A DNA stretch of 64,000 nt from Clytia hemisphaerica. Lineage: Eukaryota; Cnidaria; Hydrozoa; Leptothecata; Clytiidae. Both the position numbers and the translations under genes were made by a program. The DNA lies in NCBI GenBank assembly GCA_902728285.1, contig CACVBU010001312.1, forward strand, positions 124,001-188,000, in the 5' to 3' direction. Each line of letters opens with the position of its first letter. Positions within the stretch are counted from its first letter, which is position 1. Below are positions 1-64,000 of this stretch, piece after piece. The notes beneath the pieces were generated by a model. It had not been told where the DNA came from. It worked only from the letters and a program-made list of their open reading frames with translations, and did not search any database.

Positions 1-2464
1 ACGTCACCTTAGTCATCTTCATGGCAATCGTGTGGCCGTTAGATGTCGTCTTGATCGGTATTTGTCTTCGACGTTGCATAATGAAATATTGGTGAGAAAA
101 ATAATCTCCAAATTTAAGTAGTTTTCTTGTTTGCTGAAGCTATGCCCGCCATTTCCCGTATTTAATCGCCAAGGTTGTGTCTGCCATTATTAATGAAAAT
201 GTTCGGATTGGAAGAGCAATTCTTAATGAAGTTCAAATGTCTGTTTCCATAATGGCAGAACTGAACCCCAAACTTGAAACAACTTCTTATAGACCGAATC
301 CGCAAAGTTCTGTTAGGAACAGTCTTCAACCAAAACTCAAGCAGGTTGTCCGTTCCACCCACAACCAAAAACAAGCAACAAAACTATGCGCAGGTCAATA
401 AATAAATTTACAGCCTTGAGATGTAACTATAAAAATAACGTAACGCGGAATCGGTCTATACAATAGGCTTATTTCAAAACTCTAAAACAGCAAAATTCTC
501 GCATCAAACTTTACACTTGAGATTTTTAGTGCACGGCAATAATGTTCTGCGTCGAATGTGTATAGATAGACCTTATACATTGATTACTCTCAAACTTACA
601 GATCTTTAAAAATAAATGGACGTTGAACTAACTAAAAAATAAATTATGAACTAATTTTTCTCCTTTCCTTTTTTCTTCTCATTTTACTGATTTTGAAAAA
701 TTTCTTGAAATTCTACATCCATCTTTTTTTTCTCAATTCGAAAGATTATTCTTGCAAATTTCAATTTTTTTTCATTTGACGTATCAGGGATAGAGCTGGG
801 AACCACTTGCAACTGAGTCGTAAAACCTATCATTACACCAGACAGATGATGTAGAGTTTCACGCACTGTAAGCCTAAAATTCGATCCTAATCTTTCACTT
901 TTCTTTTCTTTTCTTTTCTTATTTTCTTCATGCATCCAAACTAAACCTTCTTCTATAACTGGCTTTTCCAAAAAAAACAAAAACGTATACCCCATGTTGA
1001 AGAGGTCCAAGGAGGTCTTATGTGGTCAAACTTTATAGTGACTTATAAAAGTTGGTCAAAAATACCTGGAATTCAATGGTGTTTAAACTAGAAATTACCT
1101 GGAATTCCAGAGGGCTAGATTATTTCCGGCTACAAAGGGGTTGGACCTCTTCAACAGGGGTTAGTTATATGGTTTTGACCTAGAAAAGCCCATTATAATA
1201 ATATACTTATTTCAAAAAATCAATTTTGAGAGAGAAAACAATACGAATTTTTGTTTTTCTTTCTTTCAGTGCCAATCATCAAAAAGACGAAGACGAGGAA
1301 AAGGTAATAGAGCTTCTTCACTTTATCATGGAAACACATGTACGTTAGTATATCTCACTCTACCCAAGGCTATCTAATTGAAATCTAAATCAAAGGAAAA
1401 AATAAAAAAAGCGAAGCCTAACTATATAGAAATAAATCGCCGTCAAAATTTCAGCGAGTTATCAAATCGGCGTAATTTATAAATGATAAGTGATATTTTG
1501 ATACCAAAGTTGACAGTGCAGAACACAATGAGAAATTATTTTCTATTTCTGTATAATTTTATAGAACTATGAATTGGTTGACGACAGAGGACAAAGACAT
1601 ATCAACGCGAACGATGACATCGAAGCACCTTTACTGGACAGTAATAAAAACAAACAGAAACGAAGGAAACAAGATACTGACTTATACGATCTTGTTCATG
1701 GGGAAGACGAACAATCGGTAGGATCTTTTGATAACGATCAAGAAGACATTGAGCAATACCAACCAACCAAAAAATATGTCAACATTAAGAACTATGAGAA
1801 TGTGAACAATATTCCTGATCAAAGTACCAATCCAATAGACCATTCACCTTATGAAGATATCACCAATGAGAAAGTAGCTCTCATTTCTGGTAACGATGAC
1901 TCCATTCCTCATTATGACCCCAATAAACGTCAGCAGCTTAATAAGGTTGTGAAGCCGCACCAAGAAGTTGATGCCGTACCTCTTTACCAGCCTAGTGTTT
2001 CTGAAAACAACTACGAAACATTACCAAACTCCCCTCAAAATGCACCTCCACTAGCTCCAAGAACTGCTTCAACGAAACAACCAGAAAATACGTACGAGCC
2101 TGTACCTAATCAAATGAGGAAGCAAGTACCATACCAACCAGGAAACGGAAAATCTTCAAGCAATTATGATACTATTGAGCAAAATTTGAATCAGAAAAGT
2201 GGAAATAATACTTCGGCTTATGAGCCGCCTGTTGAAAAGTACAACACATCATCTAGTAATCATTACGATGGAATTAAGGGAGATGCTAGGATAGAGGATG
2301 AGAATGGAGTTGTTCCACAGTATACTCCCATAAGAAAACCACCGCAACAGGGAGGTTTTGGTGATGGTATTTATGATTCTGTCGCTGATAAACCGAACGA
2401 ACCAGATCATATTAAGGACTTATACGCCGTTGTCGATAAATCACGTATCAACAAGAAAAAATGA
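1..2464 (+). CDS. Receptor gene A, 3' part: membrane exon, juxtamembrane exon and tyrosine-rich tail (partial)
   Basis: Three exons can be joined: before 1-91, 1270-1303 and 1565-2464. Exon 1-91 reads as a hydrophobic segment (VTLVIFMAIVWPLDVVLIGI) followed by basic residues (CLRRC), so it is the membrane exon. It ends in phase 2 before gtgag, the same phase and position as in genes B, C and D. The 34-nt exon restores phase 0, as the small exon of gene B does. The terminal exon gives a ~300-residue cytoplasmic tail with about 14 tyrosine motifs, including YELV, YDLV, YVNI, YENV, SPYEDI, SNYDTI and a final DLYAVV near the C-terminus. SPYEDI and SNYDTI fit the ITIM consensus; YVNI and YENV fit the YxN Grb2-SH2 type. 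The ectodomain lies left of the window. I see the exon logic and motifs directly; signalling function is inferred. The TTG at 1574 is not a start codon, because the exon opens at 1565. Confidence 0.7.
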
Positions 2465-3895
2465 TGAATAAGAATCTTTAGGGACTTGGAAAGGATTTAT
2501 TTATCAATATTTTGTTATCTTTTTGGGTGGGTATTTTTACCTTTTTTAGCGCATTTCTTTTTGTAAATATTTTCTTGAGATAACCTAGATTATATACGCC
2601 TGCATCTTTTACCCCTTTTTTTTATTTTCTTAATATTTTTATTTTAGATTTTTTTTTGTACAAAATAGTTATGAGTGAAAACAGAAAACGCCATTACAAA
2701 GTAATCATTGCCCATAAATGTCAGAAATTTGGCTACATGTAAACCTTAAATTAATTGGAATGCTGAGAGAGAAGCCAGCATGAACATGATATCATATTTC
2801 GTTTCTTTGTCAAGGAAGAAAGCGAAAATTATGACAAACTAAAAATATGAAATTTCAAACTGAGCATTTTATTTTAACATGATAAGTAATACAAATAGAT
2901 ATTGAAAAATATCCAAAAATGACGTTTTAGAGACATTTGTACCACGCTTATTATCACGCTAGAAACACCATGAAACATTAAAAGTAACCAAACAAGTTTC
3001 GATGAATAGGAGGGTTTTAAATCAAACTAGATTCTGATTGGTTTATCTGCCTTGAGGGAATCTTAGAAGGACTTGGTGAACCAGAAATGTTTGCTGCAAT
3101 TGGGTTTTCCCACTCCAAACTGTATTGCACCCTGGAATAGCCTGTACCTATTTGTATTCATAACCAAACCAAATCAATGCTTGAAATTATAAAACGATTC
3201 TTACAAAAGACTTAAAAAAGAAATAAAAAGAGGAGGATTTTTGGCATCCTATGGGTATCATTTCCTACTCCTAGTTTCTTCTCACAGTTGATTTTAAAGT
3301 TTTGATAGTAATAAATGAATCAGATAAATGACTCAATTATGGATCACTGTTGATTGTTAAGCTTTAATGACCTAGAGATACTTTAAGAAAAAACAACAAC
3401 TGCTTTTAGAGATGGATAGGCAAAGATACTTAACTTTTCGACGATCAGCCAATACAGTAGTTTCTCTATAACAAGAAGGAACTTGAATGGAACTGAGTCA
3501 AAAAGTTTCCGCGTTTTAGAAGTTGTATGTGTTTTATTACTCTGATCAGACTTACACATAAGGTAACTAATAAATTATTGAGTTTTAGGTAATGAAATAT
3601 TTTTCATTGCTGGTAATAACTGATGCTAATTGAATGTATTCTGGTTCTGGTTCACTATTTTAAGAGAAAGGCGATCAATTCTAATGACGGATTTTTTAAT
3701 TTAGAATCACGCTTCAATCTCTTACTTTACTTACGGTTAATCAACATATGACGATTTCAATAGAGAGATTGTAAGATGGAATGTAAACCTAAATTTGGGT
3801 AAGGAAACAAGAAAAATACATTGCAGAATTTTGTTCATCTTGTTTCCAGAATATTGTAGAAGAAAAAGAATCAGGCATTATTATAATACACAGAA
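2465..3895. other. Intergenic between genes A and B
   Basis: AT-rich sequence. I found no supported gene. It should hold the 3' end of A and the promoter of B. Confidence 0.5.
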
Positions 3896-6800
3896 ATGTC
3901 AAAAATTGACCATCATTATGTTAAACGGTCGATATTGACTCTATTATTGTTATTTGTTGGATACAACGATGCTCAAAAAGAGCCATTCACCATCACAAGA
4001 CAACGGCATGGTATAAGTGACAAGCTAACATTGATTCCCGATATTTCACGACCCAATTTGGTTAAGAATGAATTTGAAAATTTAGGGATGAACAGGCAAT
4101 GCCTCACTAATGGTGTAGCACGAACGATAGCCTCGTCCGTTGGAGGAGCATCTAAATTGAATTGTTATACTGGTCAAGAATATCAAAGTCAAGGTATGAT
4201 ATAGCCTGGAGATCCATGCTATGATTTCTTATTTTATATACTGATGGCCAAATATATAGCACGGTTAGGGTTGAGAGTTTGAATTTCCCAGATCCTAATA
4301 ACGGTTGAAAACACAGCCAATCAAATTCTACTATTCTTTCACTGGTCACATTTTCTTAGAGAAAACGCAAGTTCCCACTGTCAATTATTTGAGGCAGAAA
4401 TCTGCCTCACAGCTCGTACCGGTCCTGTAAATATCAGATTATAAAAATACAGGACAGGTCTCCTGTCTAGGTATGATACTGAATTTTCTTATCGATTTCC
4501 ATTGAACTGACTGATTCGACTTTTCGAAACGATATTCTTGGGGAGAATGACCCCTTCTACAGGGATTGGAGTATGTCAGATTGTTTCTTTGGATAAGTTG
4601 ACAGGATTTATAAAACCAAGACTCTCACACTCTCCTATATCATTTGTCCCATGACAAAATTCCAAGGATCTATAACTACTTGACTATAATAACGCAAAAA
4701 AAAGATACTGAAGGTAAATAATGCGATCAATAATATCAATAAACGAAGTATTACTTTTTTGATTTATAGAAACGTGTTCGAATGGATTTCTAACAATTGC
4801 AGCCGAATCACAGACGTCCAGTCTCAGGTGTAAAGTATCAAACATAAACGATATCTACATCTGGGATAGGAAGGAGCTTCTGAAAATCAATTTCAAAGAT
4901 TTGGAAGATGAGCTGGAAGCCAAAGATAGTTATTTCGTAAGTGAAATTCATGACATGAACGAAGGAATATTTCAAAATCTTTGTTAGGAGTGTTTTGTTT
5001 GAAAGGTGTCTGCGCATTTTTTTTATAAGAACATATTATGAACTTGTTATGAACAAGTTAAGAACGTTTTAAGGCTTGGTGGACTCAAACACCCAATTTC
5101 TTAGAAAAATTGGCAAATACACTCACAAAATGGTGAATTTAAGAACATTTCTAGGCTTGAAACTCAAAAAGTTAAGAACATCCGAAGGCTTCAAAAATTT
5201 TGGATGTTCTTATAAAAAAAACGTGTACTTCTGTGCAGTCGAGGTCGTGTTTTCATTTATTTCATCGATTGCGTCCAGTCTCTTCTGAGTGTCTTTCTCA
5301 GCTTGTTTGAGTACACCAGATATCGTTAGTCTTATACTCGCGAGATGTAACCGAACCACGGTGTATCGGCAAGAGCTGTGATTCCCGTATATCATTAGAG
5401 TAGGTGACTATACTCTATACTACCTCATCGACAAGATAATTCCCTCCCTTTTTTAGCACGCATTATGTTGGACGTAAAGCGTGATTTAATATTTCTGGTT
5501 TAGGTTTTCAAGACGAGAAGCAAATGGGACGGATTACTGGTGCAAATATTATATCAATGTCAATCGACGACAGCAAACCTTGCAAAACAAGAATTGTGTA
5601 CAGTGATGAAATTTACTGGCATAAGACACCGTAAGATTTCCAATTAGTTAATAATGCAGGAAGTTTTAAATGACCTGTCATTCGTCATAACTTTAATCAT
5701 CATAGTGATGACATTGAGTTTGTTAAGCAGATCCCATGGTTGAAGGTTTACCATCGATTTTTATTTCTGAAAAACTAAACCGCTGCTGCACCGCATCCCC
5801 TTGAATACTTTAGTCAGAAACAGACAACGTTTAGAATTCTGTCAAGCTGCTATTTAACTCTCTATTTAGAGATAATTCTTAAAAATTTTGATATGAAAAC
5901 ATTGTTGCGCATTAATCTTTCTAGACATAATAAATCCAGACAAAATGAATAGCCCAAAAACAGTACAATCACCCGGCCGTGCTGAGAATTTTTTTACAAG
6001 TAAAGACCGAGATTGCGTTTCAAAAAACAACCCGGGTAAAATCTTTATCTCCGGGAATGTGTAGAAACTGGTATTTTATACTTTCAGATCCTCTACCAAA
6101 CAAGATCGAAGAAATTTTATACGGCGATGATACACGACCATTCACGCCAACGCCTACAATACAAACAACAGGGAATAATACAACCATCGTTGTTGCGAAG
6201 TCTCAAAAACTTAGCAATGGTATACCAACAGGCACAATTATAGGGATTTCTATAGCAATTGTTATCGTTTTGGTGGCAGCTTTATTGATCGTAGCTCTCG
6301 CGTGCTATCGAAAAAGGTAATAAAAAACATTATAGGTAACTTCAAAAAAGTATCCAGTGCTTCATAATATAAATTGTACGCTCTTTTACAATATAATTAT
6401 AAGAACAATTTTATGAGAACAAGGCTCGATTATGGGTATTCCGGGTAAAACTAATGATAAATTATAAGAGCAATCCAGAATACAATACAATCAAGAGAAT
6501 TCAGATGGCAAAGAAAATGCTGATAAGCATATTCTAAGTCAATAAGTGAACATCTTAAGAACATTTAAATGAGAACAACTAAGAACATTTACTCTTTTTT
6601 TCTAGGAAAAAATCAAGGAGCGATAAACATAAGGTAAGATTTTAAATGACATAGAGTTGATTGTTTCAATAACATGCACATGTATTTTACGAATTTAGAA
6701 ACAAAACTCTTTACTTTAAGTTCTTTTATCATATTTAGTGTATCATCTTGTCCAGTTTAATTCTATTAAATTTGGTTCTCTCGAAAAGCCTAGTGATTTG

Positions 6801-7611
6801 CCCAGCTCGAGACCGAGCTTCATCATCAGTACTTTTGCGTTAGGGGCCAGATTTTCCAAAAACTACCTTCAGAAGACATCAGAATGTACATGAATCAAAA
6901 AGGTGAATAGTTGAATCCTAGACCGATATTTTGAATCAACAATAGCTTAATAAAGGAAACGTCTCTCAACTTTAAATGTGGTTGGCAATCACTTATACTA
7001 AGGTAAGCTGTTATTCATCATCGTTCTAGGATCCTGCGTACAACAGCTTCAAACGGAACCGTAAAGAACAGAATCTTAATGGAGAAACATCAACATTATA
7101 TACAGAACCTAAAAATTTTCTACCAGAATACAAAGAGCTAGAGCCAGGAGAGATCCAAAAGAAAAATCAAGGCACACTTAACAGTGACACCTACCATTAT
7201 AGCCGAGCTCGTGACACTACCCCTCGTCGAATAAATGTTTTAAAAGGCAACCATGACAACCACTCAAATGATAGCACCTTAAGTGGTGGTTATAGTACGG
7301 TGAAGGATGTCGATTTAAACCAACCAAAAAATCAGCCGAATGAAGCAGTGATTGGCCATCAAATTCCTGGGAATGAATATGCAGTCGCACCAATAGAACA
7401 TGAAAACTCTACACAAGACAATAAGATGAATCATAAAGCATTGGACAGTGGTTACAGTTCAATACGTTTTGACCAGGAGAAAGGTAAAACAGCGTTGGGA
7501 AAGGACTCGAAAAAAAGAACGTTGAATTATTATAGTACACCGATCAGTGATCGACCAGAGACTCCACCAGAGATTGCAAAATTGTACACCAAAGTCAATA
7601 AAAAGAGGTGA
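3896..7611 (+). CDS. Receptor gene B: six-cysteine ectodomain, one membrane helix, tyrosine tail (476 aa)
   Basis: Six exons join without a frame break: 3896-4193, 4770-4936, 5504-5630, 6088-6316, 6606-6633 and 7030-7611, with intron phases 1,0,1,2,0. Residues ~12-26 form a signal peptide (SILTLLLLFVGYNDA). The ectodomain has six cysteines in the contexts QCL, NCY, TCS, LRC, YQC and LCTV; LRC is followed 11 residues later by Trp (IYIW) and the fifth Cys sits in LYQC, which resembles Ig strands B, C and F. A Thr-rich stalk precedes the helix (TIIGISIAIVIVLVAALLIV), then CYRKR. The 28-nt exon encodes KKSRSDKHK. The tail has PEYKELEP, GGYSTV, SGYSSI (ITIM consensus), NYYSTP and KLYTKVNKK at the C-terminus. 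An AATAAA lies at 7786. Genes C and D are paralogues; B is the most diverged complete member. Function in recognition or signalling is inferred. The ORF 5979-6320 is only intron read-through into exon 4. Confidence 0.82.
5009..5229. mobile_element. MITE of the acacgTTTTTTtATAAGAACAT family, copy 1 (gene B intron)
   Basis: It begins with gcattttttttataagaac and ends with gttcttataaaaaaaacgtgt. The interior repeats gttaagaac-type words. Related copies lie at 21888, 24911 and 43309. Confidence 0.65.
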
Positions 7612-9864
7612 TTCATCAACAAAAATTAGACTGTATGGTGCAATCTATGAATTGCTGACTGTTTCCAAGTTTATTACACGAATGAAAAGATACAAAATGA
7701 GACTGCATTGGCCTGTGTTCTAATTCGATTTACCATTGAAATAGACTAAAAAGACCTGCAAAACTCGACTTCTACCTTTGATATTAATAAAATGTCCACG
7801 ATAGATGATTTTATGGTACAGGATTGGACAAAATTTCACGAAATACACGTTGTTTATAAGAGCATAAGGCTCAATTTTAGTCAAAACCTAAGAACGATCC
7901 CAGTTTCAGATTTCAGAAAACTTATAAAAAAACTTGTAATGAATGATTGAATGTATGTAGGCGACATATGTTTCGAAATTTCATGTTCAGACTAACGTAC
8001 TGTACCAAAAAAAAAACTTTTCATTTTTTCTCTTGAATATTTAAAAGCTTCTCTACTTATAATGAAAACAAATTTAGGAGAAAATCCCAATTTTTTGGAT
8101 TCAATCATGAAATTTTTATTTAGGTTCCCTAAGACTCAGATAATATTGAAAATGTAAACAAACTTTACTGTTTTTATTTTTTTGAACAATTTCTCAAAAA
8201 TTCAAGTGATTCTGTTGTGAAAATTCTCAACGCGTATAGTGAGTGGATAGAGTGTTGTTTTTTTTAAGTATAAGAAAATCTATATTGAATTTTTTTTCAA
8301 TTCTCCATAATTTCTTCCACAAGAGTATTTCACACAACGTTGTAGATATAGACCACGGTCTTTAGAAAGACGTTGAAACAACGCTGCTTTGCAAGCTGGA
8401 AACGACTTGGATGAAGGGATTATGGGTCAATTTGTTTAGGATATAGCTAGAATATGTCATTTCACAGTCGAAATGATTCATGGGTAATCAGGACTGCTTG
8501 CACTTTAGTAACGACTCCCGGTTGGCAAAACGAAAAAATCTTCAAAATTTATCAAAACTTTTGACCAATAGTGTTTCGTCATTAGCACGCAGTGGTCCTG
8601 CTTACCCATTACGCTTTGCCAATGTGAATTGACCTATAGAGGAAATTCTATGACTTAGATTCTGTATATTATCTGGTGCAGTTGCTGACAAGTGTGTTTA
8701 TGAAGGGAATTCCCGGAGAAAAAATACACAAGTAATGACAGATAATTTGTCATAACTCATTTTAGTTCTGACGGCTCAGCAATCCTAAGTCAAATGGGCA
8801 ATATCATAGATTTCATTAAGATACATCTTCTGAGAGCTTCTTAAAATACCTAAGGATCAAATTGATTAGACTTAATCAGGTAATTATGCCTGATTAATTA
8901 ACGTGCTAAAATGACGATACTTGTATACTTCAAAACTTACAATAATGGAAAAGGTAATTCCTAGATTTTTTTTTCAAACTCAGCAAATTGGAATATGAAA
9001 CATAAGAGAAAGACTTTTTCTAAGAAACGTCCGCTAAAGTGTTACGTGTTTTAATAACTGACAGCAAAAAAATGACAAGGTAATCCATAATATGCCATTC
9101 TTTTAGAAATACTTTCAAATTCTTGTTGCCATAGTTACCGTATAAGAGTGGCTTTATGCGATAATGCGGAGAGATGAATATGTTAATTTCTCTCAAGTTT
9201 CATGACAAAAAATTTCACTTCTCGTCATAAATACACACATAGCTCCTCTTTATTATGATATTATTTTTATTGTCATCGTCATCAACTATAAGAGAACAAG
9301 ACTATTGAAATGACAAGAGAGAAAAAAATAGATGTTTATATCAACTCATTTAGTAAAGCCAGACAGATTTTCAGTGATTTTTTGATATTGTGATTAGCTT
9401 GGTAGTTTCATTTTAAGGGTTTTTCTTTATAGAAACAGATCACTTTGGTATTGGAAGTTTATCAGCTTGAATCACGCGGTTTATGTTTGGCTAACGTAAC
9501 GCGATTCGAGCCTTTCGAGAGATTCTTCTCTCATCATCTAATTTTTGGTTCTCCTTTCGCCAGAAATGACGTTATTGATGTGAGCAATTAACAGTTGAAT
9601 TGGCTGCTCATAATAACAGTTTAAAGAACAGGAAATCAATGTTGTGTTAACATGCTGGCTTGAGCTTTCACTTTTGTAGAAAATTTTAACTGGACGTGAC
9701 GTGGTCGTACAGTAGTTAGGTTTTTTTACTTCATTATACTTTTACTTTTATTTTTAACCATATACTTTTGTTATCAGATTACATAGAGTCCATGATACGT
9801 GATATCATTTGAATGTTGGTTTGGATGATGTTTTCAAATCATAATTGTTTAACTTGAAAGATTT
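7612..9864. other. Intergenic between genes B and C
   Basis: AT-rich, with a poly(A) signal for gene B at 7786. No coding sequence or clear element was recognised. Confidence 0.45.
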
Positions 9865-10032
9865 TACTTCCTCCTAGATTGATCGTTTTACTGAAACAAG
9901 AGGAAATATTGTTTAATGTTCCAGTCATTTTCATAGAAAAGACAAGAAAATATGTCTTTTCTATGAAAATGACTGGAACATTAAACAATATTTCCTCTTG
10001 TTTCAGTAAAACGATCAATCTAGGAGGAAGTA
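9865..10032. repeat. Perfect palindrome with 80-bp arms upstream of gene C
   Basis: The 80 bases starting tacttcctcctagattgatc are repeated exactly as their reverse complement after an 8-base spacer (agaaaata). No mismatch was found by eye. It ends 33 bp before the ATG of gene C, so it may lie in the 5' untranslated region. The right arm includes a pyrimidine-rich ttgtttcag, a possible 3' splice site. Confidence 0.93.
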
Positions 10033-10064
10033 GGCAACAAGCATAAACTGGCCACTTAAGAACA

Positions 10065-13000
10065 ATGACTTTGCAAATGAAGAACACAAGAGCTTTGTGC
10101 GTCTGTTTTTTCGTTTCGTTCAACATATTGGGAAGCATAAACGGTAACTTTATCATTGAGAGAAAAATTGGGGACTCGGATGAGATTATATTACTGGACA
10201 AAAACAAGGATCCGTTAGATATTTTGGCAGGTGGCACTTTTATGGATCACCGCACGTGTAGGGCTGATACTAACAAGGGCAATATTCGAAGGAACATTGG
10301 TTTATCATCACAAGACCCTGGCAGAAAGATTAGTTGCTATACTGAAGGTGAATTACAATCAGGTAAGACTTAAAAATATAGTTTGAGAAAATGAAATGAA
10401 AGTAGAGGTTAGTAGAACTCCTTTAATGTATCAAATTAGTTATTAAAGGTCACGAAAAAACTCTAGCCTGAGTAAAGTGTATTCTAGCGGTATGGACTGT
10501 TGTAGCCTGGTCACTATAAGGTAAACAATGTAAGTGATATGCATTTCCTTGAATCGTATAAACTATCGTTTTGTACGTGACCCCTTTTAAAATCGATCAA
10601 GTGACTTAATGGTTATAGGAGTGACTTGATTTCTTAATAAGATTCCCATGATGGTTGTGGTATACCGAGAATCCTTAGCTTTTTAAGTCAACTGAAGCAT
10701 AAAACACCAACATACAGTTTATGCCCTAGGCTTCTGCTCATACTCCGACGAAAAAGTTCCTTATAGCATGAACATATAAACGACTGGACATCCATCTCCT
10801 TTGTCTTTTTGTAGAAAAGGCTGCTAGCTTCGTTGCCGCCTCGTTAAAATCATAAAATGAAACAATAGATTTTGATGATATACCACTTGGGAGTACCTTG
10901 CTAACAACGTCAAAACTTTGACAAAAGTCTCTGTTGTTCTACTCTTCTCAAGTCTTTTATCTATATCATAACAAAGATAACAGAGGCAAAATCATCGTCA
11001 GCTTGTCAAAACTCCGACTAAATTTTCTAAATTTTGACTTAAAAGTGTCTAATAATTTTAAAAAGTGTCGCATTCTAATTTCGATATTCTTATGACACAG
11101 GCTCTAAACTTGGCAAGCTATTTTTTCAAGTCATAAAAAAAATTATTGAAGTGACAAAAGGGATTCAAAAGTATACACGCAGTTGAAATTCTGCATTTTA
11201 GAGTTGAAAATGTTGATAGAATATATTACAAACTTGTGAAAAAATTTGAAAATAATTTTTTTGTACATTAGGAGTAATGTTCAAGCTCTATCAATCCTTT
11301 TACCTAAATAATTCAAAGAAATAAAATTATGACGGAATATTGTCGGATTTTTCATACCAATTTTGAAATACAGGCGGCAACGAAGCTCGCTTCAAAGAGA
11401 CAATAAAAGATAGATGTCCAGTCGTTTATATGTTCATGCTTATAGGAAGTATATCTATAGCGGTCTGCGAATCAAGCTACTTTAACCCATATTCAATAAA
11501 TCTTCAGAATGTGGAAGCACTAATGGGAACGAATTCAGAACCATTCCCAAACAAACTACTCAAATCCCTACGAGATGTTCAAGCGCTGGATGGGAAAATA
11601 TAAAAATATGGGGTTTCAAAGAGCGTGATAGACTCGGTTGGCAAGAATTAAGTAATGGAGAGAAAAGAAACGTTAGATTGTCCAGCAGAGCGTTAGTAAG
11701 TATCATGAATGAGTTTGATTACTTTGATTTTACGCTTAAACTTTCTGAAATTATCACCAGTCTGGAATCATTCTATTTTCTCTAGGCAAGCATTCATTTC
11801 AGCGACTGTAGTACAAAGATAGAGCCTTCGGCTATGGTATGCCAGGTCGTGGGTTCAATACCAGGCCAGGTCATATCAAAAATTTCGTACTTGGTACAAA
11901 ATGGTACTTGATGCCTCTCTGCTTTGTACTATACAATCAAAGAGAAGGATCAAGAGCGAGTGGAGCATTTGACGAAGAAAAAGTAGCATTTTTTCCTACC
12001 TTCGGGGAAAATTCGAGAATAATAAGGTTTATATAGCCATTCAAAAAAGAAATTATTTGGTAAAAACGCCTTATAATACCTCTTTACAGAATTTTGAAAA
12101 TCGAAGAAAATTGGATGGACTTTTAGGAGTTATCACGTACACATGCCCAAATGGAAATGTTTACTGTGATGTTCTCAAGTTTGCTGGAGCGGCTAAATGT
12201 AAGTGTGAAAACTTTTCTTCAATGTCATATATTGGGAAAATGCTTTTTAAAGCTCAGGTTTAATCAAAATTTATTGTTTTCGACTCAATAAAGTTGTATT
12301 TCAAAAATCACCATGTATTTTAAAATACAACTTTATTGAATTCGCTCTACGAAGAGTATTGAGCACTCTTTTAATGGTTGTTTTCGACTCAACAAACAAC
12401 AAGCTCAAAAAAATGGCATGACATATTGGGAATTAACACCACGGTCACCTACTAATTTGAAGTCTATTAATTCTCTTAGTATAGCGTCTACCAACAAGCA
12501 AGGTGCTACAGTTGAGTCTCTCTATAACTCGAACCCGCAAGGAAAAATTACTTGTCCAAGCTAAGGAAACATTCGATTTATAGAGAGTCGAGTTAAAGAG
12601 ATTAGTGTAATTCAATTTCTTTTAAAATGTTCTATAGATCCTCTACCATACGCAAATTCAATAGACGACCTGATAAAAAATCTCAAGCAAATCGATGATG
12701 GATATCCAATAGGAGCAACACCACCCACACCAGGGAGAAACACAAGATCACCAGTAACAAAAGATGACGAATCTTCAAATAACAGTGGTCTCATTATTGG
12801 TGTCGTATTTGGTGTCTTTGTTGTCATCTTTGCAATGGTTCTGGCATTCTTCTTGTATAGGAGGTAAAAAAATCTTACACAGTCAAATACAAACACTTGC
12901 AATGTCACAAAAGTTGCCAAAAGGCGTACTGATTCCCCATTTCTCGAAGCTGAGAATAAACTGGAGCCAAACCCTTACAATCCTTACTTTCAGCAAAAGG

Positions 13001-14155
13001 TTGACCCTTAGAGAGACATTCGATTTAGAAGATGAAAAACCAGACCCTTTAAGCACGCACATGACCAGCACCAATTTGTGCCTAAGTATCCCCCTTCGGG
13101 GGTTATTAGCGAGTTTATGTATTTGCATTTTTGAGGACGCGGTAAAGTGACTGAAGCGATCTGAAAAAACCCGCAGTTCTGACCAGCAAAATCGAGGACG
13201 GTAAAAGTGCTGATTTACCGTCGTCCTCACTTAGTCAGGATCTAGTCAAGTTAGAACCTTATCGTCTCCGTCGCAGAAAAACACACATGCATAAACTCGG
13301 TATTAAAGTGGTGCCTTTCATGCATGAATCACAGTATTATTTTCTTTTTCTTCAAGACGTAAAAGAAGCCGCCGAGCCAAGAAACAAACGCTCTCACCCG
13401 TATACGCAAAATGTGAAGTCGACATAAACTCCACACACGGAGAAGAAGAAGAAAGCAAACTCATACACCAGTACTCCGACTCCAATGCATACGCTTTACC
13501 GTCAAACCCACAACCTGAGTACCGTGAAATCGAACCTGAAATTCGCTATTCACCTAGAAATAATCATATTTCCATGGAGACTCCGAAACAAAACAACAGC
13601 CATTATGTGTCAGCTACTTCTACACAAACCAATAGCAACCAAGAGGGACCTGAAGATGAGTACCAGACCCCTAATATAGTGCCTTCACCACAGAATGGAA
13701 TCACATCTGAGAGAAGTATAACAAAAGACAATATTAACGATGAAGCACTAGATTATAGCGTTCCTAATAAAACTGGAAAGTCAGAATCTAAAAACAATAC
13801 TAAAAATGATACGCCTTACAAAGAGCGTTCTGTAGGATATAGCGTTCCTGATAAAGCTGGAGACTCGGAACGGAAAGGCTATACTGAAAACGTGAAAGAA
13901 CCTTCGCCAGAGTATAGTGTTCCAGGATCAGCGGTAGATCATGTAGACGGTGGAGCTACCGATGATGAAACAGCGCCTTTAAAGGGATATAGTGAGCCGG
14001 GACAAATAATAGATAATGGTAATAATGATAATGATAATGGTGATGACGATGACGAAGTTAATTATTACAGTACACCAGCAACCAATGAAACGGATGCATT
14101 GGTGAGACCGAATTCAGCGTTGTACGCTAAAGTGAATAAAAATACGAAGAGATAG
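10065..14155 (+). CDS. Receptor gene C: six-cysteine ectodomain, one membrane helix, tyrosine tail (539 aa)
   Basis: Exons 10065-10362, 11508-11695, 12090-12198, 12638-12863 and 13357-14155 join to exactly 540 codons, with phases 1,0,1,2. A signal peptide (ALCVCFFVSFNILGSING) precedes NFIIERKIG. The six cysteines are in RTCRA, SCYTE, ECGS, TRCSS, YTCPNG and YCDV. The third exon (RRKLDGLLGVITYTCPNG) is nearly the same in gene D. A short Pro/Thr stalk leads to a membrane helix (GLIIGVVFGVFVVIFAMVLA) and FFLYRR. The tail carries SPVYAKC, NAYALPS, PEYREIEP, DEYQTP, four YSxP motifs (two YSVP-type GYSVPDK/DYSVPNK, EYSVPG, GYSEPG), an acidic Asn/Asp run, NYYSTP and SALYAKVNK near the end. There is no small juxtamembrane exon. 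Introns hold a 690-bp foldback element, a tRNA-like SINE and an intron block shared with gene D. An 80-bp-arm perfect palindrome ends 33 bp before the ATG. Alternative downstream Met codons exist at the N-terminus. Confidence 0.85.
10757..11449. mobile_element. Foldback element in gene C intron 1
   Basis: The left end (ttccttatagcatgaacata, from ~10758) and the right end (tgttcatgcttataggaa, to 11448) are inverted copies. The arms are about 80-90 bp and include cgactggacatc and cttcgttgccgcc. No protein is encoded. Confidence 0.75.
11808..12000 (+). mobile_element. tRNA-derived SINE-like sequence in gene C intron 2
   Basis: A tRNA-like head (agatagagccttcggctatg, then ggtcgtgggttcaatacc resembling a B box) is followed by a body with tggtacttgatgcctctctg. 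It looks like a SINE copy. No functional tRNA fold was confirmed. Confidence 0.45.
12284..12343. repeat. Small inverted repeat
   Basis: caataaagttgtattt and aaatacaactttattg are inverted around a ~25-base loop in a gene C intron. Confidence 0.6.
13128..13290 (+). other. Intron block in gene C conserved in gene D, with hairpin
   Basis: The intron before the tail exon matches gene D at 19438-19560, including the shared runs gatttaccgtcgtcctca and cagaaaaacacacat. Within it, gaggacggtaaa and tttaccgtcgtcctc (13194-13228) can pair as a hairpin. It is either a conserved intron signal or a remnant of the duplication that made C and D. Confidence 0.7.
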
Positions 14156-14788
14156 AGGACTGAGAAAGTTAAGCTTAAATATCAAAGTATGTAAATTTTA
14201 AAGCTTTGCATTGGCTTCAAAAGGAAATTTTGAAGAAATTTAAAATACCTTCTTCTCGTAGAGCATTTAATGACATTTGTTAACCGGTTACTACTTCAAA
14301 GCAGGCTACACGGCTTTTTGCGCAATGCAATTGGTTCTTTTCGCATGACGACGGGCCTACACTGCCCAGAGTTGCCCGTTGTTAGGAAAATTCGTTGACA
14401 TCAGTGCGTTGACATCATGTCTCTCATTTTTTATTTCTGACGTCAGAAATTATAACAATTTTTAATCTCTTTTCGCTTGTATTTTTCACTTTAGTTCGCT
14501 ATTTTTCCTGGATAAAGCGCTAAAAATAGTATTTTCTAAAAATTTCTTGAAATTTTCCCTTCGAAGCCAACGCAAACTTTTATCTTACATCATTTTGTAT
14601 ACATATAATACACTAATACGAAAATAAGAAATCTTACGAAAATACTTTTCGACAAAAAATGAACAAAGAAAAGCAAGAAAAACCACATAAGATTTAATTC
14701 AATTTTACTACTACTATATTGAGTTTAAAATCGCACATAACCTCCTGCTCTCTTAGAATCGCTTTTAAGTAACTTACAACAGTATCCC

Positions 14789-15130
14789 GGGGGAGGAGGG
14801 ACTTAGGCAAACTTCGGTACGTGGACGTGTCACTGGTCAGAGTTCCTTTTTTAGGCTTTGAAGATATCTGACAGGGTTCCAGATTGATTTCCAAAATATG
14901 TATCTGACAGGGGCGACTATTGGGAATTTTTGAAAATTTATAGGGTGGAAATTAGAAATTTTTTCAATTTTTCGTCTACTTTTAATCATTTTGGCCACTT
15001 TTCAGGGTGAAAACGGGAAAATTTATACATTTTTCTTATTGACAGGGTCCCAGACTTACCAAATATTCATATCTGACAGGGTCCATTTTTCAAACTCCAG
15101 CGGTACGTCCCCGTTGGCTGTCAAGATCAG
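14789..15130. mobile_element. Possible G-rich MITE with internal ctgacaggg repeats
   Basis: It starts cccgggggaggagggactta, much like the element at 39005, and contains several copies of tctgacagggtcc. The right end near gtccccgttgg is not clear and no target duplication was seen. Confidence 0.4.
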
Positions 15131-15595
15131 TGCATCCCCCCGGAACAATAGCCTAAAACTAGACTTGCCAGGCTCTGCAATACGAAAAGGTTAATTTAAA
15201 GAATGCTTGCTCTGATTCTTGATCTAGTCGATAACTATATAACCAATATAATTTTAAAAGGTAATATCTGTAGATAATGTAGAATTTTCAAAAACATACA
15301 CTGTAAATAATTGTTCTTTTTAAAAATATAATTTGAATTGCTTTTCTTCTCAAAATTTCTGTTGCAAATACATATATACCTTATATAAAAGGTGTTCTAA
15401 TGTGAGCTAATTGTAGTATAAAGAGATCTTGCAAAAGATGCAATTTTTACATTTATATTGATAGAAACGCGAAGCGATTATTTCTCAAAAATATCTGAGG
15501 ACTGAAAAAATTTTCGGAATTTGCTTGCAGACAATCATCCAAATTTTGAAAAATGGTTTTATTTAAATACACATTTAAACGGTGGTTTTTTTAAC

Positions 15596-15876
15596 CAATA
15601 AGGTGAGACTAATTTGATTAGTTGTTTTACGGGCCCGACCGACCCTGAAATTCCAAAAATCGAAATCGAAATTAAAATAAAATCGATTTTTATTTTCATT
15701 GCTTTTATACAGACTGTCAAATTTTCAAAATTTTGGTAGTTTTTCTAAGGTTTTGAGAATTTTATGTGTTGCTGCCTTTTTAGTAGATTTTATAGGTGAA
15801 ATTGAAATTCTATTTTTATTTTTATTTTTTCTCCGACCGACCCGTAAAACAACAAATTAAACTGGCCTCGCCTAAT
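15596..15876. mobile_element. MITE with ~35-bp terminal inverted repeats
   Basis: gttgttttacgggcccgacc on the left pairs with ggtcggtcggag-type sequence plus cccgtaaaacaac on the right. The outer ends (aaggtgag / ctcgcctta) also pair imperfectly. It lies between genes C and D. Confidence 0.65.
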
Positions 15877-16055
15877 AAAGTATCTTCTGAAGGCGGAAAT
15901 TTTCTATTCCGCTAACTATTTATACAGAGTGAATGGAATATGTTCAAATACTCAACAAAAAAGGAAAAAACGTGAAACAGGATAAAATCTTAAATATTCT
16001 AGAAGTTCATTAGACATGTCATCACTACGAACATATATATTGAGTGTAATAGAAC

Positions 16056-19000
16056 ATGGCTTTGAAAGTGATACATACAAAAGCTATGAATATTGTTTTA
16101 CTCTGTACCCTCCATTTACTTGGTAGTGCTTATGGAAACTTAATCATTGACCGAAAAGGTGGCAAATCATCGGATGAGATTGAATTACTATACAATGACA
16201 AAAACCAATCAGATGTTCTCGATGGTGGCGCTTTCGTCAACGGCCGCACTTGTAGGGCCGGTACAAACAGAACGAATATTGGACGGGTTGACCAGAGTTC
16301 CGAGATAAGCTGTTATAGTGAAGACGAACTTATATATACAGGTAAGGCCAAAAGTTAAGGCACCAAAAAAATAAATCCTTTAAAAACTTATCGAAAAATA
16401 GGTCCACTAATGACAAAAAAAATGAGTAGCGTGAATAATCTTTACAAAGGCTTTAAATCGAGCTTTAAATCGATCTTAGCTAGATTCAGGTATAGCTCAT
16501 CGAAATCATCGAAATCCGAAAATCATAGCGTCAGCCCCCCCTGCTGGTTGGGGGGGGGGGTTACACCCTAAATTTTTCCCAAAAAAGGAGGGGGCTGGAA
16601 GTACACCACTTTTTTGGGGGGAGCTAAAATCTCATCACTTAATGTGGAGGCTAAAATAATTCAGCTTAATAGTTGGCTTCAATTACTCAAATTGAAGCCC
16701 ATGAATCTGAAAAAGTCTTTTTTTATAGAAAGTGTCCAAAATATTTTATCTTAAACTTAGAACTGGACGCAATTTACATTGGAAAACCCTTCATTACTGG
16801 ATCAATTTTTTGAAAGTGTCTAGGGTCAAAAGTCCTGGGGGCTAACAAAAAATTCCTAAATTTTTTGGGGGACTTAAAACTCAGGGGGGGGAGACCTAAT
16901 TTTTGCCTGGGACCTAAACCCAGGCTGACGCTATGAAAATTTAATGTCTGTTTTAAATTCGCTTTTTACAGAATGTGACGATATTTCTGGTTTATTTAAA
17001 ACGATTTACAAAAACACTACACATATCAACCTCCGATGTTCAAATGCTGATTGGAAAATAATAAAGATATGGGGTTTCGAAGAAAGCGGTAGGCTTGTTT
17101 GGCAGGACTTAGAACACCGAAATCAAATCAATATGAAAATTTCTGGTAGAAATTTAGTGAGTATCATTCATTCCGTTAAATCTTATCCTGTCTAACAATG
17201 TAGCACCCCTGTTTATTCAGACCATTTCCATTGGTTCTACTAACTCTATTCAGGAAAAAACTCCTTCACTCAAGTTAAAAAAGATTTGCCAAATAATCAG
17301 AATTTCAATCATTCGAAGTTTGAGCTAAAGATAAAAAGTTCTGTTCCATATGGAGTTTATTCTATGTCAAGAAACAATGCAGTCTGCATTGTTTCTTGAC
17401 TTGGAAGTGCAAAAGGCAAAATTTACTATGAGTAATTAAAATTTCAGTTTCTTTCGTTGCTACAAAAAAATGCAGCCGCAGCGGAAGAAAAGTGAAGCCA
17501 TCCGATCCAAAAGAAGAGAAAGGGTTTGAACGAAATTGAACTGAAATTGAAATCGAAAACTTTCGGTTATTTAAATTGAAGATTTCTTATTTGTAAAATT
17601 ATGAGAAAATTCCTTGCTACGGTATGTATGTAATACCATTTTTCTTCCCAAAAGATGTGAAATCTCTTAGTTACAACTGTAACTTGTTGAGCTGAGCCAG
17701 CTTAGATAAAGTTTCCATGAGACAAGAAGCTCAAAAAGCAGCAAAATCGATAACAATAATAATGATAAATGTTCTCTATCCTAGATCTTTTCCGCGAACG
17801 AAGACCGGCGGAAATTGGATGGACTTCTAAGCGTTTTAACATACATATGTCCCAATGGAAAGGATCATTGCGATGTGTTGAAATTTGTAGGCAAGAAAAA
17901 ATTTCTAAGGCTCTGGGAGGGCCCTGCGTTTATTTTTCAACAGGTACAAGGTCAGCATAGCTTTCCAATACATGGCGTCCTCCAGCTTTTTGGTCCCCCC
18001 TAATATGAGCTAAAATCCCCCTGGCCTTTCCCCCCCCTGTCTTTAAAATTTGTGCGCCCCCAATGGAATCCCCCTAACGATGTATAAGGTTGCAAAGTGA
18101 TGATCCAGACTCGCCTCAATTCGCAAGCTACTATAGCAAAAAAAAGACTTTCAAAATCCCAAGAAAGACAGGCTCATAAGCCTGAATGCCCAAACACACC
18201 AGGAAGGTCTGTATTTATCCTATTACTCCCCCCACTAGGTAGAGGACTGAATATACCCCCTATTCGCCTTTCTCCCCCCATCAAGCTTGAAATTTTCACT
18301 TCCCCCCTGGCACCAAAATCTGATTCCCCCCCCCCATCTTCCTGGGGGGGGGATGATCCCATGCAATAATGGAACTGAATGTTGAATAAACAATAATTTT
18401 GTTGAAACTTTTTTTCAATAGATCCTCTTCCACGTTCAAGTTCAATCGATGATCTCGTCAAGCAACTTAAACCATTTGTCAAGCAACTTAAACCAATTGA
18501 TTATCGATCTACAACTAAACCAACACTTTCGCCATCAGTGCCCACCACAAAACCAGCAGAGACCTCCACAAAACCACAGGCGACCAGCACAAAACCACAG
18601 GCAACCAGCACAAAACAACGAGAGACCAGTACAAAACAACCTGACACCAGTACAAAGCAGCCAGACACCAGCACAAAACCACAGGCGACCAGCACAAAAC
18701 CACAGGCGACCAGCACAAAACCACAGGCAACCAGCTCCAAACCACGAGAGACCAGTACAAAACCAAGAGAGACCAGTACAAAACCAAGAGAGACCAGCAC
18801 AAAACCACAGGCGACCAGCACAAAACCAAGAGAGACCAGTACAAAGCAACCTGACACCAGTACAAAGCAGCCAGACACCAGCACAAAACAACGAGAAACC
18901 AGTACAAAACCAAGAGAGACCAGTACAAAACCAAGAGAGACCAGCACAAAACCAAGAGAGACCAGTACAAAACAACCTGACACCAGCACAAAACCGGAAA

Positions 19001-20484
19001 AAGCCACAAATCCACTAGACACCAGTACAAAATCCCCAGAGAATTCTACAAAACAACCAGCTTACAGCACAGAGAAACGAAAGAATTCATCTTTGTGGAC
19101 AGAACCAACAGAAACCACCACAACAAAATCACCAATGACAGACGACGCTAAATATTCAAATAACAATGGTCTTATTGTCACCATTATCGTAATCATTATC
19201 GTTATTGTCATCCTTGCAATGGTTTTGGCATTGCTCTTGTACAGAAGGTGAGAAATTAAAAAGATATAATTCAAAATTCAAAAGGACCATTACAATAGTT
19301 TGTATTAGAGGGTTTTTAAGAGCCAAAATATTTCATTCGCGTCGCAGGTACTTTTTAAAATAGCGTGTCCGAAATAGATTCTACTTTTTGAAATCATTAC
19401 AGACGTTAACCTTTGATATTACAGCGAATTTATGCTCTTTTGAGGACGGCGGAGGGCCTGAAGCAGTTTGAACCCGCAAAGTCGGGAGGTAAAAATGTTG
19501 ATTTACCGTCGTCCTCAGCGAATCAGAAGCTAAACGTCTCTGTCACAGAAAAACACACATATACGTAAAATCGCTAATTTCTTACTTTTCTTGATTTGTT
19601 ACAGATATGCAAGAAAAAGGGCCAAGGAAGAAACGATTACACCCATCTACGCGCAAGTTGACGGAAACTCTCCACCGGTGGAATACACCGAATTAAACAC
19701 ATACGCTTTACCGTCGAACCACCAACCTGAATATCATGACATCGAGCCTAAGAATAATCGATTCTCTATGAAAGCTTCAACACAAAATGAAGAGCATGAT
19801 GCAATAGTGGTCATTTCTACTCAAAGTAACCCAACAAATGAGGAACTCGAACCCGAATATCAGACCCTGGAAGTTTCACCTTCCGAAAAGGCTGGAATAA
19901 TATCTGAGAAGAGTCAAAGTAACCCAACATATGAGGAACTCGAACCCGAATATCAGACCCTGGAAGTTTCACCTTCTGAGAAGAGTTCAATGCAATCTGA
20001 ACAAGGCGATACAAATGGAGACGACTCGATTGATCCTGATGATAGTGTGCCTGATAAAAGTGGAAAACCAGAATGTGAATACAGTATTAATGACACACAC
20101 GAAAAGAATTCCTCCGAAGCGTACATTGCACTTGACAAAGATGGACACTCAAAATCGAAAAGCCAAAATGAAGAGGATATTGAGGAATCTTCGGATATTA
20201 AGGGCGATGATATTCCCGAGCAAGAATCCAGTGATGGCAACAAACTGAAGACTAGAGATCAAATTGAAAATGCTGCCCTTGACGATGAATCAAATCTGGT
20301 AACAGAGTACTGTGAGCCGGGAAAAATAATAAATAATGGTAAAAATGATAATGATAATGGTGATGACGATGACGAAGTTAATTATTACAGTACACCAGTA
20401 ACCAATGAAACGGATGCATCGGTGAGACCCAATTCAGCATTGTACGCTAAAGTGAATAAAAATACGAAGACAGTTGAATACTGA
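16056..20484 (+). CDS. Receptor gene D: six-cysteine ectodomain, mucin-like repeat stalk, membrane helix, tyrosine tail (780 aa)
   Basis: Exons 16056-16341, 16972-17156, 17785-17950, 18422-19247 and 19605-20484 total 781 codons with phases 1,0,1,2. The signal peptide (IVLLCTLHLLGSAYG) is followed by NLIIDRKGG; the cysteines are in RTCRA, SCYSE, ECDD, LRCSN, YICPNG and HCDV. The stalk is expanded by about 21 heptads of the type TSTKPRE, likely O-glycosylated. The helix is IVTIIVIIIVIVILAMVLAL, then LLYRR. The tail contains TPIYAQV, VEYTEL (ITIM consensus), TYALPS, PEYHDIEP, two copies of PEYQTLEV, EAYIAL, NYYSTP and SALYAKVNK. The exon-3 donor is uncertain: the position that aligns with gene C's gtaag reads ttctaag, and the first downstream GT that keeps phase is a weak gtcagc at 17951. 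The intron after exon 1 carries a 413-bp TIR element. AATAAA lies at 20610. Function is inferred from architecture. Confidence 0.8.
16523..16936. mobile_element. G-rich TIR element in gene D intron 1
   Basis: The ends are catagcgtcagcc (16524) and ggctgacgctatg (to 16935), a perfect inverted pair. The interior is low-complexity with many runs of 6-10 G. An aaaat flank occurs on both sides. Confidence 0.75.
18000..18365. repeat. C-rich low-complexity stretch in gene D intron 3
   Basis: Many runs of 5-10 C separated by AT-rich words; the style matches the interiors of the G-rich MITEs. Clear terminal repeats were not found. Confidence 0.45.
18562..19002 (+). repeat. 21-bp tandem repeat coding the mucin-like stalk of gene D
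   Basis: About 21 in-frame copies of a 21-bp unit encode T-S-T-K-(P/Q)-x-x, with four variants (PQA, PRE, QPD, QRE) in a shuffled order. A few degenerate units follow to about 19050. The low codon divergence and shuffled order suggest unequal exchange. Long open frames on the - strand here are by-products of the repeat. Confidence 0.93.
19438..19560 (+). other. Intron block in gene D matching the gene C block
   Basis: This is the counterpart of the gene C block at 13128-13290, with a hairpin arm pair gggaggtaaa / tttaccgtcgtcctc at 19484-19516. It lies between the membrane exon and the tail exon. Confidence 0.7.
19822..19982 (+). repeat. 93-bp internal duplication in the gene D tail
   Basis: A segment coding SNPTxEELEPEYQTLEVSPS occurs at 19822-19889 and again at 19915-19982, 93 bp (31 codons) apart and nearly identical. 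It doubles one tyrosine motif (PEYQTL) and is absent from gene C at the matching place. Confidence 0.88.
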
Positions 20485-20937
20485 AGACATCTTTTTATTA
20501 ATGACATCAAAAATACTTAGAAACCTTCGGATGTTCGTAACTTTTTTAGATTAAAAAAATCCTTATTTAAATACAATATATATAGAATTGTCAAACATCC
20601 ATCGATGTAAATAAATCCGTTTATTAAGTAATTTATCTAAATTTCTTAACCAATTAAAATTTTATTTATGATTTCGAGATAAACATTTTTCAACACCAAA
20701 ACTACTATTATCGCCTATTATCTAGGTCATTGGAAGAAATTTACCCCTCCCCATATGTAATTATATTTTCTGCCCGGGTGAGTAAAGTTGTCGGAAAATC
20801 TAGAGGATTAGCGTGACTTCGTGAGAAACCCAGGAGATCTCTTAAAATCTGCAAAAATCCAGGAAAGGTTAATCAAAGGGATACCCACCTCAGAAATATT
20901 TCAAAAATGAAAAATGGTGATATGTACCATTGCAATG

Positions 20938-21050
20938 TATTCTGACATTACATCATTAAGACCCAACAGATTATTGGTTGTAAGTAACGTAAAATCATTC
21001 TATACGTCGATTGCAACCATCAGCTGTTCGGTCCGCAATGTAATGTCAGA
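20938..21050. repeat. Short foldback
   Basis: tctgacattacat near 20941 and atgtaatgtcaga near 21037 are inverted around ~85 bases. Confidence 0.55.
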
Positions 21051-21208
21051 GGACATTTTAATGGCGCTTACATACGATGAATAATAGAGTAAGAGACCAA
21101 ATTTTTCAACAAAAGTGCTTAGTGGTTGTGGCATGCTACCCGAAAAAATAACAGGGTTTAAATAAAAAATTGTCGATTCAAAAACCTAAACCGATCAAAA
21201 AACTTAGA

Positions 21209-21820
21209 CAGTCAAGGACACCTTCAAATTAGCCTATCATAGGCTGATTAGCCTATCATAGGCTATTTAGACTATTTTATATAGGCTATTTAGCCGAAAA
21301 TCGATAAAAACTTCGATTTCTGACGAAATAAAAATAGTCGCGTCTTCTCTAAGGAATACATGGTTTCTCATTGTCAGAGAAATGTTCATGACAAATTTTG
21401 ACTTTGGGTCAATTTTGGTTTAGGAAATATTCCACTTTTTTGTACTGCGCATGCGTGCGCATGCGAAGGGTAAGAAAATCGGGCTTTTTGAAAAAAAAAA
21501 ATTTTTTTAACAAATATGTGTTTTTGTACACGGCACTTCATTATCAGAAAATTAGCCTATAATCGGTTAGTTAGCCGATGGATAATAAATTTATTCATAT
21601 TTCTGTTTCCAAAATTGAATGTTATATCAGTTTAAGTGAAAAAGATTCTTTTGGCTTTGGGCAATGAAGTAATGGTGAAAAATAGACGCGACTATTTATA
21701 TTTCGTCAGAAATCGAAGTTTTTATCGATTTTCGGCTAAATAGCCTATATAAAATAGTCTAAATAGCCTATGATAGGCTAATCAACCTATGATAGGCTAA
21801 TTTGAAGGTGTCCTTGACTG
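21209..21820. mobile_element. 612-bp foldback element with long TIRs and 5-bp target duplication
   Basis: The ends cagtcaaggacaccttcaaa and its reverse complement are part of ~130-bp inverted arms that include ttagcctatcataggct and aaaatcgataaaaacttcga. TTAGA flanks both sides (21204-21208 and 21821-21825). There is no coding sequence. Confidence 0.85.
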
Positions 21821-21887
21821 TTAGATGATACGATAAACTGAATTGAAAAAACATCAACACAAAAGTGGTAAGAAGATTTTCAAATAC

Positions 21888-22092
21888 ACGTTTTTTTTAT
21901 GAGAACATCAAAAACTTTTGAAGCCTTCAGATGTTCTTTAATTCTTTGGACTCTTAGCCTAAAAGTGTTCTTGTTTTAAACATTTTGTGAGTAATTTCCT
22001 TAGAAATTGTATGTTTTAGACTCTACAAGGCCTGGATCTGTTTTCAAAATGTTTTTCAAATTTTAGGCCTTGAAGGTTCTTATATAGTTTGT
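21888..22092. mobile_element. MITE of the acacgTTTTTT family, copy 2
   Basis: Starts acacgttttttttatgagaac and contains gccttcagatgttctt. The right end (gttcttatatagtt) is diverged. Confidence 0.55.
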
Positions 22093-23319
22093 CCTTAGAA
22101 AACGTTTATCAAAGAAAGATTTTGATCTTGTAAATTAATCTGTATGTGATATAGAGTACAGATTGAACAAGGTTTCTCAAGGCATAGCAGACAGTTGCAT
22201 TCTAAAACGTTCGTAGAAATTGGACTCGTTACTCTCTGACTTAACATCAAATCATTAATATAGTCGAGTAAAGATAAGCGGTTTGAAAGTTCGTATAAGA
22301 CATTTTCTGGTTGATTTTCAATCAATGGGTGGAATAATAATTTATTCTTTTGAAATATGTAGTATACGTAGATTGGATTCATGATTCTGAAAGTTTTGGT
22401 ATCATTAATTTTTACGTCCTATCTTTACGATGTGAATTTTGAATTTTGTAATCAACTTTAAAATAACGATACAAAACAACAACAAACACATTTCGGATAT
22501 TTTTTTTATCTAAACAAAGCATAACATACGGTTTCCACCTAACAAGAAAATATTTTAAATCCACCAATCAAAGATGGATTTACCATGATTGTTGAAATAT
22601 AATAAATGGCCGAAGAAAATCAAGCCGTTGTAAGTAGATTGCGTTGACAATTAAGACCTAAAGAACGGCCGAAATAAGTCAGGTACTCCTTCACATAATA
22701 CTTATAGGCAATTTTAATTGAAGAGCCAATATAGAAATTTACAATGCAAGCAATTCGACTTAATTACTGGCGAAGGTGAATGAAATCAATAGCAGTATAA
22801 CAGGAACTTTCTATAGCTTTTGACTTCCTAGTTACCGTATTATAAACAATTTTTTTTCTGCCTGACTTTTCTCAAGTCAATCATGAATGTATTGGAATGG
22901 AAGTAAAAAATATTGATGATGTTGATCGAAACATAATTATAATCAAAACTTTTCAGTGGGGACTTCTATTACATTTTAACATTTGAAAATACTGTGAAAA
23001 TACGCAAGTATTTCTAGATTCATTCTGATTCATTGTAACAGTGAAAATATTTTGGATATTGTTATAATCAAGGATCGTGCTAATATTTTTTCTATCATTA
23101 TTTTTGTTGCGTTGCTATTATTTTTTGGAGAAATTGAACATCTCAATAAAATTCTTACAAAGATAAAGAGATAGCCTTGGAACATCCCAGAAATAATTTA
23201 CCTCCACTTCTTGGTCATTTTAATTATGAGAAGTTCAAACCCCTAAATTGTCTATGAAACTGCCTAAGAACTTTGGGTTTTAAGCCAATTTTGAGGTACC
23301 TTTTAAGTTTTTGCTTTTT
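22093..23319. other. Gene-free AT-rich stretch
   Basis: No gene or RNA recognised. The small ORFs show no domain. Confidence 0.4.
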
Positions 23320-23417
23320 CCCAGCTGACACAAAACGTTGTTTCAACGTTCGTCTAGCGTTATATGGACGTTATGAACATTCGATTAACGTTAAAACAAC
23401 GTTGTGTGTCAGCTGGG
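23320..23417. mobile_element. 98-bp miniature foldback
   Basis: cccagctgacacaaaacgtt at the left pairs with aacgttgtgtgtcagctggg at the right; the interior carries several aacgtt/gacgtt words. Confidence 0.7.
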
Positions 23418-23583
23418 TTTTTTTTGAAGGTCCCCTGTTTTTCATGAAACCTTATTGACCCCGCCCTGTATTTTCCTATGTATTTCGAGGACACGCCGCC
23501 TATCTGAGATGAAACAAGTGATACTTTTATGGACCTACCTGGTTATGCATTTAATACATATATAATTGATATCTACGTGAGCG

Positions 23584-24019
23584 CAGGGCCGGCGAAACCG
23601 GGGGGGGGGGCTAGGGGGCTATAGCCCCCCCCCCCCACCACTTTTTTGCAAAAAAAAAAAAAAGAGTGAGAGAGAAAAAGAGAGGGTGAGAGAAAAAAGA
23701 CTTGGCTACGTTCAACAATGAAGCCAAAACGGTTTAACAATCTTTCTTTGCTCCATATCCATAAAAATCCAACGGATAAACTTTATTTAGATGAAGTTGG
23801 TAGAGAGTTTGTGTCGACTCGAGAGCGTCGCTTTAGTTACTTTTTTAATTTCTTTGATGTTTTCATTCCAATAACTTCATAAAAATTAAATTTAGATCAC
23901 TTCTAAGCCAATGTAGAGTACCAAAATTTTCCCGCCCGTCGGCCCCAACCATGGTGGGGCCTCCTTAGTCACTATAATCATTTAGCCCCCTCACTTTTAA
24001 AACCAATTCGCCGGCCCTG
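23584..24019. mobile_element. 436-bp MITE with GAGCG target duplication
   Basis: The ends cagggccggcgaa and ttcgccggccctg are exact inverted copies. GAGCG flanks both sides (23579-23583 and 24020-24024). The interior holds G and C homopolymer runs and a gagagag-rich patch. Confidence 0.82.
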
Positions 24020-24525
24020 GAGCGTGACCATTAAACAATCCTTCAGAGCACAAATAGTGACGATCTATCAAAATTAGTCGTTTGTTTCTTATAAAAAAAC
24101 GTTTAGAAACCAAAATTTCATGTTCTTGAAATATTCTTTCATATTCAAGACTTTGTGAGCAAAAAACATCATCTCATCAAAAAATTGAGTAATTTGGCTA
24201 AGAACATTGATGTATGCTTATTAATAGTCATTCTTATAGATAAAGATGTGTTTTTTGAGCCAACAAAATTTTTTTGCAAAAATCTGCTTAAGCCATCTTT
24301 TACCTATGATGGTACCCTACTTTCATGCAAAAAATCAGAAAAAGTTAATGATCCAATTTTTCACAAAGTCCAAAAACCTGTTTTTTAGCCGTTTTTTGGC
24401 CCAAATTTGCCCAAAAAAATTTTTTTTCGAAAATCGGGCTCCGTCACATTCGAGGGTTTATAGTTACACATCTTTGTGCAAAAAATCAGAAAAAAACTAA
24501 TGAGCCAATCGCGAGGAAAGCTAAT

Positions 24526-24563
24526 AACGAACGAACGAACGAACGAACGAACGGACGAACGGA
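24526..24563 (+). repeat. (GAAC)n microsatellite
   Basis: gaac/ggac tetranucleotides are repeated about nine times. Confidence 0.9.
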
Positions 24564-24910
24564 CAAAGGTTAATTTGTAGGACCTCCATCCCACCGGGGT
24601 AGGTCCAAAAAATGACCACCTGATTCTTTTCAGTATAGATAGGCCTTATTCAGTATGAAGTTAATACTCAATTTCCTATCAATCGTTTGAAATATTTCCC
24701 AGAATAGCTGAAGGAGTTTGAAGAAAACCATTACTGCATAGATTCCTTTGTCAGCAACATTTTTAACGATGTTGAGACAGTTTGGCACAAAGTAATATAT
24801 TGAAAGTAAAGTGATGTCAAATTAAATTGTGGTTTTCATTTCAGGTTGAAAACAAATTTATACAGACAAAAGTTTTATCAAATTTGTTCTATGAGGTTTT
24901 CCCCCTCATT

Positions 24911-25152
24911 TACACGTTCTTTTTATAAGAACATCCGAAATTGTTGAAGCCTTCGGATGTTCTTAACTTTTTGAAGTTTAAGCCTTAAAAATTTCTTAAC
25001 ATGTTCTTATTTTACCCATTTTTGAGTATTTCTGTCCATTATCTTATTAAATTCGGTGCTCTAGAGTCGACAAAGCCTTAAAATGTTCTTAACTTGTTCC
25101 TAACATTTTGGCCATCGAAGCCTTAGTTTATTCTTATTGAAAAAACGTGTAT
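24911..25152. mobile_element. MITE of the acacgTTTTTT family, copy 3
   Basis: Starts tacacgttctttttataaga and ends aaaaaacgtgta. It contains gccttcggatgttcttaac, which also occurs inverted in copy 1. Confidence 0.7.
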
Positions 25153-26239
25153 TTGACATGCTTATCAAGAGGAGAAAATAGTAATTTTGGTATAATGCTT
25201 TTGTAGATTGAATGCTTTACATAATGTCATGATTGGCTCGGATACACAAACAAGTAAGTTTTGACCTTTGAAGCCAAAAGTTATACTTTGAAACAAGCAT
25301 CTCTAAATCAGAGATAAATAACGAGAGATTGTAAGAATTGAGTATTAAAGCCGCAAGGGCTAGATTGTGAATCTAAAGCAAGAAAAAGTGAAGTCTCAAA
25401 ATTTGCACTGTACATATTCGCAGTGACGGATTGTCATATTTTTGTTTTCAAATCTGGCGATAGATTTTAATAATCCTGGGTTTGTCGTTCGTCTGAATAC
25501 CGATCGGGTCATGCGTTTAGGATGGGAAGAAGCGGTTTCGTTTACATTCCAGAATTGTGATTAGAATTTAAAGAGATCACCTACATTAGTAATGAAGAAG
25601 TATTGTTTTTATTACCATATCCATGATTTAATTTGTCTATAGCTATGTCGATGATTAGGATTTTTATAGCTCAATCAAGAGTTGATTGTTTCTCAGTGTG
25701 CAGAGAGAGGCAAAACGTTTGATGGTGGAAACCTTACTGTAGCTTATGTTTAGAAATCAGTTTAGTAAAATTCAGTAGTACGAATAGGATTTTATATTTG
25801 AAAATATTCGTGATAACTTTCCATAAATATTTTGATGTTAATTTTTAAAAAACATAATTTTTCACCAAAACCCTTCATGATTTATGATTTTAAAGTTATT
25901 ATCTTTCAAAAGTTTTCAAAAAAAATCTCCTGTCAGAAGATTGATTAGATTTTTACTACAATACAGTTCTGATAAACATTTTGAAAGGGAAACAAGAAGC
26001 CCAAGGGCATGAAGGCCCAGCATTAAAAGTTTTGTTTCTAAATAAGAGTGATAAAGTTTGCTTAAAATCATCAATCTTAATTTACAAGCTTTTTTATATT
26101 GAATTGGCACGAATGTGGAGCAACATTGGTCTGAAAGAGGAAGAGAAAAACATTTTTTTGCTTATATCAAGAAACATAGGATATATGGAATCTAAAGTCC
26201 GGACAATGGTCATTGTTTTGCATTGTTCTTAACAATGTC

Positions 26240-26522
26240 TTCGCATGCGCACACTTCGTCGGCGCGAATTCTAGCGGGAAGTTCAAAATGGCGATTTTCT
26301 TACACTGATTAGTTCCTCCACTTTTTTTGGTGACGCGGGAATTTTTTCATATTTTGATTGATTTCATCGCATTGGAAAACCCAGTGAGGCTTTATTTCAA
26401 AGATTGTCTACCCCTTTGGGGTTTCCCTTTGAAATTTGACAGATTGGACTCGTTTATCCAAAATTATTCAAATTTGTTTTTGTGGTAGTTGCACGAGGAG
26501 ACACAAGTTAGAGAGAACTCAG
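26240..26522 (+). promoter_or_regulatory. Putative promoter and 5' UTR exon of the P-element-like gene
   Basis: The GC content rises locally. cgcatgcgcac resembles an NRF1 site and caaaatggcg a YY1 site; such motifs are common at TATA-less animal promoters. A donor (aactcag|gtgag) at 26522/26523 would splice to the acceptor just before the ATG at 27255. Inferred from motifs only. Confidence 0.45.
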
Positions 26523-26825
26523 GTGAGTTTTGATTTTTCAATATCTTCTGAAATACATTTCCTTTTTTTATGATTTTTTCTGTGGCCACTCATGAATATA
26601 GCTAGAACACACTTATATCAGTTTAATTTGCAGGAACTTACAGGATTTTGGAGAAATTGGCTATTATTTTGCTCTGTAATTTAGGGGTGATCTGCACATT
26701 GCCTGAGCTTTTCTCTTTTAAACATCCTGGTCATGTAATACAAGACTCTAAGGATCAAGGATTATTCTGAAAGGTACTCACTTGATTCTGGTTTCATTTT
26801 CTAAAAGATTTACTTTGGATTCAAA

Positions 26826-27729
26826 GTAATGTTCTGTTTGAATAATTTGCTAAAAATGGCCACGTTTGTTATAATTTTATGGTAAAATGTCCTCTGAAAA
26901 GAGACATTTTTTTCTCAACAAAGCCAATTCTATTAGCTGTTCCTAATTTGAGAAGAGCTTTTCTGAGTGAGGACAAAGCAGTGAGCAATTATTGCCCTTG
27001 CCCAATCCCCAATAGCAACCATTTAACTTGTTTTTCTTTATGAGTTTCTACTAGGGTACTGTAGCCGCCCAGGTTTGGGCTCGACTATTTCCATGAGAAA
27101 ACCAGGCTATACCCAACAGCTAGCTTGACTTGAAAGTGACTTCTAGTTTCAAAATAATAACAAAAATTACTTATTGCAAAAATTTTGGTTACATTTAATT
27201 TTATTTTTAAATTACCTCTGTAAAATTGATTTGCTTTTATTTTGATCTTTCAGAATGGCCGAAAACCATAATGCTAAGTTGCAAAGGATTTGCAGAATAT
27301 GTTGTATGGTGATCAAAACCGATAAATCTTACACCGAAAAAAGACATATCACCGACTTTACAACCGAGATGAAAGCATTGTTTGACATTGACGTGTTGAG
27401 TGATACTCATGCCCCGCCTTATCTTTGTGGAAATTGTAAAGAGAAGCTTGAACTCAAGAGAAAACATCCGCAATACTCAACTGAAACTGAATTGTTTAAT
27501 TTTCTGGAACATCGTGATGAATGTGATGTTTGCAAAAGATTGGTACCAATACGCTTTAGTTTAAAGACAGTTGCACCCTCACTTCCTAAATTCGAGAAAA
27601 TTGGTAATGATTATGGCTTCCTTAAATTGAGGACTGATGAAGACTTTCTAGTACTCTCAAAACCAGTAAATCTAGAAAACACAGTTAAAATATATATTAA
27701 CTGTCAAATTGATCCTAGTTGTCAATGGA
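26826..27729 (+). repeat. Parent copy of a ~0.9 kb tandem duplication
   Basis: This segment covers the end of the 5' UTR intron and the first ~475 bases of coding exon 1. It recurs at 29191-30091. This copy keeps an open frame. Confidence 0.9.
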
Positions 27730-30700
27730 AGGTGTTTGTCAGTAATAGACAGCTTGCAGCTCAACATGAACTTTACCAAAAGTTTGGTTCGGTATTGTCA
27801 ATGAAAAATGCTAATGAATTTTTTGAAATGTTGGCATTGTACAATGTATGTGAGGGTAATACAAGATATCAGGAACTTGTCAAGAAAAAAGTTGATAAAG
27901 GAAGTGATCTCACATTTCTCGACAAGGAAGGAAAAGTTGCTGCTTGCATCGAAGCACCTGGATTCAACCAAATCCATCCAGACAAGCTTACAATCCGCCA
28001 TGTAAACTGTGAATTGATTTCCAAAGATAATATTAAATGTAAAGTTTGTGCAGACTATGGACGTAAAATTTTATCTTCCATGTCCAGCAGGGCTCAAAAA
28101 CTTCCAACGACTAACCACCCAAACACTCCAAATATTTATCTCACTCGCCAACAATTGGAAAACAAAGCCAAAACATTGCAAAGGGATAAAAGAGAACTGC
28201 AAAATGAAATTAGACGCTTGAAGACTAAAGTAAAAAAGCTTATGACTAATGAAGCTGTGGCATTGCCTGATGAATGGAAAGAAGTCATTCCAGCTGTTTT
28301 TGAAAGTAATGATGCAGGTTTTCCAGCTGACACACCCCAAGGAATCTTATGGGAACAACAACAAAAATATGCATCCTTGAAAGATAAAAGGGGAATGCGC
28401 TGGCATCCTTTAATCATTCGATGGGCAATCAGTATCTTCTTGAAATCTCCAGGTATGTTTACAGATCAAGCTTGAAAAAAAAATACATAGAATCTACAAT
28501 ATTTTGAATTTTGAAAACATCAAATCCATTGCAATTTTTTTAGAATAACTATGGAAACTAATGATTTACATCCCAGTGAGAATAAAGGGGCTTACTTCTG
28601 ATATTAAAAACAGAATTTTTAGGGGCCTTTGTAGGATGGCACCAACATTTACCAAAAAAATTGGAGGGAGTGGGAATGATGGATGATGGGTGGGATCAAA
28701 ATTTTGGTCAATTTAGTCATATACAAATGACTACAGGCGGTAAAGTAAAAGTATGTACCAGCAAATCAAAAATGTGCATCATGTTAAATAAAATGCTAGT
28801 TATTGTTATATTGTGGAATTGTTTGCTTGTGTTTGGTGATGCATTTAGAGCGAGTTCTTCTAAACAAATTTTTGCTGCAAAAAAGGGGGAATTAGTATAA
28901 TGGGGGGATGAAATAAACATAGGGGGATCATATCCCAATGCAAACTCTGCTTAGCTCTACAAAGCTCAAAAAATTGACCTATCAAATTTTATTTGAAAAT
29001 GTTCATTGTAAGCCTTTGTTTATTTTCAGCTACTTACAGGCATCTCAAAGCTGGAGCATTTCTCAACCTACCCAGTGAAACAACGCTGAATGCCTACAGC
29101 CAGTTTTGCAGCACGAATACCGGTTTTGATGTTAAAAAGATAGAGCAACTCCTGAAAGAAATTAAGATAGACGATTGCAAGGATTATGTAAGTAATGTTC
29201 TATTTGAATAATTTGCTAAAAATGGCCACGTTTGTTGTTTAATTTTATTGTAAAATGTCCTCTGAAAAGAGACATTTTTTTCTCAACAAAGCCAATTCTA
29301 TTAGCTGTTCCTAATTGAGAAGAGCTTTTCTGAGTGAGGACAAGCAGTGAGCAATTATTGCCTTGCCCAATCCCCACAATAGCAACCATTTAACTTGTTT
29401 TCTTTATAGTTTCTAGGGTACTGTAGCCGCCCAGGTTTGGGCTCGACTATTTCCATGAGAACAACCAGGCTATACCCAACAGCTAGCTTGACTTGAAAGT
29501 GACTTCTAGTTTCAAAATAATAACAAAAATTACTTATTGCAAAAATTTTGGTTACATTTAATTTTATTTTAAAATTACCTCTGTAAAATTGATTTGCTTT
29601 TATTTTGATCTTTCAGAATGGCCGAAAACCATAATGCTAAGTTGCAACGGATTTGCAGAAGATGTTGTTGTAGGTGATCAAAACCGATAAATCTTACACC
29701 GAAAAAAGACATATCACCGACTTTACACCGAGATGAAAGCATGTTTGACATTGACGTGTTGAGTGATACTCATGCCCCGCCTTATCTTTGTGGAAATTGT
29801 AAGAGAAAGCTTGAACTCAAGAGAAAACATCCGTTATACTCAACTGAAACTGAATTGTTTAATTTTCTGGAACATCGTGATGAATGTGATGTTTGCAAAA
29901 GATTGGTACCAATACGCTTTAGTTTAACGACAGTTGCACCCTCACTTCCTAAATTCGAGAAAATTGGTAATGATTATGGCTTCCTTAAATTGAGGACTGA
30001 TGAAGACTTTCTAGTACTCTCAAAACCAGTAAATCTAGAAAACACAGTTAAATATATATTAACTGTCAAATTGATTCCTAGTTGTCAATGGATGGTACCC
30101 TTTATTGGTGCTGGAATCGGTTCAATGTTGCTAATAAAATATATTCTTTTGTGATGTCCCTCATTGATCAAACAGCTAGAAACAACTTGGAGAACTCGCA
30201 TGCACATCTATGTTCACGAATGCTAACAGTAAGTAGCACTCGTTAATTTTTTATGTTCACTAATATTCTGTACTTTCTATTTGATCTCTGCAAGGTTTTG
30301 ATGACTGTTAGATATCATAATCACCAGTCTTTAAGTTTTGAATCCAGCTACACCATCTTTAGTCGAATTTTGTAGCATCATCCATAATTTGGAAACATTT
30401 CAAACAAAGTCAAAATTTCGTTGCATAATTTCGTTGCTTTGATTGTTAAGGGATTTTTTGAATTTTAATAGGTTTACCCTACTACACAATGGGGAAATTT
30501 TGTGCTGATAATTATATAGATAACTTTTATTTAGCTTGATGGTTACGAATTGAGCTGGCAGCATATTATCGCAGTCTATGAGCAAGATCTCATCCCAGAT
30601 ACTAAAGACGAAGATGGTGTGGCTATGAGGAAGTTGTACAAGCTAAGCAATGAACATATTCATTTGTCACCAAGATTAAGAATGAGAGTGAACCTTGCAG

Positions 30701-32344
30701 CCCAGGTTAGTCATAAATTTAAAATTTTGGGAGGATATACTTATTAGCGTTGATAGATTCAGAGTCTTCTCATTTTTAGTGGAATCTCGTCTTGAAACAT
30801 TATTTAAACTCAAGCCTTACTTCATTCAGATATTATTGACTTTGTTTGTGATAAACTTTCATCCAAAAAGGATCTTTTTATATGTGAATTAAATCTTTTG
30901 TGTATAATACTAAGTTAAAAAGTTTTTACTTTGTACAGGTTTTGAGCAACAGCGTTGCACTAGCACTTGATAAACAGAATCTTCAGTCCACAACCTCGAC
31001 TCGGAAATACATTCGAAAAATGGATCGATTCTTTGATTGTTTAAACGGTTGGTCACTCTTCATTGGACAGAGAAGAAACAAAGACGATTTAAAACCTTAT
31101 TTTGAAGTTACAGACAAAAGATTTAAGTATTTATTTACGCTATTAATTGTATTTTTATCTGATATTCCTGATTGCTTATTTTCTTAGCTATCATACTTAA
31201 GGAAAGCCTACCAGAGTATTAGATTCTGGTGATATCTTTAGTTTTCATATAATTTATAATACCTTAAGGGAACTAATTTTTGCCTAGAACTAAATTTTGC
31301 GGTTTTTGCGGATTTAGGCCTGTTTAGGCCCAAACCGCAAAATTAAGTTCCCGCAAAATTTTTTAAAATGCTGAATAATTCACAGTACGGCTCTAATTTT
31401 CTTTCAAGTGAGAAATCCGCAAAATTAAGTTCCCGCAAATATTTAATATAAAAAATCTTGAACTGCGAATCGCAAAAATTAGTTCCCGTAAAAATTAGTT
31501 CCCGACAAAAATAGCTCCCTTAAGTTAAGTTTCTCTGTATTTTAGTTTCTCGAAGATGAATTATTGGATTTTTTTTCGGATTGGGAAAAACAAGTCGAAA
31601 ACCTGAAAGGTGTTCCTGAAGAGGTCAAACCAAAACTGATGATCAGCCGCCAAACAACCACTGGAATAAGAATAACAGGTAAGAAACGTTGGATAAGATT
31701 AACTTTGATATCTTGTATGTAGGTAAAGACATTTCCTGACATTGTGATGTTATTTTTAACGTGAATCAATAAGATATTTGATAGTGGATGCAATATCACA
31801 TTTTTCACTGAAATTCATTTCATTCATATCTACATTTTTCTTCTTTTTTTAGTTCACTCATTCTGTTCACTTGCAAAGCATTTGCTGACGGAATTCCCTG
31901 AAACCTACATACTACCTGACAAGTTTAACCAGGTATTATCTTTAATAATATTCTATTGCTCTTTTTTTTGCTTTCGTTAATGAATAAATATACTATAAAG
32001 CTGTCCAGCTCATCATCGAATCGGAATTGAACCACATATCAGTTTTACTACAGACTGGATTTTTGATTCGGCAATTGAATGGCTAAAATTACTTAAGCAA
32101 AGATTTTATTTAAATATTCTTTGATTTTTAGGATCCAGTAGAAGAGAATTTCTCCAAACAACGAATGCGTTGTGGTGGCTCCGATAACCCGACCATGCTA
32201 CAATATTCTCAAAACGAACGAAAGATTATGCTGTTAAAGTCGGACATTTTACGTGTTGTCACTGCTAACACTAGAGGACGTATTCAGCCAGTGCAGTCAG
32301 CCGATTACGATTTAAATGAACCCTTGCCAAAGAGGAAAAAGTAA
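27255..32344 (+). CDS. P-element/THAP9-like transposase gene, core exons disrupted
   Basis: Exon 1 (27255-28452) encodes CRICC and CGNC/HRDECDVC zinc-binding motifs at residues ~15-100, then a coiled-coil-like Lys/Arg stretch and RWHPLIIRWAISIFLKSPG. Exon 2 (29030-29187) gives LKAGAFLNLPSETTL, the usual P-element sequence after that motif. Later exons 30535-30705 (LSWQHIIAVYEQD), 30939-31126 (LRMRVNLAAQ|VLSNSVALAL and FFDCLNGWSLF), 31546-31678, 31853-31932 and 32132-32344 (KFNQDPVEENFSKQR, GGSDNPT, ANTRGR) match the C-terminal half of the Tnp_P_element/THAP9 family. The exons that should carry most of the RNase-H-like catalytic part are missing; a diverged copy of exon 1 stands there. The remaining middle exon (~30092-30230) reads as the family's DVPHLIKTARNN motif only if homopolymers are lengthened. 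As given, the gene cannot make a full transposase. It may be a real pseudogene or an assembly fault. Confidence 0.72.
29191..30091 (+). pseudogene. Second, frame-broken copy of the transposase 5' region
   Basis: It matches 26826-27729 closely but has many one- and two-base gaps, mostly in homopolymers or short repeats, that break the coding frame (for example near 29660-29740). It begins exactly in the intron after exon 2, at agtaatgttct, and stops at gtcaatgga before unrelated sequence. Confidence 0.88.
31263..31528. mobile_element. MITE in a transposase intron
   Basis: Ends cttaagggaactaatttttg and aaaaatagctcccttaag are inverted; the interior repeats gcaaaattaagttcccgc. A fragment of similar type lies near 48560-48595. 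Confidence 0.7.
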
Positions 32345-33020
32345 CTTTATGGTGGATGTCGTTGATTCATTTTTTTGAGCTCTGAATTATGTCTTCAGTT
32401 TATAAATTGGTGATTGCCAAATCGAGGCTCATACCTAGTGAGATACTGTTCTTAGTATATAGAATTTTTAGAGTCTATATTTGTTCAGCGTTTTTTATGC
32501 AAGCTTATTTCCCATCTAGAAGGATTTACATAATCGATCCACTATAAAATTATGCGTCGTTTTTTAGGGAAATTTAGCTTTATACTTAGGTGCATATTTT
32601 TTGCTCCACTATTTTTATTATACATTCACTAGATTGAAAAGATAATTCCTTAAAGAAGGGAAGACTAATTTGCATTTATGTCTAGTTTATTTTTCGCTCT
32701 TAAAGTATCTAATCCGGGTAATTTTTTTCAAGCTGATTTTTTTGCGAGTTTCATTTCCCGAGCACTAAAAATGAAAATCTTTGGCAAAAATTATGACTTC
32801 ACACCATACACGAAGATTAAATTATGATACAAAATATCATCCTAATTAATTCACTTAAGCTATGTAATTGATTTGTGTTTGATTTGTTAATTAAAGTGGA
32901 GGTAGTAATTTCTAATATAAATTTTCGACGATACAAATCCCATTAATTTTGACAGAATACCTTTAAAAATATCGCGAGAAGATTCTAGCTCTGTCGACAT
33001 TTATTTGATTGTCTTTGCAT
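32345..33020. other. 3' flank of the transposase gene
   Basis: AT-rich, no gene seen. Confidence 0.4.
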
Positions 33021-33256
33021 AATGGACTCTTCCAGAAAAAATTCGTTCATGGGGGATGGAGGATATATTATTTTGTCTTTGATCTACCCCTGGACATTTC
33101 GATTTTATACCCCCTGGACAAGCATCAAATTGACCCCCTGGACACAAATATTCACCCCATGGACATAGCAGTTTTTCAGGTTTTTTTTCTCAATACCCCC
33201 TGGACAAGATATCCTTCACCCCCCCCCATGAATAGTTTTTTCTGGAAGAGTCCATT
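33021..33256. mobile_element. 236-bp MITE with internal ccccctggaca repeats
   Basis: aatggactcttccagaaaaa and its reverse complement form the ends. The interior has five copies of ccc(c)tggaca. No target duplication was readable. Confidence 0.8.
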
Positions 33257-34527
33257 GGTGTTGTATTCACTTAAATTATGCCGCGGAAATAATTATCGTT
33301 AAAAATGGTTTTGGCGCCCCGTTTTGAGAATAATTATCTAGCCTGAAGCAGCCAAAAAAAGCAAGCGAACGGGAGGCTAGCTTCAACTTGCTTAATGCAG
33401 AGGAAACCCCTAAATTTTTTAATAAGATTTCAACTTGCTTAGCTTTTAGGATTTGCGGTGGAGGGATACAAACAATAAAATCTCTTCTGCTCAGAGAGAG
33501 TGGTTTGTTTTGAGTGTAAAGGGAAAACCATTAGGAGATAGCTCGGCACACACGATTTCAATGTTCTAAAATTAGACATATATGATGGGATAACCCAATC
33601 AACCCCGTTCAAGAAAGACACAATCCAAGTAGAAATAAAACTTTTCAGGATAGAGGGTTTGTGATCTCTTCTCTGGCTGTCCCCGATTTTTTATCTGAAT
33701 GATACATTTCTTAATGTTTAGAGTTCTCAATTGTGCACTATTAAGTTCATAGTCAATCAGTCTATTTTGAATTATAGCAATGCCAAAAAGCAAAGGTGTA
33801 GAGAATTAATTTTCCATAAGTGTTTTTGTCTTATAATTAATCAATGAATGAAAATACACTAATGACATTTTACAAAAACTATAATATGAAAAAAATAAGA
33901 TGAAGATAAGATGATATTACTTTCCAAGTAATGAAATTGTCAGGCTTTAATTTAATAAATTAGTCAAATAAAGTTCAAAATCAAGAGCTGTACTATGAGT
34001 AAATCATGATCTCATCCTACCCATTTTTAAGAAAGGCTAATAAAAGAAGGCAGCTAAAATAACATCAAGATGCAATAGAAGACAAAAATATTCAAAAATC
34101 CATATTATAAAAATATTGAACCTGAAAGCTGTTCACAAACAAAAGAAATTTATGGAAACGATGCTTCAAATAAAAATAAACACCTTCAGGTTAAATGGCA
34201 GGTTGGCTTCTGTAAAACTTAATCAAAAAATGTTAAAATTCAATAAATCAAAATTTATAAAAGTGGTAAAAATCAAGATATAGCCCACATAAATAAAATA
34301 CATAAAAAACTGTATGCTAACAAAAATAATAAATTTATCAAAATTATGCTCAGAATAAAAATATTTACACTCAGGTGGAATAGGTTTGTTTGTGCATTGA
34401 AAGCAAAAATGTTAAAATGCAAAAATTAAAATGTATGAAAATGGTAAAGATCAAGTTACAGTACACACAAATGAAATAAATAAAATCTATAAAATCAATT
34501 TATCAAAATGGTGTTTAGAATAAAAAT
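33257..34527. other. Very AT-rich gene-free stretch
   Basis: Low-complexity A/T sequence with repeated words such as aaaataaat. It includes the 3' flank of the - strand zinc-finger gene. Confidence 0.4.
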
Positions 34528-36346
34528 TTATAAATAAGGTTGTTTGAAGTATATAATTTTACTTTTTGTAGCGAGTAGTTTTCTTATACCAGGCTCTCCA
34601 GCTTCACTGACTGTTTCTGATTTTTCTGAATTTTTTTTGGCATTCAACTTTCGAATGTTCAATACTGACTTGATGAATCCATTTATCCTTAAATTGATCC
34701 ACTTTCCAATAATTTTTGATCTTATTTTTGATTTAATGTTTTCATTAGGTATATCCATGGTAAGCTTTTGCCAGCATCTTTCAACATTCAAATTGGCACT
34801 AAATTCAGTTCTCAGCATTTCACGAATATCATCTCCTTTATAATTTGCAAGAAATTTTTGATGCAGAAGCTTTTTTGTTGACAATTCAATATGTTTAATA
34901 AAATGAAAAAAATCGTCAACAGCATAAATCAAACTTCCTCTATTCACAGCTTGTACCCAAGCAAGGGTAAAGTGGTCCTCGTCTATATTGTCATCAAATT
35001 CATCCTCAAAATCTTTGTAGCCCCAGCTTTTAAGCACCTCCATGGTAGCTTTACCATCTAATGTCTTATCATTTCTCAGTGACTTTTTTAATGAAAATAG
35101 TAAATATCCACACACGTATCGGATAGTTTGGAGTTCAGACCCTGTTACACTAACATAGATCTCTTTGTTGTTTGTATCAGGAAGAAAGAACTCCCTTCTT
35201 ATCTTTAGTAACTGCTCAAGGATTTTTGAGGTGACGAAATTAAAAAGCATTCTTGTTTGATCGAGATCACTCCCTACCAATGCTAGGAATAACTTCCAAT
35301 TATTTATATGTTCATCTGCAAAACACTGTTTGTTAAAAAGCTTGAATAAGTTTATGTGGTAAGGTTTTGACACACTCTTCTTTTTCAATTTTTCATGCAT
35401 TGCTTTGATGAATCCTTCCACAAATATTTTGGCGTTTTCGTTACTTGATAGCGGAATGAGTTTTGAAGCCAACAATGCTGCACTTTTGCCAGGCTCTCTG
35501 ATCATGAAGAAAGGGTCATCAGCAGCAGATTTTAACGATGTTTCCAATATGTTGACGGACAAATTTAAGAATTTTTCCTTCAACAACACAGCTGGTGTTT
35601 TTTTCTTTGGTGCAATAGGTTTTTTGGGCTTTCCACTTGCTGCCGTTGGCTTCTTTGAGGACTGTGCTTTTGATCCTAAAAACATGAAAAGTTGAAAAAA
35701 TGATGTTCAAACTCTTGTTTCTTTAACACCCATGATGAAAAGGGCTATACTCAGGCATAAAATAGAACAGTCTCAGAGGGGCGGGAATGAGCAACAAAAT
35801 CTACATATATCCAGAGTTTGCTTTAATAATGCCATTCTTTATTTCTCGAAAAAAAAAAGCTATTACATAAAACAAGCTTCTATCTACCAAAAAAATGTGG
35901 TGAATCAAGTTTTAAATGAAGTTGAAAAACAAACAACCATTTGGTATTATAATCAAATCTATAAAACTCTGGATTTTATTTCACTGGAATTTATAATGAT
36001 CAAAATAATTTTGGCGGTTACCTTTGCATGTTTTTTTGTGTGTCTTTATTCCCCTTTCTCTGAAGTATTCTTTCTGACAAAGGTCACATTTAAATAATGG
36101 TTTAGAGTCTGAGACGTCTGACTCTGACTGAGGAAGTATAGTTTGCAATGTTTCCTCGTTGACAAAAACAATCGTGGGAACAGTGTCCATTGTAGTTTCA
36201 TCCTCAACGTCACTTATGTCTTCCTCGTGAATAAAGGATACTGGAACTGCAGCCTCTTTTTCAAACAAATCAACTGTCTGGATATCTTCAACTTCTTCAA
36301 ATACAGGCGATAATTCATCGAAATCCAACTCAACAGGGCTAGCCAT
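34528..36346 (-). CDS. C2H2 zinc-finger protein of unknown function, two exons (~490 aa)
   Basis: On the - strand, exon 1 runs 36346-36022 and exon 2 runs 35675-34528. The donor (aaag|gtaacc) leaves phase 1 and the acceptor (tttttag|gatc) restores the frame exactly, giving ...KTCK-G-SKAQ.... Residues 1-80 are acidic. One C2H2 finger follows at ~residues 85-107 (FKCDLCQKEY...HKKTC). Then comes a Lys/Pro-rich linker and a mostly helical region with ELQTIRYVCGYLLFSLKKSL, a motif seen in proteins next to or derived from DNA transposons. I do not recognise the family and give no function. Upstream (- strand) lie a reversed CCAAT word (attggctaatg) and ttggcgcg, possibly a promoter. A nearly full LINE sits just upstream on the same strand. 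Confidence 0.75.
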
Positions 36347-36606
36347 GATTTAGATTTCTTTGATTTGTTATATAAAACTTTCTTCCCGGTCGTTTTGGTA
36401 GAAATCTTTGTTTATGTTTTGATAAAATTTCTCACGGAACCGAGGGAAACCCGGGGTAATATAATTTCAGCAATTTTCATTGGCTAATGGGGAACAATCA
36501 AATATTTTGGCGCGTTAATATAAACATATAAGTGGACCGCGCTTTTTATTGTTCTCTGATTCAACTAACAATTGCCGACGAAGTCGAGTGCAAAATATAA
36601 CAATCG

Positions 36607-38917
36607 CTATTGTTTAGAAAAGATTCCATATATCCTATGTTTCTTGCATAGATCCTGAATATGCGGATAAAAGGATAAGGCACTATCTATGGCTAAACCA
36701 AGAAGTTTAACGCACTCTGAAGATTTTAGTGAAAAATTTCCTAAATCAAGAGCTATATTTGCATTCTTTGTACCTGGAAATAACATCTGAAACTTCTCCG
36801 GATTTGCTACGAGGGAATTATCTTCAAACCAGGATAGAATAATATGCATGTCTATATTCAAAGCTTCAATGACTTCCTCCAAGCAGGAAGCACATTTATG
36901 GAGAGTATTATCATCGGCAAAGTTACAGAGGTCATCTTCATTTACAAAGTAAAACAAATCATTTATAAGAACATTAAACAGAATTGGACCCAAAATGGAT
37001 CCCTGAGGCACTCCAAATAGCAAAGGTAGCCAGTTACTGTAAGATGATCCCACCCTGACCCTGTGTTTCCTTTTTGAAAGATAGCTATGTATGAAGGCGA
37101 GACTTCTACAATCCAATCCATATGCATGAAGTTTGGCGATCAGAAGATCATGGGGTAAGCAATCAAAGGCCTTTGACAGATCCATCAGTATAGCTCCTAT
37201 TTTACCCGAAGTAGAGAGAGTTGACTGCCATTTTCGCAACATGTTTAGTAAAGCACTTTGTGTGCTATACTCTTTGCGAAAACCGCATAGTCTTGTGGAG
37301 AAAAAAGACTCAAAAAATATATTAAGCTGATTTGAGATAAGTTTTTCAAAGATTTTAGCTGAGGAGGGGAGCAAACTGACCGGTCTGTAATTGTACTTGT
37401 CGTGCTTACTATTCTTTTTATGGACTGGGATTATATCAGCCTGCTTCAAGCTATCAGGAAAATTTTGAGATGTAAGGCTGTGGTTGAAACACGCTGTCAA
37501 AGTAGGAGCACATACAAACTTGGCTAACTTTATAATTTTGGTAGGAATATCACCACTGACTGATTTAGAATCGTTCAGGTTTTTTATTACCTTGAGTGTT
37601 TCGGAATTTGTTACAGGTGAAAGCTCAAATTTATCAACACCTTGCCTGTTTTCAAGAATTTTCAAAATACTCTGATATTACTCTATTTCTAGATATTATG
37701 CTTCCATTTTCAATGAGCTGAATTCTCTCATCAGCATTAATGACCTTGTTCGAAAAGAATTGCTTGAAAGTGTCCCAAAATCCTTTGGGAGATTGTTTTG
37801 GGTCATTTTTGCTGAAGAAAGATTTCTTTTCTTTCCTATTCATATTAACGACAAGGTTTCTCTGACGCTTATAACGAGCAACATCTTCAGGATTCTTGGA
37901 TTTATTTGCTACATTTTTAAGTTTCGATCGGAGCATAATAGCTTTCCTGAGGTCTTTGGTGACATGTTGCTTATTATTAGCACGGATTAACCTTGTCTTT
38001 AATGGTGCATGTTCTACAAATATTCGTTCAAAAATACTATAATCTATGATGTTTCTGTCTTTAAGTATACTATTTAGCTCATTTAAGAAAATAACTGAAT
38101 TAAAATTTTTGTAATCCCTATAACTTTTAATTACAGGTGGTAACTTAACATATGTAGATTTCATCATGGTATGAACTAGCAGGTGATAATCACTTAAACC
38201 CGTTTCTAGAGCACCAGTGAATTGAAAGGAATGCTTCCTGTTTGTTAAAATCAAGTCAATACAGGTGCCAGCTTCTGACTTAAAACAGGTTTTTTCTTTG
38301 ACCAGATTGTAAAGGTCATGTGCATTCATAAAGTTTTTAACTAATTCATTTTCGGGTTCTAAGTTAAAATCACCTGATATCACAAAATTGTCATAAGTTC
38401 TACTATAAAAATCTAATCTTAGGGATAAATATGATAAAAATTGCTCAATCTTTTATTTTGATTTAAATTTAGTAGGATTTCTATAAATCATAAAAAAGCA
38501 CCATTTAGTTTTCCTGAGGTTTATTTCAAAAGGAATGACCTCTATGCCTTTAGGGAAGATAAAAGACGTAAGCTGATGCATTAAGATATCAGACCTAGCG
38601 TAAACCAGAAGTCCCCCACTTGAATCAGTATCATCTAAGCGCAAGGGTGTTTTGTAGCCCGGAAGTATCAACTTGCTGGTTGTAAAAGCTTGATCTAGCT
38701 TAGTTTCTGCAATAGCTAAAACGTCTATATTATTTTTCAAAAAGACATTTAGGTTTTTTAACTTATATTGCACTGAATTTATGTTCGTATAACCTATTGT
38801 TAAATTAAGAGGATGTTTCAATTTTTGATTTTTCAACTTAGTTAATTTATCACAGTCAGCATCTTCAAAAGCAATAACAGATTTTGACTGTTTTACAGTC
38901 CGCCTAGGCAAAAACAT
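36607..38917 (-). pseudogene. Non-LTR retrotransposon (CR1/Jockey-like) endonuclease and reverse transcriptase
   Basis: Read on the - strand. 38917-38453 encodes the start of an APE-type endonuclease (GYTNINSV, AIAETKLD, SGGLLVYARSDI). One in-frame stop at 38453 separates it from ISGDFNLEPEN and the SDYHLLV motif (38383-37652). A one-base frameshift near 37660 leads to the reverse transcriptase (37665-36607) with DIIPVHKK, YRPVSLLPS, LMDLSKAFDCLPHDLL, GVPQGSILGPILFN and the catalytic FADDNT. The frame ends in the thumb (IYGIFSKQ), so the 3' end, normally kept in LINEs, is missing. The copy at 54300-55502 belongs to the same or a close family and supplies that 3' end. Two lesions in ~2.3 kb suggest a fairly young insertion. 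Confidence 0.88.
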
Positions 38918-39004
38918 ATTACCATATACTACTGGGCCGCACTTAATCGTGCCATCCAGTCGTTAAAAAAGCTACCTGCAGAGTCGTTTCAACGACACTG
39001 GTAC

Positions 39005-39386
39005 CCCGGGGGGGGGGTACTTAGGCAAAAATAGGTGCTGGGTATGTGTGCGGACGGTAAGGGTCGGGTTTTTCACCTTTCAAAGTAAGGGTTACAAAAA
39101 TCAGGAAATTTCAAAGTAGTCTCTCTAAGGGTGGGAAAAATCACGATTTTTAGAAACAAATTTTGATTTTGAGAGAAAAAATTACAAAAAAGTGTCACTA
39201 AGGGTAGGAAATTTTTGAAAATCAGGGAAAATTTTTCGAAAAAGTCTCTCTAAGGGTCACTTTTTCACTAAAGTTTGGTCTCTCTAAGGGTCACTTTTTC
39301 ACTAAAGTTTGGTCTCTCTAAGGGTCGGTTTTCGGAGGTCCCGTCCGCACATACCCCTCATTCACCAACCTTAGTACCCCCCCGGG
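39005..39386. mobile_element. 382-bp G-rich MITE with 9-bp target duplication
   Basis: The ends cccgggggggggtacttagg and ccttagtacccccccggg are inverted. CACTGGTAC flanks both sides (38996-39004 and 39387-39395). The interior repeats ctctctaagggtcactttt. A 9-bp duplication fits Mutator-like elements. Confidence 0.85.
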
Positions 39387-39620
39387 CACTGGTACAGTAA
39401 AACGATGCTCTTTCTGATAACTTTTGACTTAAAGAAAAAATTATATCACGGGGGGACAGTACACGATCCAATTTTATTCGCTTTTTTAAGCCAGCTTCAA
39501 CATCCAAAGGACTTTTAGTGCGTTCAGCTACAGCTTAACCGGCGTGCGACGCCGGGTACCGGCTAGTTCTCTTTGTTATTGTAGGTGATGTCTAATCTTG
39601 TTACTGTCTCATGCATGATA

Positions 39621-40471
39621 TACCGGGTGCACCAAAAAAAAGTATACAGGTTTGTCGAGATATTGTGAGCTTCAGAATTTAAATTTTTTGTTCATTCTTT
39701 TTTTATCGTATAGAGGATGCTCTAACTTAAATTTTGAGCTATCATACGTTAGGTTTGGAAAAGTAGATCAAAAGTTATTTTAAAAAAACTGACTTTTTTT
39801 CCATGTCGAAATTTCAAAAAATCATTAAAAACAGCAATCACGCTTTAAATAAGACAAAATGGCATTTTTATTTATATTTTGCCAACAGTTTCTTCATCTT
39901 ATTGTTTTGTCTTTTTTCTTATTTATATTTTGCCAACAGTTTCTCCATCTTATTTGCCCGTCCTAAAAATTTCCAACACGATCAAACTCAATGCAGACCC
40001 AAGTTCTTTAAGCAACTAGTCGAGAAATGGTGATTTATTTTTTAAAGAGTTTTCTCACATAGCACACAACATAACATCAAAACCTCTCTTGGAGATTTAC
40101 AAAACTTTTTGTCAGCCTTTCCAAAAATATTATCCCACATGGGAATAGCTTGCTTTACCATATTTCTTAATTCTGTAATGAATTTTGATGAACATAGTTG
40201 CATTTTTTGGTATTTTTATGTGTAAAGAAAGTAAGTGTCAAGAGAAAAGTTTGCTCGCTGTTTTTGATGATTTTTTGAAATTTTGACATGGGAAAAAAGT
40301 CAGTTTTTTAAAAATAACTTTTGAACTACTTTTTCAAACCTAATGTATGATAGCTCAAAATTTAAGTTAGAGCATCCTCTATACGATAAAAAAAGAATGA
40401 ACAAAAAATTTAAATTCTGAAGCTCACAATATCTCGACAAACCTGTATACTTTTTTTTGGTGCACCCGGTA
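39621..40471. mobile_element. 851-bp mariner-like MITE
   Basis: Ends taccgggtgcaccaaaaaaa and its reverse complement form ~210-bp arms. TA flanks both sides (39619-39620 and 40472-40473), as in Tc1/mariner elements. There is no transposase. Confidence 0.85.
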
Positions 40472-40473
40472 TA

Positions 40474-41801
40474 CCATGTCAGCTGAAAAGAATGCTCTTC
40501 TGATGATGTTATTTGTGTTATATCTGCTCCTACTCCTGTTAATCGACGCTTCTTAGCTCTTTCAGAGGAGGACTTTAAACAAGCTAAGACAGAATTCAAA
40601 AAAAGGTGAATTTCTGATGTTAAAAATAACCTATGTATACCACTTTCCTAATTTTTACAAATTCAAACCTCGTATTTTGAATAACCATCAAACTTTTAAA
40701 GACCAGCTTTTTGTTCTTTCAGGAACTGATGTGACCAAACTTGTTGCATAATCTATTTGAAACCACGCAAAAACTATCTGATAGCAAAACATGTCAAGAT
40801 GTATATCGATGATGAATTATAGACTATTCCTTGATTTTAAATTAATTCAAAACTTACTCAAAAATTTCCTTTGATTTATATAAATAATTCATTCTAAGTA
40901 ATTTACTACTTTATTACAAATTTTCAGCTATATTTACTTCACTTATTCTATTACCATTTATTACTATTTTAACAAATTTCTGTTAAATATTATTCAGAGT
41001 AACGACAGTTCTTCAAGTCCCCAGAAGGACAATGTAGAATCTTCCCCTTTTATCGATAAAGTTTCTGTAAATATTTGATATGGTCATCAATGATAATACC
41101 GGGTTCTAGTCTAAAATACTCAAAATTGAAGGATTTGACAGAACAAGAACCTTTGTGGAGGCATATCAAGATAATGTATTTCCAACATATTTAGCATATT
41201 TTTTCTTCAATAGTTATTTTTAAGCCCTAGGAATACTCTTTAGTAATTTTTTCTGAATTTTCATTTGTTTTGGGCTCGGGATCAGCAAATTTTATAGCCT
41301 TGGGGTCATTTTGGCCTATTTTTGCCTCAAAAAATGATAAAATGGGCCTCCATTTTGCTTTTATTATAATTTTTACTTTTAAATTATGAAAATACCACGA
41401 AATCTTCAGCAATACCTTTAGAAAGGAGATTATCATGTCTACCATGTCTACCATGTCGTTTCTGTTAGTTACCGGGGAAAAATTGGCCTAAATCGGGCAG
41501 TACTTTAAAAAATCTTTGGCGTTAAATTGCTCAAAAATATCAAAAACTACCCTTTTTTATATTGCCATAAAACCTGAACCGCTTGGAGTTATGCCAAACA
41601 GTTTTGACAGGATGCTCACCCCATTCATACCTACCATATATATAAAGTGGGCCAATTCTGAGAAAGTAACTTCCTCAGTTTCCTCATACTGCTTGATTCT
41701 TACAGATGGCTCTTAATGACCTTCGAATTCTTTTCAAAACAATACATTATATTTCAAATGTAAATCAAAACATAAAAATCAAAAGGTTTGACGGACTCAG
41801 C
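40474..41801. other. Gene-free stretch
   Basis: AT-rich. A short tandem (catgtctac, three copies) lies at 41433-41458. No gene seen. Confidence 0.4.
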
Positions 41802-42964
41802 TAAGTTATGGCATGTCTCAAAAACCTGAAAATTACCATAATTTTTGAAGGCCATTAGCCGGCAGAAAATGAGGAAACCAATGATTTGCTACGAAAGGTA
41901 CCATGATGAAGTTTCGCTGTAGAGGTGTTACTAGCCTGGATATCCAAGCTCAAAATTTTAGAAAAAACAAAATTTACCTCAACATACAAAGTTCTAAAAT
42001 TATAGAGCTTGGTCTCCCTAGAGAATGAAAGTGAAAATCCATGTTTCCTAGCCAACCCAGGGCAGCAAAACAGAAATTAATAAAAAGCAGTCTTACAAGA
42101 TCTAAAACTATTAAAAACATCATGCATTATCATGACCAACCATGTTTTCTTGGAAAATGAACTTGCCTCTGTTTTCTTCTTTTTCATGTTTTCATGTAAC
42201 AGAAAGCCCTATCTTAACTAGCAACTGGAGGACTATCCTATTTTTGCTTTAGTATTGCTCAACGCCGCGTAGATTGGCCCTTACGGTTTTAGCGAAGTGA
42301 GCGCAAGCAAGCGGACTGCATTCTCTTAAAGAAAATGCAAATCGCTCTAAGGAGACCAGGCTGTAAACCAGAACATAAAATATCAAAAACTAGACTGCGA
42401 AATAGTTTACAGCCTGGATATCCAGGCTAAGGTGTTACCTAATTGTCGCAAAAAACCGCAAAAACTAAAAAATGCTGACGTTAGCAAAACTTGTTTTTTT
42501 GAATAACTCCAGTTTGGCTAAAGATAGAAGCATGAAATTTGGACTGAAGTTGCGTATCATTAAAAGAATCATTTTGCAAAAAAATATTTTTGAAATTTTG
42601 CTGACAGCAGCACTTTATTTCAAAATTTCGTATTTTGTTGATTTCTGCTCACGAAAGCAAAATTTCGAAAAGTTTTTTTTTGCGAAATGATCCTTTTAAT
42701 GATATTCAACGTTGGTTCAAATTTCATGTTTCTACCATTAGCCAAACTGGAGATATTTAAAAAACAAGTTTTGCTGACGTCAGCACTTTTTGGTTTTTGC
42801 GGTTTATCGCAAAAATAAGGGCGTAAACAATTAGGTAACACCCCTATTGCGAAACTTCATCATGGTACCCTTCGTAGCAAAGCATTGCTTTCCCCATTTT
42901 ATGCCGGCTAATGGCCTTCAAAAATTATGGTAATTTTCAGGTTTTTGAGACATGCCATAACTTA
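41802..42964. mobile_element. Palindromic MITE containing a nested insertion
   Basis: The outer arms (taagttatggcatgtctcaa at left, inverted at 42944-42964) continue inward to gcgaaacttcatc. Without the nested insert at 41932-42429 the element would be ~656 bp. Its centre carries tgctgacgt(t/c)agca near both inner arms, as in the element at 61490. Confidence 0.8.
41932..42429. mobile_element. Nested 498-bp element with 9-bp target duplication
   Basis: The ends tagcctggatatcca and tggatatccaggcta are exact inverted copies. AGGTGTTAC flanks both sides (41923-41931 and 42430-42438), inserted inside the palindromic MITE. Confidence 0.88.
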
Positions 42965-43308
42965 CCCGAGGAGCATTCAAAGGCGGCGATGCAAAGAAAT
43001 AAGGAAAATTAGTTGACCTCTTTTTTCATATAAAAACATCCAAGTCGTCGTTACTGTTAAAAAGAATGTGTACGTCATTTTACATATTTAAGTTCGAAAG
43101 GGTTTAGAAAAGCAATTTAGATTGCCTTATTATTTTTTTTAGTTTCAAAACAATTTTGCTTATCATAATTGGGTAATTGCCTAACAGAGTTTTCATTGAA
43201 ATATTCTAGGTGATGATTCTAGGTGTCCCTCGACGATCCTTTATTCTGAAGCTGAAAAGAAAAGACATATGTCGGTGATACACCACGATAAGAAAGGGTT
43301 TGTTATTC

Positions 43309-43570
43309 AACACACGCTTTTTTTATAAGAATATCTTCTATAATAATATCAGGGTGAAATTTGTTAGAGATAACTTGAAGCTTTGAGGAAGAAATTTAAT
43401 TTTAGCCCAAATGTTCACTCAAAAGTAAAAAAGTTTGTAAAAAAGTCAAATTTAAAAAAGTAAGAATACGTTAAGAATATTTTACCCTCAATTATGGCAC
43501 TTTCTTAAGAATACTTGACCCTCATCCAAAGTACACTTCTTCAAAGTACAGTTCTTATTAAAAAGCGTGT
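43309..43570. mobile_element. MITE of the acacgTTTTTT family, copy 4
   Basis: Starts aacacacgctttttttataa and ends cttattaaaaagcgtgt. The interior has gttaagaata-type words. Confidence 0.65.
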
Positions 43571-43798
43571 ACTTAAACAATGATTACACTTACAATAGGT
43601 TACTTTGTTGATATGTGTGATGATGAACGTTTAGTAGGCAGGAAGAAAAGACAACACAGCTATAAAATTTTCGTTTCAAGTCGCAACTGACAAGGTTCTT
43701 AAGTTCTATTGTTAATTTCTTTATCAAACAGGGACAGAAACCAAATATGGAAGAAAGAATTTCGCTGTCTTTTCGTGATCAAAGAAGGGGACAATTTG

Positions 43799-44408
43799 AG
43801 ACGTTGCAATCTTCTTTTCAACGCCGAGAATAAAATCAACGAGTATCAAGAACCAGACAGGCCATTCGTTGAAGAGAAGATCGTCCACGAAAAATGCAAG
43901 ACCAAACAAGACAATGAGAATCGACAACCATTTCCGTTCGTTAACGCCAAACATACAGAATGCTGCTGCTCAACAACTCCATGGCACCACTGCTGATCGA
44001 GAAACCGAAGATGTCGATGATGGCAAATAAAGTGACGATGGGGTTGTATGTGAAATATGTAAGAGAACTATCAATGTTATCAATAGTTAAATAAATTAGA
44101 GCTTGCAATAAACTACGTTTGAACTTTGCCTCAAAAAGCTTTATATCTATGTTCTGTAAAAAAGAGGTTAATTGGTTTGAAATAATTTACTATTATTGCA
44201 TTTGTCACTAGGTTTCGCACCAGAAGACGAAGATGCAGACGATAGCGTACGCTGGATTCAGTGTAGTCGGAAGAGTTGTGGCAATAGCGGCAAATGGTTT
44301 CACGTGGATTGCGCAGAACAGCACTTTGAAGAGGAAGATATTGAATATTGTTACGAGCCTGGTACTGCTGCAGGAATCGCAGCAAATAAATTGAACAAAC
44401 GGACTTAA
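43799..44408 (+). pseudogene. PHD-like finger remnant, two exons
   Basis: An open stretch (43799-44058) ends in DDGVVCEI and splices (phase 1, gtaag) to 44212-44408, rebuilding CEICFAPEDEDAD, then WIQCSRKSCG and KWFHVDC. The C-x2-C, C-x4-C and H-x2-C pattern is PHD-like. One in-frame stop (aaataaagt near 44030) breaks exon 1. Such fingers occur at the C-terminus of some pogo-type transposases, but the rest is not visible. Confidence 0.5.
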
Positions 44409-45003
44409 CCTTAACACACAATAGTTCTTTAACTCGAAATTCGAATGTCTCCTTAACTTGGAGAAGTTTTATAGTCCCTTCACTTTATAAGTTTGCTTTA
44501 TAAACCTTATTCCATAGAACAAATTTCCTCAAATCTGCGTTCCATGTGTGTGTTCAAGTGATGGAGACTCCGACTTTGCGATGTAACTGTTTCTTTCCCT
44601 CGTCATGTTTTACAATTTCTATGAACCATCCAGAATAAAGTTAAACGAACGGAATTAGCCTGAGAATCCAAGCTCACAATCTGAGAAAACACAAAAAATA
44701 CCTCACCTCAAAAAGTTCTAAGAGCTTGGTGCAAGTAGATTATTCTGACACAGAATGGGTGCGAACCCTTGTTGACGGACTTTCTGAACTTTGGAAACCC
44801 AGGCAAACACACGTAATCAACTTACCATAAAAACTCTTCCACAAGCTCTAAAGAGGAAGAAGTTATATCGGATCGCCCAAAGTTCCCTTCGTGTTTTTAT
44901 TTTATGTTCTTATCTCTGATCCTGTCTTCCTTTATTCTGACTGTATGAGTTTCGGAGACTTAGTTTTCATATCTGAATCATATTTTGACCAACCACATCA
45001 TCG

Positions 45004-45086
45004 CACCATGCGGGGTTCGAGCCACCATCAAAGAAAGACCTTCGGATTCGGAAACCAACGCCTTATCCGTTGAGCCATCGTCGCAC
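45004..45086 (-). tRNA. tRNA-Arg-like sequence, probably a pseudogene or SINE head
   Basis: On the - strand tggctcaacgg matches an A box and ggctcgaaccc a B box. The anticodon loop would read CCG (Arg). The acceptor stem does not pair well, so it is probably not functional. Confidence 0.4.
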
Positions 45087-45929
45087 AGCAAAACCACGCA
45101 ATTCATAACATATTATACCGAACTGGCAAAAGACGGGGTAATGTTATTATATTATGGGTAAAAGTACCCCTTTTTTAAACCTGACTGAAATTCGAGCCGT
45201 TACTAGCAACCCTGCGGGGCCCAAGTCCCCGAGTATGCACCCGGCACAGTGACAAGCCGTTACTAGCAACCCTGACCCTACCTAACTGTTAGTTAATCAA
45301 TTCCAAACAATAAAACCCCCGGAAACACAGTGAGGTGACTATCAGCGATCCGTGGATAAGAAAAAAGAAAAAAAATGAAGGTAACTTTGGGCGATCCGAT
45401 ATAACTCACTCCCTCTAAAGACTTTCAAAACTGCTAAAAACCACACCAAAATTTGTTGCTTTTCCGTGTTTAAGTTTAAACAGAGCTTACGCCGAAAATA
45501 CATTTGAATTTTCAAATGTAAATAGCACTTTGAAAATCGAATGTTTTTAGGGTCCAAACAAGCGCGCAATTATTTTCGAATGTTTTGAAACAATTTATCT
45601 TAGTTAGTATGTTCAATCCGGACAGTCTGGAGAATCTTATTTTTCTCTTGATCTCGATAGAAACATTTTTTGTGAGAGGGGAAGGACTCTGATATTTTCT
45701 TGTTTTCTTCGTATTCTTTTCACAGATCAGTGTCATATCCTAAACCCCTTTCACTAACCTGACTTTAGATATTTAATTTCCCTACAGATGAGCTAAGGGT
45801 CTTTTATTTTTTTAATATCTCTGTCCTGGCAGATAGTAGATTAGAATGCTATGCTATGGTATGCTATGATCTAAAGAATGGAAGTGCACTCTCCAGACAT
45901 GACAGCTGAAGGAGCATACGGAGTCCCAC

Positions 45930-48245
45930 AGGCATAAGAGCCACTACTTTTCACCACCTATATGCAGATGATACAATCATAGCTATAAGTTCTGACTGTC
46001 CAATGAAACTCAAGAAAGATCTCTCAGATCAACTCTCCGAGGTTAACCATTGGTTCCACCTTAATAAACTTACAATCAATACAACCAAAACGGAAGTCAT
46101 ATACTTCGGCCGAGCTAAGAAGCTAAAAGAATGTAAGAATCTAGTCCCAATAAAATTTTAAGGGGACACTCTTGAATGTAAGAATAGTGTGAAATATTCA
46201 GGTGTCATTTTTGATGAAAATTTAAATTGGGAAGCCCAAGCTAACAATGCTCGTAAAAAGGCTTATCTTAGTCTCAGTAAGATAAAGAAAATCTCAAACT
46301 ATTTGAATGAGAATACAAAAAATATGTTAGTAAATACCCTAGTTATGTCTCACATAACGTATTGTTCGTGTTACTGCCGTTTGAGCAGTAATTTACTTTG
46401 TTTATGTACATAGTTTTTTATTAGATATTTGTTCCATTTAGGTGTATATTTCATAGGTATTTTATGATTGTAATTTATATTCCCATGTCGTTAGTGTATT
46501 TAATAGCTGTTTGTATAAGTGTCTTGTGTATTGTCTTATGTTAAATGTCTTGGGAATGTTGTTTATGTGTATGTATTGTCAAGTGTTCTGTCCTTAGGGA
46601 AGTGTATGTCGAGTTGTGTTGAGCTGTGAATGCTACAAATTGGCAGTGAATGAGTGTTTGTGAGTGAAGTATGCTGTAAGCTGTCTGTGTATCTGTTCGA
46701 GGTGTTCGCCAACAGTGATTTAGTAAGTGTTTTTAGATGTTCTGTTTTGTATGCTCTGTATTTTCTTGTCTACTTTTTATTGTTCCCTTAGACTTTGGTT
46801 TGTACTGATTTCTTGTGTTATTTATTTTGCTACTAGCTTTTTCTTTAAACTTTGTATTTGTGCTTATTTTTAGCCGTCAAAGATACACATCGAAAACGCG
46901 TAAATCTTAAGGCTTTCTTGCTGCCGTTGTTTGTTACCCTGTCGTTGCGCCTCCGGCACTAACAGTAAATCACTTAGAGCATTGGATGCATATTGAGACA
47001 GTAATCGCTTGAGAAGTTCGTTGTCAAAAAGAACATCGTCCTTCGTATCCTAAAATGGATTTCGTTTGTTCCAGTCACAAATAGTATGGATTGGTTCTTG
47101 CGTCATGGATTGAGGTTTGAAGTCAACTGTTTGTCAATCATGTCACTTGTAGAAAATTTCTTCGTGGAAAGAAACAAAGTTTTTGAATCAATCGTCGATT
47201 CATATAGACTAATCAAACATGCTTACGAGAGCAAAAACGGAGATGTTAATCTCGACCGTGTTATGTATACCTGGGAAAGAAAAAGACTGTTGTCGAGTCT
47301 CAAGGATCTCCAGGATTTGTACTTGAAATATGAGCAGTTGCAGCATTTGTTGTCTAAGGAAAAATGGGAAGCTCAACTTGAAGATGGTAAGACACTTGTT
47401 CGTTTTGTGTTCGATTTCATCGACGACCCACCCCCTCATATCAAACCTGTTAGTGTGAGAATTACGGGTAATGTTAAAGATCCTCCAATCGAGATGGCGG
47501 AAGTCGTCGAGCCCGTACGCTATCAAATTGTGTCAGAAGTGGCGGATAAGTTTTCACATGCGTTGATCGAACAGCCTAGTGCGAAAATGGTTACAGGCCG
47601 TCGATGTGTGGTAGTCTGCAAAGTTACTAAATCGTTTCAGAAGTCTGTTATGGTGGGCCGTCCAAAACTTATGTCACGCTCTGCTGTGGAAAAGGTTGTT
47701 GAATTGGATGCTCAACGTTCCGCAATCAATCAAAAGCCTGCTGCTGAAGAGCCTAATTCGTTAACGAAGAACATTTATATTGAACTCCGAAAACAAGAAT
47801 TTGTAGACACTGACCTTTCCAATTTGAACCTCTTATTAAAAGGATTTCTGTATTTGAACTTTCAAAAGATATACTACAAAAGAGTGTGGAACTCCTGGAG
47901 TTCTATGTCGAAAGCCAACCTTAAAAAGATTGATTCACTTATGGACAACATATCCAAAGTGATTCCACTGAACAAGACATTTGACCAGATAGTAGAGTAT
48001 AACAAAACGTTAATGATGTTCAAAGGGATACACGATTTTGCTCCTAGTTACTTATGTAACTAAGTTAAACCATTAAGCAAGAGACACGAACGAAAAACTC
48101 GTTTCGCGGTTCAAAACAATATCGTTGTGCCCCTGGCTAAAAATAATTTTGCAAAACGAACGTTCGTAAATTCTACCACATCGACCTGGAATAATTTCCC
48201 TAACAATCTGAAACAAATTCTTACTTTCAAATCAGCTCTGAAATA
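45930..48245 (+). pseudogene. Second LINE lineage: RT remnant split by a later insertion
   Basis: 45930-46368 encodes HHLYADDTIIAIS (the catalytic YADD), then NHWFHLNKLTIN and KYSGVIFDENLNW, in one frame with a single stop near 46159. The protein breaks after HITYCS at 46368. The expected continuation (WNSWSSMSKANLKKIDSLMD, GIHDFAPSYL, then WNNFPNNLK) resumes at about 47886 and runs to 48245. About 1.5 kb therefore interrupts this gene. YADD and sequence differ from the LINE at 36607. Confidence 0.75.
46369..47880 (+). mobile_element. Insertion in the LINE, possibly part of an LTR retrotransposon
   Basis: The insertion starts tgttactgcc, and a taaca end at 46964 would define a 596-bp LTR with TGTTA...TAACA termini. 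After it, an open frame from 47086 encodes a Lys/Glu-rich helical protein (RVMYTWERKRLLSSLKDLQD) that could be a gag fragment. No protease, RT or second LTR is present. GTGT occurs at both junctions, a possible 4-bp duplication. The frame fuses by chance to the downstream LINE remnant. The LTR reading is weak. Confidence 0.4.
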
Positions 48246-49310
48246 GCATATTTTCAATTAGAAATTTATTGTTACCAGTTCTCGTTCATGTTTTAACTTA
48301 ATTTAATTCATACTTATTTAGTAATCCAAACGCAACTCACCTAGCACAACCACTTGATGTTGTCGTGTTCCTTGAGCTGACGGCAAAATTGTGAAAACAT
48401 TTGACAGACTGGCGAAATAAGGTAAATTTGAATATAAAGACACAATATTTTTTAATTTAACCTGCGACATTTATGTTGAGGGTAGTGTTTTGATCCATGA
48501 GAGATTTTCAAACTTTTCTTAGATTTAATGACGGCGATTTGCGATTTTCTCGAATCTTTGACCGACAAAATTAGTTCCCTTTAGTTAGCATGTTTGGATG
48601 ACACTAGTTATATTATATTGTTTTGGAATTCTGTATCCACCGTTGGTATTCCAGCTGCACGAGACACTTCAGTCAGATTCCCTCATCTGTGATTTCAAGA
48701 CTTGCGGCATCTACACACTCGACCCATAGTTATCACCATAGATGTTAGGTGACTTTTTTAGACTTACTTTAAGATTAGACTTACTTCACTTGTAACATTC
48801 AAACAACCACCAGTGAATATTGGCCAATGCAAGACTGTCAAATATTGGAAATAGGCCCAGAAAAGGCTATACTTTGACTCTGTGACAAAATTAGACTTAC
48901 TTTAAGATTAATATGGTGGCTTTTTTAGACTTACTGAATTGCAATTAGTAGAAGTTAATATAATATAAGAAAAAAACGTATAATTATAAAATTAATAGTC
49001 CCTTTTTATGTTTCATCTTTTATAGAAGTACAAAACCTTTAATAACTCAAAATGGAAACACTAAAGAGAAAACTAATCAGGTTGGAGTTGAAAAGGAAAA
49101 TATGATGACATGGAAATCCATCAATGCAAATCTAGTGATCTAATATGACTATAAGGAAGAAAGCAACCCAATATGAGTAAAAAAATTCAAGAAAACACAT
49201 ACTCTGTCCCTCAGTTTTCAACCTTTACACAGGATTTAGGCCATTTGTGAAAATATCCTCCTAAGTATATGATGGAAATAGGGTTGTGTAGATAGGCCAA
49301 GCAGTGTTAA
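48246..49310. other. Gene-free stretch with small MITE fragment
   Basis: A fragment near 48530-48595 (aaaattagttcccttta) resembles the MITE at 31263. Nothing else recognised. Confidence 0.4.
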
Positions 49311-49751
49311 TTAGACACCACCACAGATAAAAGATTGTAAAAAGATGTGTTTAGTGAAAGTATAAAACGGGCGCAATGCTTTAAATTTCAGGTCCTCAAA
49401 AATGTTGATCGAGCAATCCTGAGAAAGTTCACCAACAAACGAAGAGTAAAAAATGGATTCAGGCATGTTGCTATCTTTATGTAGCATTCGAACTATAGAA
49501 AAAGAAAAAGCACTCCGCTTACCAAACAAATTGTAAGAAAAAATCCCGTCTTTGATGGAAATATCTAGGTTTAAGAAAGAAGCATGAGATCCAGAATATT
49601 CAATTTTGAGTTCAAATTCATCTGAATAGATTTCTCCAAACATAGATTGAAAACAAGTTCCCATCATTAATAGCACACAAATCGTCAAGTGATCTCTTTG
49701 TTGAATGAAAATGGCGAGCTTTAACCTCATCTTCCTCGATGAGCTTGACAC
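49311..49751 (-). pseudogene. Penelope-like reverse transcriptase remnant
   Basis: Read on the - strand, one frame gives LDDLCAIND and the next, after a frameshift near 49640, gives FLNLDISIKDG, LFGKRSAFSFSIVRM and SNMPESIFYSS. This order matches the RT C-terminal part of Penelope-like elements common in invertebrates. There is no GIY-YIG domain nearby. Placement in PLE rests on memory of the motif. Confidence 0.55.
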
Positions 49752-50139
49752 AAGTAGAGCAGGTTTAAACTTTTCTAAAATTCAATGTTATCATGGACAT
49801 CTGAGACATACATAGTTAATGAACAGATCTTTTTTGTCTTACCTTTGAGTTTTTATAGCCAGGAAATCTCATCTTTTTCAGCTGCACTACTTATGCACAC
49901 TATTTCTCTATTAGACTAACTCAACGACTGAAGGAAGCAATTTCATAAATTTATCTCAATACTCAAGAGAATATGGCAATGACGAGACCTCATGGGAATA
50001 TGTTTCAACCTCCAATTATCTTTTAACTACTTGTCTCTATTGAACAGCTTTGTGAACGTTTTTCAACCTTTTTAAAAACCAGAGAATTTTCTAGAAACTT
50101 CACATTTGTTACTGCACCAATTATGTGTAAGTATACCTC

Positions 50140-50910
50140 GAAGGAGAATTTTATCCACTTCCGAAGAAGATGTTGGTGATGGTGATATGTTCGACAAACT
50201 GAAAGAGTACTTGAATCAAAAATTCCTAGATTTCAAGGACGACACCACCGTCAAAAGAAAAGACTAGAAAGAAAAGTTCAACAAGCAATCTTGTAAGATT
50301 CAATATCAGTTTAACGACAATCAGCTTCGCCTAGTCAAGAAAGCATTAAGCCACCTTAAGCACAAGAACATTAAGAAGGCAAAAAGTAAACTAAAAGACC
50401 TATCAAAAAATCTCAAGAAAAGAAACAAACTTGTAAAAATCGCTGATAAATCCCCCGGTGGATGGAGTACTGTTAAAGAGTACGAAACCGACAGCGTTGC
50501 ATCCGACACCACCCGCCGACGAGAAGCGTCTGAAGAGAGCTGAAAAACGTACACTTGAAAGAATCCGATCCGAACCTAAACCTTTGAAGAGATTCAAGCA
50601 ATCCTCAAAAGAGAGGCTCCAGAAACTAAAGATAAGTGCAATTCAAATTTTCTTGTTAATTCGGAAACACACTCTGTAATAGGAAAACTTAAGCCTAAAC
50701 TGGATTTCTGGTCAAAGACTTTGAAGGCACCGAAGTACATTCTAGACATCATCAAATACGGATATTTTTTGCCATTTGTCGACATTCCTGAACCAAGCAT
50801 TTCAAACAACAACAAATCTGCACTCGATAACAAAGAATTTGTTTCAGAATCGATAAGAGATTTACTTCAAGACTGCTCGGCCAGGGAGGTAGACGATGCT
50901 ATCGTCAGTA
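50140..50910 (+). pseudogene. DIRS-type retrotransposon: gag-like and RT N-terminal remnant
   Basis: In order: a gag-like region with YQFNDNQLRLVKKAL, KRNKLVKIADKSPGGW and a switch of frame near 50500 to DEKRLKRAEKRTLERI, followed by IGKLKPKLDFWSKTLKAPK, YILDIIKYGYFLPF and NNKSALDNKEFVSESI. The last motifs are typical of the segment just before the RT in DIRS/Ngaro elements. Stops near 50266 and 50539 and the frameshift make it inactive. The RT catalytic part is missing. Confidence 0.65.
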
Positions 50911-51889
50911 TAATATATTATTATATATATGTTGGGCGGCGGATAGAGTCTGTGTTTATGGACGATATCAAATTGGCGCTTTTCTTGATTTTATCTTTGC
51001 CCTTACCGACCTTGTAGAAGGGTCGGTAATTTTTGCGGAAAAACCCTGCAGATTTATAGATAAACTTGGTAGAGAAAACCAAAACAACACAAAATCGAAG
51101 GGAAGGATGCAAGTAGGGAGTGAACTTTATCCAAAAAAAGGTTGTTTTCTTTGAGCATGATGGTTCTAGGTCTGGTGAAGAAGAATGTTCTTGTGGGATA
51201 ATTTGGAGGCCTTACATAAATGTATTTGCTGTTTCTTTAGCTTGTTGACAATATTAGTTACAAGGGATTGTTTTCCTCAAGGCCCACAAACAAATTCTAA
51301 CTTTGATTTTTTGGAAAATTAATTCAACTTGATGCCTGACATCTGAAGCTTGAAGTAGCATCTAAATGTAGGGTTTACATTCACTGGATTTTGTAGTTTC
51401 TTTTATGGTAGCAGGAATCAATGTCAGTTAAGACTGAAATATTGACTTCAGTTCTGTCAAGTATGATTTTGTGCATGTCAAAAATCTTCAATCTCTGTAA
51501 AGTTTCTTCTAAGAAAGAAGGCCTAAATTTTAATAGATTTTACTTCCTGTTAATTTTTTTGTTGGGCTTGATTGAGTTTAATGTTTAGCTATCTTTTTAT
51601 ATTTTTGTGATATCGTGATTTATTCACTCTTATTTTGTGTCTTTCTGATAATTGATCAATCAGGTTACCATGAAAGCGCAATTAAAAAATAAGTGTAACT
51701 TAATAAATAGGGAACATGTTCTACAATTATACGTAATTAAAAAGGAATTCTGACTCATTTGAAAAAGTTTCAGAATTTTACAGAATGTTTTCACAGCTAT
51801 TAGAGAAGAGAAAACAATATGTAAAAAGAGCACTTTGAACTTCCGAAATGAGATCGCAGTGGATGCTACCTCTGGTGTTGTTCTATCGT

Positions 51890-52761
51890 TAGCCTGGATA
51901 ACCAGCCCGTAAACTTTTTTTTTTATTTTGATATTTCTTATGTTTACGGTCTGGTTTACCTAGATTGTCTGCATTCTGATCTGAGGATGATTATAATTAT
52001 TATGCGTATATTATGATTGGTTGGGTCCAAGCGAATCAGAGATCTGAATGGTGGAGTGCCTATAAGAAATTATGCGAGCCGACTTGAGGTGTCCGCTTTA
52101 TTTGGATGGATCGCGAGGGCGATCAGCAAGGCGCGTATGCTACTTTGCTTGCAAATCTCCCTGGTTTTTCTTCTTCGAAGCAAATAACAATAGAATGCCT
52201 AATTATCTCCCTTGGGTGTTTGACCACGCATCCAAATAAAAATAACAATAATGGTAGGGAGGAAGTGGGAAGATCAAAACATGGGAATTCTGGTTGTTTT
52301 CTTTTCATACTTGCTTAGATATTCTTGTTTAAATCTTCTTAATGACTTGGTTGCATCGTGTAAAGAACTAAAGGTATAATTCTTTATTTTGCTTCAATTC
52401 TTCTTTTCTGTTTGCCAATTTTGTAGTGCTGTTTTGGGTTGAAAGTTTTGTTTTGATAATTCTTTTTTTCTCCAAAATTCACTTTCCACTTTCTGTCTAA
52501 CAGACTATCCACCACACTGTCTATATTTTATGGTCAAGGCAGCCATTCTAAACTGATTTATCACTACCTGGGGTACCATCTTGAAATTATCCATGTCATT
52601 ATGTGCATATATTTATTTGCAGCCATGGGATTCATGCAGGAAAATCTGTCAACAGGGGTTCACCTGATTTCTAGATGAACCAAGCTCTATAATTTTAGAA
52701 CTTTGTCTGGCTGAGGTAAAACTTATTTTTTCTAAAATTTTGAGCTTGGATATCCAGGCTA
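51890..52761. mobile_element. 872-bp non-autonomous element with 9-bp target duplication
   Basis: The ends tagcctggataaccag and tggatatccaggcta match the nested element at 41932. TTCTATCGT flanks both sides (51881-51889 and 52762-52770). A gtttacgg...ctggtttac foldback and gagcttggatatcc words are shared with the other copy. Only a short ORF of no known domain is inside. Confidence 0.88.
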
Positions 52762-53276
52762 TTCTATCGTACACGATGCGGTCGATCGAAGACACGATTA
52801 AAGAGAAAAATCGCTGCTGTTTTGATTTCTACATTTTCTGAGAGCACTACAAAGATTAGATCAATAATATTATGCACGGAAATTGAATTGGAATTGCTTT
52901 ATTATACTGTTGAAAGATATATTATTTTGCTGACTTTAAAATATTTGTGTTGACAGTTTTCTTTGTCATTTATATATACCAAAATAAAACAAGTTAAACC
53001 AGTCCCCACTAGCTAACATATTTCGAACAATCTTTTAAATTTTCAAATTATCAGTGCTTTTTTAAACTTGAAAATTCTACCAAAAGTTTTACAGTCTCTA
53101 CTTTTTTAACACCCAAGTTTTGGAATCCTTACCAAACAAAAATACCTACTAGCTAGAGTAGAGAATTTTAACGTTTTAAAAAGGTTATTTAGACGCTTTT
53201 GAAAAACGTTTTTTCGACGTTTTAAAAAAACGTTTAAAAATGCGACAAATACGACGTAATAAAAACGTTTTCTAAA

Positions 53277-53930
53277 GAAGAAGAGGGAGAAGTTGGAATT
53301 ACCGTAAAAAACAGAAAGAGCGACAATGGGTAAATGAATTGAAACAGCTGGAAGAAATGATAACTGTTGCTGACTTAAAAGCCTTTGATGCATCTTCTCA
53401 AGTCCTTGAAAGTATCAAGTCGGCAATAAGGCAGGAAAACGTATATTGATACGTGAAAGCTTTTGTTTCAGCCAGGGACTACCTTTTAACGTCCCTGTGT
53501 CTGGACAATGCTTCACGCACTGGGGCTTTAGCGAACATGACGCTCTAAGAGTTTAAAAGTGGTAAAATACAAGATGACACTTACATTGTGAATGTTGTTG
53601 ATCACAAAACACTTGGTACATCTGGACCAGCCAACATCGTGCTCGAATTAGATTTATACAAGGAGTCTAAATACTATCTAAAATACTTAAAAAATAGCTT
53701 TGAAGACATTGAACTTCACCGTTTTTTGTCAGCTGGTACGGAAATAAAATTAGTTCAAGTTTGGTGACAGGACAAATAAAATCATACTGGAAAAAGTCTG
53801 CCGGTCACATCGAAGTAAAACCTATGTTTCACGGAACAAAGGTGCGCAAATTTGCTGTCATCAAAACGTACGAAGAGAAGCCGGAAGTGAAAAAAAGATC
53901 TTGCAATGTTAATGCTACATACTGAAAAAA
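53277..53930 (+). pseudogene. Tyrosine recombinase remnant (DIRS or Crypton type)
   Basis: A mostly continuous frame reads ELKQLEEMITVADLKAFDAS, a stop at 53446, then SARDYLLTSLCLDNASRTGA, a stop, GKIQDDTYIVNVVDHKTLGT, SGPANIVLELDLYKE, and further on VTGQIKSYWKKSAGH. This is the N-terminal helical domain plus catalytic start of the tyrosine recombinase family found in DIRS and Crypton elements. Several stops make it inactive. It could belong to the same old DIRS element as 50140-50910. Confidence 0.6.
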
Positions 53931-54299
53931 CAGCTGCCAAATCATACTTTCTCTAAGAAATAAACAAAAACGCGGCGTTCACTTCAAAGAAATTACACAA
54001 TCTAATGAGATCTGAAAATGTTGATGAAAATACTGAAGCTGAAGAAGAAGTTATCAAAAAAAACTTTTCCAAGTGCTTTGAGATTTGAGACTGGAAAAGT
54101 AACACTATCTATCATACGATCATCTCGTGAATATTTGAAATGCTGCACCGATTTAACCGACATTCAGCTTCGTAACAAAGTCAACAAAAGTAGAATCTAG
54201 CAGCAGTGACAGTGGCACCAAAAGTGAATGTACCGAGAAAAGTGACAAAGAAACATTCGACTCCTCAACTGATTCCAAAAGGCAACGTGCTGAGTTCTC

Positions 54300-55502
54300 A
54301 TTATTATTATTATTATTATCAATTTATTTTCAGTTGGTAACAACAATAGGACCTAGTGTCCTAAATAGTTACAGCCGTGACCGTTTACTAATAAATTCCA
54401 ACTTTCATAAAAATAGCTATTTACCACAATTTACATAATGGACAAGTACAAAAGTTATCTGGAAGCATTTTTAGCTTTACCCTAAAAATATTAAATGTTG
54501 CAGAGCTTTTCAAATCCTTTGGGAGACGATTCCAGATTAAAGAGCCGACAAAACTCAAAGATTGCAAACCGAAATTGACAGTGTTTGCTGGAGGTAGCAT
54601 AAGCTGTTCTCCTCGTCTTAGATTGAAAACAGAAGTTTTAATGGTAAAAAGTTTTGCTAGAAATAAGGGATTTTGTTTTTTCAAAGTTTTATAGATTTCT
54701 TCAAGGATTTTAAGAATGAATTTGATGTGAAAAGATGCTGTTTTAGATAAAGTTAATAATTGAGATAAACTAGAGTCATGATCTTGATGAACTACAGCCA
54801 ATGCTCTACGTTGAATTTTCTGAATTTGCTTATCGTTGTGTTTTACAAAATTCATCCAGATTAGTGGACAATAGTTAAAGTTTGAGAATATATAGGCGTG
54901 GCATAAAGCCTTCGCCGTTTTCAGAGAAAGAAAGGGGCGGATGCGTCTAAGTGCGCTGATTTTGTTTCCCGCATTTTAGCATTTCAATTCAACGTGGGAG
55001 CTAAAGCGTAGTTTCTCATCAATAAATATACCTAATAGTTTAACCTGATTTTTGACTTTGACTACCTGTAGTAAAAATATGTATAGGTTCGAATCTACCG
55101 AGTAACATAACTTGAAACTTGCCAGGGTTAGCAACAAGCCCATTGATCTTAAACCAGTGTAAAAGATCTTGAATCTCGATATTAAGTTTCAAAATAACTT
55201 CAGCAAGTGTTTGTGCGATTGCAAAGAGGGTGTTGTCATCGGCAAAGTTACCCCTCGCGGGTAGAGAGTAAAATATCGTTTAAAAATATGTTAAACAGAA
55301 TTGGGCCTAAAATGGACCCCTGAGGAACACCCATACTAATAGATAAAAAACTACTATTTCCAGTTTTAACTCTATGTTGGCGATTTGTCAAATAATCATA
55401 TAAAAATAATAGACTATTATGGTTTACACCATATGCTGCTAGCTTTGCGATAAGTAAATCAGGGGGTAAACAATCATAAGCTTTAGATAAAGTGAAAAAC
55501 AA
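54300..55502 (-). pseudogene. 5'-truncated LINE of the same family as 36607-38917
   Basis: On the - strand, 55502-55248 encodes LSKAYDCLPPDLLIAKLAAY and GVPQGSILGPILFNIFLND, then FADDNT after a frame change. 54855-54421 encodes the C-terminal region (IQKIQRRALAVVH, FVGSLIWNRLPKDLK, CTCPLCKLW). It ends in an (ATT)n tract at 54300-54318, the usual 3' tail on this strand. 5' truncation at 55510 is typical of LINE insertion. Confidence 0.85.
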
Positions 55503-55509
55503 GTGAAAA

Positions 55510-56700
55510 TAATCGTATTCAAATATTAATCAACTAATTGATCCAAGGAACCGGTACGATTAGAAAATATCATATCAAAAACAAATGGTGTTGATTTCGT
55601 CCACAAAAGAAAAAGAATTTTAATTAAAATGCAGTACCATCCTGAAGAACTCTATTAGCTTTAAAGCTAGTACAGATTTGTACACACTTTTCGACTTTAA
55701 AGAATATATACATTAACATTAAGATGACATTTAAACTAACTTCGTGTAAATTTGGCTCAGTATGCCAAAGACTGAGTAAATTTGGCTCAGTATGCCAAAG
55801 ACTGAACACTAAATTTTCTGTTGTGATTTATATTTAGTTATTTAGTTAGCATCAACATTTTCTTGTTTACATTTGTTGGTTTAAAGTTGTATTTCCCTTT
55901 GTTTCACTTTCCCTTTAGCGTATTTCACATCATAAAAGACATGCCAACTGCGGATTTTATTGCTAGATAAAATATTCTAAATGTATTGTGTTACTCTTAA
56001 AGAATTATTTTATGTGAAATTTCTAGACAACAACTATACTTGTATATATGTTGCAAATACTCTTTAAACCATCCCTAAAACATGACAAATGAAATCACAC
56101 GATAAAGATTTAAAGTTAGCAGTGTAATGAAGTTCTGGGATAGTTTAATATTTTGAACGGTTTACTTCAGTTTTTAATATAAAAAGTTCTTCTGCATTTT
56201 ACATTTTTAAACTAAACATTTACTACATACTCCCATGGCTTTGAAGATACGATTGTTATATTTTTTGATTTTCTAAGTAACTTTGTACTTAAAAAAGAAA
56301 GCCATTTGATATATAAAGAATGACTTTTTTGTCTACAACTTTCCATTCACATTTATTTATAAGAATCAGAAAATTTTAGCTGAGGCTGAGGAACTTGTTC
56401 TTAATTTTTCCAAATTTTCAGGCTTAAATGTTCTTGTTTTTAATATGTAAAATTTCTTTTAGCTACTTTTTAACTTGATTATTCCTAAATCAAAACTTTC
56501 ATTTTTAAGAAAATTAACGTTGAAATAACAATTCATATTGGCATAATATTTCATACATTTCTAAATACATTTCTTCATTAATAAAGGGCCAAAAGCTGGT
56601 TTAAAATTTGGACTGGGGATTCTGAATCTCAAGCCTGTTAGGGTTTTTAGCCAAATTTGGCAAATTATCACCATTTTATCACATTTAAGAAAAGAATCGA
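55510..56700. other. Gene-free stretch with a short tandem repeat
   Basis: At 55746-55803 a ~29-base unit (taaatttggctcagtatgcc...) occurs twice. The rest is AT-rich without recognised features. Confidence 0.5.
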
Positions 56701-56707
56701 CTAACAA

Positions 56708-56956
56708 ATGCCAAGTGAATTATTGTCCATTAAATCTACGTTGCTGGTTATGTCAAGAACCAAATGCGTTGGATATTATCAATCGGGCGACGATGTTATC
56801 AAAGAAATAAACAAGGAGGCAAAAAGAGATCTTGTAGGCGTCCCGTCTGAGACCCAATGGAGACAATCCTTTCGAAACCTAGATTTCATGAATCAAATAC
56901 GCCAAAAGGCTTTTGCTAATGCTGGTGTTACACAGACCATAAAGATTCCAATCTAA
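56708..56956 (+). pseudogene. DUF6589-type fragment
   Basis: The frame reads SGDDVIKEINKEAKRDL, GVPSETQWRQSFRNLDFMNQ, matching the C-terminal motif (GGDF.LE..NK, GVPs..qW....rN.D) of DUF6589 proteins, seen again at 63455. Nothing upstream continues it. Confidence 0.45.
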
Positions 56957-57553
56957 ACTCTTCTAAACGAACTCTTTCAAAATGACAATGAGGAAGCCTA
57001 AATTTAATTTAGTTAATTTAATAACAGTTGTTTGAATATGTTGCGTCCATCTCAGAAACCTTTGGATGCTTATAGCAAAATTGAAATTTGTTTAAATAAA
57101 TTAGAATTTACATTTGAAATTATAAATTTGGGAATATAATTTATAGATGAAATATGAAAAAAAAAATTATTAAAAAGGGATCATTGTTACGATTAAACAT
57201 AAAAATCAACATAAAAAGCAAAAACTAAGGCATTTTTGAAAAAAAATTTCGGAATCTTTAAACTTTTTATCATTTATTAGCTTTTTTTCTTGACCTAGAT
57301 GTGTAAGTTTCAAGTATTGAATTTTCAAAAGACTGATTTTAAATTAGTTCAGTTTGTTAATCTCGTTACTAATAACATTACAAAATAATTCTGATCATTA
57401 CAATATTTTTAGTTTGCATTGAAAAAGAAAAGCTTCGAAATTTTCTCCAGCATTTTTCGTTTCTCGTTACTTTTAAAAAATGATAGATAGACGTTGTCGT
57501 TGTGAAAAATAATTGCGGAATCAAGAATGAGCCACAACGGCAACTTCTCTATT

Positions 57554-57850
57554 TTTTCACACCTAAATTATATTTCACAAGTTTTGCTGTTGCTATTGTA
57601 GTTGGTGGGGCGAATGCTGTAGATGCCGCCAACTCCTTGACTTGTACCGTTATTGATTTGGATGGTTTTTTCTTCTTCTGAGCTCCCATTTTCTTTTTGC
57701 CGATCAAGGGAGATTTAGGCGGAGCAGTCTTTCCTTTGTCTTTTTTGTTGCGATTTCTATTTTGCCGGGAGATGCTTTATTATCGATGAAGACTGTGAAT
57801 CGTTTGTGGTAGTTGACGACTCCTCGTTAGCATCAACAGCTATCTCCTCG
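57554..57850 (-). pseudogene. Lysine-rich coding-like remnant
   Basis: On the - strand a frame reads GKTAPPKSPLIGKKKMGAQK, KKKPSKSITVQVKELAAST and ends KYNLGVKK. A frame change and stop lie upstream. No family recognised. Confidence 0.25.
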
Positions 57851-59780
57851 GCAGGCTATGTTGCATGACTACTGATCAGCGGAACAAGGCTGGTTACTTA
57901 GCGGCAGATTTAGGGATTTTGATGGAGAATGAGATTCGGGTCGTGGAGGAGCTAACGGCGTTACAGGAATTTCATCACTAGGATTGTTTGTCTCGATGAG
58001 GTTGCTGGTTCGGTGTACATGCAGTTTCTTTGGTCGGTTGGGGTAAAAGGCAGTGAGTGATCTTAATTCGAGCCCCGCATTGGCTTACTAATTGATCTGC
58101 ACGTTCGAAAAGACTCACATTATGACATCATGAACTAAATCACCAAATCAAAACAATACTGTCTAGAAAGCTTTGATCATTGAAATATAGGGAGATTACA
58201 GGGTTATAATACAGGCATAGGCATATCATGTATATTTATAAAATAATCCGGGTTTGAACAAAAGCTGGCTCGCCTCACTTGGCCTACTATATGGCCCACC
58301 TTTTGGCTCGCTGATTTTGCTGAATAAGCAGTTTTTGTAAAAAGCGAGTAAGCGTCGATCGTCGATATAAGGGGAAAATTACGATATTTATAGACCCGAT
58401 TTATAAGGTCAGGCTTATTACGGCACAATATTTAAGGTCATTTAATACGCGAGGTTCTATTTTCAACGTCAGTTTTATAAGATTATTATATATGGTGAAG
58501 ATCAGAGATCTGACCTCAAGGAGAGAAAGTGTTGAAAATACTAAATAAAATAAAGATGAAACATAAAAAGGCACTAATATTTTAATAATTATACGTTTTT
58601 TTTCCATTTTTTTGAATTTTTCTAAATATATAAATCAAACATCCTGTCAGGAAATGAGAATTTTATGCGAAAAAGAACCAACAAACCAATAGACGTAAAG
58701 TTTAAAAAGCCAAGCAGAAAAACACAAACACCAAAAACCACTCAAAAACCCAACCAATGCAATCTGGAGTCCCTGACTTGCGGCAGGCGCAGCGGCTTTA
58801 AACATGTTTTAAGGACGTCCAACACTCAGCCTCCCCCAGACTCCATAACCCTGAACCAACCCGCAGTCCAAACAAACTAACAAACATAGAAAAATAAACA
58901 AAAACTCCCACACAAATACAAAGAAACAAAAAAGGGTAAACAACAGACAAGAACAAGACAAACGACAAAATACAAGTATCAAAAAACACAAATTTTCAAA
59001 AAGTAGGCCCAGAACCCGGTTCGACACCTAAAGTCCGTGCAGCCGTCTGTACGGGAAAGAACGAAAAAGAAAATGACTGAGAAAACTAACATACAATACA
59101 TAGTATTAAAAAAAAAAAAAAATTTCAAAAATGCAGTTGCGCTAAAAAACCATTATCACACGATTTTACACGCCCTAAAAGAGTTAATCACACTCTCCGA
59201 TGCCGCGCCAATGTTTACAAATTGATTTTAATGTTTTTCTTAGATTTTTTTGCATCGAACGTTTTAATTGCATTCGTAATTTATATTGTGAGCCCCAGAA
59301 AGAAAATCAATAAACAACAATAAAAGAAAGACATAAAGAGAAGAGAAAAATATAAAACTCTCAGTGTAATTTCTGCAATTTACTTTCCTAACTGGGAAAA
59401 AGTAGTGACAACAGTCAGGATTAACCGCCTAGATAGGAACAAATTTTTCGATTTCACAAATATTCCTAACTAGGAATTAAGTACTTACCTTGGAATAAAA
59501 TTTGTTCCTAAGTTGGAACAAATCTTTAAAAGTCGAGCTGCCAACGATTCAAGATTTGTCGCATTTTCCAGCTATGGCCATAAGTCAAAGAACAGCAAAA
59601 TTGATATCTGTGCAAAAATTTGGAAACTTTCATGGGTGGGTGGTCTAAATATCATTAAAAATGTTCCGCCCCGAAAATATTCCTAGTTAAGAACAAAACA
59701 TCGCGGCTTTTTTTCAATAAGTTGGGAACGGCGCCGAGGAAATTGTGGCGCCGATTGCTGGCCGAAGAAAAGCCAGACTC
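57851..59780. other. Gene-free stretch
   Basis: A-rich and C-rich low-complexity sequence; short ORFs at 58665 and 58798 show no domain. No element ends were found. Confidence 0.4.
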
Positions 59781-59784
59781 CCAA

Positions 59785-59830
59785 AATAGCGCGGGAAAGA
59801 AAAAAAACACGTGAGTTATATATAATGTAA
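59785..59830 (+). promoter_or_regulatory. Possible promoter of the HIRAN gene
   Basis: gcgcgggaaa (59789) fits an E2F site and tatatataat (59817) could be a TATA box, ~125 bases before the ATG at 59941. Motif evidence only. Confidence 0.35.
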
Positions 59831-59940
59831 TTTGGGTGTCGTGTGCAATAAACTCCTAACTTTTCCTTTTTTCAAATAAAACTCAATCATTTTCAAAAAT
59901 TGAGTTGAACAGGTCAGTGGAAAAAAAAGTGGTGATCGAC

Positions 59941-60450
59941 ATGGCGGAATTTTCAACTAAAAGAGTTCGCTGTTTGGTGTCTGAAGTGATGAAGGAATGT
60001 GACCTGGAAGATGTAGTTAAACACAACATTTATCGAAAAGAGAACAAACTGCTCCAAAAACCTTTCCTGTCTTTCTATGCCACGATAAACGGGCATAAGT
60101 TTAAAGTCAAGCCTATGGAAGAAAGAATGACCTGTGTAAGGGAACCAGATAATGTGTACGACCAAAATGCAATAAAGATTGTTATGACACAAAACAACAT
60201 ACCTGTTGGAAGAATGCCAAAGACCTGTGCAGAGATCGTTGCAAACTACATGGATGAGGGACATATTATTAGTACAAGTGTTTACTGGAAGGTCGGTCAA
60301 TGGCAGCATGGCCCTTCTGTGGACTTGGGTGATGGACCAAAATTGGTTTGTTTTTTCGCCTTAGATTTTTCAAACTTTCATAAAAGAAACGAGATGGCAA
60401 ATCAGTTCTTGCATAGGATGATAGCCTTTGATGAAGCCAATGTACCATAG
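59941..60450 (+). CDS. HIRAN-domain protein (~169 aa)
   Basis: The ATG at 59941 (MAEFSTKRVRCLV) is the first AUG; the frame is open upstream only by a TTG. Residues ~45-125 show the HIRAN pattern: FYATINGHKF, CVREPDNVYDQNAIKI (REPdN.yD.nAI), IPVGRMPKTCAEIVANYMDE (vG..P...A..ia....). HIRAN domains bind 3' DNA ends in HLTF-type helicases but also occur alone in mobile-element-related proteins. No helicase is attached. The CDS is intact in one exon. Neighbours are a MITE, a PHD-like ORF and a DUF6589-type ORF, so this may be part of a transposon-derived gene set. A duplicated scrap of this exon lies at 62992. Confidence 0.75.
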   Translation: MAEFSTKRVRCLVSEVMKECDLEDVVKHNIYRKENKLLQKPFLSFYATINGHKFKVKPMEERMTCVREPDNVYDQNAIKIVMTQNNIPVGRMPKTCAEIVANYMDEGHIISTSVYWKVGQWQHGPSVDLGDGPKLVCFFALDFSNFHKRNEMANQFLHRMIAFDEANVP

Positions 60451-60892
60451 GGTACAATCGATGCCATGAGATGACTTATTTTGTTATTGTTATTTGTTAT
60501 TAGGGCTCTGTACTAAGATGTTCTTAAGTTGTTTCATTTATATTATACCTTAGTATTTAATGAGTTTTTCTTGCGTTGAGTTTTTTCGGATGTCAAAGGT
60601 TTTCAATCATTAACCCTTCATGCATCTTTAATCTCCCTAGCCAAAGATTTTTAATATTTTTTCATGAAATTTGGGCAGTGTGGCTAAATCATGGATTGAC
60701 ACCTTCTGTCAAAATTTCGTCATTAGTGATGACGTCATTGCCACCTGATGACATCATCATTTTTGACACCTCCAAAAATAGAACCCCCCTCTAACTTTTT
60801 TTCTCTTCCATATTTTTTGCTTAAATTTTGTACAGGAACTCCATTTGACATACATATAAGGGGCACAGGGTCGATTTTGCCCACCTGCCATA

Positions 60893-61109
60893 GGGTGTAT
60901 TTTACAGACCGGCCCAAATTTGCCTTTTTTGCTTAAATTAGTCCTAAATTTTTATATCTCGAGATTGGAAAATGCTATGACTTGAAATTTTGACCAGTGG
61001 TAGATATGGATAATAGAAGCTTGCTCTCAAAATTTTAGCGAGATTGAACCAGTAGTTATGCAGAAGGTGAGCATTTTAGGTGAAATATTGACCGGTCTGT
61101 ATAAAATAT
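60893..61109. repeat. Weak foldback
   Basis: gtattttacagaccggcc and ccggtctgtataaaatatt form an ~18-base imperfect inverted pair. The stretch 60451-61489 otherwise shows no gene. Confidence 0.45.
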
Positions 61110-61489
61110 TGGGTCTTCTTGGAAGGTAAGGGTTAGAAAAAGTGCTCTTTTGATCACATTTCTTCTTTATTTGTTATGTTTTAAAAGCTTTTATTAACTG
61201 ATAGTTTCATTAGTTATGAATTTAAATGTAAATAAGAGAGTAAACTAATAAACATAGTAAAATTTATTTACAGTATATATTTTACATTACACTAGAAACG
61301 CTTATTTTCATACTAATTTTTCTTAATAAATATAAATAATAAGGCTGGCCCTTATTCTTATAATTGTTATTATTAAAAAGTGTATGGATAGAAATGACTG
61401 TGCAAATGACATATCATTCTATTTTATATTTAGAGCAAAAAAGTAAGTAAAAATGGAAAAAGTAGTAAACGTTTACAAAGAATGTGGAA

Positions 61490-62174
61490 CTCAGGCATTT
61501 TAAGGCATGTCCAAATTTTCTGTAATTTTTAAACACCAATAGCACTCGCCAAGAGGTGTTCATTCATACCATTTTGGAAGCGTATTAGGGTGTAGAATGT
61601 GAAAAGTGCTGTTCAATAATTGTTTTGCTTGCCTAAATAAAGATATATGAATAAATATTGCAAAAAATGTAAAAATGCTGACGTCAGCAAAACTTATTTT
61701 TTGAATAACTTTTGATTGGCTTAACTTTGGATGCTGAAATTTTAACTAAAGTAGGACATTATGAATATGCACATTTTAAATAAAAAAATATTTTGAAATT
61801 TTGCTGACGTCAGCATATTTTTGCAAAAATGCGTTTTTTACTTATTTCTGCTGACGTCATCAAATTTCTAAAAAAAAATTTAATCCAAAATGTGCTTCTC
61901 AATATTCCCTTGCATTCTGCAAAATTTCAGCATCTAAAATTAAGCCAATCAAAAGTTATTTAAAAAATAAGTTTTGCTGACGTCAGCATTTTTACATTTT
62001 TTGCATTATTTATCCATATATCTTTATTGAGGCAAACAAAACAATTATCGAACAGCACTTTTCATATTCTACACCCTAATACGCTTCCAAAAAGGTATGA
62101 ATGAACACCTCTTGGCGAGTGCTATTGGTGTTTAAAAATTACGGAAAATTTGGACAGGCCTTAAAATGCCTGAG
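61490..62174. mobile_element. 685-bp palindromic MITE with gctgacgtcagc motifs
   Basis: ctcaggcattttaaggcatg at the left is mirrored at 62154-62174, and the arms run almost to the centre. Several copies of tgctgacgtcagca are placed symmetrically. It resembles the element at 41802 in ends, size and centre. The right arm overlaps the first 24 codons of the PHD-like ORF. Confidence 0.85.
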
Positions 62175-62991
62175 AACAATTAGATATTCAATTTCTTCAA
62201 AACAACGCAAGAAACCAAAGAACGAAGAGGAAAGAGATGTGGCATTGAACTATATTGCAAATAAGATAAGACGAGCTAATGCAAGAACAAAGAGACGAAC
62301 TGGACTTTTATCTAAAATGGCCCAGCTGACATTAACTACAGGTGATAATGTTTATATTGAATTTTACCACGCTGACCTGGGAGGTATCCCAAAGATTTTT
62401 TCAACAACATTGGAAATATTAAACCAAAAAGCCACAGTAAAGTCTGCAATTTCAAACCTAACCATTCCATCAACACTAACTACAAATGTCAATCAGCTTA
62501 CAGCTCTGCTGACACCATCTACAGTATCTACACCTAGAACCTCTACATTGAGCCAAGCTTTGCTGACACCACCTACTGAAACATCTACAACGTCTCAATC
62601 TGAAGGATCTTCCATGGTAATTCAAGAGCAGCCAAGTCAAAACCATCAATCTGAATTTAATCGAATTTTACAAACATCTACTGATATTACCGAAGACACT
62701 ATTGACAACTTTCTCTTGGAGAACTCCCCATCATCTAACATTACAACTAGTCAAAAATATGACAGAAATACATGTCAAATTTGCAAGGCCCAATATGGAC
62801 AACCTGATGACATTGAATCACCATGGGTTGAATGCTCTAGTAGAAAGTGCAATTATAACATACACTTTTTGTGCATTGGCTTTGAATTTAAAAAGAGAAC
62901 CGAGGAACAAGAAAAATCCGATTTCAAATTCTATTGTCCTGTGCATAGAGAAACAAAACTATCTCAGGTTAGAAGAAAGCTGATAAAATGA
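62101..62991 (+). CDS. PHD-like finger protein (up to 296 aa)
   Basis: The N-terminal ~24 residues (MNTSWRVLLVFKNYG...) come from the right arm of a MITE, so the true start may be downstream, or the MITE may supply it. An acceptor-like aacaattag at 62175-62183 could begin an exon. Residues ~40-80 are basic (NKIRRANARTKRRTGLL). A Ser/Thr/Pro-rich linker with repeated LLTPST/LLTPPT follows. The C-terminus is PHD-like: CQICKAQYG, WVECSSRKC, NIHFLC, FYCPVH, giving C-x2-C, C-x4-C, H-x2-C, C-x2-H. PHD fingers read histone tails, but spacing here is atypical. Function unknown. Confidence 0.6.
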   Translation: MNTSWRVLLVFKNYGKFGQALKCLRTIRYSISSKQRKKPKNEEERDVALNYIANKIRRANARTKRRTGLLSKMAQLTLTTGDNVYIEFYHADLGGIPKIFSTTLEILNQKATVKSAISNLTIPSTLTTNVNQLTALLTPSTVSTPRTSTLSQALLTPPTETSTTSQSEGSSMVIQEQPSQNHQSEFNRILQTSTDITEDTIDNFLLENSPSSNITTSQKYDRNTCQICKAQYGQPDDIESPWVECSSRKCNYNIHFLCIGFEFKKRTEEQEKSDFKFYCPVHRETKLSQVRRKLIK

Positions 62992-63047
62992 AATGACCTG
63001 TGTAAGGGAACCAGATAATGTGTATGTGTATGACCAAAATGCAATAA
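62992..63047 (+). pseudogene. Duplicated fragment of the HIRAN exon
   Basis: About 50 bases (aatgacctgtgtaagggaac ... caaaatgcaataaag) repeat 60127-60176 almost exactly, with a 6-base insertion tgtgta. It directly follows the PHD-like stop codon. Confidence 0.88.
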
Positions 63048-63454
63048 AGTAGTATAAAATAGTATGTTTTACATTATATGCATTTAGTATAAAGTATATG
63101 TTGACCTATAAGCTAGATTTTCTTAAGTGTTGCAACTTTGAAACTCTAAGGTTAAGATTGAAACACATGTCTCAATAAAAATTAAAATCTCCTAATAAAA
63201 GGGTATCTTTTGTTGTGCCTAATCAATTCTTTCTTTAAAGTATAATGATACTTATCTAGAATTGGATTTCCCAGAGGGTTCCTACAAAAGTGAAAATGTA
63301 TCTAAATTAAAAAATCAACTAGAATATACTAATCTTCCTCATCAGAAGAGTCTACAATAATGTCAGGAGGTAAAATTTCATCAGGTAAAATAGCACCAAT
63401 TCTGATGTTTTGAAGGGGAATTCCCTGTTTATAAGCTTCCCAGTAGGAAAGACG

Positions 63455-64000
63455 TTACTTTTTCAAAGTTGACGAGAAATTCAAAAACTGTTCATTCAAC
63501 ACTTCACCATGTATGTTAAAAGCTGCAAACTTATCTTTATGCTCTAAAAATCCTGAGTGTCTCAATACTGCTCGCCATTCCAATATTTCCTCGCTAAGCA
63601 AGATAATTCGAGACACAGTTTCTTGTTTCACATTAAAAAAAGATGACATATTTTCGTAAATTTCATCAAACTTATCCACAGATCGAGAAATTTTCTGCCA
63701 AGTTTCATTTTTCACAGGACCTTTTGGTGATAACATCTTTTGGCGTTTAATCTTTTGCTCAAGTAAAAAATCACCACCTTGATTTCTACCAGGGTTTTCA
63801 GAGATTGAAAAGGTTAGATTTTTATCGCGTTGTTTTCTGATGGCTTCAGGATATTTGACTTTGTTGCATAGGTCGCGATATTCGATTTCCTGATAAATTG
63901 GATGGTTAAATGCGTAGAAAAAATTCAAAAACGAGTACCGACCAGCATCACTTATGTCAACATCATTGTTGCGATCACCGACTCTTTGTACATATATTGC
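63455..64000 (-). CDS. DUF6589-type protein, C-terminal part (runs off the window)
   Basis: On the - strand the frame is open from the window edge (IYVQRVGDRNNDVDISDAGR) to a stop at 63455. It contains NFFYAFNHPIYQEIEYRDL, GGDFLLEQKIKRQK and a NETWQKISRSVDKFDEI segment, matching the C-terminus of DUF6589 proteins, which are common in invertebrates and are often linked to mobile elements. The Met at 63928 is internal. A related scrap is at 56708. Confidence 0.6.
   Translation of the reverse strand, partial: AIYVQRVGDRNNDVDISDAGRYSFLNFFYAFNHPIYQEIEYRDLCNKVKYPEAIRKQRDKNLTFSISENPGRNQGGDFLLEQKIKRQKMLSPKGPVKNETWQKISRSVDKFDEIYENMSSFFNVKQETVSRIILLSEEILEWRAVLRHSGFLEHKDKFAAFNIHGEVLNEQFLNFSSTLKK

What the first reader, a model, noticed from the sequence alone, without database searches (positions are those of the whole stretch)
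1..20484. Tandem array of four membrane receptors with tyrosine-rich tails
Four paralogues in the same orientation share exon phases, a signal peptide, a six-cysteine ectodomain, one membrane helix and a tail packed with tyrosine motifs. The array and the fast divergence of ectodomain and stalk are what one expects of self/non-self or immune receptors. Architecture recalls Hydractinia Alr genes, but I cannot show homology.
Basis: partly seen in the sequence, partly recalled or inferred. Interest (0 to 1): 0.85.

Follow-up and report, generated by a model that had tools for sequence, protein, structure and literature searches.

The report
Tandem family of cnidarian membrane receptors
A jellyfish-relative's genome carries a row of five related cell-surface receptor genes with an unrecognised outer domain and inner tails full of tyrosine switch motifs; they look like real signalling receptors, but a role in self/non-self recognition is unproven.

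Summary
B, C and D are intact spliced models with shared intron phases (one GC donor, in D). Gene A is cut by the window edge, but its missing exons lie just upstream, and a fifth gene, Z, lies beyond. All five encode a leader-like N-terminus, a six-cysteine ectodomain, a stalk, one membrane helix and a tail with 9-18 tyrosines. C/D dN/dS is well below 1, so at least these two are under constraint. The host is probably a hydrozoan cnidarian (COX1, recalled signature). Four exon-3-type exons with the same splice phases lie on four other contigs, so the family also looks dispersed. No credible Pfam or PDB match to the ectodomain was found and an I-set immunoglobulin profile test failed, so Alr membership is not shown. 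Faster ectodomain divergence is not supported; stalks vary most. C and Z tails are rich in YxxP (Crk-type sites), A and D tails in Yxx(L/I/V); a C-terminal cassette is nearly identical between C and D, read as gene conversion. Best reading: an ectodomain-orphan family of phosphotyrosine-docking receptors that works like Alr/fester-type receptors; an immune role is plausible and untested.

The parts
1..91 (+). Gene A, end of membrane-helix exon (exon 4); exons 1-3 and the rest of exon 4 lie upstream of the window (C898:122288-124091)
1270..1303 (+). Gene A, small exon (phase 2 in, 0 out); chosen by splice sites and phase only
1565..2464 (+). Gene A, tail exon, 299 aa, 18 tyrosines, 12 Yxx(L/I/V)
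3896..4193 (+). Gene B exon 1: leader and N-terminal ectodomain (C1, C2)
4770..4936 (+). Gene B exon 2 (C3, C4)
5504..5630 (+). Gene B exon 3 (C5, C6)
6088..6316 (+). Gene B exon 4: stalk and membrane helix
6606..6633 (+). Gene B small basic juxtamembrane exon
7030..7611 (+). Gene B tail exon to stop
10077..10362 (+). Gene C exon 1: leader and N-terminal ectodomain
11508..11695 (+). Gene C exon 2
12090..12198 (+). Gene C exon 3
12638..12863 (+). Gene C exon 4: stalk and membrane helix
13357..14155 (+). Gene C tail exon, 7 YxxP motifs
13992..14150 (+). C half of a C/D tract identical at 152 of 159 bases (2 synonymous and 5 replacement codon differences in 52 codons), read as gene conversion of the C-terminal cassette
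16056..16341 (+). Gene D exon 1: leader and N-terminal ectodomain
16972..17156 (+). Gene D exon 2
17785..17890 (+). Gene D exon 3; 3' border uncertain (GC donor modelled; a later GT in the same phase exists by eye)
18422..19247 (+). Gene D exon 4: long Thr/Pro-rich stalk and membrane helix
18542..18995 (+). 21-base in-frame tandem repeat (about 21.6 copies) coding the TSTKPxx stalk of D
19605..20484 (+). Gene D tail exon, 8 Yxx(L/I/V), one NPxY, one ITAM-like spacing
20312..20470 (+). D half of the C/D tract

Best explanation
Five tandem paralogues of a cnidarian (probably hydrozoan) family of type I receptors with an orphan six-cysteine ectodomain; exons of the same type also lie elsewhere in the genome. 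SHOWN by sequence: shared gene structure, anatomy, constraint on C and D, shared tyrosine cassettes in Z, B, C and D, near-identity of a C/D tail tract, dispersed exon-3 relatives. INFERRED: a ligand (possibly the same protein on a neighbouring cell) engages the ectodomain, held out by a probably glycosylated stalk of gene-specific length. Clustering lets a Src-type kinase phosphorylate the tail. The tail then acts as a docking strip: YxxP-rich tails (C, Z) recruit Crk-type SH2 adaptors, and Yxx(L/I/V)-rich tails (A, D) recruit Syk, SHP or other SH2 proteins. Different genes would thus give different outputs from related ectodomains. An immune or allorecognition use has about one chance in three to two in five; developmental adhesion is about as likely. 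The rivals below differ in context and do not all exclude this mechanism.
For: Gene models and phases; paralogy by BLASTP and leave-one-out HMM; one membrane helix per protein; C/D dN/dS 0.23 and 0.37. Against 2000 shuffles of each tail, YxxP is in excess in C (7 vs 1.28 expected, 0 of 2000) and Z (4 vs 0.98, p 0.009); Yxx(L/I/V) in A (12 vs 2.67, 0 of 2000), D (8 vs 2.01, p 0.001) and B (4 vs 1.40, p 0.038). PxYx[ED][LI]EP occurs in 4 of 5 (Z, B, C, D) and a C-terminal YYxTP...LYxKV cassette in the same 4 (by eye). C/D tail tract 152/159 identical, in tails 43% identical overall. Exon-3 relatives on C216, C899, C672 and C888: 4 of 4 inspected have phase 0-in/1-out and GTAAG donors, against 0.005 for random places. 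Crk SH2 binding to pYxxP predates animals and Bcar1 orthologues with YxxP repeats exist in Hydra and Nematostella (PMC5043372, passages).
Against: No transcript, protein, phosphorylation or ligand evidence. No known fold. YxxP is not in clear excess in A, B or D (p 0.83, 0.15, 0.07) nor Yxx(L/I/V) in C or Z (p 0.59, 0.21). Gene A shares little sequence with the rest and lacks the PxYx[ED][LI]EP motif. Constraint on the ectodomain and the lack of faster ectodomain change argue against a polymorphic allodeterminant. Only C and D are close enough for dN/dS, with dS near saturation. Borders of the dispersed exons were placed by eye, so the 0.005 control is rough.
Confidence: 0.65

Rival explanations
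1. The genes are true Alr-family members (IgSF histocompatibility genes of Hydractinia or a relative), so diverged that profiles miss them. They would bind homophilically and decide fusion or rejection.
For: Probably cnidarian host; tandem cluster; single-pass with tail tyrosines. Alr proteins too have low mutual identity and their IgSF membership rests on domain architecture and structure prediction (PMC11067881, passages); 3 putative Alr homologues lie outside the complex (PMC11876637, passages). Exons 2+3 form a phase 1-1 unit; a W 11 residues after C4 occurs in Z, B, C and D and a Y-x-C at C5 in B, C and D, a spacing recalled from Ig B, C and F strands; A lacks C4 and C5 together, which suggests a C4-C5 bond.
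Against: I-set profile-profile score 9.8; at least 6 of 60 column shuffles scored higher (12.5-16.1); positive control 99.9%. No Ig family among Pfam hits at E<=10. A phase-0 intron splits exons 2 and 3, and leader plus N-terminal ectodomain share exon 1, unlike the one-exon-per-Ig-domain layout that I recall for Alr. No direct Alr comparison was possible.
Confidence: 0.15
2. Immune or pattern-recognition receptors for microbes rather than self, with an ectodomain fold of their own.
For: Tandem and dispersed copies, gene-specific Thr/Pro-rich stalks, differing tyrosine motifs in the tails.
Against: No ligand-type domain recognised; no sign of faster ectodomain change.
Confidence: 0.25
3. Ordinary cell-adhesion or growth-control receptors (neural, epithelial, germ-line) duplicated in tandem; nothing immune.
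For: Constraint on C and D; YxxP tails resemble the Bcar1 substrate domain of adhesion signalling (PMC5043372, passages).
Against: Low identity between neighbours and no close paralogue off contig C898 in genome-wide queries with C, Z, B, A and D are, to my knowledge, less usual for developmental receptors.
Confidence: 0.35
4. Chance open frames or decayed copies rather than genes.
For: D needs a GC donor; the A small exon is weakly supported.
Against: Five genes with the same phases, leave-one-out recovery of four of them by two or more exons, C/D dN/dS below 1, four dispersed exons with the same splice phases.
Confidence: 0.02

Closest known systems
Hydractinia Alr (allorecognition complex) proteins
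   Same: Cnidarian, single-pass, gene clusters, low mutual identity (PMC11067881, passages); ITAM/ITIM-type motifs on Alr candidates (PMC12065747, passages)
   Different: No detectable Ig homology here; ectodomain over three exons with a phase-0 intron; tails dominated by YxxP or Yxx(L/I/V) with few ITIM cores; polymorphism unknown
Botryllus fester co-receptors (FcoR)
   Same: Type I receptors of a multigene family in one locus, with long tails that carry ITIM, hemITAM or bare Yxx(I/L/V) motifs; their splicing varies mostly between the Ig/sushi region and the membrane helix (PMC12065747, passages)
   Different: FcoRs have a variable-type Ig, a sushi and two C2-type Ig domains; none was recognised here
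YxxP-rich transmembrane proteins of choanoflagellates and the Bcar1/p130Cas substrate domain
   Same: Several YxxP repeats in a cytoplasmic region, candidate Crk SH2 docking strip (PMC5043372, passages)
   Different: Bcar1 has SH3 and FAT-like domains; of the five choanoflagellate proteins three carry SH2-like domains, and those with named ectodomains have other domains

Membership tests
Hydractinia Alr family | Single-pass membrane protein with leader and tail | tested here: met
   (leader by hydropathy in 2 of 5, by eye in the other 3)
Hydractinia Alr family | Clusters of related genes | tested here: met
Hydractinia Alr family | V-set/I-set immunoglobulin ectodomain | tested here: inconclusive
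   By sequence and profile not met; but Alr domains were assigned with the help of structure prediction, which was switched off here
Hydractinia Alr family | Sequence similarity to Alr1/Alr2 and location in the allorecognition complex | not testable with these tools
   No Alr sequence or named cnidarian genome at hand; the 2022 Alr family paper is not held
Hydractinia Alr family | High allelic polymorphism that predicts fusion | not testable with these tools
   one assembly only
ITAM/ITIM immunoreceptors | ITIM [ILVS]xYxx[ILV] or ITAM spacing in the tail | tested here: inconclusive
Immunoglobulin superfamily | Detectable Ig profile match | tested here: not met
   (I-set only; 13 of its 15 sequences come from one titin-like contig). 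The 11 V-set matches of this genome at E<=0.001 lie on 11 other contigs
Crk-docking YxxP receptors (functional class) | Repeated YxxP beyond chance in a cytoplasmic tail | tested here: met

The most novel reading that the evidence does not exclude
An undescribed cnidarian receptor repertoire, nine or more loci, with a new ectodomain fold, fast turnover and phosphotyrosine tails partly homogenised by gene conversion: a second self/non-self or immune receptor system in a cnidarian, independent of Alr.
Probability: 0.2. Interest if true: 0.85.

Novelty: new variant of a known kind. Interest (0 to 1): 0.55.

Why it matters
In the two invertebrate allorecognition systems compared in PMC12065747 (passages), Hydractinia and Botryllus, candidate receptors carry tyrosine-motif tails. 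A further clustered receptor family with such tails and an unknown ectodomain in a cnidarian gives ready candidates for receptors, co-receptors or immune sensors of that phylum, and a natural test of how signalling tails are shared between paralogues.

Tried and rejected
Ig fold by sequence: not supported, kept as possible. SUEL-type lectin, a thought from the Y-x-C pattern: no such Pfam match at E<=10. The one Pfam family (ELLD, 1 of 5 members, E 0.09) and the PDB hits (best E 0.14, 1.4, 0.048, 0.77, 6.2) are read as chance: unrelated molecules, partial alignments. In one search B has 12 and C 16 Pfam families at E<=10, all below cut-off; all overlap the membrane helix except one tail match of C at E 8.5. 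A possible extra exon 1 at C898:114117-114428, noticed by eye, did not score in the exon-1 HMM and is not claimed. A GFP search to place the host found nothing and its control rang nowhere; assembly size in the literature gave no species. A bilaterian host, considered because of titin-like Ig arrays on C342, was set aside after COX1. The whole-genome tool scores only its best candidates, so copy number is a lower bound. The species was not identified.

Literature: searches (of which 25 and 47 listed 15 of 35 and 20 of 180 papers). Searches were aimed at this family and gave 0, 1 and 3 papers, none about it by title and abstract start. Subscription papers are mostly absent, so this is weak evidence of novelty.
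Full report
WHAT WAS CLAIMED. Four tandem receptors at 1-20484 with common exon phases, leader, six-cysteine ectodomain, one membrane helix and tyrosine-rich tail, compared with Hydractinia Alr.

GENE MODELS. Splice sites were placed by hand and checked by script. B (6 exons), C (5) and D (5) translate without stops into 476, 535 and 760 aa. The introns interrupt the frame in phases 1, 0, 1, 2 in every gene; B, A and Z have one more small exon that ends in phase 0. D intron 3 has a GC donor in the model; a later GT in the same phase exists by eye. That border is uncertain.

THE ARRAY IS LONGER. The window is C898:124001-188000 of a 417,433,876-base assembly in 951 contigs. I fetched C898:1-130000 and 188001-258000. 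Upstream lie the missing exons of A and a complete fifth gene, Z. Order Z-A-B-C-D, one strand, gaps 2403, 1431, 2465 and 1900 bp. HMMs of each exon and of the tail end, built from all five, find nothing else in the 258 kb at E below 0.7 (open frames under 20 aa were left out); a nine-member exon-3 HMM nothing below 0.45.

DISPERSED RELATIVES. Weak genome-wide hits (E 0.1-1) led to four exons: C216:621823-621934(+), C899:1130007-1130115(+), C672:911628-911730(-), C888:292737-292839(+). The 4 of 4 inspected begin after an AG in phase 0 and end in phase 1, as exon 3 of the array does, and have a GTAAG donor (3 of 5 array genes do). Random places on C898 meet a comparable acceptor-donor condition with frequency 0.005; the borders were placed by eye, so this is a rough control. 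Best-domain scores of the five-gene exon-3 HMM are 20.8 (C216), 15.7 (C899), 24.4 (C888) and only 9.1 bits (C672); the best background in 258 kb was 8.7 bits in the leave-one-out runs. C672 therefore rests mainly on its splice structure and on likeness to C899 (44%, E 0.11). Three other weak hits (C628, C735, C523) were not inspected.

HOST. The only COX1 match lies on a 14,551-base contig, with three in-frame TGA read as tryptophan. The protein carries IRLELAGPG and other features that I recall as cnidarian, medusozoan in particular; no call tests this, since the PDB hits show no organism names. The species is not identified.

ECTODOMAIN. Six cysteines in each gene, two per exon in exons 1, 2 and 3. 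C3 sits at the start of exon 2 in 5 of 5, C6 near the end of exon 3 in 5 of 5. C4 and C5 are present in Z, B, C and D and both missing from their places in A, where two others appear (by eye). Joint loss suggests a C4-C5 bond (inference). No Pfam family and no PDB sequence matches credibly. An Ig-like spacing (W 11 residues after C4 in Z, B, C, D; Y-x-C at C5 in B, C, D) was tested against 15 I-set domains of the same genome, 13 of them from one titin-like contig: score 9.8, at least 6 of 60 column shuffles higher (12.5-16.1), positive control 99.9%.

STALK. Exon 4 peptides are 75 (C), 76 (B), 104 (Z), 183 (A) and 275 aa (D), with 21-46% Ser/Thr/Pro. D has about 21.6 copies of a 21-base unit; Z a run of threonines and A an internal duplication, both seen by eye.

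SELECTION AND CONVERSION. C/D: dN/dS 0.23 for the ectodomain, 0.37 for the tail; dS 1.4 and 0.9. Both parts are constrained; the ectodomain is not the faster one. Within the tail a 159-base tract is identical at 152 positions, with 2 synonymous and 5 replacement codon differences in 52 codons, while the N-terminal part of the tail has dS 1.3. Recent gene conversion of the C-terminal cassette is the simplest reading.

COMPARISON WITH THE LITERATURE. [quoted passage not shown] another assembly shows 40 on chromosome 3 and 3 putative homologues outside the complex (PMC11876637); ITAM/ITIM-type motifs occur in Alr candidates and in Botryllus FcoRs, which also bear bare Yxx(I/L/V) motifs (PMC12065747); Crk SH2 binding to pYxxP predates animals and YxxP-rich transmembrane proteins exist in choanoflagellates (PMC5043372). 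The 2022 Alr family paper itself was not held.

VERDICT. The array is real, larger than reported, under constraint where it could be measured, and without a recognised ectodomain family. It works most likely as a set of phosphotyrosine-docking receptors. It is not shown to be Alr, and the immune reading is open.

Noticed in passing
window 26824-27733 and 29190-30096: A duplication of about 0.9 kb at 96% identity that carries the start of an ORF (27246-28475) with a CxxC-rich N-terminus; best Pfam matches below cut-off (TTC3 22.9 bits, zf-AD 19.9 of 28), RAG1 importin-binding E 0.35. Possibly a transposon protein.
   Followed up: partly
window 36607-38962 (-) and 54421-55529 (-): Open frames that look by eye like LINE endonuclease and reverse transcriptase pieces.
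   Followed up: no
window 59938-60450 (+): HIRAN-domain ORF over the Pfam cut-off (38.5 bits).
   Followed up: no
window 62101-62991 (+): ORF with a PHD-like zinc-binding domain (30.9 bits, cut-off 29.1).
   Followed up: no
C898:87378-88450 and 104192-105264 (L020, L022): Two alike ORF pairs, a leader-like peptide plus a cysteine-containing piece that looks by eye like a PAN/apple domain, upstream of the array.
   Followed up: no
C898:37268-46942 (L015, L016): Several multi-pass ORFs, two of them close copies in opposite orientation, that look by eye like 7TM receptor genes.
   Followed up: no
C898 about 2700-9800 (L012): ORFs that look by eye like a Polinton-type transposable element.
   Followed up: no
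G000:C900:1-1000 (L051): Mitochondrial contig of 14,551 bases that starts inside cox1, as a linear medusozoan mitochondrial genome might (recalled).
   Followed up: partly
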